In this document: positions 1 to 33,773 of the stretch, piece by piece | How the letters are laid out: each line of letters opens with the position of its first letter | Numbering within the stretch: the first letter of the stretch is position 1 | The notes under the pieces: generated by a model | Database searches by the model: none | What the model was told of the DNA's origin: nothing | What the model saw: the letters and a program-made list of their open reading frames with translations, nothing else | Made by a program: the position numbers and the translations under genes | Source: a virus | Virus record (IMG/VR): IMGVR_UViG_3300032294_000207 | Location: 1-33,773 of that record | Direction: 5' to 3' (one strand) | DNA: 33,773 bases

Positions 1-483
1 CTTACAGGCAAGAAAGGCGATAGCTTTGTCAACCAGGCTATGTTAGATGGGATTGAAAGAGAAAGTGCTGCTAGAGAGCTTTATATGCAATCTAAAGGGT
101 TATCTGTAACAGAGGTAGGTTTCTTTGACCATCCTGTTATTAAGAATAGTGGTGCTAGTCCTGACGGTGCTGTAAATGCAGAAGAGGAAGGCAAGTATGC
201 AGGTCTTATAGAGATTAAGTGTCCTATAGAAACAACCCATACTAATACGCTTATGAGTAAGTCAGTTCCTAGTAAATACATTCCACAAATGCAATGGCAG
301 TTAGCTTGTACCGGTGCTAAGTGGGTAGACTTTATAAGTTATAATCCTAACTTCCCTGAAGGAGAACTACAGTTATTTGTAGCAAGGGTTGACAGGGATG
401 ATACTTACATAGGAGAATTAGAAGCAGAAGTTATTAAGTTTTTAGACGAAGTAGACCAAACAATTTTAAAACTAAAGGAGTAG
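1..483 (+). CDS. YqaJ-like viral recombinase/exonuclease, 5' end cut by window
   Basis: Lambda-exonuclease-like PD-(D/E)XK nuclease that would resect double-stranded DNA 5' to 3' and work with the annealing protein at the other window end. The reading frame is open from base 1, so the ATG at base 40 is internal. Counting from base 1, visible family motifs are GIERESAAREL (probable Glu21), SPDG with Asp55, and EIKCP with Glu71 and Lys73, which match the Glu/Asp/Glu/Lys catalytic set of the family. The N-terminal few dozen residues are missing. Its stop is followed 3 bases later by the SSB-like gene, whose ribosome binding site (AAAGGAG) overlaps the end of this gene. I am confident of the family and have no activity evidence. 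Confidence 0.9.
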   Translation, partial: LTGKKGDSFVNQAMLDGIERESAARELYMQSKGLSVTEVGFFDHPVIKNSGASPDGAVNAEEEGKYAGLIEIKCPIETTHTNTLMSKSVPSKYIPQMQWQLACTGAKWVDFISYNPNFPEGELQLFVARVDRDDTYIGELEAEVIKFLDEVDQTILKLKE

Positions 484-486
484 TAT

Positions 487-729
487 ATGGCACAGTATGA
501 CAACACAAACACGTTTACGTTAAACAAGAACGATAAAGGCGATAATCCACGCCGACCAGACTATCGTGGAGAGCTCAACGTTGACGGTATTGAATTTAAT
601 TTATCAGGTTGGGTAAGAGAAGGAGCTAATGGTAAGTTCATTAGTGGTTCTGTATCAATAGTAAAAGCTAAGAGTGAAGTAAGAAGTAAACCTGCTGTTG
701 AAGGTGCAGATGAGGACGTTCCTTTCTAG
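487..729 (+). CDS. Small SSB-like protein with acidic C-terminal tip
   Basis: 80-residue protein of a small phage family usually found beside recombination genes. The centre (YRGELNVDGIEFNLSGWVRE, then GKFISGSVSI) looks like short beta strands of an OB-type fold. The last residues are ADEDVPF, close to the DDDIPF tip with which bacterial SSB recruits partner proteins. The position right after the exonuclease supports single-strand binding in recombination or replication. An AAAGGAG site lies before the ATG. The function is inferred from the tail and the context; residues contacting DNA cannot be identified from the sequence alone. Confidence 0.65.
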   Translation: MAQYDNTNTFTLNKNDKGDNPRRPDYRGELNVDGIEFNLSGWVREGANGKFISGSVSIVKAKSEVRSKPAVEGADEDVPF

Positions 730-741
730 GAGCATCCTCAT
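710..741. repeat. 32-base near-perfect palindrome at the ssb/pqqA convergence
   Basis: Arms 710-723 and 728-741 pair with one mismatch and one G-U wobble around a TTCT loop. The hairpin includes the codons for the acidic tail and the stop codon of the SSB-like gene, and lies 14 bases beyond the pqqA stop. No T-run follows on either strand, so it is not a classical intrinsic terminator. It could act as a transcript-end stabiliser or a barrier between converging transcripts. Confidence 0.5.
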
Positions 742-755
742 ACGCATAAAACAAA

Positions 756-827
756 TTACTTGTTCATTACATACATAGTGACTTCAAAGCCAAAACGCAT
801 TTCTGTAACTGCTGGTTTAGTCCACAT
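756..827 (-). CDS. pqqA: PqqA, PQQ precursor peptide (23 aa)
   Basis: Ribosomal peptide from which pyrroloquinoline quinone is made. The translation begins MWTKP, contains FGFEVTMY and ends in a basic residue, as bacterial PqqA peptides do; its length (23) is that of typical PqqA (22-24). Glu15 and Tyr19 form the E-x-x-x-Y pair that the radical SAM enzyme PqqE links on the carrier PqqD. AGGAG (835-839) lies 7 bases before the ATG, and TATAAT lies at 861-866. The gene is antisense between the SSB-like gene and the cell-wall hydrolase and is well below usual gene-caller limits. No pqqB-E genes are in the window, so it would rely on host enzymes. Expression is not shown. Confidence 0.9.
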
Positions 828-860
828 AGTAGATCTCCTTTCTTTTAGATTTATATGTGA

Positions 861-866
861 ATTATA
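861..866 (-). promoter_or_regulatory. Candidate -10 box of pqqA promoter
   Basis: A perfect TATAAT on the minus strand about 34 bases before the pqqA ATG. It would give a short leader containing the Shine-Dalgarno site. The region 17-18 bases further upstream (TTACCC or GTTACC) is a poor -35 match, so the promoter may be weak or activator-dependent. Confidence 0.5.
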
Positions 867-921
867 CGCTTATACAGGTTTTGGGGTAACAGTAAAATCA
901 TTAAAAGCTATAGTGTAATAT

Positions 922-1302
922 ATGGATATGCACCATTTAGAATTAGATATAGCCTGTTACGCTACTGCTGTATATCATGAAGGATCAAGTAATAAATACG
1001 AAAGGATTGGCATTATAAATGTTATACGCAATAGAGTTCGTGATGGTCGTTGGGGTAATTCTGTATGCTCTGTTGTTTATGCTAATGGTCAGTTTATTGG
1101 GGTTACGGATGAAAGTCATAGAGAAGTTAATACTAGGGCGTATTTGGAAACTAAACTTTTGGTTATTGATACGATTATTTTTAATAAATACGCAAATCCA
1201 GTTGCAAATGCTTTATACTTCCATGATGATTCAATACCGCCAAAAAAAGAATGGTTCGGAAAACGAAAGAAAACACACATAGGAAGGATGGTATTTTACT
1301 AA
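922..1302 (+). CDS. SleB-like cell-wall hydrolase
   Basis: 126-residue protein of the Hydrolase_2/SleB family, which cleaves peptidoglycan (lytic transglycosylase-type). Motifs in order: ACYATAVYHEGSS with probable catalytic Glu20, INVIRNRV, CSVVYANGQF, ALYFHDDSIP and the closing IGRMVFY. There is no signal peptide or membrane segment, so a holin or membrane leak would be needed for access to the wall. No clear ribosome binding site is visible; ATG at 928 is an alternative start. It lies in the rightward operon, away from the late lysis genes on the other strand, so it may be the endolysin or a wall enzyme with another timing. Confidence 0.85.
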   Translation: MDMHHLELDIACYATAVYHEGSSNKYERIGIINVIRNRVRDGRWGNSVCSVVYANGQFIGVTDESHREVNTRAYLETKLLVIDTIIFNKYANPVANALYFHDDSIPPKKEWFGKRKKTHIGRMVFY

Positions 1303-1535
1303 TGAAAACTCCACTAGCTTACCTTTACGAAGAATATGACGTTAAATCAGGTGATCTTAAAAAGTCTTACCTATGGTCATTTCATCCCAATCAGTTGTCA
1401 TATTTAAATGATCTCAAAAATACAACTCACCACATCAAGATTACACCTTTGTATGCAGGTGATGAAGTAGAAGAATATAAAGGCATATCTAAATACGATA
1501 GTAAAAGATTAGCAGAAGCTCATGGTGGTTTATAA
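1302..1535 (+). CDS. Hypothetical protein, 77 aa
   Basis: Not recognised. The start is the ATG in the TAATG overlap with the hydrolase stop; AGGAAGG lies about 14 bases upstream. A longer reading from 1251 would overlap the hydrolase and is not preferred. The protein begins MKTPLAYLYEEYDV and is mixed polar, with many Tyr and Lys and no membrane segment or Cys motif. It ends in another TAATG overlap with the next gene, so it is translationally coupled on both sides. Confidence 0.65.
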   Translation: MKTPLAYLYEEYDVKSGDLKKSYLWSFHPNQLSYLNDLKNTTHHIKITPLYAGDEVEEYKGISKYDSKRLAEAHGGL

Positions 1536-1750
1536 TGGGAACATGGTATTCATCCGCTAGGGAAGAACAACAGGCTTTAAAAGTCAGAGAGTATATTAGA
1601 GCCAATCCTAAATCTAATTTAAAAGCTATTATTCAAGATTGTGGCGTAACACGATATAGATTAGATTATTTATATAGAACAGGGCAAATTAAATTACCTA
1701 TGCCCACACCTTATGGAGAACGTAATGGATTTTTTAGAAAAAGTAATTGA
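1535..1750 (+). CDS. Small putative helix-turn-helix protein, 71 aa
   Basis: Basic protein. Residues 15-50 (KVREYIRANP, then LKAIIQDCGVTRYRLDYLYRTG) read as a helix-turn-helix with a recognition helix rich in Arg and Tyr. It may be a DNA-binding regulator in the rightward operon. The start overlaps the upstream stop by one base (TAATG). The 3' end overlaps the small membrane-protein gene. No close family was recognised. Confidence 0.6.
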   Translation: MGTWYSSAREEQQALKVREYIRANPKSNLKAIIQDCGVTRYRLDYLYRTGQIKLPMPTPYGERNGFFRKSN

Positions 1751-1841
1751 TTGGTGTATTTATTTGTTAATTGGCTTGAGTGTTTTTGGTTTTATATATG
1801 GTTGTTATGATATTGTTAATTTATTTTTTATAAGGGGATAA
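1725..1841 (+). CDS. Small single-span membrane protein, 38 aa
   Basis: A short ORF with GGAGAA before its ATG that overlaps the end of the HTH gene. The first residues (MDFLEKVIDW) are charged and amphipathic. A hydrophobic span runs from about residue 11 to 28 (CIYLLIGLSVFGFIYGCY), and a short tail ends FFIRG. Size and topology would fit a pinholin-type or other lysis helper two genes after the cell-wall hydrolase, but many phage micro-membrane proteins have unknown roles. Confidence 0.6.
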   Translation: MDFLEKVIDWCIYLLIGLSVFGFIYGCYDIVNLFFIRG

Positions 1842-1843
1842 AT

Positions 1844-2131
1844 ATGGTAGATATGGTAAACAAGCCACCTCACTATACTGTGGGTGGTATTGAAAGCATA
1901 GATGTAATTGAAGCAAAACTAACACCTGAGCAATTTGAAGGTTATCTTATGGGAAGTAAAATGGCCTATGATTTGAGATACCCATTTAAAGGTAGTTATG
2001 AATTAGATTTGCAAAAATCTGATTTTTATAAACAAAAGTTATTAGAGCATAGAAAGAAACATGCACCTGAAGCTATTAATCCGCCAGAGATTGCTGCTCA
2101 ATTACAGCGTATTGAAATGATAGATGATTAA
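1844..2131 (+). CDS. DUF3310 family protein
   Basis: 95 residues. The family signature PPHYTVGGIESIDVIEAKL is present, followed by FEGYLMGSKMAYDLRYPFKG and DLQKSDFYKQKLLE. DUF3310 domains occur in many phages and are related to part of the T7 gp1.7 nucleotide-kinase family; the activity is not established for most members. AGGGGATAA gives the ribosome binding site for ATG 1844; ATG at 1853 is an alternative. Last gene of the rightward operon, followed by a structured stretch and a terminator. Confidence 0.85.
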   Translation: MVDMVNKPPHYTVGGIESIDVIEAKLTPEQFEGYLMGSKMAYDLRYPFKGSYELDLQKSDFYKQKLLEHRKKHAPEAINPPEIAAQLQRIEMIDD

Positions 2132-2223
2132 GTACCTAGATTTGGTAATGACTACACGTTTAGCAGAAAGCCTAAAAATACTAAACTTATTACATCCTCT
2201 AACGTAGGCTTAACGGTACTTAA
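2128..2223 (+). ncRNA. Possible structured RNA in the 3' untranslated region
   Basis: Three complementary pairs occur in less than 100 bases. TTAAGTACC (2128-2136) pairs with GGTACTTAA (2215-2223). AAGCCTA (2168-2174) pairs with TAGGCTT (2205-2211). GTAATGA (2145-2151) pairs with TTATTAC (2187-2193) through one G-U. The last two cross, which would make a pseudoknot inside the outer stem. The outer stem includes the DUF3310 stop codon and the intrinsic terminator follows directly. It has no tRNA layout. Confidence 0.4.
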
Positions 2224-2232
2224 AACGCACAT

Positions 2233-2260
2233 AAAGGGCTGTTCTAGCCCTTTTCTTTTA
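2233..2260 (+). terminator. Rho-independent terminator of the rightward operon
   Basis: Stem AAAGGGCT / AGCCCTTT (2233-2240 with 2246-2253), five-base loop GTTCT, followed by TTTTCTTTTA. It sits between converging operons. On the minus strand the hairpin lacks a good T-run, so it is mainly a rightward terminator. Confidence 0.85.
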
Positions 2261-2261
2261 T

Positions 2262-2444
2262 TTAGTGAATAGTATCATCATCTTGGCTTAATTCAGCGTA
2301 TAACGATAGTTCTTCGCCTGAAATCTCAATATATGATCCATCTGATATTTCTAGGATAATTATGTTATCGCCATAATCTAGTTCAGCAGACACAACAGTT
2401 TTACCTACAAGGTGATCGCATATTTGTTGTGCTGTGATTGCCAT
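2262..2444 (-). CDS. Hypothetical protein, 60 aa
   Basis: Acidic protein with the pattern LVGKTVVSAELDYGDNIIIL followed by ISDGSYIEISGEEL, which suggests a small all-beta domain. Function not recognised. It is the last gene of the leftward late transcript, 8 bases after the DnaQ-like exonuclease, and ends just before the shared terminator. Confidence 0.65.
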   Translation of the reverse strand: MAITAQQICDHLVGKTVVSAELDYGDNIIILEISDGSYIEISGEELSLYAELSQDDDTIH

Positions 2445-2452
2445 ATATATCC

Positions 2453-3190
2453 TTAAATATTAATAAGTGATTCTGTACCGATTTTTTCTTTAGTAGCAGA
2501 TCTAGCCCAAGCACCACAAGATTGACATTGAAACCTTTGAAATACTGATACTCTTGATCTTACTGTGCCACGTTTGTTTAATTTGCGTGAACCGCAATTT
2601 GGACAGCAAGGATTTGCGGAATACGCATTATGGTTAGGATGTTGTTTAATCCATCCTTTAAGTCTGTCATAAAGTTTTTCAAGTAATACAACATCATTCT
2701 TATTGTATTCTTCCATTCTTTTCCATGCTGCACGATCATTATTCATAACTTTTAGCCATAATTCATGGCCTTCATGGTCAGTTTTTTTACCTAATCCTAA
2801 ACGCTGTGATACATAATCTAGTTTATTAGAAACAAATCTAAAATTACTTTTTACTACCCTTAATAAGTCAATATGTTTAACAGGGCTTGGTGGTTGCATT
2901 TTGGCTTCAAGAAACTCTTTGTTGAGCATTGGCATATCAAATCGTAAACCATTATAGTGAACTACTACGTCAGCTTCTTCAATTAATGTATGTATGCTAT
3001 TTAACATACTTTTGCGATCTGTTTTGTAAATAGAATCAAACATGATTTTTGATTCACCATACCATTTAGCTGCGTAGCATAAGGTATAAGATGATTCTAA
3101 GAGTTGATTAAGAGCTACGTTTTGTTGCCAGATACCCCAGACTGTTGCTAAATTTGGCGCACATTCAATATCCAAAAGCAATATCTTCAT
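2453..3190 (-). CDS. DnaQ/RNase H-like 3'-5' exonuclease with C-terminal zinc ribbon
   Basis: 245 residues. DEDD motifs: DIEC (Asp7, Glu9), HYNGLRFDMPML (Asp85), and YNKNDVVLL (Tyr162, Asp166), the layout of DnaQ-type exonucleases of the predicted YprB-like group. The C-terminus carries a zinc ribbon (PCCPNC around residues 195-199 and CQSC at 222-225). It may trim nucleic acid in replication, recombination or host DNA breakdown. AGGAGTAGTT precedes the ATG. It is separated from the lysis genes by 109 bases containing a possible promoter, so it may have its own timing. The fold is clear; the substrate is unknown. Confidence 0.85.
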   Translation of the reverse strand: MKILLLDIECAPNLATVWGIWQQNVALNQLLESSYTLCYAAKWYGESKIMFDSIYKTDRKSMLNSIHTLIEEADVVVHYNGLRFDMPMLNKEFLEAKMQPPSPVKHIDLLRVVKSNFRFVSNKLDYVSQRLGLGKKTDHEGHELWLKVMNNDRAAWKRMEEYNKNDVVLLEKLYDRLKGWIKQHPNHNAYSANPCCPNCGSRKLNKRGTVRSRVSVFQRFQCQSCGAWARSATKEKIGTESLINI

Positions 3191-3216
3191 AACTACTCCT
3201 AGTGTTGAGTTACACT

Positions 3217-3222
3217 ATTATA
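3217..3222 (-). promoter_or_regulatory. Candidate -10 box upstream of the exonuclease
   Basis: TATAAT on the minus strand within the 109-base gap after the DUF5675 gene, 27 bases before the exonuclease ATG. The best -35 candidate (TTGCAA) has a 20-base spacer, so strength is doubtful. Overlapping copies of ACACTAT (3213-3227) surround it. Confidence 0.35.
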
Positions 3223-3299
3223 CACTATAAGCATTAAGATAATTGCAAGAATATATTTAATGTCATCTATAGCACAAAGCGTGTAGCAGATAATGTAAT

Positions 3300-3689
3300 C
3301 TAGCATATAACAAGCGTAGCTGTTTTAGCTTCTTTTAACTTTTCAAAAAATGAATTAAACGCTGTACGAGAGTTACCTATAAAATCTCCACCTGTCCAAG
3401 TTGTGCCAAGTAATATACATCCTTCTGTGTCTTTAGATGTATTGCCAGGATGAATCCTAACACCTTTAAAATTAGGTACATTTAATACATGGGGAAGTTG
3501 CTTACGAAAACGAGCAGAAAGATCAACAATGACAGAATAAGTGCCATTCGGAATAGCTGTTTGTCCATAAACTTTATCCCCTTTTCTAACTACATCTTCT
3601 AAAGAAAAACTATGATAAACACCATCAATATAGAATCTGCCGATAGTATATGTGCTTCCATATTCAAATCTTTCTAGTCGTAATTTCAT
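3300..3689 (-). CDS. DUF5675 family protein, putative wall-active enzyme
   Basis: 129 residues. The C-terminal signature GVRIHPGNTSKDTEGCILLG (His80, Cys91) resembles the His/Cys active-site layout of L,D-transpeptidase-like domains and is diagnostic of DUF5675. Its start overlaps the holin-like gene by four bases (ATGA), placing it in the lysis cassette, where DUF5675 proteins commonly occur. A role in peptidoglycan processing is inferred from motif and context; no activity is established for the family. Confidence 0.75.
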   Translation of the reverse strand: MKLRLERFEYGSTYTIGRFYIDGVYHSFSLEDVVRKGDKVYGQTAIPNGTYSVIVDLSARFRKQLPHVLNVPNFKGVRIHPGNTSKDTEGCILLGTTWTGGDFIGNSRTAFNSFFEKLKEAKTATLVIC

Positions 3690-4072
3690 CTTTTAATAGC
3701 CAAATACATTCTTTCGCCAATAACAAAACTCATGCAAGCACCAGTCATATCAAGAAATATTGCGACTACGGTAGTACCTACAATATTTGAATTAAATACA
3801 ATAATACCTGTAAAGATCATAATAGAACTAATAATGATGTATCTAAAAGATGCACGAAGATTAATAATCCATTTAGAAGGTTCGCCAGTAGGTGTATCTA
3901 GTGCAGCTAAAGCCTGTAACTTTTCAGACTCAGCTTTCATAAGCTCTATACGTTCTTTAATATTTTGTGGCTGTCCACCTGCACCACCTGTAAACTTTGC
4001 AATAAGACCTCTAGCACCGTCAGCAACTGCCGGTACTAATGCTGGTAATATAAGTGATAATAAGCTAGTCAT
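3686..4072 (-). CDS. Three-TM holin-like protein
   Basis: 128 residues: a hydrophobic N-terminus (MTSLLSLILPALVPAVADGA), a charged middle (ERIELMKAESEKLQAL), then KWIINLRASFRY before two clear membrane spans (about 76-93 and 97-119) and a basic end. The arrangement fits the 3TM holin family found in gene-transfer agents and phages. It lies between a His-rich micro-ORF and the DUF5675 gene with overlaps at both ends, so all are cotranslated. It would form the membrane lesion for lysis. Confidence 0.7.
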   Translation of the reverse strand: MTSLLSLILPALVPAVADGARGLIAKFTGGAGGQPQNIKERIELMKAESEKLQALAALDTPTGEPSKWIINLRASFRYIIISSIMIFTGIIVFNSNIVGTTVVAIFLDMTGACMSFVIGERMYLAIKR

Positions 4073-4176
4073 TATGTTGTAGAACTCCCATGATTGTGAT
4101 GATGATGTTGTGGTTCTTTTGGTTCTGGTTTAGGGGTTTTAGTAAATAACTCTTTAAGTTTGTCTAGTATTTTCAT
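4072..4176 (-). CDS. His-rich micro-protein in lysis cassette, 34 aa
   Basis: A short ORF fitting exactly between its neighbours: its ATG overlaps the SprT-like stop (ATGA) and its stop overlaps the holin ATG (TAATG). The first half is amphipathic (MKILDKLKELFTK), then a KTPKPEPKEPQ linker, then HHHHNHGSS. A metal-binding tail is possible. No known family was recognised. The double overlap and junction style shared with neighbouring genes argue that it is translated. Confidence 0.6.
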   Translation of the reverse strand: MKILDKLKELFTKTPKPEPKEPQHHHHNHGSSTT

Positions 4177-4517
4177 AGTTCAAAAGGATCAAATCCAAAT
4201 TGTTTAGCGACTTTCATTTTAAGTGCTTTAAACTCGCCTTTGTGTGATAAATATTTTTCTGATTTAGGATATTTAATGTATATGATTTGGTGAATCATCT
4301 CATGTAGAAGGGTTGCTATAACTGTATCTAAATGCCCACAGCGACCTTTAGAAATTGTAATGGTATGTGGTTCAGGTGAATATTCACCGTATAGATCAGG
4401 GTTATTACATACCACAAATTCTACACGTTTGGCAGGCGGAAATGGCATAGATGCGAAGGGTTCTATTTGTATAAATGCGGTATATAAAGCTGCTATAGAA
4501 TCTTCGGTAATCCACAT
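4173..4517 (-). CDS. SprT-like zinc metalloprotease
   Basis: 114 residues. LLHEMIHQIIY contains the HExxH zinc site (His72, Glu73, His76) and SHKGEFKALK supplies a third ligand (His92), as in SprT-like domains. The Cys-rich zinc ribbon of longer SprT proteins is absent. In phages such proteins lie near lysis or packaging genes; the substrate is unknown. It directly follows the XhlA-like gene and overlaps the His-rich micro-ORF by 4 bases. Confidence 0.8.
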   Translation of the reverse strand: MWITEDSIAALYTAFIQIEPFASMPFPPAKRVEFVVCNNPDLYGEYSPEPHTITISKGRCGHLDTVIATLLHEMIHQIIYIKYPKSEKYLSHKGEFKALKMKVAKQFGFDPFEL

Positions 4518-4724
4518 TTATTTGCCTAAAAAGTTGTGAGTGATATAGCCTACAAAGCCACCTAATGCTGATACAATTACCATACCAGCCCACATACCAC
4601 CACGACCTTTATTAGCAAGTTCTAATAACTCTTTAATATCTCTTTCAAGGCTTTCTACTTTATGTTCTAAAGATTCTACTTTGCCTATAAGTTTGCCATA
4701 AGATACAGGATTTATGTCGTTCAT
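4518..4724 (-). CDS. XhlA-like coiled-coil membrane protein
   Basis: 68 residues: heptad-like KVESLEHKVESLERDIKELL (about 15-34), then a glycine-rich turn and one membrane span near the C-terminus (WAGMVIVSALGGFVGYI). This matches the topology of haemolysin XhlA-type lysis accessory proteins. It starts the lysis cassette just after the collar fibre and ends directly before the protease gene. Confidence 0.65.
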   Translation of the reverse strand: MNDINPVSYGKLIGKVESLEHKVESLERDIKELLELANKGRGGMWAGMVIVSALGGFVGYITHNFLGK

Positions 4725-4726
4725 TA

Positions 4727-5683
4727 TTAGGCCTTCATAATAAATGCAAGTGCGTAGTATGGTGGCAAGTTTTGATTTGTGCCACTTGAACCTGTTGTTG
4801 AGTTAGCAACTGAAATACCTGTAGATGCAGCACCTGTAGTAACAGTAGTTCCAACTGCACCTACTTGATTACCACCACCAGCCACACCAAGAGTAGTAAA
4901 TGATTGGTAACTATGAGTATGTGTTGGATCAGTTACTGTTGCAGTATGGGTATGGCTTACTACAATAGCATCTTTAGTACCGCCAGTTTGTGTATCAGCA
5001 CCTGTAATTGTAGTATAAGCTACGCCAGCAGTATCTTGAAATGCACCAATAACAAATCTATTTCTTAAATCTGGAGTGCCACTAGAACCGTTACATAATA
5101 ACCATCCACTAGGAATAGTAGCAATAGTACCAGACCACATTGTAATAACGCCTGAAGGAACAACATTGGCTGGGTTTAATAATTGAAATTGTGTACCATC
5201 ATAAATAACTGTAATTGCAGAATTAATTAAAATGTCATTAGCTGAAAGAGCTGTTGTACCATTTTTAGTGATAGCCCTAGCACCAATAGAGTTAATATTA
5301 AGCGTAACGCCACTTGTATTTGTAGCAGCAGCAATAAATCTAAATACTTGTCCAGCAGCTAAAGCACTCATAGAAATAGGAGCAGTAGCAGCAATAGTAT
5401 TAGTACCAGTTACAGATGTTAAATATTGTAATGTTCCATCTTGCACTTGCGCTGCTGAAGCATACATATTTCTGACTGTAGCATTGCCTACATTAGTATG
5501 AGCATAAGTAGCCATAGGTAAGTTAGCTACAGGAGCTGTTTGTCCATCATAAGCAATAGATGCTGTTAATGATGATGCAATATCATTTAGGGTATTGTTA
5601 GCCCATGAAGATGATATGGTTGTTCCTGTGGTGACTGGATTCCCTGCTGGTAGGGTATACGTTCCTGCGCCATTTCTTGCCAT
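4727..5683 (-). CDS. Tail fibre with phage collar domain
   Basis: 318 residues. An N-terminal Thr/Ser/Ala-rich region begins MARNGAGTYTLPAGNPVTTG. Residues from about 177 (SGVITMWSGTIATIPSGWLL, then CNGSSGTPDLRNRFVIG) are the tail collar domain. A histidine cluster (SHTHTATVTDPTHTHSY) follows, typical of metal-binding fibre tips, and the protein ends LPPYYALAFIMKA as in many collar proteins. It is probably a receptor-contacting or short-fibre protein. One-base overlap with the upstream gene. Confidence 0.85.
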   Translation of the reverse strand: MARNGAGTYTLPAGNPVTTGTTISSSWANNTLNDIASSLTASIAYDGQTAPVANLPMATYAHTNVGNATVRNMYASAAQVQDGTLQYLTSVTGTNTIAATAPISMSALAAGQVFRFIAAATNTSGVTLNINSIGARAITKNGTTALSANDILINSAITVIYDGTQFQLLNPANVVPSGVITMWSGTIATIPSGWLLCNGSSGTPDLRNRFVIGAFQDTAGVAYTTITGADTQTGGTKDAIVVSHTHTATVTDPTHTHSYQSFTTLGVAGGGNQVGAVGTTVTTGAASTGISVANSTTGSSGTNQNLPPYYALAFIMKA

Positions 5684-6720
5684 TATTGTTGCTCCTTGTT
5701 TGCTTTATTCGTTAAAATAGCTGTATTAATAATATCGTCTAATGATGCTTCAGGCAACATATTGACTAAATTTGTAGCTGTATCACCAATCTTACCTGCA
5801 ACATTTGCACCTTTGCCTGCTAAGATAGTTGCCATACGGGCAACTCTAGGAGATGATAATGGTGCTGTTACATTAAGTATGCTAGGTAATATTGCTTTTT
5901 TACCAAGACTAAACGCAATGTTAGCAAGATCATCTTTGCCTGTTCTTGCTGCTATTGGATTCCATACAGAAGTATCAACACCAGCTTGAGTAGCTTGTTT
6001 TAATTTTTCAGCATCAGTTAATTTCTCAAAAGCCTTATATTCTGGCATCAATGTTCTTTTTATTGCTGCTGGCATATCTGTAGGCAAGTCTTTGTAATGC
6101 TGTGTTAATAAATCCCAAGCACCTAAACCTTGTGGATGTCCTTTAGTATAATCTTCTGCCATAATTGCTACATCATGTGGCACTTGTAATTTTCTTGTAT
6201 AGTTATATACCATATCGTTATACAATTTTTTACCTAATGGCGTAGCTTCATCAATAGCTTGCTTTAATTCAGGAATGTTTTGTTTGTATGCTTGGTAAAT
6301 AGTATTAAATGCTTCAGGGCTTTTGCCAGATTGGAAAGCTAAAAGTTTGCTAGGAACTGAGCTAATTACATCACCAGATTTGCTTAATAAAGAAGCTAAT
6401 TTTTGAGCAGTTTCTGTTTTTTTAATATTACTAGCTAATGCTTCTGTAGCAGCTTTACCTTTTTGAACCATTGGTGTGCGAGTAAGTCCACCAATAGGCA
6501 TGACTTCTGGTGCTAAACCTTCTAGCTTACTTGCATCCCAAGCACTACCAATTCTTTCCATTATAGTAGGTTCATAAGGTGCAGCATTTCTACCTTGCTC
6601 TAATGTCATATTAGTAGGTATAGAAGGATCATAAGGTGCATTAGTTTGCGGATCAATTCCTGGTATAACTGTAGGAGCTTGTTCCCATTTATTTGCTATT
6701 GGAGCATCTTGCCATCCCAT
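5683..6720 (-). CDS. Putative virion/ejection protein, 345 aa
   Basis: No catalytic motif or named domain recognised. The N-terminal segment is Pro/Asn-rich (PGIDPQTNAPYDPSIPTN); the remainder is helical with Ala- and Lys-rich stretches. The position, last of four similar-sized genes between the tail-junction genes and the collar fibre, matches the internal (ejection) proteins of P22-like podoviruses. The function is inferred from position only. Confidence 0.5.
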   Translation of the reverse strand: MGWQDAPIANKWEQAPTVIPGIDPQTNAPYDPSIPTNMTLEQGRNAAPYEPTIMERIGSAWDASKLEGLAPEVMPIGGLTRTPMVQKGKAATEALASNIKKTETAQKLASLLSKSGDVISSVPSKLLAFQSGKSPEAFNTIYQAYKQNIPELKQAIDEATPLGKKLYNDMVYNYTRKLQVPHDVAIMAEDYTKGHPQGLGAWDLLTQHYKDLPTDMPAAIKRTLMPEYKAFEKLTDAEKLKQATQAGVDTSVWNPIAARTGKDDLANIAFSLGKKAILPSILNVTAPLSSPRVARMATILAGKGANVAGKIGDTATNLVNMLPEASLDDIINTAILTNKANKEQQ

Positions 6721-6729
6721 AATTATTCC

Positions 6730-7587
6730 TTAAGGTTTAACTCGTTTAGTGCCATTAGGATCTAAAAATGTAGAGCCTGATGGTAAAGCGTCATATTCAG
6801 CATCACTAGTAATTTGTTTAGGTTGAGCTAACATATCGCCTTGTTTTTGTGATTTTGTTTTTTTAACATTAGGATTTTGACCTGCTTCTAGTTTTTGATA
6901 TACATTTCTAGCTTCAGGTGTTAATAAATCACCCATATTTTTATTTAAGCCCATGCCAGATTGGTATTGTGATTCTAATGATTGTAAAGCACCTCTTAAC
7001 AAATCAACACCATTCTGAATGTATGCTTTTTGTTGTTCTTCTCCTGCATTTGGATTAAATGATTGTTGCCATTCTTTTAATTCTTGTAAACTACCACCGC
7101 CTGATCCAGCAAATACTTTACGCAATTCAGATGCAACAGCTTGAGCAGATTGTCTATATCTTTCTTGACGTGGATCTCCGAATCCTTTTTCTTGAATATA
7201 ATTAATAGGTGCATTTAATACGCCAGGTAAAACATCTAAATTATTTAGATCTTCTGTTCTTTGATACAAATTGCCCATGTGATATAAAGTTTGATTAGCT
7301 GCACGAATAGCATCTCCTTGCTTACCCTTAGAAAAAGCTGTAGCAGTTTGCTGACGTTTTTGAAAGTTTGTAGCATCAAACGTAGGATCATATTGTGTAA
7401 CTGCTTGCAATAATGATGCACCTGCTGGAGTTCTTGTCATTTGTGGAGTTAAAGCCAATTCACCATTAGCATACTTTTTAATTAATGGTTGAACATTCTT
7501 TGGTAATGTATTTAAAAATTCATCACCTGATAATTGATCTCTTGTTACGTTTGCATATTGACCTGAATCTGGAACTAATGTTGCCAT
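6730..7587 (-). CDS. Putative internal virion protein, 285 aa
   Basis: Predicted soluble, helical and Gln-rich (for example RQQTATAFSKGKQGDAIRAA and LQSLESQYQSGMGLNKN), followed by a short beta-like end. No membrane segment and no enzyme motif. Spacing of a few bases to both neighbours shows one operon. The position suggests an ejection or inner-core protein. Confidence 0.5.
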   Translation of the reverse strand: MATLVPDSGQYANVTRDQLSGDEFLNTLPKNVQPLIKKYANGELALTPQMTRTPAGASLLQAVTQYDPTFDATNFQKRQQTATAFSKGKQGDAIRAANQTLYHMGNLYQRTEDLNNLDVLPGVLNAPINYIQEKGFGDPRQERYRQSAQAVASELRKVFAGSGGGSLQELKEWQQSFNPNAGEEQQKAYIQNGVDLLRGALQSLESQYQSGMGLNKNMGDLLTPEARNVYQKLEAGQNPNVKKTKSQKQGDMLAQPKQITSDAEYDALPSGSTFLDPNGTKRVKP

Positions 7588-7590
7588 ATA

Positions 7591-8592
7591 TTACTCCTCT
7601 ACCCAAAATTTCTTGCCATCTTGTATGACATAATATTTACCAGAATTAACATCTAATGTTCCATTTACTGTAGAACCATTATCTAATTTAATTTGTTTTG
7701 TTTGTTTGCTCATGTTTGCAGGACTTGTGCTACCAAAGATATGGTAAGGATCATTTTTTTCTTTGTCCCTAGCATTTACTAAATCTTGTCCTCTTAAAGT
7801 AGTTTTATTGCGTAAAAGATCACTAGCAGAAGGATTTTCAAATTTAAATCTTTCAAAATCTCTTTGATATGCTTCATTTGGACTTAATCCTTTTGGTAAT
7901 TCTCTACCAGTAGGAGTATTATTTTCATCTACTTCAACTTGTTTATCGCCAACATCTATAAATTTAGTAACTTTTGGTTTAATAGCTTGACCAAATTGTT
8001 CCATTGCAAACTTGCTTGCCATATCAGGATTGCCAGATTTTTGAGCATAATTATAGAAGTTGCTAATAAGCTCTTGTTGTGTTCTTGGCGTATATGTTGT
8101 AGCTAGTGTAGGTTGATTTATAGTCATTTCACCTTGCATATTTTGTGGTGCAGGTGTATCCATACCAAATTTAGGTGCAATTTGAGCTACTTCATCTACT
8201 GTGCCAAAAGGTGATGTAGGAACATTCATACCTTGTTCTAATGGTTTAGTAACAAAATTATCTTGCATAGTAGTTGTTGCTCTAGGTTGCATACCTTCTA
8301 CAAAACCTCTTAACGCATCAGCCATTTTTTGTTCTTTGGCTTTTGTATATTCGCCATATTGTTTTATAGCTTCTCGTTCAGTTTTGTTGCCTTGATATTT
8401 ATTGTAAGCATTAGCTAAAGATTGTGTAAATGATGGTGCTACATAATGACCACTAATCATTTGCGCTTGCGGATCTTGAGCATTTTTAAGAGCTTCTGCA
8501 ATTTTAAGTTTGCGTTGTAACTCAATTTGAGCCATTGCGTCATTAGCAGGCAATCCACTAACGTCTTGTGTATCAGTTGGCATAAATGACAT
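7591..8592 (-). CDS. Putative internal virion protein, 333 aa
   Basis: Starts MSFMPTDTQDVSGLPANDAM. Long helical N-terminal part with charged repeats, a Met/Thr/Pro-rich middle, and a compact C-terminal beta segment (IKLDNGSTVNGTLDVNSGKY). No known domain. Member of the four-gene block placed like podovirus ejection proteins. Confidence 0.5.
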   Translation of the reverse strand: MSFMPTDTQDVSGLPANDAMAQIELQRKLKIAEALKNAQDPQAQMISGHYVAPSFTQSLANAYNKYQGNKTEREAIKQYGEYTKAKEQKMADALRGFVEGMQPRATTTMQDNFVTKPLEQGMNVPTSPFGTVDEVAQIAPKFGMDTPAPQNMQGEMTINQPTLATTYTPRTQQELISNFYNYAQKSGNPDMASKFAMEQFGQAIKPKVTKFIDVGDKQVEVDENNTPTGRELPKGLSPNEAYQRDFERFKFENPSASDLLRNKTTLRGQDLVNARDKEKNDPYHIFGSTSPANMSKQTKQIKLDNGSTVNGTLDVNSGKYYVIQDGKKFWVEE

Positions 8593-8595
8593 ATG

Positions 8596-9498
8596 TTATT
8601 TCCTTCCGTAAATTGAACCACCAAGATTCATTAAGCCACTTACAAAATTTGCTGTATTTGCATTAGCAGCATTAACATTACCTACTTCTGCATTGTATCT
8701 ATTAGTAGTAGCACCTAGTAAATCAGGGCCTGCTGTTGTAGATTGTAACGCTGGATTAATATAATTTGGTGCTTGTACTTGTGATCCAGTTCTTAAAGCG
8801 TTAATAACATTGATTGGTTGCATTTGATTGTAACCAGCTTGGCTAAATACTTGTTGATTAGCTGCAAGACCTGTGTTCATTCCACCTACTACTGCTGATG
8901 TTAATTTATCGTTTTGTCTTTGGTCAAAATCACGTTTAGCATTGTTATATGCTTCTGTTCCTGGAGCAATACCTTGATTAGCCATTTGTGCATCAAACTG
9001 ATTTTTTTCTTGTTTGATTTGTGGTTCAAGTCTGCGCATAATAGCGTCAGAATATGTTTCGCCAGGATTAATGCCTATAGATGGTAATTTAGACATATCT
9101 ATACCAGGTTTAGCAATTACATTACCAGCGTAGTCTAAACCTTCTTTAGCTGTAGTTAAAAGTCCTGATGATAATTCTGCTTGTTTATTTGCAATATCTA
9201 ATTGTTCTGGAGATAATGTTTGTGTAGCAGTCCACATAGGATTGCCATATTTATCTTCACCAGTTTGTGTATAAGTAAGATTTCCAAATGGTGTAACTTG
9301 GTTTACTCGGTTAGCTGCTGTAGCTACTCTGGCTGCATCTATATTACCTGCTGCTGTTTCTCTAGCTGCTCCAGCATAATCTGGTGGTGGTGGTGGATCA
9401 TCTTTACCAAGACCGTACATGATAAAACCACAGCTATCCATGTAACTTGTAATCCATCTATAAAGTGGATCTAACAATCTAGCTAACTTACTTTGCAT
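8596..9498 (-). CDS. Putative tail/ejection protein, 300 aa
   Basis: After an unusual 30-residue start, the protein reads KDDPPPPPDYAGAARETAAG, then NRVNQVTPFGNLTYTQTG and MSKLPSIGINPGETYSDAIM. I recognise this pattern as recurring in podovirus-like genomes near the tail-junction genes, but no function is known to me. GGAG lies 8 bases before the ATG at 9498; Met20 and Met27 (9420) are other possible starts lacking ribosome sites. The start lies inside the end of the acetyltransferase ORF (11-base overlap). Confidence 0.6.
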   Translation of the reverse strand: MQSKLARLLDPLYRWITSYMDSCGFIMYGLGKDDPPPPPDYAGAARETAAGNIDAARVATAANRVNQVTPFGNLTYTQTGEDKYGNPMWTATQTLSPEQLDIANKQAELSSGLLTTAKEGLDYAGNVIAKPGIDMSKLPSIGINPGETYSDAIMRRLEPQIKQEKNQFDAQMANQGIAPGTEAYNNAKRDFDQRQNDKLTSAVVGGMNTGLAANQQVFSQAGYNQMQPINVINALRTGSQVQAPNYINPALQSTTAGPDLLGATTNRYNAEVGNVNAANANTANFVSGLMNLGGSIYGRK

Positions 9499-9904
9499 AT
9501 CTATCTCCGAGTTTTAAAAAACGACAATTTTTTGGTCGCATTATATAAACAATCCCATCACCATCAGGAAAGTAATCTTTTAATACAGCTTCTTTTTCAA
9601 AGCCTAAATGTTCATCTAATTTTTGTGCTTTTAAATTAGCTGTAGAGACTAATCCTGTTAAGCGTTTGACTTTTAATACATTAAATGGGTAATTAAATAT
9701 TGCCCAATAAAATTCTCTTGATACTTTTGCAGGTATATCACATCTTGAATGAATAGATATTGAGCTACCTGTATAACCATTGTAAAGAACACCTATAACT
9801 AATTCACCGTCAGTTACTTGACCAATAGCTTGGCATAGTGAGTTCCATTGACCACCAGCCTTTTCACATACCCATTCGCCAACTTCTTGACCTTGAATTA
9901 TTAT
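9488..9904 (-). CDS. GNAT-like acetyltransferase without a standard start codon
   Basis: About 138 residues fill the gap between the gp10-like and PPPPP-protein genes. The translation runs IIQGQEVGEWVCEKAGG, DGELVIGVLYNGYTG, ISIHSRCDIPAKVSREF, VKRLTGLVSTANLKAQKL and LGFEKEAVLKDYFPDGDG: the order seen in phage GNAT proteins next to tail genes. Family members usually begin with Met-Ile just before this point, yet the codons here are ATA ATA ATT, with AAAAGGG 9 bases upstream of the first ATA. No in-frame ATG, GTG or TTG occurs nearby. Either a rare ATA/ATT start is used, or it is reached by -1 frameshifting from the gp10-like gene. The substrate is unknown. Confidence 0.7.
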   Translation of the reverse strand: MIIQGQEVGEWVCEKAGGQWNSLCQAIGQVTDGELVIGVLYNGYTGSSISIHSRCDIPAKVSREFYWAIFNYPFNVLKVKRLTGLVSTANLKAQKLDEHLGFEKEAVLKDYFPDGDGIVYIMRPKNCRFLKLGDRYAK

Positions 9905-11433
9905 AGTACTGCACCCTTTTCAATAACTAAATCTGTAGAAACCCATCTTACGTCAATACCTTGTGAAGATGTTTGTACAATAGGTGCGCCATAATAGCCA
10001 ACACCATTTAAACCTTGCCATTGTTGTAGAATAGATAAACCACCACCCCAAACACCTATATCCCATCTAGCATTATCCCATGTTCCAGATGATGTGGGCG
10101 TAAAATTAAGGGTTGTAACAGGTACATCTAAATCAAAGTCTATGTTTACGTTAGAATAAATAGCAGGGCTGCCAGATGTTCTAAATATAGGTTTAGACAT
10201 TGTAAATCGTTTTAATTGTCCTGGACTTTCAAACGCTGAAAATGCTTGTAGTGCAGTAGCGTTAATATTAGATCCATTATCTGATTGTGTATACCATGCA
10301 CGACCTACATAACCATTTCCACCGAAATATGGTTGATCGTTAAATAATTCCCAACATGTAGCGTTCCATCCTGTGTAATTACACCAATTCTTTGTAATAG
10401 TATTCATAGCAAACTGTGTTTTTTCTATAGAGTTTGGTACGTTTAACCATAATTGGTTTTCGTCTGGATAAAACAACATTTGCCATCCAAATTCATTCCC
10501 ATAAAGTGTAATAGCTTCTGATACAGCAGATTGAATTTTATCTGTAATAGCTACTCTAGGATCAAGCCTAGATGATTGTAATTCTGATGCTAATGGTGTA
10601 ACACCGTCTTTACATAATAATAGTAAATCGCCACCATATTTATACATGCAACGAGTGCCTACCGGTGTACCTAAATCCCATACACCTACCATAGCCCATG
10701 TTGAAGCTGATGTAGGATCTGTACCACCATATACAATAACTTGGCCTTTAGATGTATAAAGAACGTAGTAATCATTGACACCATAACCAGCATCTATTGT
10801 CCATGTTGCATGCTGTACAATATAACCACCTTTGTAAGCAAATGCACTAATATCTATAGATTGTGCAGCTCCGCCTACTGATAATGTAGGTAAGTACCAT
10901 GCTCTTAAAGATTGAGCTTCTGTAAAAAATACTCTGCTTTTAAAGACAACAGGGTTATTAAGTAATGTAGTAGTAACACCTGTAATAGAAGGTGTAGATG
11001 CGCCTGTAATGCTTGTCCATGTGCTACCGTTATATAGATAAGGCGTATTTGTACCATTAGCCATATATAAAAATGCACCACCAGATGTGGTGATATTACA
11101 ATATTGCCAACGTGAATTAGTTAAGCCTGTTAATAAAGGTGCGCCCACAGCTCCTGAATTAGTAACGTTATATACAGAACCGCCAGCAATAGCTAATAAC
11201 CTAGAAGTAGAGCCACTTTCGTAAGCCATAATGGTATCTACTTGACCTGTAATACCTGTAGCCCATTGTGCATAACCATTTCTAAGTATAAGTTCTGTAG
11301 GAGCAGGAAACCAGTTAGTAAGATAAACTGCATCCGTTACAGGCATATCTCCTAAGCTATCTCTTGCGTTCCATCCACCTACTGGTGCTGGTAATGATAC
11401 GCTTCCTGATGATCTTTTTTTTACTGGAAACAT
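9901..11433 (-). CDS. P22 gp10-like tail-hub / DNA-stabilisation protein
   Basis: 510 residues, beta-rich. It begins with SLPAPVGGWNARDSLGDMPV, then TNWFPAPTELILRNGYAQWA, typical of the packaged-DNA stabilisation proteins of podoviruses. It probably forms the hexameric tail hub under the portal and keeps packaged DNA in. It lies directly after the adaptor gene, as gp10 follows gp4 in P22. The last codons carry A AAG GGT (9913-9919), which fits the bacterial -1 slippery pattern and would lead into the GNAT frame. Confidence 0.7.
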   Translation of the reverse strand: MFPVKKRSSGSVSLPAPVGGWNARDSLGDMPVTDAVYLTNWFPAPTELILRNGYAQWATGITGQVDTIMAYESGSTSRLLAIAGGSVYNVTNSGAVGAPLLTGLTNSRWQYCNITTSGGAFLYMANGTNTPYLYNGSTWTSITGASTPSITGVTTTLLNNPVVFKSRVFFTEAQSLRAWYLPTLSVGGAAQSIDISAFAYKGGYIVQHATWTIDAGYGVNDYYVLYTSKGQVIVYGGTDPTSASTWAMVGVWDLGTPVGTRCMYKYGGDLLLLCKDGVTPLASELQSSRLDPRVAITDKIQSAVSEAITLYGNEFGWQMLFYPDENQLWLNVPNSIEKTQFAMNTITKNWCNYTGWNATCWELFNDQPYFGGNGYVGRAWYTQSDNGSNINATALQAFSAFESPGQLKRFTMSKPIFRTSGSPAIYSNVNIDFDLDVPVTTLNFTPTSSGTWDNARWDIGVWGGGLSILQQWQGLNGVGYYGAPIVQTSSQGIDVRWVSTDLVIEKGAVL

Positions 11434-11438
11434 ATTGT

Positions 11439-12341
11439 TTATTGTCCGTAGTTAGCGTCAGGGATGTTTTCAAAGCCTATTAATATTGCACCTGGTGTAG
11501 GAGCAAAGCTCAATGTAGCAGAGCCAGAATCGTTAGCTTTAGCAAAATTTAGTTGTTGTAAATAATCTCTTGTAAACGCTGTTGAATCAAAACCTTTAAT
11601 CTCAAAGTATTTCTTTTTCAACGCTGTAACCATTAAACGATCAGGGAATATACAAGTATCTGTATCAGCTAAGAATGATGATTGTGTCACTCCTGTAGCA
11701 CTTGTAGCCCATTGGTTACTCATGTATTCAAAACCTAAATACTCATCTGTATTCATAGCAGGCCAGATTTGAAAGTATCCGCCTAAAATTCTGTAACGGA
11801 TTCTAGGGCCTGTTGAAATATAGCTAGACTTTAAGAATTGCCATTGTTGCGCATCTGTAGGGCCTAACATTTCCCAGCGTTTAGACTTGTCGTAATGTGT
11901 ACGATCTACTTGTCTATCCCAATCGCTAGGTAATGGGTATTTAGCTTGTGAAAAATATAGTGTAAATACACCTGTTTGTGTTGCTGCTTGTGATAATGTA
12001 AGCGAATTAGTGCCTGTAACAGTATTTACATAAGTATCTTGATTGATACCTGTACCTGTTACAATATATAAATTACTTAACCCTGTGGTTGGCTCTGCTG
12101 TTATAACATTGACAGAATCTTCCACAAGGGTACAAGTAAGTGTTGTATAAACAGTATAAAATCTATACTCTTTATCTAAGGCTTCCCAATTATGATCTCT
12201 TTGAACTTCGTACCCAACACTATTGATAAGTGAATATAACTGAATTACATCAGATGAAGTATTACCCACAACTTGCGTAGGTTGATTTAATCCCATTTCA
12301 CCTGTAGCTTGTTGTACGAGCTGTAAAAGAGTTGATGCCAT
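11439..12341 (-). CDS. Putative head-tail adaptor (P22 gp4 position)
   Basis: 300 residues. The N-terminus is helical (MASTLLQLVQQATGEMGLN); a central insert is Thr/Ser-rich; LPSDWDRQVDRTHYDK and GPRIRYRILGGYFQIWPAMN then follow. This pattern is common in adaptor or tail-tube-like proteins next to the gp10-type gene. It likely bridges portal and tail hub. Assignment rests on gene order and on general similarity I recall, not on a decisive motif. Confidence 0.55.
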   Translation of the reverse strand: MASTLLQLVQQATGEMGLNQPTQVVGNTSSDVIQLYSLINSVGYEVQRDHNWEALDKEYRFYTVYTTLTCTLVEDSVNVITAEPTTGLSNLYIVTGTGINQDTYVNTVTGTNSLTLSQAATQTGVFTLYFSQAKYPLPSDWDRQVDRTHYDKSKRWEMLGPTDAQQWQFLKSSYISTGPRIRYRILGGYFQIWPAMNTDEYLGFEYMSNQWATSATGVTQSSFLADTDTCIFPDRLMVTALKKKYFEIKGFDSTAFTRDYLQQLNFAKANDSGSATLSFAPTPGAILIGFENIPDANYGQ

Positions 12342-12344
12342 TAG

Positions 12345-12944
12345 TTAGTCCTTTTTAGGTTCTTTCGTTTCTGATTTTGCTTCAGATTTTTCAGACTTAG
12401 ATTTTTCTTCTACCATTTTAGCTAAACGAGTCATTTGATCTTTAAGATCAGCAATTTCTTGCTCTCTTAATTTAAGTTCTTCTGACTGTCTTTGTGCAAA
12501 AGATGAGTCTTTAGCGTTTTCTAAGAACGCTTTAGCTTTATCTCTTAATGCTAGTGGTGACATACCTGCTGTCATACCGATAGACATAAGTTGCTGATCT
12601 GAAGCTGCTGCCACTTGTTCTACTGTGTAAAACTTAAAGTGTTTTAATTCTGTAGCTTGTGCTGCGTTAAGGATAGGCCAATCTCTTAATAATGTACCTT
12701 GTACGTTATCAGGATTGTTATTGCCATCTGCCTTTTCGTTTAAATAAATTGCCCATTGTGTAGGGAATTGTGCTTTATGTGAGCTATTTACAAAGGTATC
12801 AATAATACTTAGTTGATTACCTGGTATTTCAATTCTAACAAAGTCAGCCATATAGCTAATTGGTCTGCCTTCTTTATTGGTTAGAAAATCGTTTTGTAGT
12901 TCTTTACTATAAAATCTTACTGCTAATGCGCCTGTTTCTGACAT
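12345..12944 (-). CDS. Structural or assembly protein with coiled coil, 199 aa
   Basis: The N-terminal half is globular (VRFYSKELQNDFLTNKEGRP; LKHFKFYTVEQVAAASDQQL). From residue 150 a Lys/Glu coiled coil runs to a highly charged tail ending EPKKD. No family function recognised. Placed between the capsid genes and the adaptor gene, it may be a head-completion or assembly factor. Confidence 0.55.
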   Translation of the reverse strand: MSETGALAVRFYSKELQNDFLTNKEGRPISYMADFVRIEIPGNQLSIIDTFVNSSHKAQFPTQWAIYLNEKADGNNNPDNVQGTLLRDWPILNAAQATELKHFKFYTVEQVAAASDQQLMSIGMTAGMSPLALRDKAKAFLENAKDSSFAQRQSEELKLREQEIADLKDQMTRLAKMVEEKSKSEKSEAKSETKEPKKD

Positions 12945-12997
12945 TTAATTCTCCAAAGTAGTTTGGTTTGTCAAGCCTACTCACCATGAATAGACTT

Positions 12998-13024
12998 GAG
13001 AAACCCCCCTATTGCTAGGGGAGT
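12998..13024 (-). terminator. Hairpin after the capsid genes, possible partial terminator
   Basis: On the minus strand ACTCCCCTA and TAGGGGGGT pair over nine positions with one T-G wobble around a GCAA tetraloop, followed by TTCTC. It lies in the 88-base gap after the 97-aa gene. The T-run is weak, so it is likely an attenuator or RNA-stabilising end that sets capsid transcripts above those of the downstream genes. Confidence 0.6.
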
Positions 13025-13032
13025 ACTTGTTA

Positions 13033-13326
13033 CTATACAGATGCTGCTGCGAACCAGCCAAAATCACCTGTTACCATGCCATAAGCTGGAGATAGGTATG
13101 AACCACCTGAAGCTGTTGCAAGGAATGTTGTTGCGTTTACAGTACATACTGCTGTAGATGCAGCGATAGTAGCATTTGCCTTAGCAAATACATATCTCTT
13201 ACCGTCTGAACCCCAAACTTGTACACCTAATAATTGGTTTACAACTTCTTGTCCAGCCGCAATAGAAGCTGCTGTTACTACGTTTTCTAAATCAATCCCT
13301 ACTAAAGGGGTTACTGAAAAAGTCAT
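13033..13326 (-). CDS. Putative capsid decoration protein, 97 aa
   Basis: Small beta-rich, Ala/Thr/Val-rich protein (GVQVWGSDGKRYVFAKANAT). The stretch LSPAYGMVTGDFGWFA near the end resembles small capsid-associated proteins that follow the major capsid gene. 17 bases separate it from the major capsid stop. A head decoration or stabilisation role is inferred from position and composition. Confidence 0.55.
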   Translation of the reverse strand: MTFSVTPLVGIDLENVVTAASIAAGQEVVNQLLGVQVWGSDGKRYVFAKANATIAASTAVCTVNATTFLATASGGSYLSPAYGMVTGDFGWFAAASV

Positions 13327-13343
13327 TTATATTCTCCCTTTAA

Positions 13344-14339
13344 TTAAGCAATTAAGACACCGTTAAATTGTGCGCCTGAAGTGGTAAGATTACCAGCCCA
13401 GCCGATTAATTTAACAATAGCGTCTTGGTTTACAGATTGACGTTCGCCACCGATTGGCACAAAGTTTCTGTCTTTGTGTGGGCGGAAGAAAATGTAGTCT
13501 GTGTTTAAGAAATACATATGGTTAGCAGGTTGTTGCGCACCAATACCACCACCAAGTACCACGTCAGCAGATGTACCGCCACCGTAGAATTTGAGTGAAG
13601 CAAAACCTGAACCGGCCATTTCTGGATCAGTTACACGTTGGATAGCTTGCAAGCTGTTTACATATAGATTGTAGTAGTTGTTATCTGCAACGATTAAATC
13701 AGCCTTATCAGTACCACGAACTAGCTTGATAGCTAATTGTGTCATGTAAGATTGAATGTTAGCTGCTGAAACTGCTGCACCACCGTTAGTCACGCCAGAA
13801 AACGCTTGGTTTTGCCAGAATGTCCATGTAGCACGATTGATACCACCGTAAGTACCGCTTGATGGAGCATCAGCAACTGCTGCTGCTAAACCAGTAAGGT
13901 TCTTACCACCGTTACCAGTACCGTTACCATAAAGGTCAAGGTTGATACGGTTAGATAATTGTGCTTCTGCAACTTTGATACGACCTTCTAGCAAATCAAT
14001 GATTTGTTCTTTGCCAGCGTTTTGTAACATTTCAAGACCAGAGATAGTAACTGCTGAAGCGTATTGAGCAATGCTGAATTGAGCTGCAGAAATTGGGCTA
14101 TTTGGAGAAATGTTTAATGTTTCAAAGCCAGAGTAGCTGTTTGTGTTGTTTGTTGAAGTGTCATTGTACATGATTTCTTCAAGAATTACGTTACCGCCTG
14201 AGAATGGGCGTACGTTACCTTTTGACTTCAATTTTAATAGAAGCGGATTGTTGTTAGTTACGTTGTCAGCTAATTCACCAGAACGTGATTGAATGGTGGT
14301 AGCGATAATGTCACTAACGGAAGAATTGGCAAATGCCAT
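13344..14339 (-). CDS. Major capsid protein
   Basis: 331 residues, in HK97-fold style. It begins MAFANSSVSDIIATTIQSRS, then NNPLLLKLKSKGNVRPFSGG and EIMYNDTSTNNTNSYSGFET, followed by ANHMYFLNTDYIFFRPHKDR and FVPIGGERQSVNQDAIVKLI. This order is typical of major capsid proteins of small podovirus-like phages. It follows the scaffold gene, as expected, and would form the icosahedral shell. Confidence 0.85.
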   Translation of the reverse strand: MAFANSSVSDIIATTIQSRSGELADNVTNNNPLLLKLKSKGNVRPFSGGNVILEEIMYNDTSTNNTNSYSGFETLNISPNSPISAAQFSIAQYASAVTISGLEMLQNAGKEQIIDLLEGRIKVAEAQLSNRINLDLYGNGTGNGGKNLTGLAAAVADAPSSGTYGGINRATWTFWQNQAFSGVTNGGAAVSAANIQSYMTQLAIKLVRGTDKADLIVADNNYYNLYVNSLQAIQRVTDPEMAGSGFASLKFYGGGTSADVVLGGGIGAQQPANHMYFLNTDYIFFRPHKDRNFVPIGGERQSVNQDAIVKLIGWAGNLTTSGAQFNGVLIA

Positions 14340-14362
14340 AGTAAAACTCCTTAGTTAGTTAG

Positions 14363-15364
14363 TTAAATATTTTCGGTTGAAAAAGTGTCTACAATAGACG
14401 CTAATTGATCCCGAAGATTATTGCCTTTACCACCTAGACTCACGTTCGCTGTAGGCGAGCTTGACTTAGGGGATATAGCCTTAGCTTTGACTATGGCAAG
14501 TTTACTTTTCTGCTCTGTTTGGCTAGATTTAGTCTGTTCAGACTGAACCTTTTGCCAAATGTCATCATGTAAACGGATTGCTTTGTCATAAGCAGTTTGA
14601 AGGTCAGTTGCCATGTTGTTCTGGAGTAATCCAGCCATAGTTTCTCTCACTTCATCAAAGTAAGGTTTGTCCTTACTGAATGATTCAATTTCACCCTTTA
14701 ATTGGGTTTGTTCTATTTGTTCTTGTTGCGATTGGAATTGTTGCCATTGATTCTTAATTTGGCTTAATTCCTGTGCGATCATAGAGAATTGTGGGCTTGA
14801 TTGCTGTCCACCTGTTAATACTCCAAGATCAACACCGTAATCGTTTGCTAATTGTGCAAACATTTGTAATTTTTGGTCGGGGTTACCGTAAACCAAAGTT
14901 TGATGTGCAGTACCTAAGTTATTAATCCATTGTGCTGGATCAATACCATTTTGTTGTAATATAGGAGCAAATTTCTCAATACTATTTAAAATAGGTTGAG
15001 CTTGATCCCATTGTGCTTTGTAAGTAGATACACCTTTAGCAAAGTCTGATTCACGTTGAGCAATATAATCCTGTAATGTAGGATCTAATTTACCCCATGA
15101 TTCTTCATAGTCTTTTTTCCATGAAGATGGTCTTGGTTTAGCAGGTTTAGCTTCTGCTACGACTTCTTCTTGGACTTCACTTGGTGCTTCTTCTGTAACT
15201 TCTTTTGTGCTTTTAAACTTGCCAGATTCATCTCTTGGCTTGTCTGCTTTTATTTCTACTTCTGACTCTACAACTGGTGCTTCTGATACTGTTTCAACTG
15301 TTTCTACTGCACTTTCTATTTGGTCACGCAAAGATGGCGTTTCCAGAGTAGTCTGGTTTTCCAT
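14363..15364 (-). CDS. Scaffold protein
   Basis: 333 residues. Very acidic, disordered N-terminus rich in Glu, Val and Ala, with RDESGKFKSTKEV, followed by a helical region (DPTLQDYIAQRESDFAKGV, ANDYGVDLGVLTGG) with Gln-rich coiled coil (SQIKNQWQQFQSQQEQIEQ), and a basic C-terminus. Acidic, helical and directly before the major capsid gene: the classic scaffold pattern. No protease gene was recognised nearby, so it is presumably released intact, as in P22. Confidence 0.8.
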   Translation of the reverse strand: MENQTTLETPSLRDQIESAVETVETVSEAPVVESEVEIKADKPRDESGKFKSTKEVTEEAPSEVQEEVVAEAKPAKPRPSSWKKDYEESWGKLDPTLQDYIAQRESDFAKGVSTYKAQWDQAQPILNSIEKFAPILQQNGIDPAQWINNLGTAHQTLVYGNPDQKLQMFAQLANDYGVDLGVLTGGQQSSPQFSMIAQELSQIKNQWQQFQSQQEQIEQTQLKGEIESFSKDKPYFDEVRETMAGLLQNNMATDLQTAYDKAIRLHDDIWQKVQSEQTKSSQTEQKSKLAIVKAKAISPKSSSPTANVSLGGKGNNLRDQLASIVDTFSTENI

Positions 15365-15385
15365 TTAAAACTCCTAGTTAATTAA

Positions 15386-15751
15386 TTATGCTGATAATAT
15401 TGCTGCAAAGTTTCCATCACCTAAAGCGTAGAATTTGCAAGATTTACCTGCACCTACTGCTAAAGCAGCATTTGTAGAACCTGTACCAATTTTAAAGCCT
15501 ACTGGTGGCCATACATTGATAGAGTTAGCTGTGTTGTTTACGATTAAAAAGCTGTCACCAGATTGTGCTGTAGCTGGTAATGTTGGGCCATTAGCTGCTG
15601 TAGAAGTTGTATATACTACAAAGTCTGTAGGTAATGATAATGAACCTTGTGCTGCGCCTGTTGCTGTTTGTGCTAGTGATACAATACCTGTGATTGCTTC
15701 AGCGTTTAGACCAGAGCTACCAGTACCCATTAAATTTACTGTTGTTGTCAT
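15386..15751 (-). CDS. Putative capsid accessory protein, 121 aa
   Basis: Ala/Thr/Gly-rich all-beta protein (SGDSFLIVNNTANSINVWPP, GAGKSCKFYALGDGNFAAIL). The pattern resembles a beta-sandwich seen in phage head-fibre or decoration proteins. Lies directly upstream of the scaffold gene. Role inferred. Confidence 0.5.
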   Translation of the reverse strand: MTTTVNLMGTGSSGLNAEAITGIVSLAQTATGAAQGSLSLPTDFVVYTTSTAANGPTLPATAQSGDSFLIVNNTANSINVWPPVGFKIGTGSTNAALAVGAGKSCKFYALGDGNFAAILSA

Positions 15752-15760
15752 TTAGTTCTC

Positions 15761-16042
15761 CTATTTATAACGTAGTTTTTCATATACCTGACGTGCGATT
15801 TGTTCTTTCAACCGACCACCGTCAGGCTTCTGTGGTCTTGCTGAACTCTGTTCCGCCACTACTAGATTGTGACGTTTTAAATGCTCTCTATGTGCTTTAC
15901 GACCATCTATCATCTCACCTGTGACCATAGATTTGTAAGGCTGATAATCTGTCATAATGTAATGTGAATCTACCTGTTCTGTATAGTATTCTTCAGCAGG
16001 TATAAGTTTATGAGTTTTAGGATCTTGTATATATCTAGCCAT
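15761..16042 (-). CDS. Hypothetical head-region protein, 93 aa
   Basis: Basic, Tyr-rich protein: MARYIQDPKTHKLIPAEEYY, then DGRKAHREHLKRHNLVVAEQ. The middle (SMVTGEMIDGRKAHREHLKR) resembles a short motif seen in small phage proteins encoded near capsid genes. Function unknown. Its start shares one base with the upstream stop. Confidence 0.6.
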   Translation of the reverse strand: MARYIQDPKTHKLIPAEEYYTEQVDSHYIMTDYQPYKSMVTGEMIDGRKAHREHLKRHNLVVAEQSSARPQKPDGGRLKEQIARQVYEKLRYK

Positions 16043-16416
16043 TATATTAAAAGAAGGATCGCTTCTTCATCTTCCATTTCACGTTGTGCTTCTAATCTTT
16101 CATAATGTAATTTCTCTGCAAGCATGATAATACGTTCTGCTGCAGCTACATTTTGAGATAATAGTTTTAAATTTATAGAGCTTAAAGTTAAGTTTTTAGA
16201 GTTAGAGTATTCAGATACTATTTCTTGTACTTGCTCTACTACTTTTGGTTCGCCTAATAATTCTTCTAGCGATTCCTTAACAGTTTGCTTAAAAGATTTG
16301 TTATGTTTTTTATAACCACCCTTAGTAACAGGTGTGGTAGGTACTGGTGTAACAGATCCAATGATCTGAAACGCATTACGCTGAAAGCTATTGCTTTGAA
16401 AGCCAGAGTAATACAT
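16042..16416 (-). CDS. Hypothetical protein, 124 aa
   Basis: The N-terminus MYYSGFQSNSFQRNAFQIIG has the repeated xFQxNxFQ pattern seen in small phage structural proteins. The C-terminal part is a charged coiled coil (ERIIMLAEKLHYERLEAQRE). Function unknown; located between fibre and head genes. Confidence 0.6.
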   Translation of the reverse strand: MYYSGFQSNSFQRNAFQIIGSVTPVPTTPVTKGGYKKHNKSFKQTVKESLEELLGEPKVVEQVQEIVSEYSNSKNLTLSSINLKLLSQNVAAAERIIMLAEKLHYERLEAQREMEDEEAILLLI

Positions 16417-16429
16417 AGTGGCTTCTTAA

Positions 16430-16942
16430 TTAAACGCTAGGTTTTTCAGTATCAGCAACAATACTTGGTGTATTAGGATCATTAGCCCATTGTACTTGCA
16501 CAGCAGTAGCTACTTCATCTACATTCTTTGCAGATTCTATGGCTGTAATAGCTTCTTGAGCTTGTGTTCTAATCTCTGCTCTCCATGTATTCCAATCAGC
16601 AGGTACTATAGTAGATGTTTCAACAGCTTTGACCACCATCCAATCGCTTGGCAATAAAATAGAGTAAGCAGTAGCGTTAATTTGGCTAACAGCGTTAGTT
16701 TTTACACCTTCTAACTCTTTAGGAGTATTTACATAAGTTAAAGTAGCTTCATCTAGCTCTGTAGATACCCAATAATATTGATCGTTTGCTGGGCTATTAG
16801 TAGCAATTACTTCTTCTAAGCCAATAGCTTCTTTTTCTTCAAGTGTTGAAAGATTGAGCCAATTAGAAGGATATTCTACGCCATCAATGGTAAATTGATT
16901 ACCTGCATAAATATATTGTCCGTCTGTTGTTGAGTACCACAT
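16430..16942 (-). CDS. Putative tail-fibre assembly chaperone-like protein, 170 aa
   Basis: The N-terminus (MWYSTTDGQYIYAGNQFTID) and the C-terminal region (LLPSDWMVVKAVETSTIVPA, DWNTWRAEIRTQAQEAITAI) match the style of fibre-assembly or tail-assembly proteins, where a short helical domain with the LPSDW motif follows a variable head. Placed right after the large fibre gene, it may help fold or attach that fibre. Confidence 0.6.
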   Translation of the reverse strand: MWYSTTDGQYIYAGNQFTIDGVEYPSNWLNLSTLEEKEAIGLEEVIATNSPANDQYYWVSTELDEATLTYVNTPKELEGVKTNAVSQINATAYSILLPSDWMVVKAVETSTIVPADWNTWRAEIRTQAQEAITAIESAKNVDEVATAVQVQWANDPNTPSIVADTEKPSV

Positions 16943-16955
16943 AGTTTTTCCTTTG

Positions 16956-19370
16956 TTATCTTGCTAAAGCGTTTTTAAATGGGTTTTCTGCGAATGCCAT
17001 ATAGATGTAGTTATTAGCAGATTGATTAAATGAAGCATCACTACCTCTAAATTTAAAACCATTACTTAATATATCCATAGTTGTAAATGTGCCTTCAGCA
17101 CCTGATGTAGATGCTAATAAATATTTATCTACTACGTTATATGTACTTCTTGCAGTATCAACCATATACCAGTTAGCCGTTGCATCTGTAACCTTAATCA
17201 TAATGAATTTAGGTCTAAATCCTGTATAAACAAATGGACCATCAGCACTACCATTACCTGTGTAAGAACCAAAGCGACTAAATCCTGCTATTTCTGCCCA
17301 GCAATAAGCTACATAGGTTGTTGCACTAGCATTAATACCACCATAAGCACCAATACCAAATGTGGTTGAGCTTGGAGCAGTTGAACCCCAATAATTTGCA
17401 AGATTATTATAGGCTGCATCTGTTGCATTTAAAAATATGTATCTTTGAACACCTAAATCTGCATGGTATATAGGCCAAGGGTTAGTTGCATTTCTTGATT
17501 TAACAATTATCATTTTAGGGCCTACGCCTAAACCATGACCAACAGTAGAAGCTGTATTATTGCCTGTATAAGTAACCACACTAAACCCAGCAGTTGCATT
17601 TACAGATACAGTAGATGTAATAGAGCCTGATGTGTTAGATGATGTTGAGCCTTGTCCAGCTTGCCATTGCCATCCTACATAAGTTCCATTATTTTTATTT
17701 GTATATGATGTTGCACCATCAGAACCTCTTGTAACAGTAAATCCTGAAGAAGTAAATCCATCTAAATAACCATAAGTAGAGTTATCGTTTTGTGAACCTT
17801 CTGCTACAGTTGTGTTAGAACACAATGCTTTACTTGCACTAGATGTGCTAGGACCTCTAATAGAATCATATAATATGTGGTCAATTGCAATATCTCGTTC
17901 TTTTAACCACACAAAGTCAGGTTTAAATAATGCTGCATTAGTAATTGTTCTAGAAAGTGAACCATTACCTGTCCATATTGTTGCATCCATAAACCTATTA
18001 CCTTGCAATATAGTAGGTGTAGGAAGGTTATATGTGTTTAGTGCTACAAATCCTGTAGGAGGTGTGTATGCAAATGGGCGTTGTCCACAATTTAATACTA
18101 CTGTAGGTTGATTTCCTACTGCACCTTTACCTGCAAAAGGTCCAAATGTTCCAGTTAAACCAGAGTAAGCTTCGTTAGTGCCAGCAGATGGATTTCCACT
18201 TGCTTGCCATGTATTATTTTTTCCAAACCATACCTTTCCAGAGTCCATATCTAATGCAACTTGAATAATATCATTTACTGCATATGAACTACCAAAAGAA
18301 GAGCCAGTAACAGTACCACTTTGAAATGAATATTTAGTTCCATCTCCATAGTATGATCTAGCAATTAAACCTGATTCAAGCACAGCACCATTTAATTGTG
18401 TAATACCAATATGTAAAATGGTTGACGAAATTGCTTCAACTGTAGTTTCCCAATAAAATTTGCCAGATGACACACCAATAGTAGGACTAATCCAAACCTC
18501 GTTAGCAGTTCCAACAAATCTTAAATTACCATTGCTATAAGTTGCACTTGAACTAACTAATGGATTCCATGTGCAGTAATTACCAACAGTAGCACTTGTA
18601 TTAGTAGGACTATCTTTCATAGCATCATAGGTTGCACCTGCTGTTACAGATATATTATTAGTATTCCAGAAGTTTCCGTTGCCTGAAAAGTCACGACCTA
18701 AACCTGTGTTAGAACCTGATGTAAGAGCTATGTCAGTAAAGTTTAGGTAGAATCCGTTAGTACCGTATGTGCCTGTGTATCTAGCTGGTTGCCATACACC
18801 TGTAGTAGCGTTAAATGATCCAAATGATGATGGTGTTAATTGTTGTCCATCAATCCAATTAATTTCATCCATGTAACCATCAAAAGCATCACTTACATCA
18901 TTAACACCAATTCTTTGAGCTACTGTGTTGTTGTAAGCAGTATCATAGTTTTGTATAGGATAAACAGCAGTTGAAAATGCTGTAACTTCATTTCCATTTA
19001 TATATAATCTAACTCTGTTAGCTGCTGTAGCTTGTGTTGTATCCACAGCTAATACAATATGATACCAAGCTGAAGGATCACGAAATACTTGAGTTGTTAC
19101 TAATAAATATGTTCCATTACCAAAATTTACACGCATATTGTTTGATAATAAATCAACAGCACAAAAAGCTGTAGAAGATGCAGCAGATAATAAAAATTGA
19201 TGTGAATCTAATGCACCTCTTTTTACCCAAGCTGACCAAGTAAATGTTCTTCTATTACCAGCAACACTTGGTGTTCTTGTTAAAGATGCTGTAGCACTTC
19301 TTCTAAATCTTAAAGAGTTAGTTAAGTTGTATCCTGTGCTTGCTGCACCTGATTTAGACGCACTAAACAT
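16956..19370 (-). CDS. Large receptor-binding fibre with LamG-like and SPRY-like domains
   Basis: 804 residues. About 40-215: LamG/concanavalin-like fold (RTFTWSAWVKRGALDSHQFL; DPSAWYHIVLAVDTTQ; VRLYINGNEV; YMDEINWIDGQQL). About 265-450: SPRY-like segment (GKFYWETTVEAISSTILHIG; DIIQVALDMDSGKVWFGKN). About 460-804: repeated beta modules of DUF7483 style (FKPDFVWLKER; VGPKMIIVKSR; FRPKFIMIKV) ending IYMAFAENPFKN. Both recognisable domain types bind sugars or proteins in other proteins, so this is the best candidate for host-surface recognition. One-base overlap with the upstream fibre gene. Confidence 0.8.
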   Translation of the reverse strand: MFSASKSGAASTGYNLTNSLRFRRSATASLTRTPSVAGNRRTFTWSAWVKRGALDSHQFLLSAASSTAFCAVDLLSNNMRVNFGNGTYLLVTTQVFRDPSAWYHIVLAVDTTQATAANRVRLYINGNEVTAFSTAVYPIQNYDTAYNNTVAQRIGVNDVSDAFDGYMDEINWIDGQQLTPSSFGSFNATTGVWQPARYTGTYGTNGFYLNFTDIALTSGSNTGLGRDFSGNGNFWNTNNISVTAGATYDAMKDSPTNTSATVGNYCTWNPLVSSSATYSNGNLRFVGTANEVWISPTIGVSSGKFYWETTVEAISSTILHIGITQLNGAVLESGLIARSYYGDGTKYSFQSGTVTGSSFGSSYAVNDIIQVALDMDSGKVWFGKNNTWQASGNPSAGTNEAYSGLTGTFGPFAGKGAVGNQPTVVLNCGQRPFAYTPPTGFVALNTYNLPTPTILQGNRFMDATIWTGNGSLSRTITNAALFKPDFVWLKERDIAIDHILYDSIRGPSTSSASKALCSNTTVAEGSQNDNSTYGYLDGFTSSGFTVTRGSDGATSYTNKNNGTYVGWQWQAGQGSTSSNTSGSITSTVSVNATAGFSVVTYTGNNTASTVGHGLGVGPKMIIVKSRNATNPWPIYHADLGVQRYIFLNATDAAYNNLANYWGSTAPSSTTFGIGAYGGINASATTYVAYCWAEIAGFSRFGSYTGNGSADGPFVYTGFRPKFIMIKVTDATANWYMVDTARSTYNVVDKYLLASTSGAEGTFTTMDILSNGFKFRGSDASFNQSANNYIYMAFAENPFKNALAR

Positions 19371-19990
19371 TAATAGTTTTGTCCGAAGATAGAACCATAA
19401 GTGTTAGTTCCGTCTTGATAGAAGTTAAATATATCTAGCTTACCTGTAGCTGATGTAGGTGTTGGCGTTGTGCTACCTGCCCATCTTAATGTAGAGCCAC
19501 CAGCCCATGTAATAGCATCTGCTGCTGCATAACTTACGATCACAGTAAATGATTTACCTGCTACACTTGCTGGTAATGTGATTGTAGTAGAGCCAGATGT
19601 TGTAATTCTTTGTATAGTACCATTGGATAACGCTATTGTTGTGCTACCTGTTGCTGTAAATAGTGTTTCTGTGTAATTTGTAATGGTTGGGTTAGTTAGC
19701 GTAGCTGTTGTAATGCTAGGGCTTGTAGAAAATACAATGTTTGTAGATGTAGTTCCTGTAGCACCTGTAGCTGTGTAACCTGTAATGTTATTAAATGCAG
19801 TAATACTTGCAGATGATGCATTTGTGCCACCGTTAGCAACTGGTAATACACCTGTGATACCTGTAGAAAGTGGTAAACCTGTACAATTTGTTAATGTACC
19901 AGAAGCAGGTGTTTGTAGTATGAGAGCATCAGCAGTTTGCAGTTCTTCTATTGAAGTTCCTGAAAGTACTAATGGGTAAAAATTTGACAT
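19370..19990 (-). CDS. Tail fibre protein, 206 aa
   Basis: Thr/Ser/Gly-rich, with the LPVANGGTNASSASITAFNN module also seen in variant form in the larger upstream fibre (GGTGQTT). The C-terminus (GGSTLRWAGSTTPTPTSATG, then NTYGSIFGQNY) is like short fibre ends. Probably a separate subunit of the same fibre. Confidence 0.7.
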   Translation of the reverse strand: MSNFYPLVLSGTSIEELQTADALILQTPASGTLTNCTGLPLSTGITGVLPVANGGTNASSASITAFNNITGYTATGATGTTSTNIVFSTSPSITTATLTNPTITNYTETLFTATGSTTIALSNGTIQRITTSGSTTITLPASVAGKSFTVIVSYAAADAITWAGGSTLRWAGSTTPTPTSATGKLDIFNFYQDGTNTYGSIFGQNY

Positions 19991-20002
19991 ATTTCTTCCT
20001 TG

Positions 20003-21967
20003 TTAAGATACCGCTACATTAATTGTAGAACCACCGTTAGTTAATATTGGTAACACACCATTTGCTACTGAAACGTCAGCAGTAGATGTTCCACTATGTA
20101 ATAATACTATTAATTTACTTGGTAGTGTAGACCATGATGTATTTGTGCCATCAGTTTTTAAGAACTTACCAGTATTAGATGTTTGTGATGGTGCTAAAGC
20201 ATTAAATGCAGCATTTGCTGTAGTTTGTCCTGTACCACCACTACTAATTCCTAATGTACCTGCTAAAGTAACTACGCCTGTAGATGCTGTAGAAGGTGTA
20301 AGTCCGCTTAATGATGTTTGGAATGATGTAACACCAGTTGCTGTTGCTGATAATGTACCAGCAGAAAATGTTAATCCTGTGCCTACTGTAACATTGCTAA
20401 ATCCACCAGATCCGTTACCATATAAAATAGAAGTTCCGCTAGTAGCTGGAGCTTTGCTATTAAATGTATTCCAATCTGTAGAGCTTAACCAACCATTTGT
20501 TGATCCGCTAGATTGTGTCATGCTTACTGTAAAGTTAGGATATGTTCCTGTGACACTTACAGGGCTTGTACCTGATATAGCTACTGTTTGATCTGGAGCA
20601 GAGTTTGTAACTGTTACAGAACCTGCACCGTTAGTTACAGATATACCTGTACCTGCTGTAAGGTTTGCATTTTTCCATACACCTATTGGGCTAGTAGATG
20701 CGTCATAAATTAACATATTGCCACTTGTAGGGCTTGTGATTCTAACGTCATGTAGCTCATCTAGCTCATAACCATTGTCAATTTTTACATAAATTGAACC
20801 TACAATATTATCAACACGTTCTACCCAACCAATTACAACTAATTGCTGTGGAGCTTGTGGTTTTGTAGTAGTTACCGCACCTGCTGTTGTGGGTGATAAG
20901 TAAACTGTAGCACCAGCAGTTAAACCTGTAGTGTTTAGTTTATATAAAGCACCTGATACAATAATAAAGCCTTCTGCACCGTTTGCAATAGTTTCAGCAA
21001 CTAAACCAATTGTACCGAAAGATGTAGCTTCTACGTCAGCTCTTGCTAATTTAACAGCTACACGATTACCTTGTGCGCCTGAGATATAAACTACTTGGCC
21101 TTTTGTTAAAGTTGTACCGCTATCATTGTAAACTCTTGCTAATTCTTGTGTACCTACCTGTAAATTAACATTGCCACCTTTTACAGCAACAATAGGTACT
21201 CCATCACCATCATCCCATGACATTGTGCCAACAGTTGTCGGTACAGTTCCTGGTGTAGTATCTAAACCTAAGCTATTAGCATTAATGATGTTACCTGTAT
21301 CGTCTAGCGTTACAGTTGAGTTTTGGATTAACTTACCTGTGGTAGTGTCAAATCTTGTAATAGCATTATCTGTAGCAGATGCTGGGCCTACTACATCACC
21401 TGTACCACCAGCTGTAGCATTTAATGTGCCACCTGAAAATGTTAAGTTTGTGCCGATTGTTACGTTACTAAATCCACCTGAGCCATTACCATAAAGAATA
21501 GATGTGCCAGATGTTGCTGGTGCTTTGTTATTAAATGTAGTCCAGTCTGTAGATGTTAAGTATCCGTTTACAGACGCTGTAGCTGCTGGCATGGATATAA
21601 CTGGAGTAGTTGTACCTGTGGCTACTGATACTGGAGCTGTACCTGTAACAGAAGTAACTGTACCTACACCGCCTGCTGCAATCCATGATGTGTTTGTACC
21701 ATCTGTGCTTAATACTTTACCTGCTTGACTTGATTGGCTAGGTAATAAAGCATTGATAGCTGCTGTAGCTGTAGTTTGACCAGTACCGCCATTAGCAATA
21801 GGAACTGTACCAGATATTGTATGGTCATTATTCCAATCTGATGGTAAAACAATGTCAGCTAGTAATGTGCCAGGTGGAAAGTTACCTAACGCAATCTGAG
21901 CATCTAAGTCGGCTTGTGTCCAGTCCGCTATGGTGTCCGTCTTGGCATGTTTAATGGTTATTGCCAT
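20003..21967 (-). CDS. Long modular tail fibre protein, 654 aa
   Basis: Starts MAITIKHAKTDTIADWTQAD, with PSDWNNDHTISG at about 42-53, often seen at the base-attachment end of fibres. It contains two copies of a GGTGQTT/TDGTNTSW module (about 60-96 and 577-613) and two copies of a STDW-TFN-KAPATSG module (about 134-188 and 491-545). The centre (LARVYNDSGTTLTKGQVVYI, then YELDELHDVRITSPTSGNML) resembles capsid-fibre repeat units. Rich in Gly, Thr, Ser. Directly downstream of the portal gene, an uncommon location. Confidence 0.75.
   Translation of the reverse strand: MAITIKHAKTDTIADWTQADLDAQIALGNFPPGTLLADIVLPSDWNNDHTISGTVPIANGGTGQTTATAAINALLPSQSSQAGKVLSTDGTNTSWIAAGGVGTVTSVTGTAPVSVATGTTTPVISMPAATASVNGYLTSTDWTTFNNKAPATSGTSILYGNGSGGFSNVTIGTNLTFSGGTLNATAGGTGDVVGPASATDNAITRFDTTTGKLIQNSTVTLDDTGNIINANSLGLDTTPGTVPTTVGTMSWDDGDGVPIVAVKGGNVNLQVGTQELARVYNDSGTTLTKGQVVYISGAQGNRVAVKLARADVEATSFGTIGLVAETIANGAEGFIIVSGALYKLNTTGLTAGATVYLSPTTAGAVTTTKPQAPQQLVVIGWVERVDNIVGSIYVKIDNGYELDELHDVRITSPTSGNMLIYDASTSPIGVWKNANLTAGTGISVTNGAGSVTVTNSAPDQTVAISGTSPVSVTGTYPNFTVSMTQSSGSTNGWLSSTDWNTFNSKAPATSGTSILYGNGSGGFSNVTVGTGLTFSAGTLSATATGVTSFQTSLSGLTPSTASTGVVTLAGTLGISSGGTGQTTANAAFNALAPSQTSNTGKFLKTDGTNTSWSTLPSKLIVLLHSGTSTADVSVANGVLPILTNGGSTINVAVS
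20333..20497 (-). repeat. Fibre module copy B
   Basis: 55-residue coding unit (residues 491-545 of the 654-aa fibre), NGWLSSTDWNTFNSKAPATS followed by GTSILYGNGSGGFSNVTVGT; nearly the same protein sequence as copy A at 21404-21568, with silent and conservative changes. Confidence 0.75.
21404..21568 (-). repeat. Fibre module copy A
   Basis: 55-residue coding unit (residues 134-188), NGYLTSTDWTTFNNKAPATS followed by GTSILYGNGSGGFSNVTIGT; paired with copy B. The core of about 22 residues from KAPATSG to GGFSNVT is identical. Confidence 0.75.
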
Positions 21968-24174
21968 TATTTAACCCCTATAATCTTACCATTCGCATCA
22001 CGAACAACTGTCTTAGGTCTAGTCATTTGTTCAACAAGTGCTTGATGTGCCATTTCTTGTTTAGCAGCCAATTCTTGATTGTGTGCATGATTAGCTTGGA
22101 TAAGCTCTGTCACGTTCTGATTAACCGCTTGTAATACACCTTGAATTTCGTCTGTTAGATGTAAGTTACCTTCATGGTCAATATCAACAAGTGGATCAGC
22201 CAACGGATTAGCTTGCATGTATTGTTGTTTGAGTTTTGTCTTAGACTCTAATTCAGCCACAAATATCTTAGTTTCATTTTCTAGTTTAGATTTCCAAGCG
22301 TCAAACTCTAATCTTTGTTTTTCTAGAGCTTGATCTAGCTCTGCTTTATGCTGACGTTCTCTCATGTCATTTTCAGCTTGAGCTTGTTGTTTCTGAGCTT
22401 CTAATTGTATCTCTTGTGCCTTCATTTGTGTTTGATTTTCTAATTCAGCTTGACGTGCTTGTGCTTCCATCTGAATCTTCATCATCTCTGGATCAGGCTT
22501 AGGTTGTTTAGGTTGTTTAGCTTGTTCTTTAATAGCATCTACCACGTTATCAAATTCTCCTTCAACAACTCTACCCACTCTGTAACCTGTAACACCGAAT
22601 TTTAACAGATCCATGAGTAGTGGTGTAGCTTCTGGTGGCATAGCTTGAGCAGCTTGTGTAGCTCTTTCTAAATATGTACCGACAGCACCTAAGAAAGCAA
22701 CACGATCTTCTTTTTCTCTTTGCTCATCTTGGTAAAGCATAGAATCTGTTGCTACTTCTATACGGAATGTACGCATAGGATTGCTTTTAAGCATTTCAAT
22801 CGCTTGTGGGATTAATTGCTGATCGTCTGGGCTTAACTGATTTACGCCACCAATCTTAACCAATGTTTCTGGTTGGAAGTGTTGGCAGATAATCTGTGCT
22901 TTAATCTTAAGAATGTTAGAAGCATAGAAAGCTACACCGTCTTGGTATTCTTTTAAGCGTAAAGATGCAAATTGACTCTTGATTTGAGCTGATGTGGCTG
23001 TTTCTATGATATTAGATTGACCACGAATAATATCAGATATACCAGTAATATCGTAGATTTCTTGCTTAAGCTGTGCCATAGCTTCATAAGCATTTTTAAG
23101 AGCCATAGCGATAGGTGTGATGTCCACAACATCAATAGCACCTCTAAGACCTTGTTTTTCAGAGAACGCAGGCCAGTTCTTAACAGGAATAAGTGTATTG
23201 TTTTCACCCTCTGTAAATAGCCTTTGTAATGTTGGTTCTGATGCGTCATATACACCACGAACTTTTAATGCGTCTATAAGCCCAGAAATGCGTGTAGCGA
23301 GTACATCTAAAGCATTAGCTTGGTCTTGATATAATGTAAAATCTGGAATAGGTACTAATGTTTCGTTAGTGATTGTTGCATAGAGTGGTTTAGGGCATGG
23401 AAAAAATTCTTCTAGCTGTAACGGATCATCTCTTTCATCTAAGATTTCATTGAGTGATTTAGAAATCCACATAACCTTTTTAGTTTCACGATCCCATAGC
23501 TCAATGATAAGACCTTTCTTACCAATGCCATCTGAATCTTTATACTTTTGCTCATCTGGTGATGAGTCTAATGGTACTTTGTTACCTAGTTCTTCACCAA
23601 ATCTGTCTACTAAAGCCTTGCGTGTCATGTAAACTTTACGCCATACTTTGTTTACTTCATCCCATGTTCTTGCTGGCTCATGTCCAAAGTCTTTCCAATG
23701 TACATAGTCTACTGGAGCTGCTTCTGAATCTAAGTATTCTGCTGATTCTTCTGATTCTTCGTTTTGCTCAGATACACCGTAGTCTTGTGACTCAATCTTA
23801 GGCTCATAACGAACCCATGCTGATCCACGACCACCTAAGAATCTGTCATATACAGACGCTTCTAAGCAATGCTTAAGATCACCATAGTGAGTAATCTCAA
23901 AATCCATTGCTCTTTCTAGGATAAGTGATGCGACTCTACCTACTGGATCATTATCTTTAAATCTGCGTGATACATCTGCCTTAGGCATGCGTGAGAATGT
24001 AGCTGATTTCAGCGTGTTTACATTAGCCCATAGCATATTGTATCGTGATTGGGTTGAATTGGTTTGGCGTTCATCCCTGTATCTACGCAATATCTTGTCA
24101 GATCGGTTCATCCATTTGGAGAACTCTTTGTCATACTGCGTGACAGCGTTTAGGTAAAGTTCTACTTTAGTCAT
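21967..24174 (-). CDS. Portal protein, P22 type
   Basis: 735 residues, the size of P22 gp1-like portals. It starts MTKVELYLNAVTQYDKEFSK, then RSDKILRRYRDERQ, followed by WANVNTLKSATFSRMPKADV. The middle has KNAYEAMAQLKQEIYDITGI and SDIIRGQS, the typical portal segment. From about 580 a long Gln/Lys/Glu coiled coil corresponds to the P22 barrel. It forms the DNA channel and docks terminase. It overlaps the fibre gene by one base. Confidence 0.9.
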   Translation of the reverse strand: MTKVELYLNAVTQYDKEFSKWMNRSDKILRRYRDERQTNSTQSRYNMLWANVNTLKSATFSRMPKADVSRRFKDNDPVGRVASLILERAMDFEITHYGDLKHCLEASVYDRFLGGRGSAWVRYEPKIESQDYGVSEQNEESEESAEYLDSEAAPVDYVHWKDFGHEPARTWDEVNKVWRKVYMTRKALVDRFGEELGNKVPLDSSPDEQKYKDSDGIGKKGLIIELWDRETKKVMWISKSLNEILDERDDPLQLEEFFPCPKPLYATITNETLVPIPDFTLYQDQANALDVLATRISGLIDALKVRGVYDASEPTLQRLFTEGENNTLIPVKNWPAFSEKQGLRGAIDVVDITPIAMALKNAYEAMAQLKQEIYDITGISDIIRGQSNIIETATSAQIKSQFASLRLKEYQDGVAFYASNILKIKAQIICQHFQPETLVKIGGVNQLSPDDQQLIPQAIEMLKSNPMRTFRIEVATDSMLYQDEQREKEDRVAFLGAVGTYLERATQAAQAMPPEATPLLMDLLKFGVTGYRVGRVVEGEFDNVVDAIKEQAKQPKQPKPDPEMMKIQMEAQARQAELENQTQMKAQEIQLEAQKQQAQAENDMRERQHKAELDQALEKQRLEFDAWKSKLENETKIFVAELESKTKLKQQYMQANPLADPLVDIDHEGNLHLTDEIQGVLQAVNQNVTELIQANHAHNQELAAKQEMAHQALVEQMTRPKTVVRDANGKIIGVK

Positions 24175-24176
24175 GC

Positions 24177-24452
24177 TTATGCAAATACCACAGTAGCACT
24201 AAGAGTACCGCCTACAACAATGTAGATGCCAGCAGTTGTACCTACGGGCATTGGATACCATGTGCCTGCTGTTACTGAAACTGTGTCAATTACTTTAGCT
24301 GTTGTGGTAGTAGTAGCACTATCATAAACTGTGATTGTGCCTGAAGATGATGATGAAACAAATATGCCTAATAAACTAGCACCAAATGGTGATACGTTAC
24401 CTGTTGCTGATATAAGTTTATAACCACCTACGTTTTGATTTGTGCCTGCCAT
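24177..24452 (-). CDS. Small beta protein between terminase and portal, 91 aa
   Basis: I use ATG 24452 (MAGTNQNVGGYK), which has GGAAGGAT 7 bases upstream, rather than the GTG at 24467. Gly/Thr/Ser-rich beta protein (LGIFVSSSSSGTITVYDSAT, then GIYIVVGGTLSATVVFA). Similar small proteins sit among phage packaging or head genes. Possible head accessory or decoration protein; function unknown. Confidence 0.6.
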   Translation of the reverse strand: MAGTNQNVGGYKLISATGNVSPFGASLLGIFVSSSSSGTITVYDSATTTTTAKVIDTVSVTAGTWYPMPVGTTAGIYIVVGGTLSATVVFA

Positions 24453-24453
24453 T

Positions 24454-25824
24454 TTAAATCCTTCCACCTTGTGTTTTAGGGATCGTATCCCATAATTCGT
24501 TTAATGTTACTTCTGTTTTACCTACATGCAATCCTCTAGGCTTATCGTCTTTCTTCTCAACCTTAGCTTCTTCTTGCCAACATACAGCCAAGTATCTCCA
24601 AGAATCTGAAAAATGAGATGTCCAATCGTGTTTAGGTTTATCTTTGAATATCTTGCGATCCTCATCCCATTCACGTTGATATTGCTTTAGAGCTTCTATA
24701 CCGTCTGCACAGTTTTCTTTATCTATCCATACTCTCGGAAACATAAGTCTTGCAGCTTGTATACCATCCATCATAGATAGATTAGTAGTGATACGCATAT
24801 TCTTCCACTCAAAGTGAGCAGCTAATTGTTCTACAATAGATTTGCCACCAGATGCTAGAGTTTTAGCTTTAGCGTCATGCGGTAAATGATGTAGTCCAAA
24901 CTTATAGGGTTTGGTAAGCACTTGCGCAGCATAGTGAGCTATTTCTTTACCACTTGAAGCATAACAGTCAATGACATGGACTTCACCATGAATGACTTGA
25001 TAGAACCATATAGCTGTATCATCACTATATCCTAGATCCCATACTGTGTGTACAGGAACTTCTTTATCATAAGGAACTCTTGTAATGCGGCCTTCTTGCT
25101 CTGCCATGTATAACTCTCTACCCCATATAGCACCAGGTATAGCAGCGTCAAAATCACATTCCATCTCTTGTCGCCAAGCATCTTCAGTCATCTCGTTTTT
25201 CAGAGAATCATATTCGCTTGGCAGAAGTATATTACTTTCTGATGCTGTGATCTTGAGTGCCAGCCATTCGCTACTGGTAGTAGCCCTGTTATACACTTCC
25301 CAGAATTGGTTGCGACCTTTAGGTGTGCCAATAATAATAGCTTTACCTTGTCTATCGGCTAACGCTGGGCGTATAACATAATTCCATACTGACGGTTTCC
25401 AATCACCATACTCGTCAGCTATGATGCAATCAAAGAACAGACCACGAAGTGTATCTGCATTATCTGCACCAAATAATTGTATTCTTGCACCGTTAGCAAA
25501 GTCTATTCGCATTTCAGACTCGTTAATCGTAGTGCCTTGTATAACTCTTGTGAAGTATTTAAAGTAATCCCATGCAACACTCTTGGCCTGCCTGTAATAT
25601 GGGGCAATATATGCACCACGAAAATCAGTTCTTTGTGTTGTCATAGCATCTCGTATAAGATGATTAACACAAGCTACAGTTTTACCTGCACGTCTATGGG
25701 CTACAACAACTACCCATCTTTTGTTATTACTATGTAATGGCTTGAAAGCCTGTCTTGGTGAATAAGGGATATGAACGACTGTAGGTTCTATCTCTTGTTC
25801 TTCTACAATCTCATTTTCCATCAT
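24454..25824 (-). CDS. Terminase large subunit
   Basis: 456 residues. ATPase: Walker A AHRRAGKT (about 42-49), adenine-binding PYSPRQAF (about 20-27) and Walker B CIIADE (about 133-138). Motif III-like IIIGTPKGRNQFW follows. The nuclease domain starts at VWDLGYSDDTAIWF (Asp263), with HDWTSHFSDSWRYLA near the end. It cuts and translocates DNA into the prohead. It overlaps the small-subunit-like gene by 14 bases. Confidence 0.95.
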   Translation of the reverse strand: MMENEIVEEQEIEPTVVHIPYSPRQAFKPLHSNNKRWVVVVAHRRAGKTVACVNHLIRDAMTTQRTDFRGAYIAPYYRQAKSVAWDYFKYFTRVIQGTTINESEMRIDFANGARIQLFGADNADTLRGLFFDCIIADEYGDWKPSVWNYVIRPALADRQGKAIIIGTPKGRNQFWEVYNRATTSSEWLALKITASESNILLPSEYDSLKNEMTEDAWRQEMECDFDAAIPGAIWGRELYMAEQEGRITRVPYDKEVPVHTVWDLGYSDDTAIWFYQVIHGEVHVIDCYASSGKEIAHYAAQVLTKPYKFGLHHLPHDAKAKTLASGGKSIVEQLAAHFEWKNMRITTNLSMMDGIQAARLMFPRVWIDKENCADGIEALKQYQREWDEDRKIFKDKPKHDWTSHFSDSWRYLAVCWQEEAKVEKKDDKPRGLHVGKTEVTLNELWDTIPKTQGGRI

Positions 25825-26098
25825 CTAACCATTTATACTGAACTTCACCGCTATGCTCAGTCTTTTGGTTTACTTCTGAAGGTATTAGCTTGGAATATAG
25901 TCTGTAAAACTCTGTTTGGTTCTCAGTAGCCCATATAGCCATCTGAGCAGTTCCACCTAAACGATTAAATACAGCTAATACATTATCTTTAACTGTAGCA
26001 TTTACTTTATTAGGCGTGCCTTTTTGTCTGCCGCCAGTCTTTTCTCTAGTAGAATTATCTACTTTAGAAGTTAAATCATTGTTTTCATTCATTTTCAC
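25811..26098 (-). CDS. Probable terminase small subunit-like protein
   Basis: 95 residues with GGRQKGTPNKVNATVKDNVL, then FNRLGGTAQMAIWATENQTE and FYRLYSKLIP. This pattern is commonly seen in the gene directly before a large terminase. The N-terminus is basic and could bind DNA. It lacks the long oligomerisation domain of classic small terminases, so the assignment rests on position and motif. Confidence 0.65.
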   Translation of the reverse strand: MKMNENNDLTSKVDNSTREKTGGRQKGTPNKVNATVKDNVLAVFNRLGGTAQMAIWATENQTEFYRLYSKLIPSEVNQKTEHSGEVQYKWLDDGK

Positions 26099-26131
26099 TC
26101 ATAATTGGGGTAGCCCAATTCCTCGTTATTA

Positions 26132-26311
26132 TTATTTGTATTTTGTAAGTGCTTTGGCCATCTTTTTAGGATCAGATTGGGAGTTTTTAAAGGCTTCCTT
26201 TGTTGGTGCGCCTTCACTTCCAGGTTTACGCATTTGCTCACCTGATCCAGCTTCTATTCTTTTTCTTTTAGCATGGATATTAGCCCATAAACCAGGTTTG
26301 CTGTTTTGCAT
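26132..26311 (-). CDS. Small DUF6321-like protein, 59 aa
   Basis: The sequence KPGLWANIHAKRKRIEAGSG followed by MRKPGSEGAPT matches a small, basic phage family (DUF6321-like) often found near terminase. ATG 26311 was chosen. The end DPKKMAKALTKYK resembles the end of the 53-aa protein at 27013 (DPQKLAKALMRK). Function unknown. Confidence 0.75.
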   Translation of the reverse strand: MQNSKPGLWANIHAKRKRIEAGSGEQMRKPGSEGAPTKEAFKNSQSDPKKMAKALTKYK

Positions 26312-26320
26312 ATGATATCC

Positions 26321-26677
26321 TTACTTTAGGTTTTCTAGCTTGTAAATTGCTGTTAAGAATACAGCTACGATTTCGTCTATCTTGTTTTGTATAGCTGTTT
26401 CGTTCTTGCTAAATACTTTATAGCGATTGTTTTCTATGTATTGTAGTTTGTCAGCGATACAGTATAAAGCTTCTTTGTATGATTTCTTTTCTGTAAGAAT
26501 AGGTATATCTAATAGGCCATGTGCGCCCTGTGTCATTTCTGTGAGATCATCTATCAAGTCTAATAGATCTTCGTAGAAGTTTTGTAGAGCTTTGTGTTGT
26601 GAATAGCTTTTAGTAGATAAGTGGTATCTATGTGCTAATTCTCTAGCTAAGAATAGTGTGGCGATAAATTCATTCAT
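26321..26677 (-). CDS. DUF5856 family protein
   Basis: 118 residues, all helical: FIATLFLARELAHRYHLSTK, then SYSQHKALQNFYEDLLDLID. These match DUF5856, whose members look like ferritin/Dps-type bundles. The function is unknown. Here it lies between small genes at the head of the late operon. Confidence 0.7.
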   Translation of the reverse strand: MNEFIATLFLARELAHRYHLSTKSYSQHKALQNFYEDLLDLIDDLTEMTQGAHGLLDIPILTEKKSYKEALYCIADKLQYIENNRYKVFSKNETAIQNKIDEIVAVFLTAIYKLENLK

Positions 26678-26678
26678 A

Positions 26679-27011
26679 TTAAGATACCTGAGTTGATTGT
26701 AGCATTTGTGATGGTCTTGCTAGTCCTACACCAAATCTGTTTTGACCTTGTGTTTGCTGTATGCCCATAGGGCCTTGTGGTACTTGATTCATGTTTGGTA
26801 TAGGTGGTTGCATGTTAAATGATACGTTTGATTGTGGCATTTGCATGTTACTCATTTGCGGAGTAGGATTGCCGTATTGCTTTGGTGCTAACATCTTTGG
26901 CTGACTGTAGTCTTGAGTGCTTGGCATATTACGCAAAGCGTTACCTAACATTTGATTTTTAGGTTGTTGGTTTTGCATAGTATTAAAATTGTTTTCTGGT
27001 GAGCCGATCAT
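26679..27011 (-). CDS. Low-complexity Gln/Asn/Met/Pro-rich protein, 110 aa
   Basis: Unordered composition (NMQPPIPNMNQVPQGPMGIQ). No domain expected. The start ATG follows two bases after the upstream stop. Function unknown; such disordered proteins near terminase are frequent in this phage type. Confidence 0.6.
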   Translation of the reverse strand: MIGSPENNFNTMQNQQPKNQMLGNALRNMPSTQDYSQPKMLAPKQYGNPTPQMSNMQMPQSNVSFNMQPPIPNMNQVPQGPMGIQQTQGQNRFGVGLARPSQMLQSTQVS

Positions 27012-27012
27012 A

Positions 27013-27174
27013 TTATTTTCTCATTAGAGCCTTAGCTAATTTTTGTGGATCTTTCTTTACGCCTTCTGATGCCATCTTTGCAGCAGTAGCCTGTGGTATG
27101 CCAACCTTTTTAGCTATTGCTGGGTTATGTTCTGCAGCTTTGAAAAGTTTATTTTGTTTGGCTGTGTAAGGCAT
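27013..27174 (-). CDS. Small basic protein, 53 aa
   Basis: MPYTAKQNKLFKAAEHNPAI, then KKVGIPQATAAKMASEGVKK: a short phage family with a helix-turn-helix look, found next to head genes. It overlaps the zinc-ribbon gene by 26 bases. Function unknown. Confidence 0.7.
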   Translation of the reverse strand: MPYTAKQNKLFKAAEHNPAIAKKVGIPQATAAKMASEGVKKDPQKLAKALMRK

Positions 27175-27310
27175 CTTTAGCTTTCTGAAGTAATTTGGGT
27201 ATCTCTTTGTCTATTTTGGTAGTATCACCATCTCTAATACATTCAGGGCAAGTGGGGTAGCCAGTATAGTCATATACCTCGCCACAACTCTCGCATACGC
27301 TTATTTTAAT
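27149..27310 (-). CDS. Zinc ribbon protein with ATT start codon, 53 aa
   Basis: ISVCESCGEVYDYTGYPTCP followed by EC gives two CxxC pairs of a zinc ribbon, with a charged helical tail. The longer ORF from 27394 reads through the strong terminator at 27335-27364 and its ATG lies at the presumed transcription start, so a later start is needed. GGAG (27318-27321) is exactly 7 bases before an in-frame ATT (27310), giving (M)KISVCESC. No ATG, GTG or TTG is available there. It would be the first gene of the late operon after the terminator. Protein real; start uncertain. Confidence 0.6.
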   Translation of the reverse strand: MKISVCESCGEVYDYTGYPTCPECIRDGDTTKIDKEIPKLLQKAKDALHSQTK

Positions 27311-27334
27311 TTTATTGCTCCGAATGATTGAAAT

Positions 27335-27364
27335 AAAAAAAGCCCACGTTTTAAGTGAGCTTTT
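27335..27364 (-). terminator. Rho-independent terminator at the head of the late operon
   Basis: On the minus strand AAAAGCTCAC pairs with GTGGGCTTTT around TTAAAAC, with one T-G wobble, followed by a run of seven T. About 30 bases downstream of the predicted start from TATAAT at 27400-27405. In the lambda arrangement this would be tR', read through only with antiterminator. Confidence 0.85.
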
Positions 27365-27399
27365 ATGGAACATATAGATACAATTATCCCACAACTGCG

Positions 27400-27430
27400 A
27401 TTATATCAAAATTTGACCTACTTGTGTGAA
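27400..27430 (-). promoter_or_regulatory. Candidate late promoter (pR'-like)
   Basis: TATAAT at 27400-27405 and TTCACA at 27425-27430 on the minus strand, with a 19-base spacer, longer than ideal. The start is predicted near 27393. The only downstream genes are the late operon, after the terminator. Confidence 0.6.
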
Positions 27431-27451
27431 TTATTTTGCCTGTAAATATGA

Positions 27452-27491
27452 TTTTCACTCAAAATACTGGCAAATTAGTTTTGAATGAAAA
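27452..27491. repeat. Inverted repeat upstream of the late promoter
   Basis: Arms TTTTCACTCAAAA (27452-27464) and TTTTGAATGAAAA (27479-27491) differ at one position. Each arm lies in a smaller dyad (AGTTTT and AAAACT). It abuts the stop codon of the Q-like gene and lies 22 bases upstream of the -35 element. It could be a binding site for a regulator, or an RNA hairpin ending the early transcript. Confidence 0.5.
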
Positions 27492-27824
27492 CTAGGCATT
27501 TATGCGTCTATCTGCAATAGTGAGTAGGTTATCAAAGGCAAGCTCTAATTTAAACTCATAAGCAAAAGGCTTTCTAGTTTTGAGAAACCTACAATAGACA
27601 GCATCTTGTTGCTCTTTAGGTAAGCTATGGATAATAGCGTCTATAACATGTACATTCTTTAAATCTTGAGCTAATACCATATCCTCAAACGCATCTGCTG
27701 TAGATTCACCGCCTGAACTAAAACCTACTGCGCTTTTAGGGTATCCCAGTTTATGGCTATCATGTGATTTCATATACAATGCCCAGTCCTCACAAATGCA
27801 CAATAATCTATCCGTTGTTAGCAT
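27492..27824 (-). CDS. Q-like late antiterminator (putative)
   Basis: 110 residues. The pattern CEDWALYMKSHDSHKLGYPK, then HVIDAIIHSLPKEQQDAVYC and FKLELAFDNLLTIADRRI resembles phage Q-type antiterminators and DUF1133-like relatives: an N-terminal Trp helix, a GYP-S motif, a central two-helix pair, and a C-terminal HTH-like helix. It is the last gene of the leftward early transcript, immediately before the promoter and terminator of the late operon, exactly where Q lies in lambda. It overlaps the 54-aa gene upstream by 17 bases. Direct family proof would need a profile search. Confidence 0.65.
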   Translation of the reverse strand: MLTTDRLLCICEDWALYMKSHDSHKLGYPKSAVGFSSGGESTADAFEDMVLAQDLKNVHVIDAIIHSLPKEQQDAVYCRFLKTRKPFAYEFKLELAFDNLLTIADRRINA

Positions 27825-27972
27825 TTACCCACCTTCTTCTAAAATGCCACCATTTTTTTCTTAATTTATTCATATCTATATGAAGTCTTTTATGTTTATC
27901 AGAAGTTCTTTTTTTATGCCACCGTTTTAAAATTAAATTTTCATTAATTCTATTAGCTCTATAAACTATCAT
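27808..27972 (-). CDS. Small very basic protein, 54 aa
   Basis: Starts MIVYRANRINENLILKRWHK, and has KLRKKWWHFRRRWVNANNG at the end; rich in Arg, Lys, Trp and His. It overlaps the 39-aa gene by 4 bases (ATGA) and runs 17 bases into the Q-like gene. Likely nucleic-acid binding. No family recognised. Confidence 0.6.
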   Translation of the reverse strand: MIVYRANRINENLILKRWHKKRTSDKHKRLHIDMNKLRKKWWHFRRRWVNANNG

Positions 27973-28088
27973 GATTTAATTTTTTCCTCTACAAGTCTAG
28001 CAAACCTTATCATGCGTTCTACAGTAATTGGTTCGTATCCTGTAGGAAATACTTTTTTGTATATAACAATAATATCTTCTTGTGTCAT
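27969..28088 (-). CDS. Small protein, 39 aa
   Basis: MTQEDIIVIYKKVFPTGYEP, then ITVERMIRFARLVEEKI. Small amphipathic helical protein. Start in an ATGA overlap with the HTH gene. Unknown function; the helical ending may mediate contacts. Confidence 0.6.
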   Translation of the reverse strand: MTQEDIIVIYKKVFPTGYEPITVERMIRFARLVEEKIKS

Positions 28089-28465
28089 GTTCCTATTTTA
28101 ACTCCGTCACCACCAAGTGTTGTATGTCCAAATAATTCGTTTTCTGTATTAAATCTTAAATTATGTTTAGCGTCTTTTTCGTTGTAGATTTTTGATCCTT
28201 TAATTTGATCTTCCGTAAAGTTTACCTTGTGACCAAATATGTCTTGTAGTAAAGGTGGTTTAGGTTTGTAGTAATACGCAACATCATTTACTTTATGTGA
28301 TGAAAGATGTTCTTCGTTTCTAAGCCTAAACATTACCCATTTAATTCTGTTGTAATGTACATCTAATTTCTTAGACATTTCTTGGCAAGTCATTTTATCC
28401 TCACCAATTGCTTCCATTACTGCATCTTTGTATTGATAGTAATATTCTTCTGATTGAAATTTCAA
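28085..28465 (-). CDS. Winged-helix-like DNA-binding protein, 126 aa
   Basis: DKMTCQEMSKKLDVHYNRIK, then WVMFRLRNEEHLSSHKVNDV, reads as a winged helix (helix-turn-helix about 24-50 and a wing with HKVNDVAYYYKPK). The C-terminal part is polar. It may be a transcription regulator of the early region or a replication-associated protein. Four-base overlap with the next gene. Confidence 0.65.
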   Translation of the reverse strand: MKFQSEEYYYQYKDAVMEAIGEDKMTCQEMSKKLDVHYNRIKWVMFRLRNEEHLSSHKVNDVAYYYKPKPPLLQDIFGHKVNFTEDQIKGSKIYNEKDAKHNLRFNTENELFGHTTLGGDGVKIGT

Positions 28466-28809
28466 CTTAAATTCACCACTTTACAATGCCACCTACGTTT
28501 ATCATCCTGAAACCATCCATGAACATGAATCATCATACCGCTTTCACGAACCCTACCTACATTTTCATGGTCTTTTATTTTATTTATGCGACTTGAGATA
28601 TTTGCTGCTGTGGTGGTTTGAATTAATAATATTTGATTAGGTTTAAGTGCTACTAAATCACCGAATCCAAATAAATCTTTTCTAATATTAGCACCTATTA
28701 TAAATCTTTCTGCAATATCTACTAACCAATCTTCATCTCTTAATTTTTTAAGACTCAGTTGAGTCGGACTCGTTGCCAAATTGTTCTCCATTAGGTTTAG
28801 ATATACCAT
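28462..28809 (-). CDS. Putative PD-(D/E)XK nuclease-like protein, 115 aa
   Basis: ANIRKDLFGFGDLVALKPNQ, then ILLIQTTTAANISSRINKIK: the DLFGFGDL-xn-IQTTT pattern is that of small VSR/Holliday-resolvase-like phage proteins. The Asp in GFGDL and the Gln in place of Glu/Asp before the beta strand are the candidate active-site residues, so activity is uncertain. Met7 (28791) is an alternative start. It overlaps the 127-aa gene by 62 bases. Confidence 0.6.
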   Translation of the reverse strand: MVYLNLMENNLATSPTQLSLKKLRDEDWLVDIAERFIIGANIRKDLFGFGDLVALKPNQILLIQTTTAANISSRINKIKDHENVGRVRESGMMIHVHGWFQDDKRRWHCKVVNLS

Positions 28810-29131
28810 CCATAAAACGTTTTTCTACATCACCTGTAGACTTGTTTAGTTCGTATTCATATTCTTTTATCTTTTCATATTGCTCATCTGTAAGTTGTCC
28901 ATCATCAAGTTCGTAATGATCTCCACTATTTCCGTTTTGACCAATTACATCCATGCGTGATTGTTTATTTAATCTTATACAATCATCTTTATGCTCTAAA
29001 CATTCATGATGACCACAAAATCCATTGCATTTAAATTTATTACCAAATATCTTGTCAAAGTTTTCTTCAAACTCTTTGCTATTCATGCGTGATTGTAATA
29101 CGTCACCAGTTATATCATTTTTAGATGCCAT
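28748..29131 (-). CDS. Putative zinc-binding protein, 127 aa
   Basis: MASKNDITGDVLQSRMNSKE, then FEENFDKIFG, a start seen in many phage proteins of unknown function. A Cys/His cluster CNGFCGHHECLEHKDDC may bind zinc. The C-terminus is very acidic (DSTES end). Lies next to the nuclease-like gene. Confidence 0.6.
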   Translation of the reverse strand: MASKNDITGDVLQSRMNSKEFEENFDKIFGNKFKCNGFCGHHECLEHKDDCIRLNKQSRMDVIGQNGNSGDHYELDDGQLTDEQYEKIKEYEYELNKSTGDVEKRFMDGISKPNGEQFGNESDSTES

Positions 29132-29133
29132 GA

Positions 29134-29244
29134 TTATTCCTCGTTACAAACATTAGTTACATAAATGCAAGCTGCTTCAAAAGCTACAAAAACTATTGCA
29201 AAAGGTAAAAAGCATATACCTATAAAACCTACTAAATATTTCAT
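29134..29244 (-). CDS. Small membrane protein, 36 aa
   Basis: MKYLVGFIGICFLPFAIVFV, then AFEAACIYVTNVCNEE: one membrane span, with two Cys at the C-terminal end. It starts in an ATGA overlap with the methyltransferase stop and lies directly upstream of the 127-aa gene. Function unknown. Confidence 0.6.
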   Translation of the reverse strand: MKYLVGFIGICFLPFAIVFVAFEAACIYVTNVCNEE

Positions 29245-30164
29245 TTTAACCTTTCATTTTGTAATGCTTCATATTCTTGATTTAATTCACAACCCATATA
29301 TTGTCTGCCTAATTCTTTTGCTACTTGAGCAGTTGTACCAGAACCCATAAACGGATCAAATACTATATCATTTTTACGACTACCTGCCAATATACATGGG
29401 GTAATTAATTCTTTAGGAAATGTAGCAAAATGTGCGCCTTTGTATGGTTTTACTGTTACTACCCATACACTTCTTTTATTTTTGGTATCTTTTATTTCTC
29501 TTTTACCAGTAACGTGTGTTTCATATCCTTTTTTTACATTACCATTTTCATCTTTATATTTAGATTCGTCATAATTTAAAATTCTTCCTGCATGAATTGA
29601 TGGTTCTTTTATAGATTCATTATCAAAATAATAATTTTTGTTTTTAGAAAATAAAAATATATATTCGTGAGATTTTGTACATCTATCACGAACAGATTCA
29701 GGCATTGGATTAGGTTTATGCCAAATAATATCTTGTCTTAATGTCCATCCAAAATCTTGCAAAGCAAATGCTACACGCCAGGGTATTCCAATTAAATCTT
29801 TTTCTTTTAATCCATTTTGTTTATTTCCACGTCTTGCACAAGTAGTAGGTAAATCTTGATTAGTGTTGGATACGGTTTGTTTATTTAACGCTTGTCCTTT
29901 ACCTGGTCTATAATTATAATAACTATCACCAAGATTAAGCCATACAGTTCCATCATCTTTAAGGATATTCCAAACATCTCTAAATACATCTACCATATTA
30001 GCTACATATTCACCTACAGTTTGTTCTAATCCTATTTGACCATCATGGCCATAATCTCTTAGACCAAAATAAGGTGGAGAAGTTACACAAGTTTGAACTT
30101 TAACGCCTTCATCTTTCCAGCGCTTCATTATTGCCCTACAATCGCCAAATTCTATTTTGTTCAT
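29241..30164 (-). CDS. DNA methyltransferase (N4-cytosine or N6-adenine type)
   Basis: 307 residues. Motif IV TSPPYFGLRDY (Ser29-Tyr32) comes first and SAM-binding motif I DPFMGSGTT (from Asp270) near the C-terminus, the beta-class order. The SPPY form is more often N4-cytosine or mixed N6-adenine. No partner restriction gene is visible, so it is an orphan enzyme and probably protects the phage against host restriction or marks its DNA. Start overlaps the DUF1364 gene by 4 bases. Confidence 0.9.
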   Translation of the reverse strand: MNKIEFGDCRAIMKRWKDEGVKVQTCVTSPPYFGLRDYGHDGQIGLEQTVGEYVANMVDVFRDVWNILKDDGTVWLNLGDSYYNYRPGKGQALNKQTVSNTNQDLPTTCARRGNKQNGLKEKDLIGIPWRVAFALQDFGWTLRQDIIWHKPNPMPESVRDRCTKSHEYIFLFSKNKNYYFDNESIKEPSIHAGRILNYDESKYKDENGNVKKGYETHVTGKREIKDTKNKRSVWVVTVKPYKGAHFATFPKELITPCILAGSRKNDIVFDPFMGSGTTAQVAKELGRQYMGCELNQEYEALQNERLK

Positions 30165-30442
30165 AATATTCCAATCATGTCATGTTCCCAAAGATATTGC
30201 ATGGTAGTAACGTAAGCTCTATTCCACATATCACGCTTTTCTTCTTTAGTTAAGTTTTTACCCATGTCTAAAGTGTAATGGCACTCATAGCACAATGCAG
30301 CGCATAATGCGTCAGAATTTTTAAGTCCCATGCCTTTTCCCTCATTTCTGTGAGCTGCACAAACTGTATCTGATTGTATGCCACAATGCTGACATGGTAA
30401 TTGTCTTAAAAGTCTAGTGAGTTTCGTATTGCGGTAAACCAT
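30161..30442 (-). CDS. DUF1364 (YbcO-like) putative nuclease
   Basis: MVYRNTKLTRLLRQLPCQHC, then AAHRNEGKGMGLKNSDALCA and LCYECHYTLDMG: the CxxC-AAH-x-GKGMG-CYxCH pattern of DUF1364, a family with HNH-like zinc ribbon fold containing the lambda-like YbcO nuclease. I start at ATG 30442, the conserved N-terminus; an in-frame ATG at 30472 is an alternative. It overlaps the NinB-like gene by 29 bases. Confidence 0.8.
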   Translation of the reverse strand: MVYRNTKLTRLLRQLPCQHCGIQSDTVCAAHRNEGKGMGLKNSDALCAALCYECHYTLDMGKNLTKEEKRDMWNRAYVTTMQYLWEHDMIGIL

Positions 30443-30794
30443 CTTGAAATGAACACCCGTATTCGTTAGCAAATTTTAACACATTTTCTATGTATTCTGA
30501 AAATTGTGCTGTATCTAAATCAGTCGTTGATGGCACAATAACAACTGGTTGTCCAGCTATTTCTTTAGCATATTTAAGAAATTTATATTTTAAAAGCTCA
30601 TGTATTTCTTCTTTGGTGTATCCAAGATAATCTGACAATCCTTCAAGTATAGCCCAATAATAATCATTTTGAGATAAATTTCTAATATGTTTACGTTCAG
30701 TCACTTGAACTTTCCAAATTTTACTAAAATCTAGTTCTTTTAATTTGGTTATTAAGTTCGGTAAGTTTGCTCTTGTCAAATTGTATTTTATCAT
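30414..30794 (-). CDS. NinB-like recombination accessory protein
   Basis: 126 residues from ATG 30794 (GGATGGAAAG precedes). Core: WKVQVTERKHIRNLSQNDYY, then WAILEGLSDYLGYTKEEIHE and LLKYKFL, of NinB (Orf) type: single-strand DNA binding in lambda-like recombination. The lambda-like nin neighbours (DUF1364 next door) support the call. The upstream extension to 30863 is not needed because a separate ORF covers it. Confidence 0.65.
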   Translation of the reverse strand: MIKYNLTRANLPNLITKLKELDFSKIWKVQVTERKHIRNLSQNDYYWAILEGLSDYLGYTKEEIHELLKYKFLKYAKEIAGQPVVIVPSTTDLDTAQFSEYIENVLKFANEYGCSFQDGLPQYETH

Positions 30795-30903
30795 CTTTCC
30801 ATCCTTTCGTCTTAAATATTTGTCCGTCTTTAGATACAGCTTTGTATTGTATATCATCTCCAAAGAGCTTTTTACATTCTTTTATAAAATCATTTATTGT
30901 CAT
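30724..30903 (-). CDS. Hypothetical small protein, 59 aa, overlapping the NinB-like start
   Basis: MTINDFIKECKKLFGDDIQY, then KAVSKDGQIFKTKGWKDDKI. The start is in an ATGA overlap with the helicase stop (30900-30903). The final 71 bases run in a different frame over the start of the NinB-like gene. Basic, Lys-rich. Function unknown. Confidence 0.6.
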   Translation of the reverse strand: MTINDFIKECKKLFGDDIQYKAVSKDGQIFKTKGWKDDKIQFDKSKLTELNNQIKRTRF

Positions 30904-31814
30904 GGTGCTTCTCTATAACATAAAGTTTTTTGACTAAACCAAAAATTAAATGAACCTTCCCATTGACCATTACGATTTTTTTGAACAAAAACTTTTGCAT
31001 CAGGAATAATTTTAAGTTCATCTTCAGAAGTTTTACCTTCTTCAACTAATTTTTCCTTATACCGATTGCGCCAGACCATAATGATATTATCGCATAAGTT
31101 CCTAATATGGCTAGAACCCATGATGTTTGTTGCATCTGGTATCTCTGTTTCATCTTTCATTTTACGTGTGTGAGCAACAAGAAAAATTTGTATCTGCAGG
31201 TCTCTGGCAGTTACAGCAAGTCTATCGGCAAATAATTTTTGTTTTTCTAATGACTCCTCACTAATGTCACTCATTTTCATAAGACTGTCAATAACAAAAA
31301 CTTCTACTCCTAGTATGTGTTTACCATAATATAAGGTCGCTATCATATCATCTGAAGTAGTAACTCCTGTCTGGTCGTAAACATACAATTTATCTTTTGC
31401 ACGTTCACAGAATTTGCGTATGTAATCGTCTGTCGGCTCTGGTGAACCTAATGTCTGATTTATCATCCGTGCGATAGTTAATACAGGCCTCATTTCCAAT
31501 GAAGCTATCAAGCATTTTGTATCTTGTCGCATCAAAGATAATATGACTTGTGAAAGCCACATGGATTTGCCATGTCCTGATACCCCTGTTAAAATTGTCA
31601 ATTCAGAATTACGAACACGAAATTTATCTTCCGTCTTAATCCAGCCCAACGATTTACCAGAATGAATCTCCTCACCAAAATATCGCACCAAATCATCAGC
31701 AAATATATCCGTGCTTTTAACCTTAAATTCCGCATGAGAATATTCCTCCTTATAAAAATCTTGAACAGTTGATTGACTTACTGTTAATTTATCAATTACC
31801 TCTCCTAAATTCAT
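30900..31814 (-). CDS. DnaB-like replicative helicase
   Basis: 304 residues. Walker A GVSGHGKS (77-84), Walker B VFVIDSLMK (Asp176), and FLVAHTRKM (His215) like the DnaB family. Only the RecA-like ATPase domain and a short N-terminus are present; there is no primase domain and no full DnaB N-terminal domain. With the O-like initiator it forms the replication module; primase and polymerase would come from the host. ATGA overlaps with both neighbours. Confidence 0.85.
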   Translation of the reverse strand: MNLGEVIDKLTVSQSTVQDFYKEEYSHAEFKVKSTDIFADDLVRYFGEEIHSGKSLGWIKTEDKFRVRNSELTILTGVSGHGKSMWLSQVILSLMRQDTKCLIASLEMRPVLTIARMINQTLGSPEPTDDYIRKFCERAKDKLYVYDQTGVTTSDDMIATLYYGKHILGVEVFVIDSLMKMSDISEESLEKQKLFADRLAVTARDLQIQIFLVAHTRKMKDETEIPDATNIMGSSHIRNLCDNIIMVWRNRYKEKLVEEGKTSEDELKIIPDAKVFVQKNRNGQWEGSFNFWFSQKTLCYREAP

Positions 31815-32095
31815 TCTTCCACCTCTAGTTTAATTTTGCCTATGTATCTTAATAAATTCCCTTCAAAATCATTTGACCAAAGCATTACAACTTCTAATGA
31901 TTTTCTGTTTTTATATAAATACAAATATTGTGGCTCTTTAGGTTGTGGTTTAATGCGAAATTCCCAATGATTACTATTCCAATTAGGGTCTGATAACACA
32001 TAAAATTCATTTGTTAGGTAGCCTTTTTTTCTGCCCTCAATCTCTGCACCATCAGCCCATGCTTTTATTTCTTTATGCCATTTATGTTGTTTCAT
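31811..32095 (-). CDS. Hypothetical protein, 94 aa, starting with a repeated N-terminus
   Basis: The start ATG 32095 begins MKQHKWHKEIKAWADGAEIE, a common small phage family with W-EFRIKP ending near NWNSNHWEFRIKP. Four-base overlap with the 54-aa gene. The first 11 codons are identical to those of that gene. Function unknown. Confidence 0.65.
   Translation of the reverse strand: MKQHKWHKEIKAWADGAEIEGRKKGYLTNEFYVLSDPNWNSNHWEFRIKPQPKEPQYLYLYKNRKSLEVVMLWSNDFEGNLLRYIGKIKLEVEE
32063..32095 (-). repeat. 33-base direct repeat, copy 1
   Basis: Codes for MKQHKWHKEIK at the start of the 94-aa protein; identical to 32224-32256. Confidence 0.9.
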
Positions 32096-32256
32096 TTTTG
32101 TCCCCAATCTAATCCATCATCTATACCAAATCTTTTATTAAGTAAATGTATAAACATAGGTAAACTACAATTCCATTTTAAAGCTTCTAAATGCAAAGCT
32201 TCATATTCAGGTTGTGTTAAAGGTTTTATTTCTTTATGCCATTTATGTTGTTTCAT
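32092..32256 (-). CDS. Hypothetical protein, 54 aa
   Basis: MKQHKWHKEIKPLTQPEYEA, then LHLEALKWNCSLPMFIHLLN. Directly after the O-like gene with an ATGA overlap. It has the same 11 first residues as the following gene. No family; function unknown. Confidence 0.6.
   Translation of the reverse strand: MKQHKWHKEIKPLTQPEYEALHLEALKWNCSLPMFIHLLNKRFGIDDGLDWGQK
32224..32256 (-). repeat. 33-base direct repeat, copy 2
   Basis: Codes for MKQHKWHKEIK at the start of the 54-aa protein; identical to 32063-32095. Tandem duplication or recombination between adjacent genes could explain it. Confidence 0.9.
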
Positions 32257-32870
32257 ATTCCACCTTCCCAAACTTTACGTTCTTTAGGTATTTCACCATC
32301 ATTCCATCTCTCCTGGTTAAGTAGCGTTAAAGGTGCTGGTGAGAAACCATCCTTCCATGATTGAGTATCTTTCATACGCTTGACATATCCTATAACTTCA
32401 TCTGCTATTCCGTCAAGGTTTTTATTAGCCCATCTTTCTAAACAAGTTTTCTTGTTTACTTTACGAACATTAGGATAGTTTTCCCAAAATTCATCAAACC
32501 TATTGGTCGTTTTAACGACATATATATCTTCTCTCTTCTTCTCTTCTCTTCTCTTCTCTATCCTAACAGGCTGCGAGTTTTCTTCTAGCCAACCTCTAGT
32601 AAATAGTTCTTTTAAAATTTTATCAATAAATTCAATAGGATAATGAAGCCTAAAAGCTATCTCAAAATGATCAGGTAACATTCCATCATTTTCAGACCCT
32701 AAACACCATAGTTCAACTAAAACAGCTTTTTGTTCAAAAGATAGTTTATGAATCTCTATGTTATTTATGTAATCTGTACCATAAAACTTGAACCAAGTCA
32801 TCTTTTTTTGATAACGTGGGTTTTTAGCTCTATAGAGATTAAACTTTTCCCAGTTCTTAATTTTATACAT
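32253..32870 (-). CDS. Putative replication initiator (phage O-like)
   Basis: 205 residues from ATG 32870 (AAGGAGAAAT before it, better than 32891). N-terminal part: TWFKFYGTDYINNIEIHKLS, a winged-helix replication-protein style, then a basic linker KRREEKKRED, and a C-terminal domain RFDEFWENYPNVRKVNKKTC, then DGFSPAPLTLLNQERWNDGE. This C-terminal form is common in O-like or DnaC-interacting replication proteins. It probably binds origin DNA and loads the helicase encoded downstream. No iterons are evident in this gene. Confidence 0.75.
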   Translation of the reverse strand: MYKIKNWEKFNLYRAKNPRYQKKMTWFKFYGTDYINNIEIHKLSFEQKAVLVELWCLGSENDGMLPDHFEIAFRLHYPIEFIDKILKELFTRGWLEENSQPVRIEKRREEKKREDIYVVKTTNRFDEFWENYPNVRKVNKKTCLERWANKNLDGIADEVIGYVKRMKDTQSWKDGFSPAPLTLLNQERWNDGEIPKERKVWEGGI

Positions 32871-32878
32871 ATTTCTCC

Positions 32879-33055
32879 TTAAAATAGACATTCTTCATAT
32901 TGTTCAAAATTTATCACATTTTTGACTCTTTTTAGCACATGGAGCTTACAATTAGGTCTATTCTCAAGAAACCATAGAGCAGAAGCCTTGTTACTAAAGG
33001 CTCTCAATGGTTTTCCATCAAATTCGTCTAAAATAATAAAACGTAAGATTTCCAT
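32879..33055 (-). CDS. Small protein, first gene of the leftward operon, 58 aa
   Basis: ATG 33055 (MEILRFIILDEFDGKPLRAF) chosen over an upstream GTG (33073). Contains ASALWFLENRPNCKLHVLKR and an acidic ending. No function recognised. First in the leftward early operon, next to the divergent promoter region. Confidence 0.55.
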   Translation of the reverse strand: MEILRFIILDEFDGKPLRAFSNKASALWFLENRPNCKLHVLKRVKNVINFEQYEECLF

Positions 33056-33076
33056 AGAAAAGAACACTATCACACA

Positions 33077-33132
33077 AAAAAACGCTTGTAAACTACTTTT
33101 TTACTAGTTTTTTGCTATTTTTTTACTAAAAA
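33077..33132. promoter_or_regulatory. Phased A/T-tracts upstream of rightward promoter
   Basis: A7 at 33077-33083 and T6 at 33098-33103, 33109-33114 and 33119-33124, then A5 at 33128-33132. The T-tracts are 10-11 bases apart, so curvature or an UP-like element is likely. TTGACA follows 3 bases after the last tract. Confidence 0.5.
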
Positions 33133-33134
33133 GC

Positions 33135-33165
33135 TTGACAGTCATATTTTAATCATTAATATAAC
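33135..33165 (+). promoter_or_regulatory. Rightward early promoter
   Basis: TTGACA at 33135-33140 is a perfect -35. The -10 is TATAAC at 33160-33165 (19-base spacer) or AATATA at 33158-33163 (17). AGGAGAGAAAG then precedes the first ATG at 33193. Confidence 0.65.
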
Positions 33166-33192
33166 TATTGTAGTCAACTTTAGGAGAGAAAG

Positions 33193-33288
33193 ATGAATAT
33201 TAAAACAATGATAGTGACAGTAATAGCTTTTTATGCTTATATATGGTTATGCTTACATATTATGGGTAAATTAGCAGGTGCAATATGA
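33193..33288 (+). CDS. Micro membrane protein, 31 aa
   Basis: MNIKTMIVTVIAFYAYIWLC, then LHIMGKLAGAI: short single hydrophobic span with basic start. Strong AGGAGA site. First gene after the rightward promoter; its stop overlaps the next ATG by 4 bases (ATGA). Unknown role, maybe a superinfection or membrane modulator. Confidence 0.55.
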   Translation: MNIKTMIVTVIAFYAYIWLCLHIMGKLAGAI

Positions 33289-33350
33289 ATAAATTGATAT
33301 GGTTGTTTCTTTTTGTGTTTTGGGGGTATATAATATGGCGAATGATTTAA
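33285..33350 (+). CDS. Possible micro membrane peptide, 21 aa
   Basis: ATG in an ATGA overlap. MNKLIWLFLFVFWGYIIWRM is hydrophobic with a basic end. Only 21 codons, so it could be a leader peptide or random ORF; the coupling to its upstream gene is the only support. Confidence 0.35.
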   Translation: MNKLIWLFLFVFWGYIIWRMI

Positions 33351-33511
33351 AACATATATCTTCAATACTAGAAGAAGTGTATAAAGATTTAAAAGAATTA
33401 AACGATAAATATGACGAACAGGAGAGAAAACAAAATGAGTCAACAACAACACTACGATCAAGTAATGATGCAACAACATCAACAAGAGGAGAGAGCAAAG
33501 ATGAACTATAA
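33335..33511 (+). CDS. Hypothetical protein, 58 aa
   Basis: ATG 33335 (TTGGGGG upstream). MANDLKHISSILEEVYKDLK, then a charged coiled coil and a Thr/Ser-rich tail. A longer version from 33299 is not preferred. It overlaps the annealing protein gene by 11 bases from the short start. Function unknown. Confidence 0.6.
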   Translation: MANDLKHISSILEEVYKDLKELNDKYDEQERKQNESTTTLRSSNDATTSTRGESKDEL

Positions 33512-33773
33512 CGAACTACGTAAAATCAATGTATCAGATCACATTGAGAAAAAGAATGGTCTATCATACTTATCATGGGCTTGGGCTGTGGATACTCTTC
33601 TACAGCAAGACCCAACTGCAACATGGTCTTATGGTGAACCTAAACAGTTCGGTGAAACACTTATGGTATTCTGCACAGTCCATGCGTTTGGTAAATCTAT
33701 GACATCACAATTACCTGTGCTTAACTTTAGAAACCAAGCTATTCCTAATCCTGACGCTATGGCAGTTAATACA
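33501..33773 (+). CDS. DUF1071 single-strand annealing protein, cut at window end
   Basis: The first 91 residues contain MNYNELRKINVSDHIEKKNG, then LSYLSWAWAVDTLLQQDPTA and LPVLNFRNQAIPNPDAMAVN, the hallmark of DUF1071 (Sak3/Rad52-like annealing proteins). ATG 33501 has AGGAGAGAGCAAAG upstream; ATG 33435 in the same frame (Gln-rich extension, with GGAGAGAAAA) is a second start. The C-terminal part is off the window. With the exonuclease at the left end it forms a synaptase/exonuclease pair. Confidence 0.85.
   Translation, partial: MNYNELRKINVSDHIEKKNGLSYLSWAWAVDTLLQQDPTATWSYGEPKQFGETLMVFCTVHAFGKSMTSQLPVLNFRNQAIPNPDAMAVNT

Follow-up and report, generated by a model that had tools for sequence, protein, structure and literature searches.

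Position and identity of the pqqA gene

The window, which is the whole stretch of DNA that we analyzed, spans all 33,773 bases of an IMG/VR virus record. The record encodes a portal protein, tail fibers and a virion structural protein, as well as a YqaJ exonuclease and SSB, an endolysin, a DnaB-type helicase and a DNA methylase; its pqqA gene is thus carried by a real phage. A YqaJ-type recombination exonuclease, whose start is cut by the window edge (1–483, plus strand; PF09588, phrog_149), precedes ssb, which encodes the single-stranded DNA-binding protein (487–729, plus strand; phrog_18154, phrog_7364). An endolysin or cell wall hydrolase is found at 922–1302 (plus strand; PF07486, phrog_938). 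Gene pqqA, which encodes the PQQ precursor peptide, occupies the gap between ssb and the endolysin on the strand opposite to both, such that it is convergent to ssb and divergent from the endolysin gene.

The pqqA ORF comprises 23 codons and a stop codon at 756–827 on the minus strand. Residues Glu15 and Tyr19 of PqqA are those cross-linked by PqqE, and translation showed both in the window peptide, separated by three residues. The product is also a short peptide of the PqqA kind (23 amino acids, in a range of about 22–29), with its own start codon and a ribosome-binding site (AAAGGAG). We compared the peptide with profile libraries using hmmscan. Results showed a match to TIGR02107 (PqqA) at E = 2.2e-12 and 46.5 bits, covering model positions 1–21 of 21 (curated cut-off 20 bits), and a match to PF08042 at E = 2.3e-11 and 43.8 bits, covering positions 1–19 of 19 (curated cut-off 21.1 bits). 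Both scores were more than twice the curated cut-off, and each profile library with a match returned a single family, PqqA in every case; the peptide had no PHROGs family and no PDB match. The PqqA core, written as a degenerate pattern, matched once within the window and was absent from all 100 dinucleotide-preserving shuffles, and a TIGR02107 search of the whole virus record found pqqA once. The 23-codon minus-strand ORF, its Glu15-x-x-x-Tyr19 pair and its identity as PqqA had all been proposed in a sequence-only reading of this DNA; translation bore out the first two, and the two profile matches far above their cut-offs settled the third. We concluded that positions 756–827 hold a real phage pqqA, which is confirmed.

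The gene has signals of its own. The Shine-Dalgarno sequence AAAGGAG (835–841, minus strand) ends 7 nt before the pqqA ATG, and a motif of this kind precedes 224 of the 225 viral pqqA copies examined. Comparison of syntenic relatives pointed to a putative −10 element, TATAAT (861–866, minus strand), which sits 39 nt before the start codon. A −10-type hexamer was found at the same distance from the ATG in 32 of 43 syntenic relatives, and the surrounding columns were ~90% or more conserved. A simple sigma-70 scan of the window did not report a pqqA promoter and found no good −35 element.

RNA folding placed a hairpin at 705–746, where the converging ssb and pqqA transcripts meet at their 3′ ends (folding energies of −22.6 and −22.5 kcal/mol, with z scores of −7.2 and −5.5). 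It spans the ssb stop codon and has no T run after it, and because it overlaps the last ssb codons its conservation is confounded by coding; it is possibly a two-way 3′ end or terminator. So strong a hairpin at the shared end could suggest that what is conserved here is a control element or non-coding RNA between convergent operons, with the ORF incidental. This explanation is hardly credible, given that pairwise differences between viral pqqA copies concentrate at third codon positions (0.35, vs 0.10 and 0.08 at first and second positions), that the peptide matches the PqqA profiles, and that it is found in other contexts in other phages.

Retention and selection in viral relatives

A degenerate pattern built on GFEVTMY was found in at least 120 IMG/VR contigs, and all 120 of the matches listed gave a full-length PqqA with a start codon; a pattern for the N-terminal half of PqqA likewise matched at least 120 contigs. 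Because pattern searches favor conserved copies, we gathered 80 loci through the neighboring ssb protein alone. In 76 of these, pqqA immediately followed ssb and was encoded on the other strand, with Glu and Tyr present in all 76, including two copies with the diverged core GMEITAY. Among the other four loci, two were on contigs that end within 90 bases of ssb. The last two had at first been scored as lacking pqqA, a score that we rejected: in one record pqqA lies elsewhere, and in the other the contig end cuts the gene short. That is, because all four exceptions are accounted for, no evaluable relative was without the gene (78 of 78, one copy being partial). Long records chosen by their portal protein carried pqqA in 5 of 11 cases at 57% identity or more, several of the rest being fragments, and in 0 of 12 cases at 55% identity or less. 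Presence of the gene tracks a sub-lineage, a pattern that probably reflects host range. One phage contig of 36,459 bases (L475, record G046) has two pqqA copies, at 67–129 and 34281–34343, near its two ends.

Purifying selection on viral pqqA is strong. The dN/dS ratio was about 0.10 among 187 distinct viral genes and 0.05 among 106 host genes. The same 187 genes showed no amino-acid change at W2, P5, G13, E15, T17 and Y19, although the constancy from G13 to Y19 is partly imposed by the search pattern. None of the 232 viral and phage copies had lost Glu15 or Tyr19; the search accounts for part of this constancy, except in the ssb-anchored set. As is characteristic of an auxiliary metabolic gene, pqqA is located in a bona fide phage genome, has host peptides identical or nearly identical to its product, and is retained under selection in relatives.

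The gene might instead be a passive host remnant, acquired by transduction and functionless. Capture by transduction should be easy because the hosts carry many pqqA copies. A remnant would hardly be expected to show such strong purifying selection or a conserved Shine-Dalgarno sequence and −10 element, to persist in every syntenic relative that could be evaluated, or to occur in several different genomic neighborhoods, and we consider this origin without function highly improbable.

A functional peptide could also act as a decoy, competing with host PqqA for PqqD/PqqE and thereby lowering or redirecting PQQ. The phages encode the substrate alone, a variant peptide could compete, and positions 4 and 6 of viral PqqA are variable. 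However, the cross-linked residues are kept in every one of the 232 copies, and many phages encode a peptide that does not differ from host PqqA; because of this identity, phage peptides should be ordinary substrates. We therefore judge a decoy to be quite improbable.

Cultured phages and their hosts

We searched 50,697 phage records with the peptide using tblastn. Twelve records matched. Ten of them were genuine, namely the isolates Venkman, P19250A, MEP301, MEP401, MEP402 and four of Melnitz, plus one uncultured phage from Manatee Spring. The nine isolates all infect Methylophilales or Methylophilaceae hosts. Thus, pqqA was present in nine of nine cultured Methylophilaceae phage genomes recovered, with Glu15 and Tyr19 kept, a count that leaves out HIM624-A and the OM43 phages MEP431–434. 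The two discarded matches were both named Acinetobacter phage MD-2021a; the longer record (CAKLQF020000010.1) contains a complete bacterial pqqABCDE operon together with ppk and, because of that operon, was taken to be mislabeled bacterial DNA.

The isolates that carry pqqA represent five or more types of phage (Kyanoviridae, Zobellviridae and others). Venkman, P19250A and the window formed one loose neighborhood group around the gene, whereas the immediate neighbors of pqqA in MEP301, MEP401/402 and Melnitz differed from those of this group. No annotated feature underlies the pqqA match in Venkman, P19250A, MEP301 or MEP401/402, and in the Manatee Spring phage, as in both Melnitz genomes that were inspected, a ‘hypothetical protein’ is annotated over it on the wrong strand. 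These records agree with the earlier suggestion that so short an ORF would be missed by gene calling, and retention of the ORF and of its Glu15/Tyr19 pair, which that reading had put forward as a check, held in both the syntenic relatives and the cultured methylophages.

Genome contigs whose PqqA has the end type GFEVTMY[VI]M came from Methylophilaceae, e.g. Methylotenera, Methylophilus, Methylopumilus and OM43, with some host records titled at a higher rank only. The number of pqqA copies per host genome ranged from 1 to 12, with a median of 3 (20 genomes), in agreement with a previous description of 3–12 copies alongside what is typically a single set of the remaining pqq genes (PMC4109929). 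A PQQ-producing methylotroph has five pqqA copies, three of them stand-alone, which are unequally expressed (PMC9851590). Full-length PqqE was present in 17 of the 20 host genomes. One Methylophilaceae genome of about 1.1 Mb (G082) had one pqqA and no PqqE above the cut-off; it might be incomplete or belong to a host dependent on outside PQQ.

A precursor without its pathway, and its proposed role

Queries for pqqBCDE matched none of 316 viral loci, and the same queries matched 21 of 120 host loci. PqqE was above the cut-off in none of 49 virus records, the window record included. The idea that the phage encodes the precursor only was thereby upheld. Methanol dehydrogenase was found in one of the 49 records. 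That record (G012, 72,356 bases) has a full-length PQQ alcohol/methanol dehydrogenase at 34049–35731 and pqqA at 41890–41952, about 6 kb apart, similar to the arrangement in the Lake Baikal virus VP_266. The window record, which may be incomplete, had no TIGR03075 match and so lacks the pairing with methanol dehydrogenase seen in the Baikal virus.

One PqqA peptide is consumed for each PQQ made; PqqB–E are lasting catalysts. Because only PqqA is consumed, a phage that silences its host would need to replace pqqA alone. We consider it likely, judging from the gene content and conservation described above, that the phage supplies pqqA to host PqqB–E and so keeps PQQ-dependent methanol dehydrogenase charged. 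In detail, we infer that phage pqqA would be expressed independently during infection, that host PqqD/PqqE would bind the phage peptide and cross-link Glu15 to Tyr19, and that host proteases, PqqB and PqqC would then complete PQQ. PQQ would keep reaching methanol dehydrogenase (XoxF/MxaF), the host's main entry point for energy and carbon, and its synthesis, and with it methanol oxidation, would be raised or sustained by the phage peptide while the host enzymes last. This supply of precursor to the host enzymes was also the interpretation of the sequence-only reading; the profile match, the conservation and the precursor-only encoding support it, and the benefit to the phage is an extrapolation from them. 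That reading had named methanol or sugar dehydrogenase as the enzyme that gains. The methanol part stands and the sugar part was dropped, because the peptide type matches that of Methylophilaceae, which narrows the guess to methanol dehydrogenase. In an OM43 strain, xoxF was the top transcript (PMC5120137). The medium used for OM43 in PMC9004378 includes PQQ, which could hide an effect of phage pqqA.

Purified PqqA in a Gluconobacter cell extract is described as giving PQQ at 70–80%, in work cited in PMC9851590. The same paper suggests that PqqB or PqqC may be limiting, which counts against the supply explanation, as does the presence of several pqqA copies in the hosts already. Phage MW202697.1 (Manatee Spring; host not known) also counts against it: tblastn did not detect pqqA in this phage, despite a TerL that is 75% identical to that of MEP402.

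More PQQ could also serve other ends, such as holding a PQQ-bound importer of the outer membrane closed to block superinfection, or acting as a redox protectant. In E. coli, PQQ blocks a phage whose receptor is the importer PqqU (PMC12124388), which makes a superinfection block conceivable. The pairing of methanol dehydrogenase with pqqA in G012, as in the Baikal report, points instead to methanol oxidation, and we regard these other ends as unlikely. Returning to precursor supply for methanol oxidation, we lean toward the broader view that pqqA is a near-core, stand-alone gene of phages of Methylophilaceae (OM43, Methylopumilus and relatives) across unrelated phage groups, in which it would replace the part that runs out. 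The near-core status is proposed because PqqA alone would run out once the host's genes are no longer expressed.

Cyanophage psbA and similar auxiliary genes allow a phage to replace a fast-consumed component of a host energy pathway. Phage pqqA resembles psbA in that a consumed pathway component is carried; psbA encodes a photosystem protein, whereas pqqA encodes a 23-amino-acid cofactor precursor. The stand-alone pqqA copies of methylotrophs (PMC4109929, PMC9851590) encode the same peptide, often identical in Methylophilaceae, and likewise lie away from pqqBCDE, but on a bacterial chromosome rather than in a phage.

Whether viral pqqA had been reported before was left open by the sequence-only reading, and it had: in 2020, pqqA and methanol dehydrogenase were described in Lake Baikal virus VP_266, for which a boost to methanol oxidation was proposed (PMC7678222). 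VP_266 is likewise a Methylophilaceae virus encoding PqqA with a proposed part in supporting methanol oxidation. In contrast to the window, where pqqA stands alone in a much smaller record, VP_266 is a T4-like metagenomic contig with a methanol dehydrogenase, and the window-type gene recurs across cultured phages. Genes pqqA, pqqD and pqqE are also among virus-encoded genes from reservoirs, where they were filed under phosphate solubilization (PMC13188868). Three papers on OM43 phages (PMC9004378, PMC10580990, PMC8024684) make no mention of pqqA. What is new here is how widespread, isolated and overlooked viral pqqA is; its stand-alone prevalence and its presence in isolates appear unreported in the open-licence literature, and an earlier mention elsewhere is possible.

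If the proposed role is correct, phages that infect some of the most abundant methylotrophs in aquatic habitats have in common a metabolic gene of 23 codons, overlooked so far and lost in ordinary gene calling. The isolates turn a metagenomic report into a gene that is testable in cultured phage-host pairs, for example with H5P1 as the host of Venkman or Melnitz. Auxiliary genes might then follow a rule by which the consumed part of a pathway is carried and the enzymes are not, and pqqA could serve as a marker for assigning methylotroph hosts to uncultured phages.

For the alphaproteobacterial type of PqqA, a search of the phage collection gave nothing more than weak matches in Melnitz. Two IMG/VR contigs, both classified as viral, encode a PqqA of this type (MKWSAPIVQEVCVGMEVTSY...) with no pqqB–E nearby, one at 4443–4495 (minus strand) in a virus contig of 265,895 bases (L536) and the other at 2715–2767 (plus strand; L537). 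These contigs could represent host DNA or phages that infect other methylotrophs.

Follow-up and report, generated by a model that had tools for sequence, protein, structure and literature searches.

A putative Q-type late-gene switch with a very small antiterminator-like protein in uncultured aquatic phages

A 33.8-kb phage contig (a viral record of 33,773 bases, analysed at its full length and hereafter called the window) carries on its minus strand all the parts of a late-gene switch, running from a gene for a 110-aa protein through an extended −10 promoter, a leader and an intrinsic terminator into 25 kb of late genes. This gene order recurs in more than 100 related aquatic phages, hence the protein most likely lets RNA polymerase pass the stop and so switches on the virion genes. 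We consider it highly probable that this is a Q-type late switch, in which a processive antiterminator from a very small Q-like family would be loaded at a promoter-proximal pause. A large group of uncultured aquatic phages with unknown gene control would thereby gain one recognisable late switch, with a reach of up to 500 homologue-bearing stretches in one IMG/VR scan, and the protein (107–113 aa in the non-redundant homologue set) would offer a very small Q-like example for structural work on antitermination. No description of the element was found in the open-access literature by title or abstract, and the accessible portions of the papers on Melnitz, MEP301 and Venkman (PMC9004378, PMC8024684, PMC8163748) gave no hit to “antiterminat”.

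Architecture of the late-gene locus

The original prediction read this locus as a lambda-like succession of Q gene, late promoter, leader, terminator and late operon, an order which holds in the window (Table 1) and is conserved in relatives. Its TATAAT promoter was confirmed as an extended −10 accompanied by a weak −35, and it is owing to this poor −35 that a consensus promoter scan did not list the site. The expected transcript of about 60 bases agrees with a predicted leader of ~58 nt, measured up to the T run from a start that the −10 would put at ~27393, the seven-T terminator was recovered, and the 25-kb late operon is borne out by late genes from 27.3 to 2.45 kb, among which the terminase large subunit, portal and major head protein were recognised using PHROGs. 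Early and late genes share one strand in the window. The pattern of extended −10, 11 nt and GATAAT matched once in the window and never in 100 shuffles, and the 60 nt from 27392 are predicted to fold into exactly two hairpins, those of the leader and the terminator (−17.3 kcal/mol, z = −4.67).

Table 1 Features of the late-switch locus in the window
Feature	Position	Strand	Description
Q-like gene, 110 aa	27492..27824	−	ORF; last gene of the early strand; proposed antiterminator
−35 hexamer position, 17-bp spacing	27423..27428	−	CACACA, 3/6 consensus matches; within conserved ACACAAG
Extended −10, TG-A-TATAAT	27400..27408	−	Late promoter; TATAAT at 27405–27400, TG upstream
−10-like GATAAT	27383..27388	−	11 bp past the −10, in the initially transcribed region; candidate for a sigma-dependent pause
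Leader hairpin GUGGGAUA...UGUUCCAU	27365..27392	−	Predicted fold and covariation
Intrinsic terminator, seven T	27335..27364	−	Stem 27364–27338; tR'-like
First late gene, small zinc-ribbon protein, 53 aa	27149..27310	−	Apparent ATT start
Late operon: terminase, portal, head and tail genes	2453..27310	−	Would be under switch control

A scan of the late strand below the terminator (27337 to 2450) gave no credible rival promoter: two sites, at 17411 and 8406 and both within ORFs, reached a fairly lax promoter score, versus 11.1 ± 3.4 in Markov sequences. These are weak sites and not the strong promoter which, together with a lack of Q similarity, the original prediction had named as evidence against itself.

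The dyad repeat that was predicted ahead of the promoter does exist, as an imperfect pair of 13-nt arms with 92% complementarity (27452–27464/27479–27491). Of the 39 close relatives carrying the element, six have this dyad in the interval from the Q stop codon to the promoter, where an AT-rich insertion (27430–27491 in the window) holds several imperfect inverted repeats. As an insertion confined to these six the dyad is no conserved part of the switch, and it was rejected as an operator or switch component. A fixed CACAA...TTGTG inverted repeat was dropped by eye as a Q-binding element, being broken in ATGTG variants.

Further observations concern the genes around the switch. The expected start of the zinc-ribbon gene has no ATG, GTG or TTG; an ATT with GGAG upstream takes this place, and relatives use ATG or GTG. 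Of 146 loci tested, 86 have a zinc-ribbon ORF downstream of the element, the count for the L053 group being 0 of 59. The late strand ends with a gene (2453–3190, minus) for a DNA polymerase exonuclease subunit (phrog_403, E = 6.8e-90), an unexpected neighbour of virion genes. The plus strand carries, at 922–1302 and outside the late operon, an endolysin-like gene for a cell-wall hydrolase (PF07486, E = 2e-16; endolysin by PHROGs), a placement unlike that of the lysis genes of lambda.

Conservation of the element with the gene

IMG/VR was searched with the protein and its relatives, at most 80 loci being kept per search (80 of 408, 80 of 500 and 80 of 136 in three of these), and with the element, and the matches were pooled with the window and named records to give 310 homologue-bearing sequences. 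Of these, 197 were distinct over the gene and 250 nt downstream, with at least 200 nt present there. Within 150 nt of the homologue’s stop, 155 of the 197 distinct loci showed a promoter and, after it, a terminator, compared with 2 of 385 ends of other ORFs from these loci. Sorted by closest query, hits were obtained for the window (32/38), L300 (33/41), L053 (63/64) and L147 (27/29), and the element followed Q in none of the 25 loci closest to marine queries (L054, 0/20; L043, 0/5). Thirteen of the 17 non-marine misses, L184 among them, have the complete element further on, past an insert or inserted ORF, and in these it lies just before the first late gene wherever the locus is long enough. 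The element is also present in L179, where the contig ends inside the terminator, L220 has promoter and leader with an imperfect stem, and no element was seen before the contig end in L031 and L124.

The slot directly after Q takes inserted ORFs in L022, L029, L031, L034, L038, L115, L117, L122, L124, L131, L151, L179 and L184. Most of these ORFs start alike (TTGCATGGTGATTG) and, judged by eye, look DNA methylase-like.

Searching IMG/VR with nothing but the window-type element returned 39 stretches, all on homologue-bearing contigs: 38 lay on contigs already known to carry the gene and the 39th, L079, has a diverged copy. In L079 (6920–7310) a diverged Q with 44% identity to that of the window precedes an element nearly identical to the window’s, as if Q and element had recombined. 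No relative was found in the GTDB genomes scanned, and Rhodoferax phage P26218, which is among the closest terminase relatives, had no Q homologue at the threshold used.

Among 19 window-clade elements the −10 hexamer is identical in all 19 and the next 28 nt are 91–92% identical; Q codons of this clade show 62% identity at third positions and 92% at first and second positions, so that leader nucleotides 1–28 match the first and second codon positions of the protein in conservation. TTGACA is perfect in clades A (L053 type) and B (L147 type), with a TG extension in 42/45 and 18/18, hence these promoters should be strong unaided, and the terminator is still kept. The upstream ACACAAG is conserved within the window clade, and no upstream element is common to the clades.

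A very small protein with a predicted 21Q-like fold

The predicted Q-like character of the last early gene is upheld by homologue annotations and a predicted fold, and not by family profiles. Direct homologues include Venkman gp37, an “antitermination-like protein” (MT375522, 57% identity), and a “phage antitermination protein Q” in MW202481 (62% identity), annotations which are names only. The profile search against Q families proposed in the original prediction gave no match, and the window protein had nothing above cut-off in Pfam, PHROGs, NCBIfam or PDB sequences; its pentatricopeptide matches were taken for a repeat artefact. PF06530 (Phage_antitermQ, curated cut-off 26 bits) was not hit by the window protein; relatives hit it below threshold at 17.3–19.7 bits (best E = 0.00087), collinear over residues 4–82. 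QuuD, a PF06530 member from the E. coli K-12 prophage DLP12, matches 21Q, the Q protein of phage 21 (E = 7.6e-7), and hhalign of alignment A6 against eight PF06530 members was not significant (probability 0.6, E = 0.095). By sequence the window protein would not be placed in PF06530. As no Q-family profile matches it, what it shares with Q is a matter of structure and architecture.

In AlphaFold2 models built on 24 and 66 sequences (pLDDT 80 and 83) the N-terminal helix is long, residues ~22–41 form a disordered loop and the C-terminal part is helical. When 145 chains were re-aligned to the first model the top four rows were all 21Q (Z 6.0–6.1, 88–95 residues), and among 269 chains aligned to the second 21Q came first (6jnx_P, Z 5.8, 93 residues, rmsd 7.8) and fifth (6p19_Q, Z 5.3), with sigma region 4 chains at Z up to 5.5 spanning only about residues 27–110; a VIA-align Z near 6 is middling, and Foldseek E-values were not significant for either model. 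Among good fold matches only 21Q spans the N-terminal helix and the C-terminal part. The models suggest a 21Q-like fold, which would share the topology of phage 21 Q (PDB 6p18-6p1c, 6jnx, 6jny): an N-terminal helix, a mobile loop and a sigma-region-4-like helix-turn-helix. They would also fit the anatomy given for 21Q in the accessible text of PMC6606751, with H1, a mobile H2 whose loops ring the RNA exit channel, and H3–H6 like sigma region 4. AlpA shares the 21Q fold without sequence homology, as far as the available part of PMC9371919 describes it, hence an absence of sequence similarity does not speak against a Q function.

Comparison with known late switches

Lambda Q/pR'/tR' shows the same gene order, with a short constitutive leader, a terminator and the late operon; its pause sequence and the 5' hairpin predicted for it are placed as they are here. 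The lambda leader, at ~194 nt, differs in length from the ~58 nt of the window, and no sequence relation was found between lambda Q and the window protein. The phage 21 late promoter, like that of the window, has a downstream −10-like element (available text of PMC6606751). At 162 aa, however, 21Q is larger than the 110-aa protein and has no significant sequence similarity to it, and the 6-bp TGAGCA direct-repeat binding element of phage 21 has no identified counterpart in the window. AlpA of Pseudomonas and GafZ of the Caulobacter GTA are described, in the accessible parts of PMC9371919 and PMC11150451, as small DNA-binding antiterminators that work from a single promoter on a terminator downstream. 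The elements they bind sit between −35 and −10. Neither protein appeared in the sequence and fold match lists of the window protein, an absence which excludes nothing.

Pause signals and hairpins in the leader

The consensus pause takes the form GG(−11,−10)...Y(−1)G(+1), and the lambda pause lies at +16/+17. This form was present in 30/30 unique leaders of clade A, 10/10 of clade B and 18/20 of clade C (shuffle means 1.1, 0.2 and 0.5), with Y(−1) 20–23 nt past the −10 hexamer, at approximately the position of lambda’s pause sequence (GGGTTAATTCG). The window clade possessed it in 0 of 14 unique leaders. A −10-like hexamer with at least four of six matches was found in all 14 of these leaders (shuffles 5.3), and one with at least five of six in 11 (shuffles 2.0); the hexamer was found in 25/30 leaders of clade A (shuffles 6.3), 6/10 of clade B (2.5) and 2/20 of clade C (4.0). 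In clade A the mutual spacing of −10-like hexamer and consensus pause differs from lambda’s, so that either might be the active signal. The leaders carry sequence signatures of pausing, a −10-like hexamer in the window clade or a consensus pause in the other clades. The spacing of −10 and GATAAT in the window, exactly 11 bp, agrees with that reported for E. coli distal sigma70 pauses (available text of PMC7876045).

A 9-pair leader hairpin was formed in 97.2% of cells across 12 distinct window-clade leaders, where four pairs are invariant, three vary on one side, one varies on both sides (U-G to G-C, three leaders) and one is broken in three. For clades A to C, 23 equal-spacing leaders (23 distinct 22-mers with GG at −11,−10, other stem-loop lengths being left out) formed a 4-pair stem spanning the pause in 95.7% of cells, and one pair of this stem is G-C in 10, A-U in 8, G-U in 2 and broken in 3. 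The covariation score was reached by 1 of 500 shuffles for the window clade and 5 of 500 for the 4-pair stem, in controls which ignore relatedness and with structures picked on these same sequences. Leader and terminator hairpins are both kept by compensatory or GU changes.

Scored singly against mononucleotide shuffles, leaders showed an excess dyad score in clades B (11.6 vs 7.6) and C (12.1 vs 8.8) and no real excess in A (10.5 vs 10.3) and D (11.7 vs 10.7). Folding z-scores of 32-nt leaders were unremarkable in A (−0.19) and modest in B (−1.37), C (−1.47) and D (−2.13), and a 34-nt piece of lambda leader gave −2.5. Since dyad scores and folding z-scores are modest, the case for the hairpin rests on covariation, mainly in the window clade, and is weak for clade A. 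The leader had no Rfam match, and we take the covarying hairpin to be new here. Together, the −10-like or consensus pause by clade and the compensated hairpin form a natural leader series in which the requirements of a Q-loading signal would be directly testable. The leaders of clades A to C also conserve, below their hairpin and ~30–38 nt after the −10, a CGTAA-like motif (CTCCGTAA, AACGTAAT).

Proposed mechanism and alternative explanations

Under a Q-type switch, the host holoenzyme would start at the extended −10 promoter (27405) and halt ~15–28 nt from the start, in the window clade through sigma region 2 on the −10-like GATAAT and in the other clades at the consensus pause. Without the 110-aa protein the polymerase would resume and stop at the terminator ~58 nt from the start. 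Once made by the early operon, the protein would bind DNA at the late promoter with its helix-turn-helix and insert its N-terminal helix and flexible loop into the RNA exit channel, and the modified polymerase would then ignore this and later terminators and transcribe the 25-kb late operon. What the sequences show directly are the parts and their order, their joint conservation, pausing signatures, the want of a rival promoter and a predicted fold like that of 21Q; antitermination, DNA binding, loading at the pause and timing are steps which we infer. One short RNA and Q would then decide all structural gene expression, as originally suggested. The order expected of such a switch, in which an antiterminator gene closes the early operon and is followed by late promoter, leader, terminator and late operon, holds, although not by adjacency in the marine clade. 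We count against a Q switch the want of a Q-family profile match and of a nameable Q-binding element, the sub-threshold PF06530 hits, the non-significant profile-profile and Foldseek comparisons with their middling VIA-align Z, the window clade’s want of a consensus pause, the scarcity of the −10-like hexamer in clade C and the marine 0/25.

The poor −35 of the window would also suit an activator with a sigma-region-4-like fold that recruits polymerase to this weak site, the terminator being a leaky end of the early operon. The second model does align with sigma region 4, and one A1 member hits Sigma70_r4_2 (E = 0.012). We nevertheless regard an activator as unlikely: clades A and B, with a perfect −35 and extended −10, need none, yet gene and terminator stay together there, the fold match covering both the N-terminal helix and the C-terminal part is that of 21Q, and activation would not explain why the initially transcribed region is the most conserved part of the element.

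The compensatory and GU changes in both hairpins might equally be expected of an autonomous attenuator or small regulatory RNA, working alone or with a host factor and unrelated to the neighbouring gene. This is very unlikely, as the leader has no Rfam match and varies between clades whereas the gene is kept, and the window-type element was found only on homologue-bearing contigs (39/39). It is scarcely credible that the arrangement is incidental, an early terminator beside a chance promoter with the late genes read by leakage from the early operon. The shared strand of early and late genes in the window would allow such leakage, but the contrast with control ORF ends (155/197 versus 2/385), the fact that ORF insertion after Q leaves the element beside the late genes and the convergence of the two operons in Venkman all argue against it.

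A more elaborate version of the Q-type switch, which we put forward tentatively and hold to be doubtful, is a separate Q lineage with a hairpin gate at the loading pause and a marine Q acting in trans on a distant leader. The gate would be a short hairpin of RNA (or non-template DNA) across the loading pause, which each of the four non-marine clades would build from different sequences and which is also predicted for lambda. A polymerase leaving the pause without Q could allow the hairpin to fold and so shut the loading window or prevent backtracking, and resistance to termination would be limited to polymerases caught at the pause. The marine branch would use the same Q, working in trans, with its leader at a great distance in the genome. 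A part for a hairpin in such a switch is possible, since a hairpin of non-template DNA at a consensus pause serves to recruit RfaH (available text of PMC5995543).

The marine branch

In Venkman and its relatives varying ORFs directly follow Q, and the late operon of Venkman converges with the Q gene, running from the other side. No element was detected in Venkman when it was scanned for the motif of the window. Upstream of gp72, a gene on the late strand, a promoter-like sequence (TTGTGGATAACTTAAAATGATGATATAAT), a leader and a weak terminator-like sequence (CCCTTATAAATCAAGG) are common to Venkman and record G003. The candidate leader lies at 351 on the minus strand of Venkman and derives from a promoter-terminator scan and comparison with one relative, its terminator being weak. 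These two sequences suggest, as a lead, that the marine Q may work in trans on a distant leader, and the separation of the marine clade’s Q from its candidate late leader would likewise be new here. The terminator-like CCCTTATAAATCAAGG resembles the terminators of clade A.
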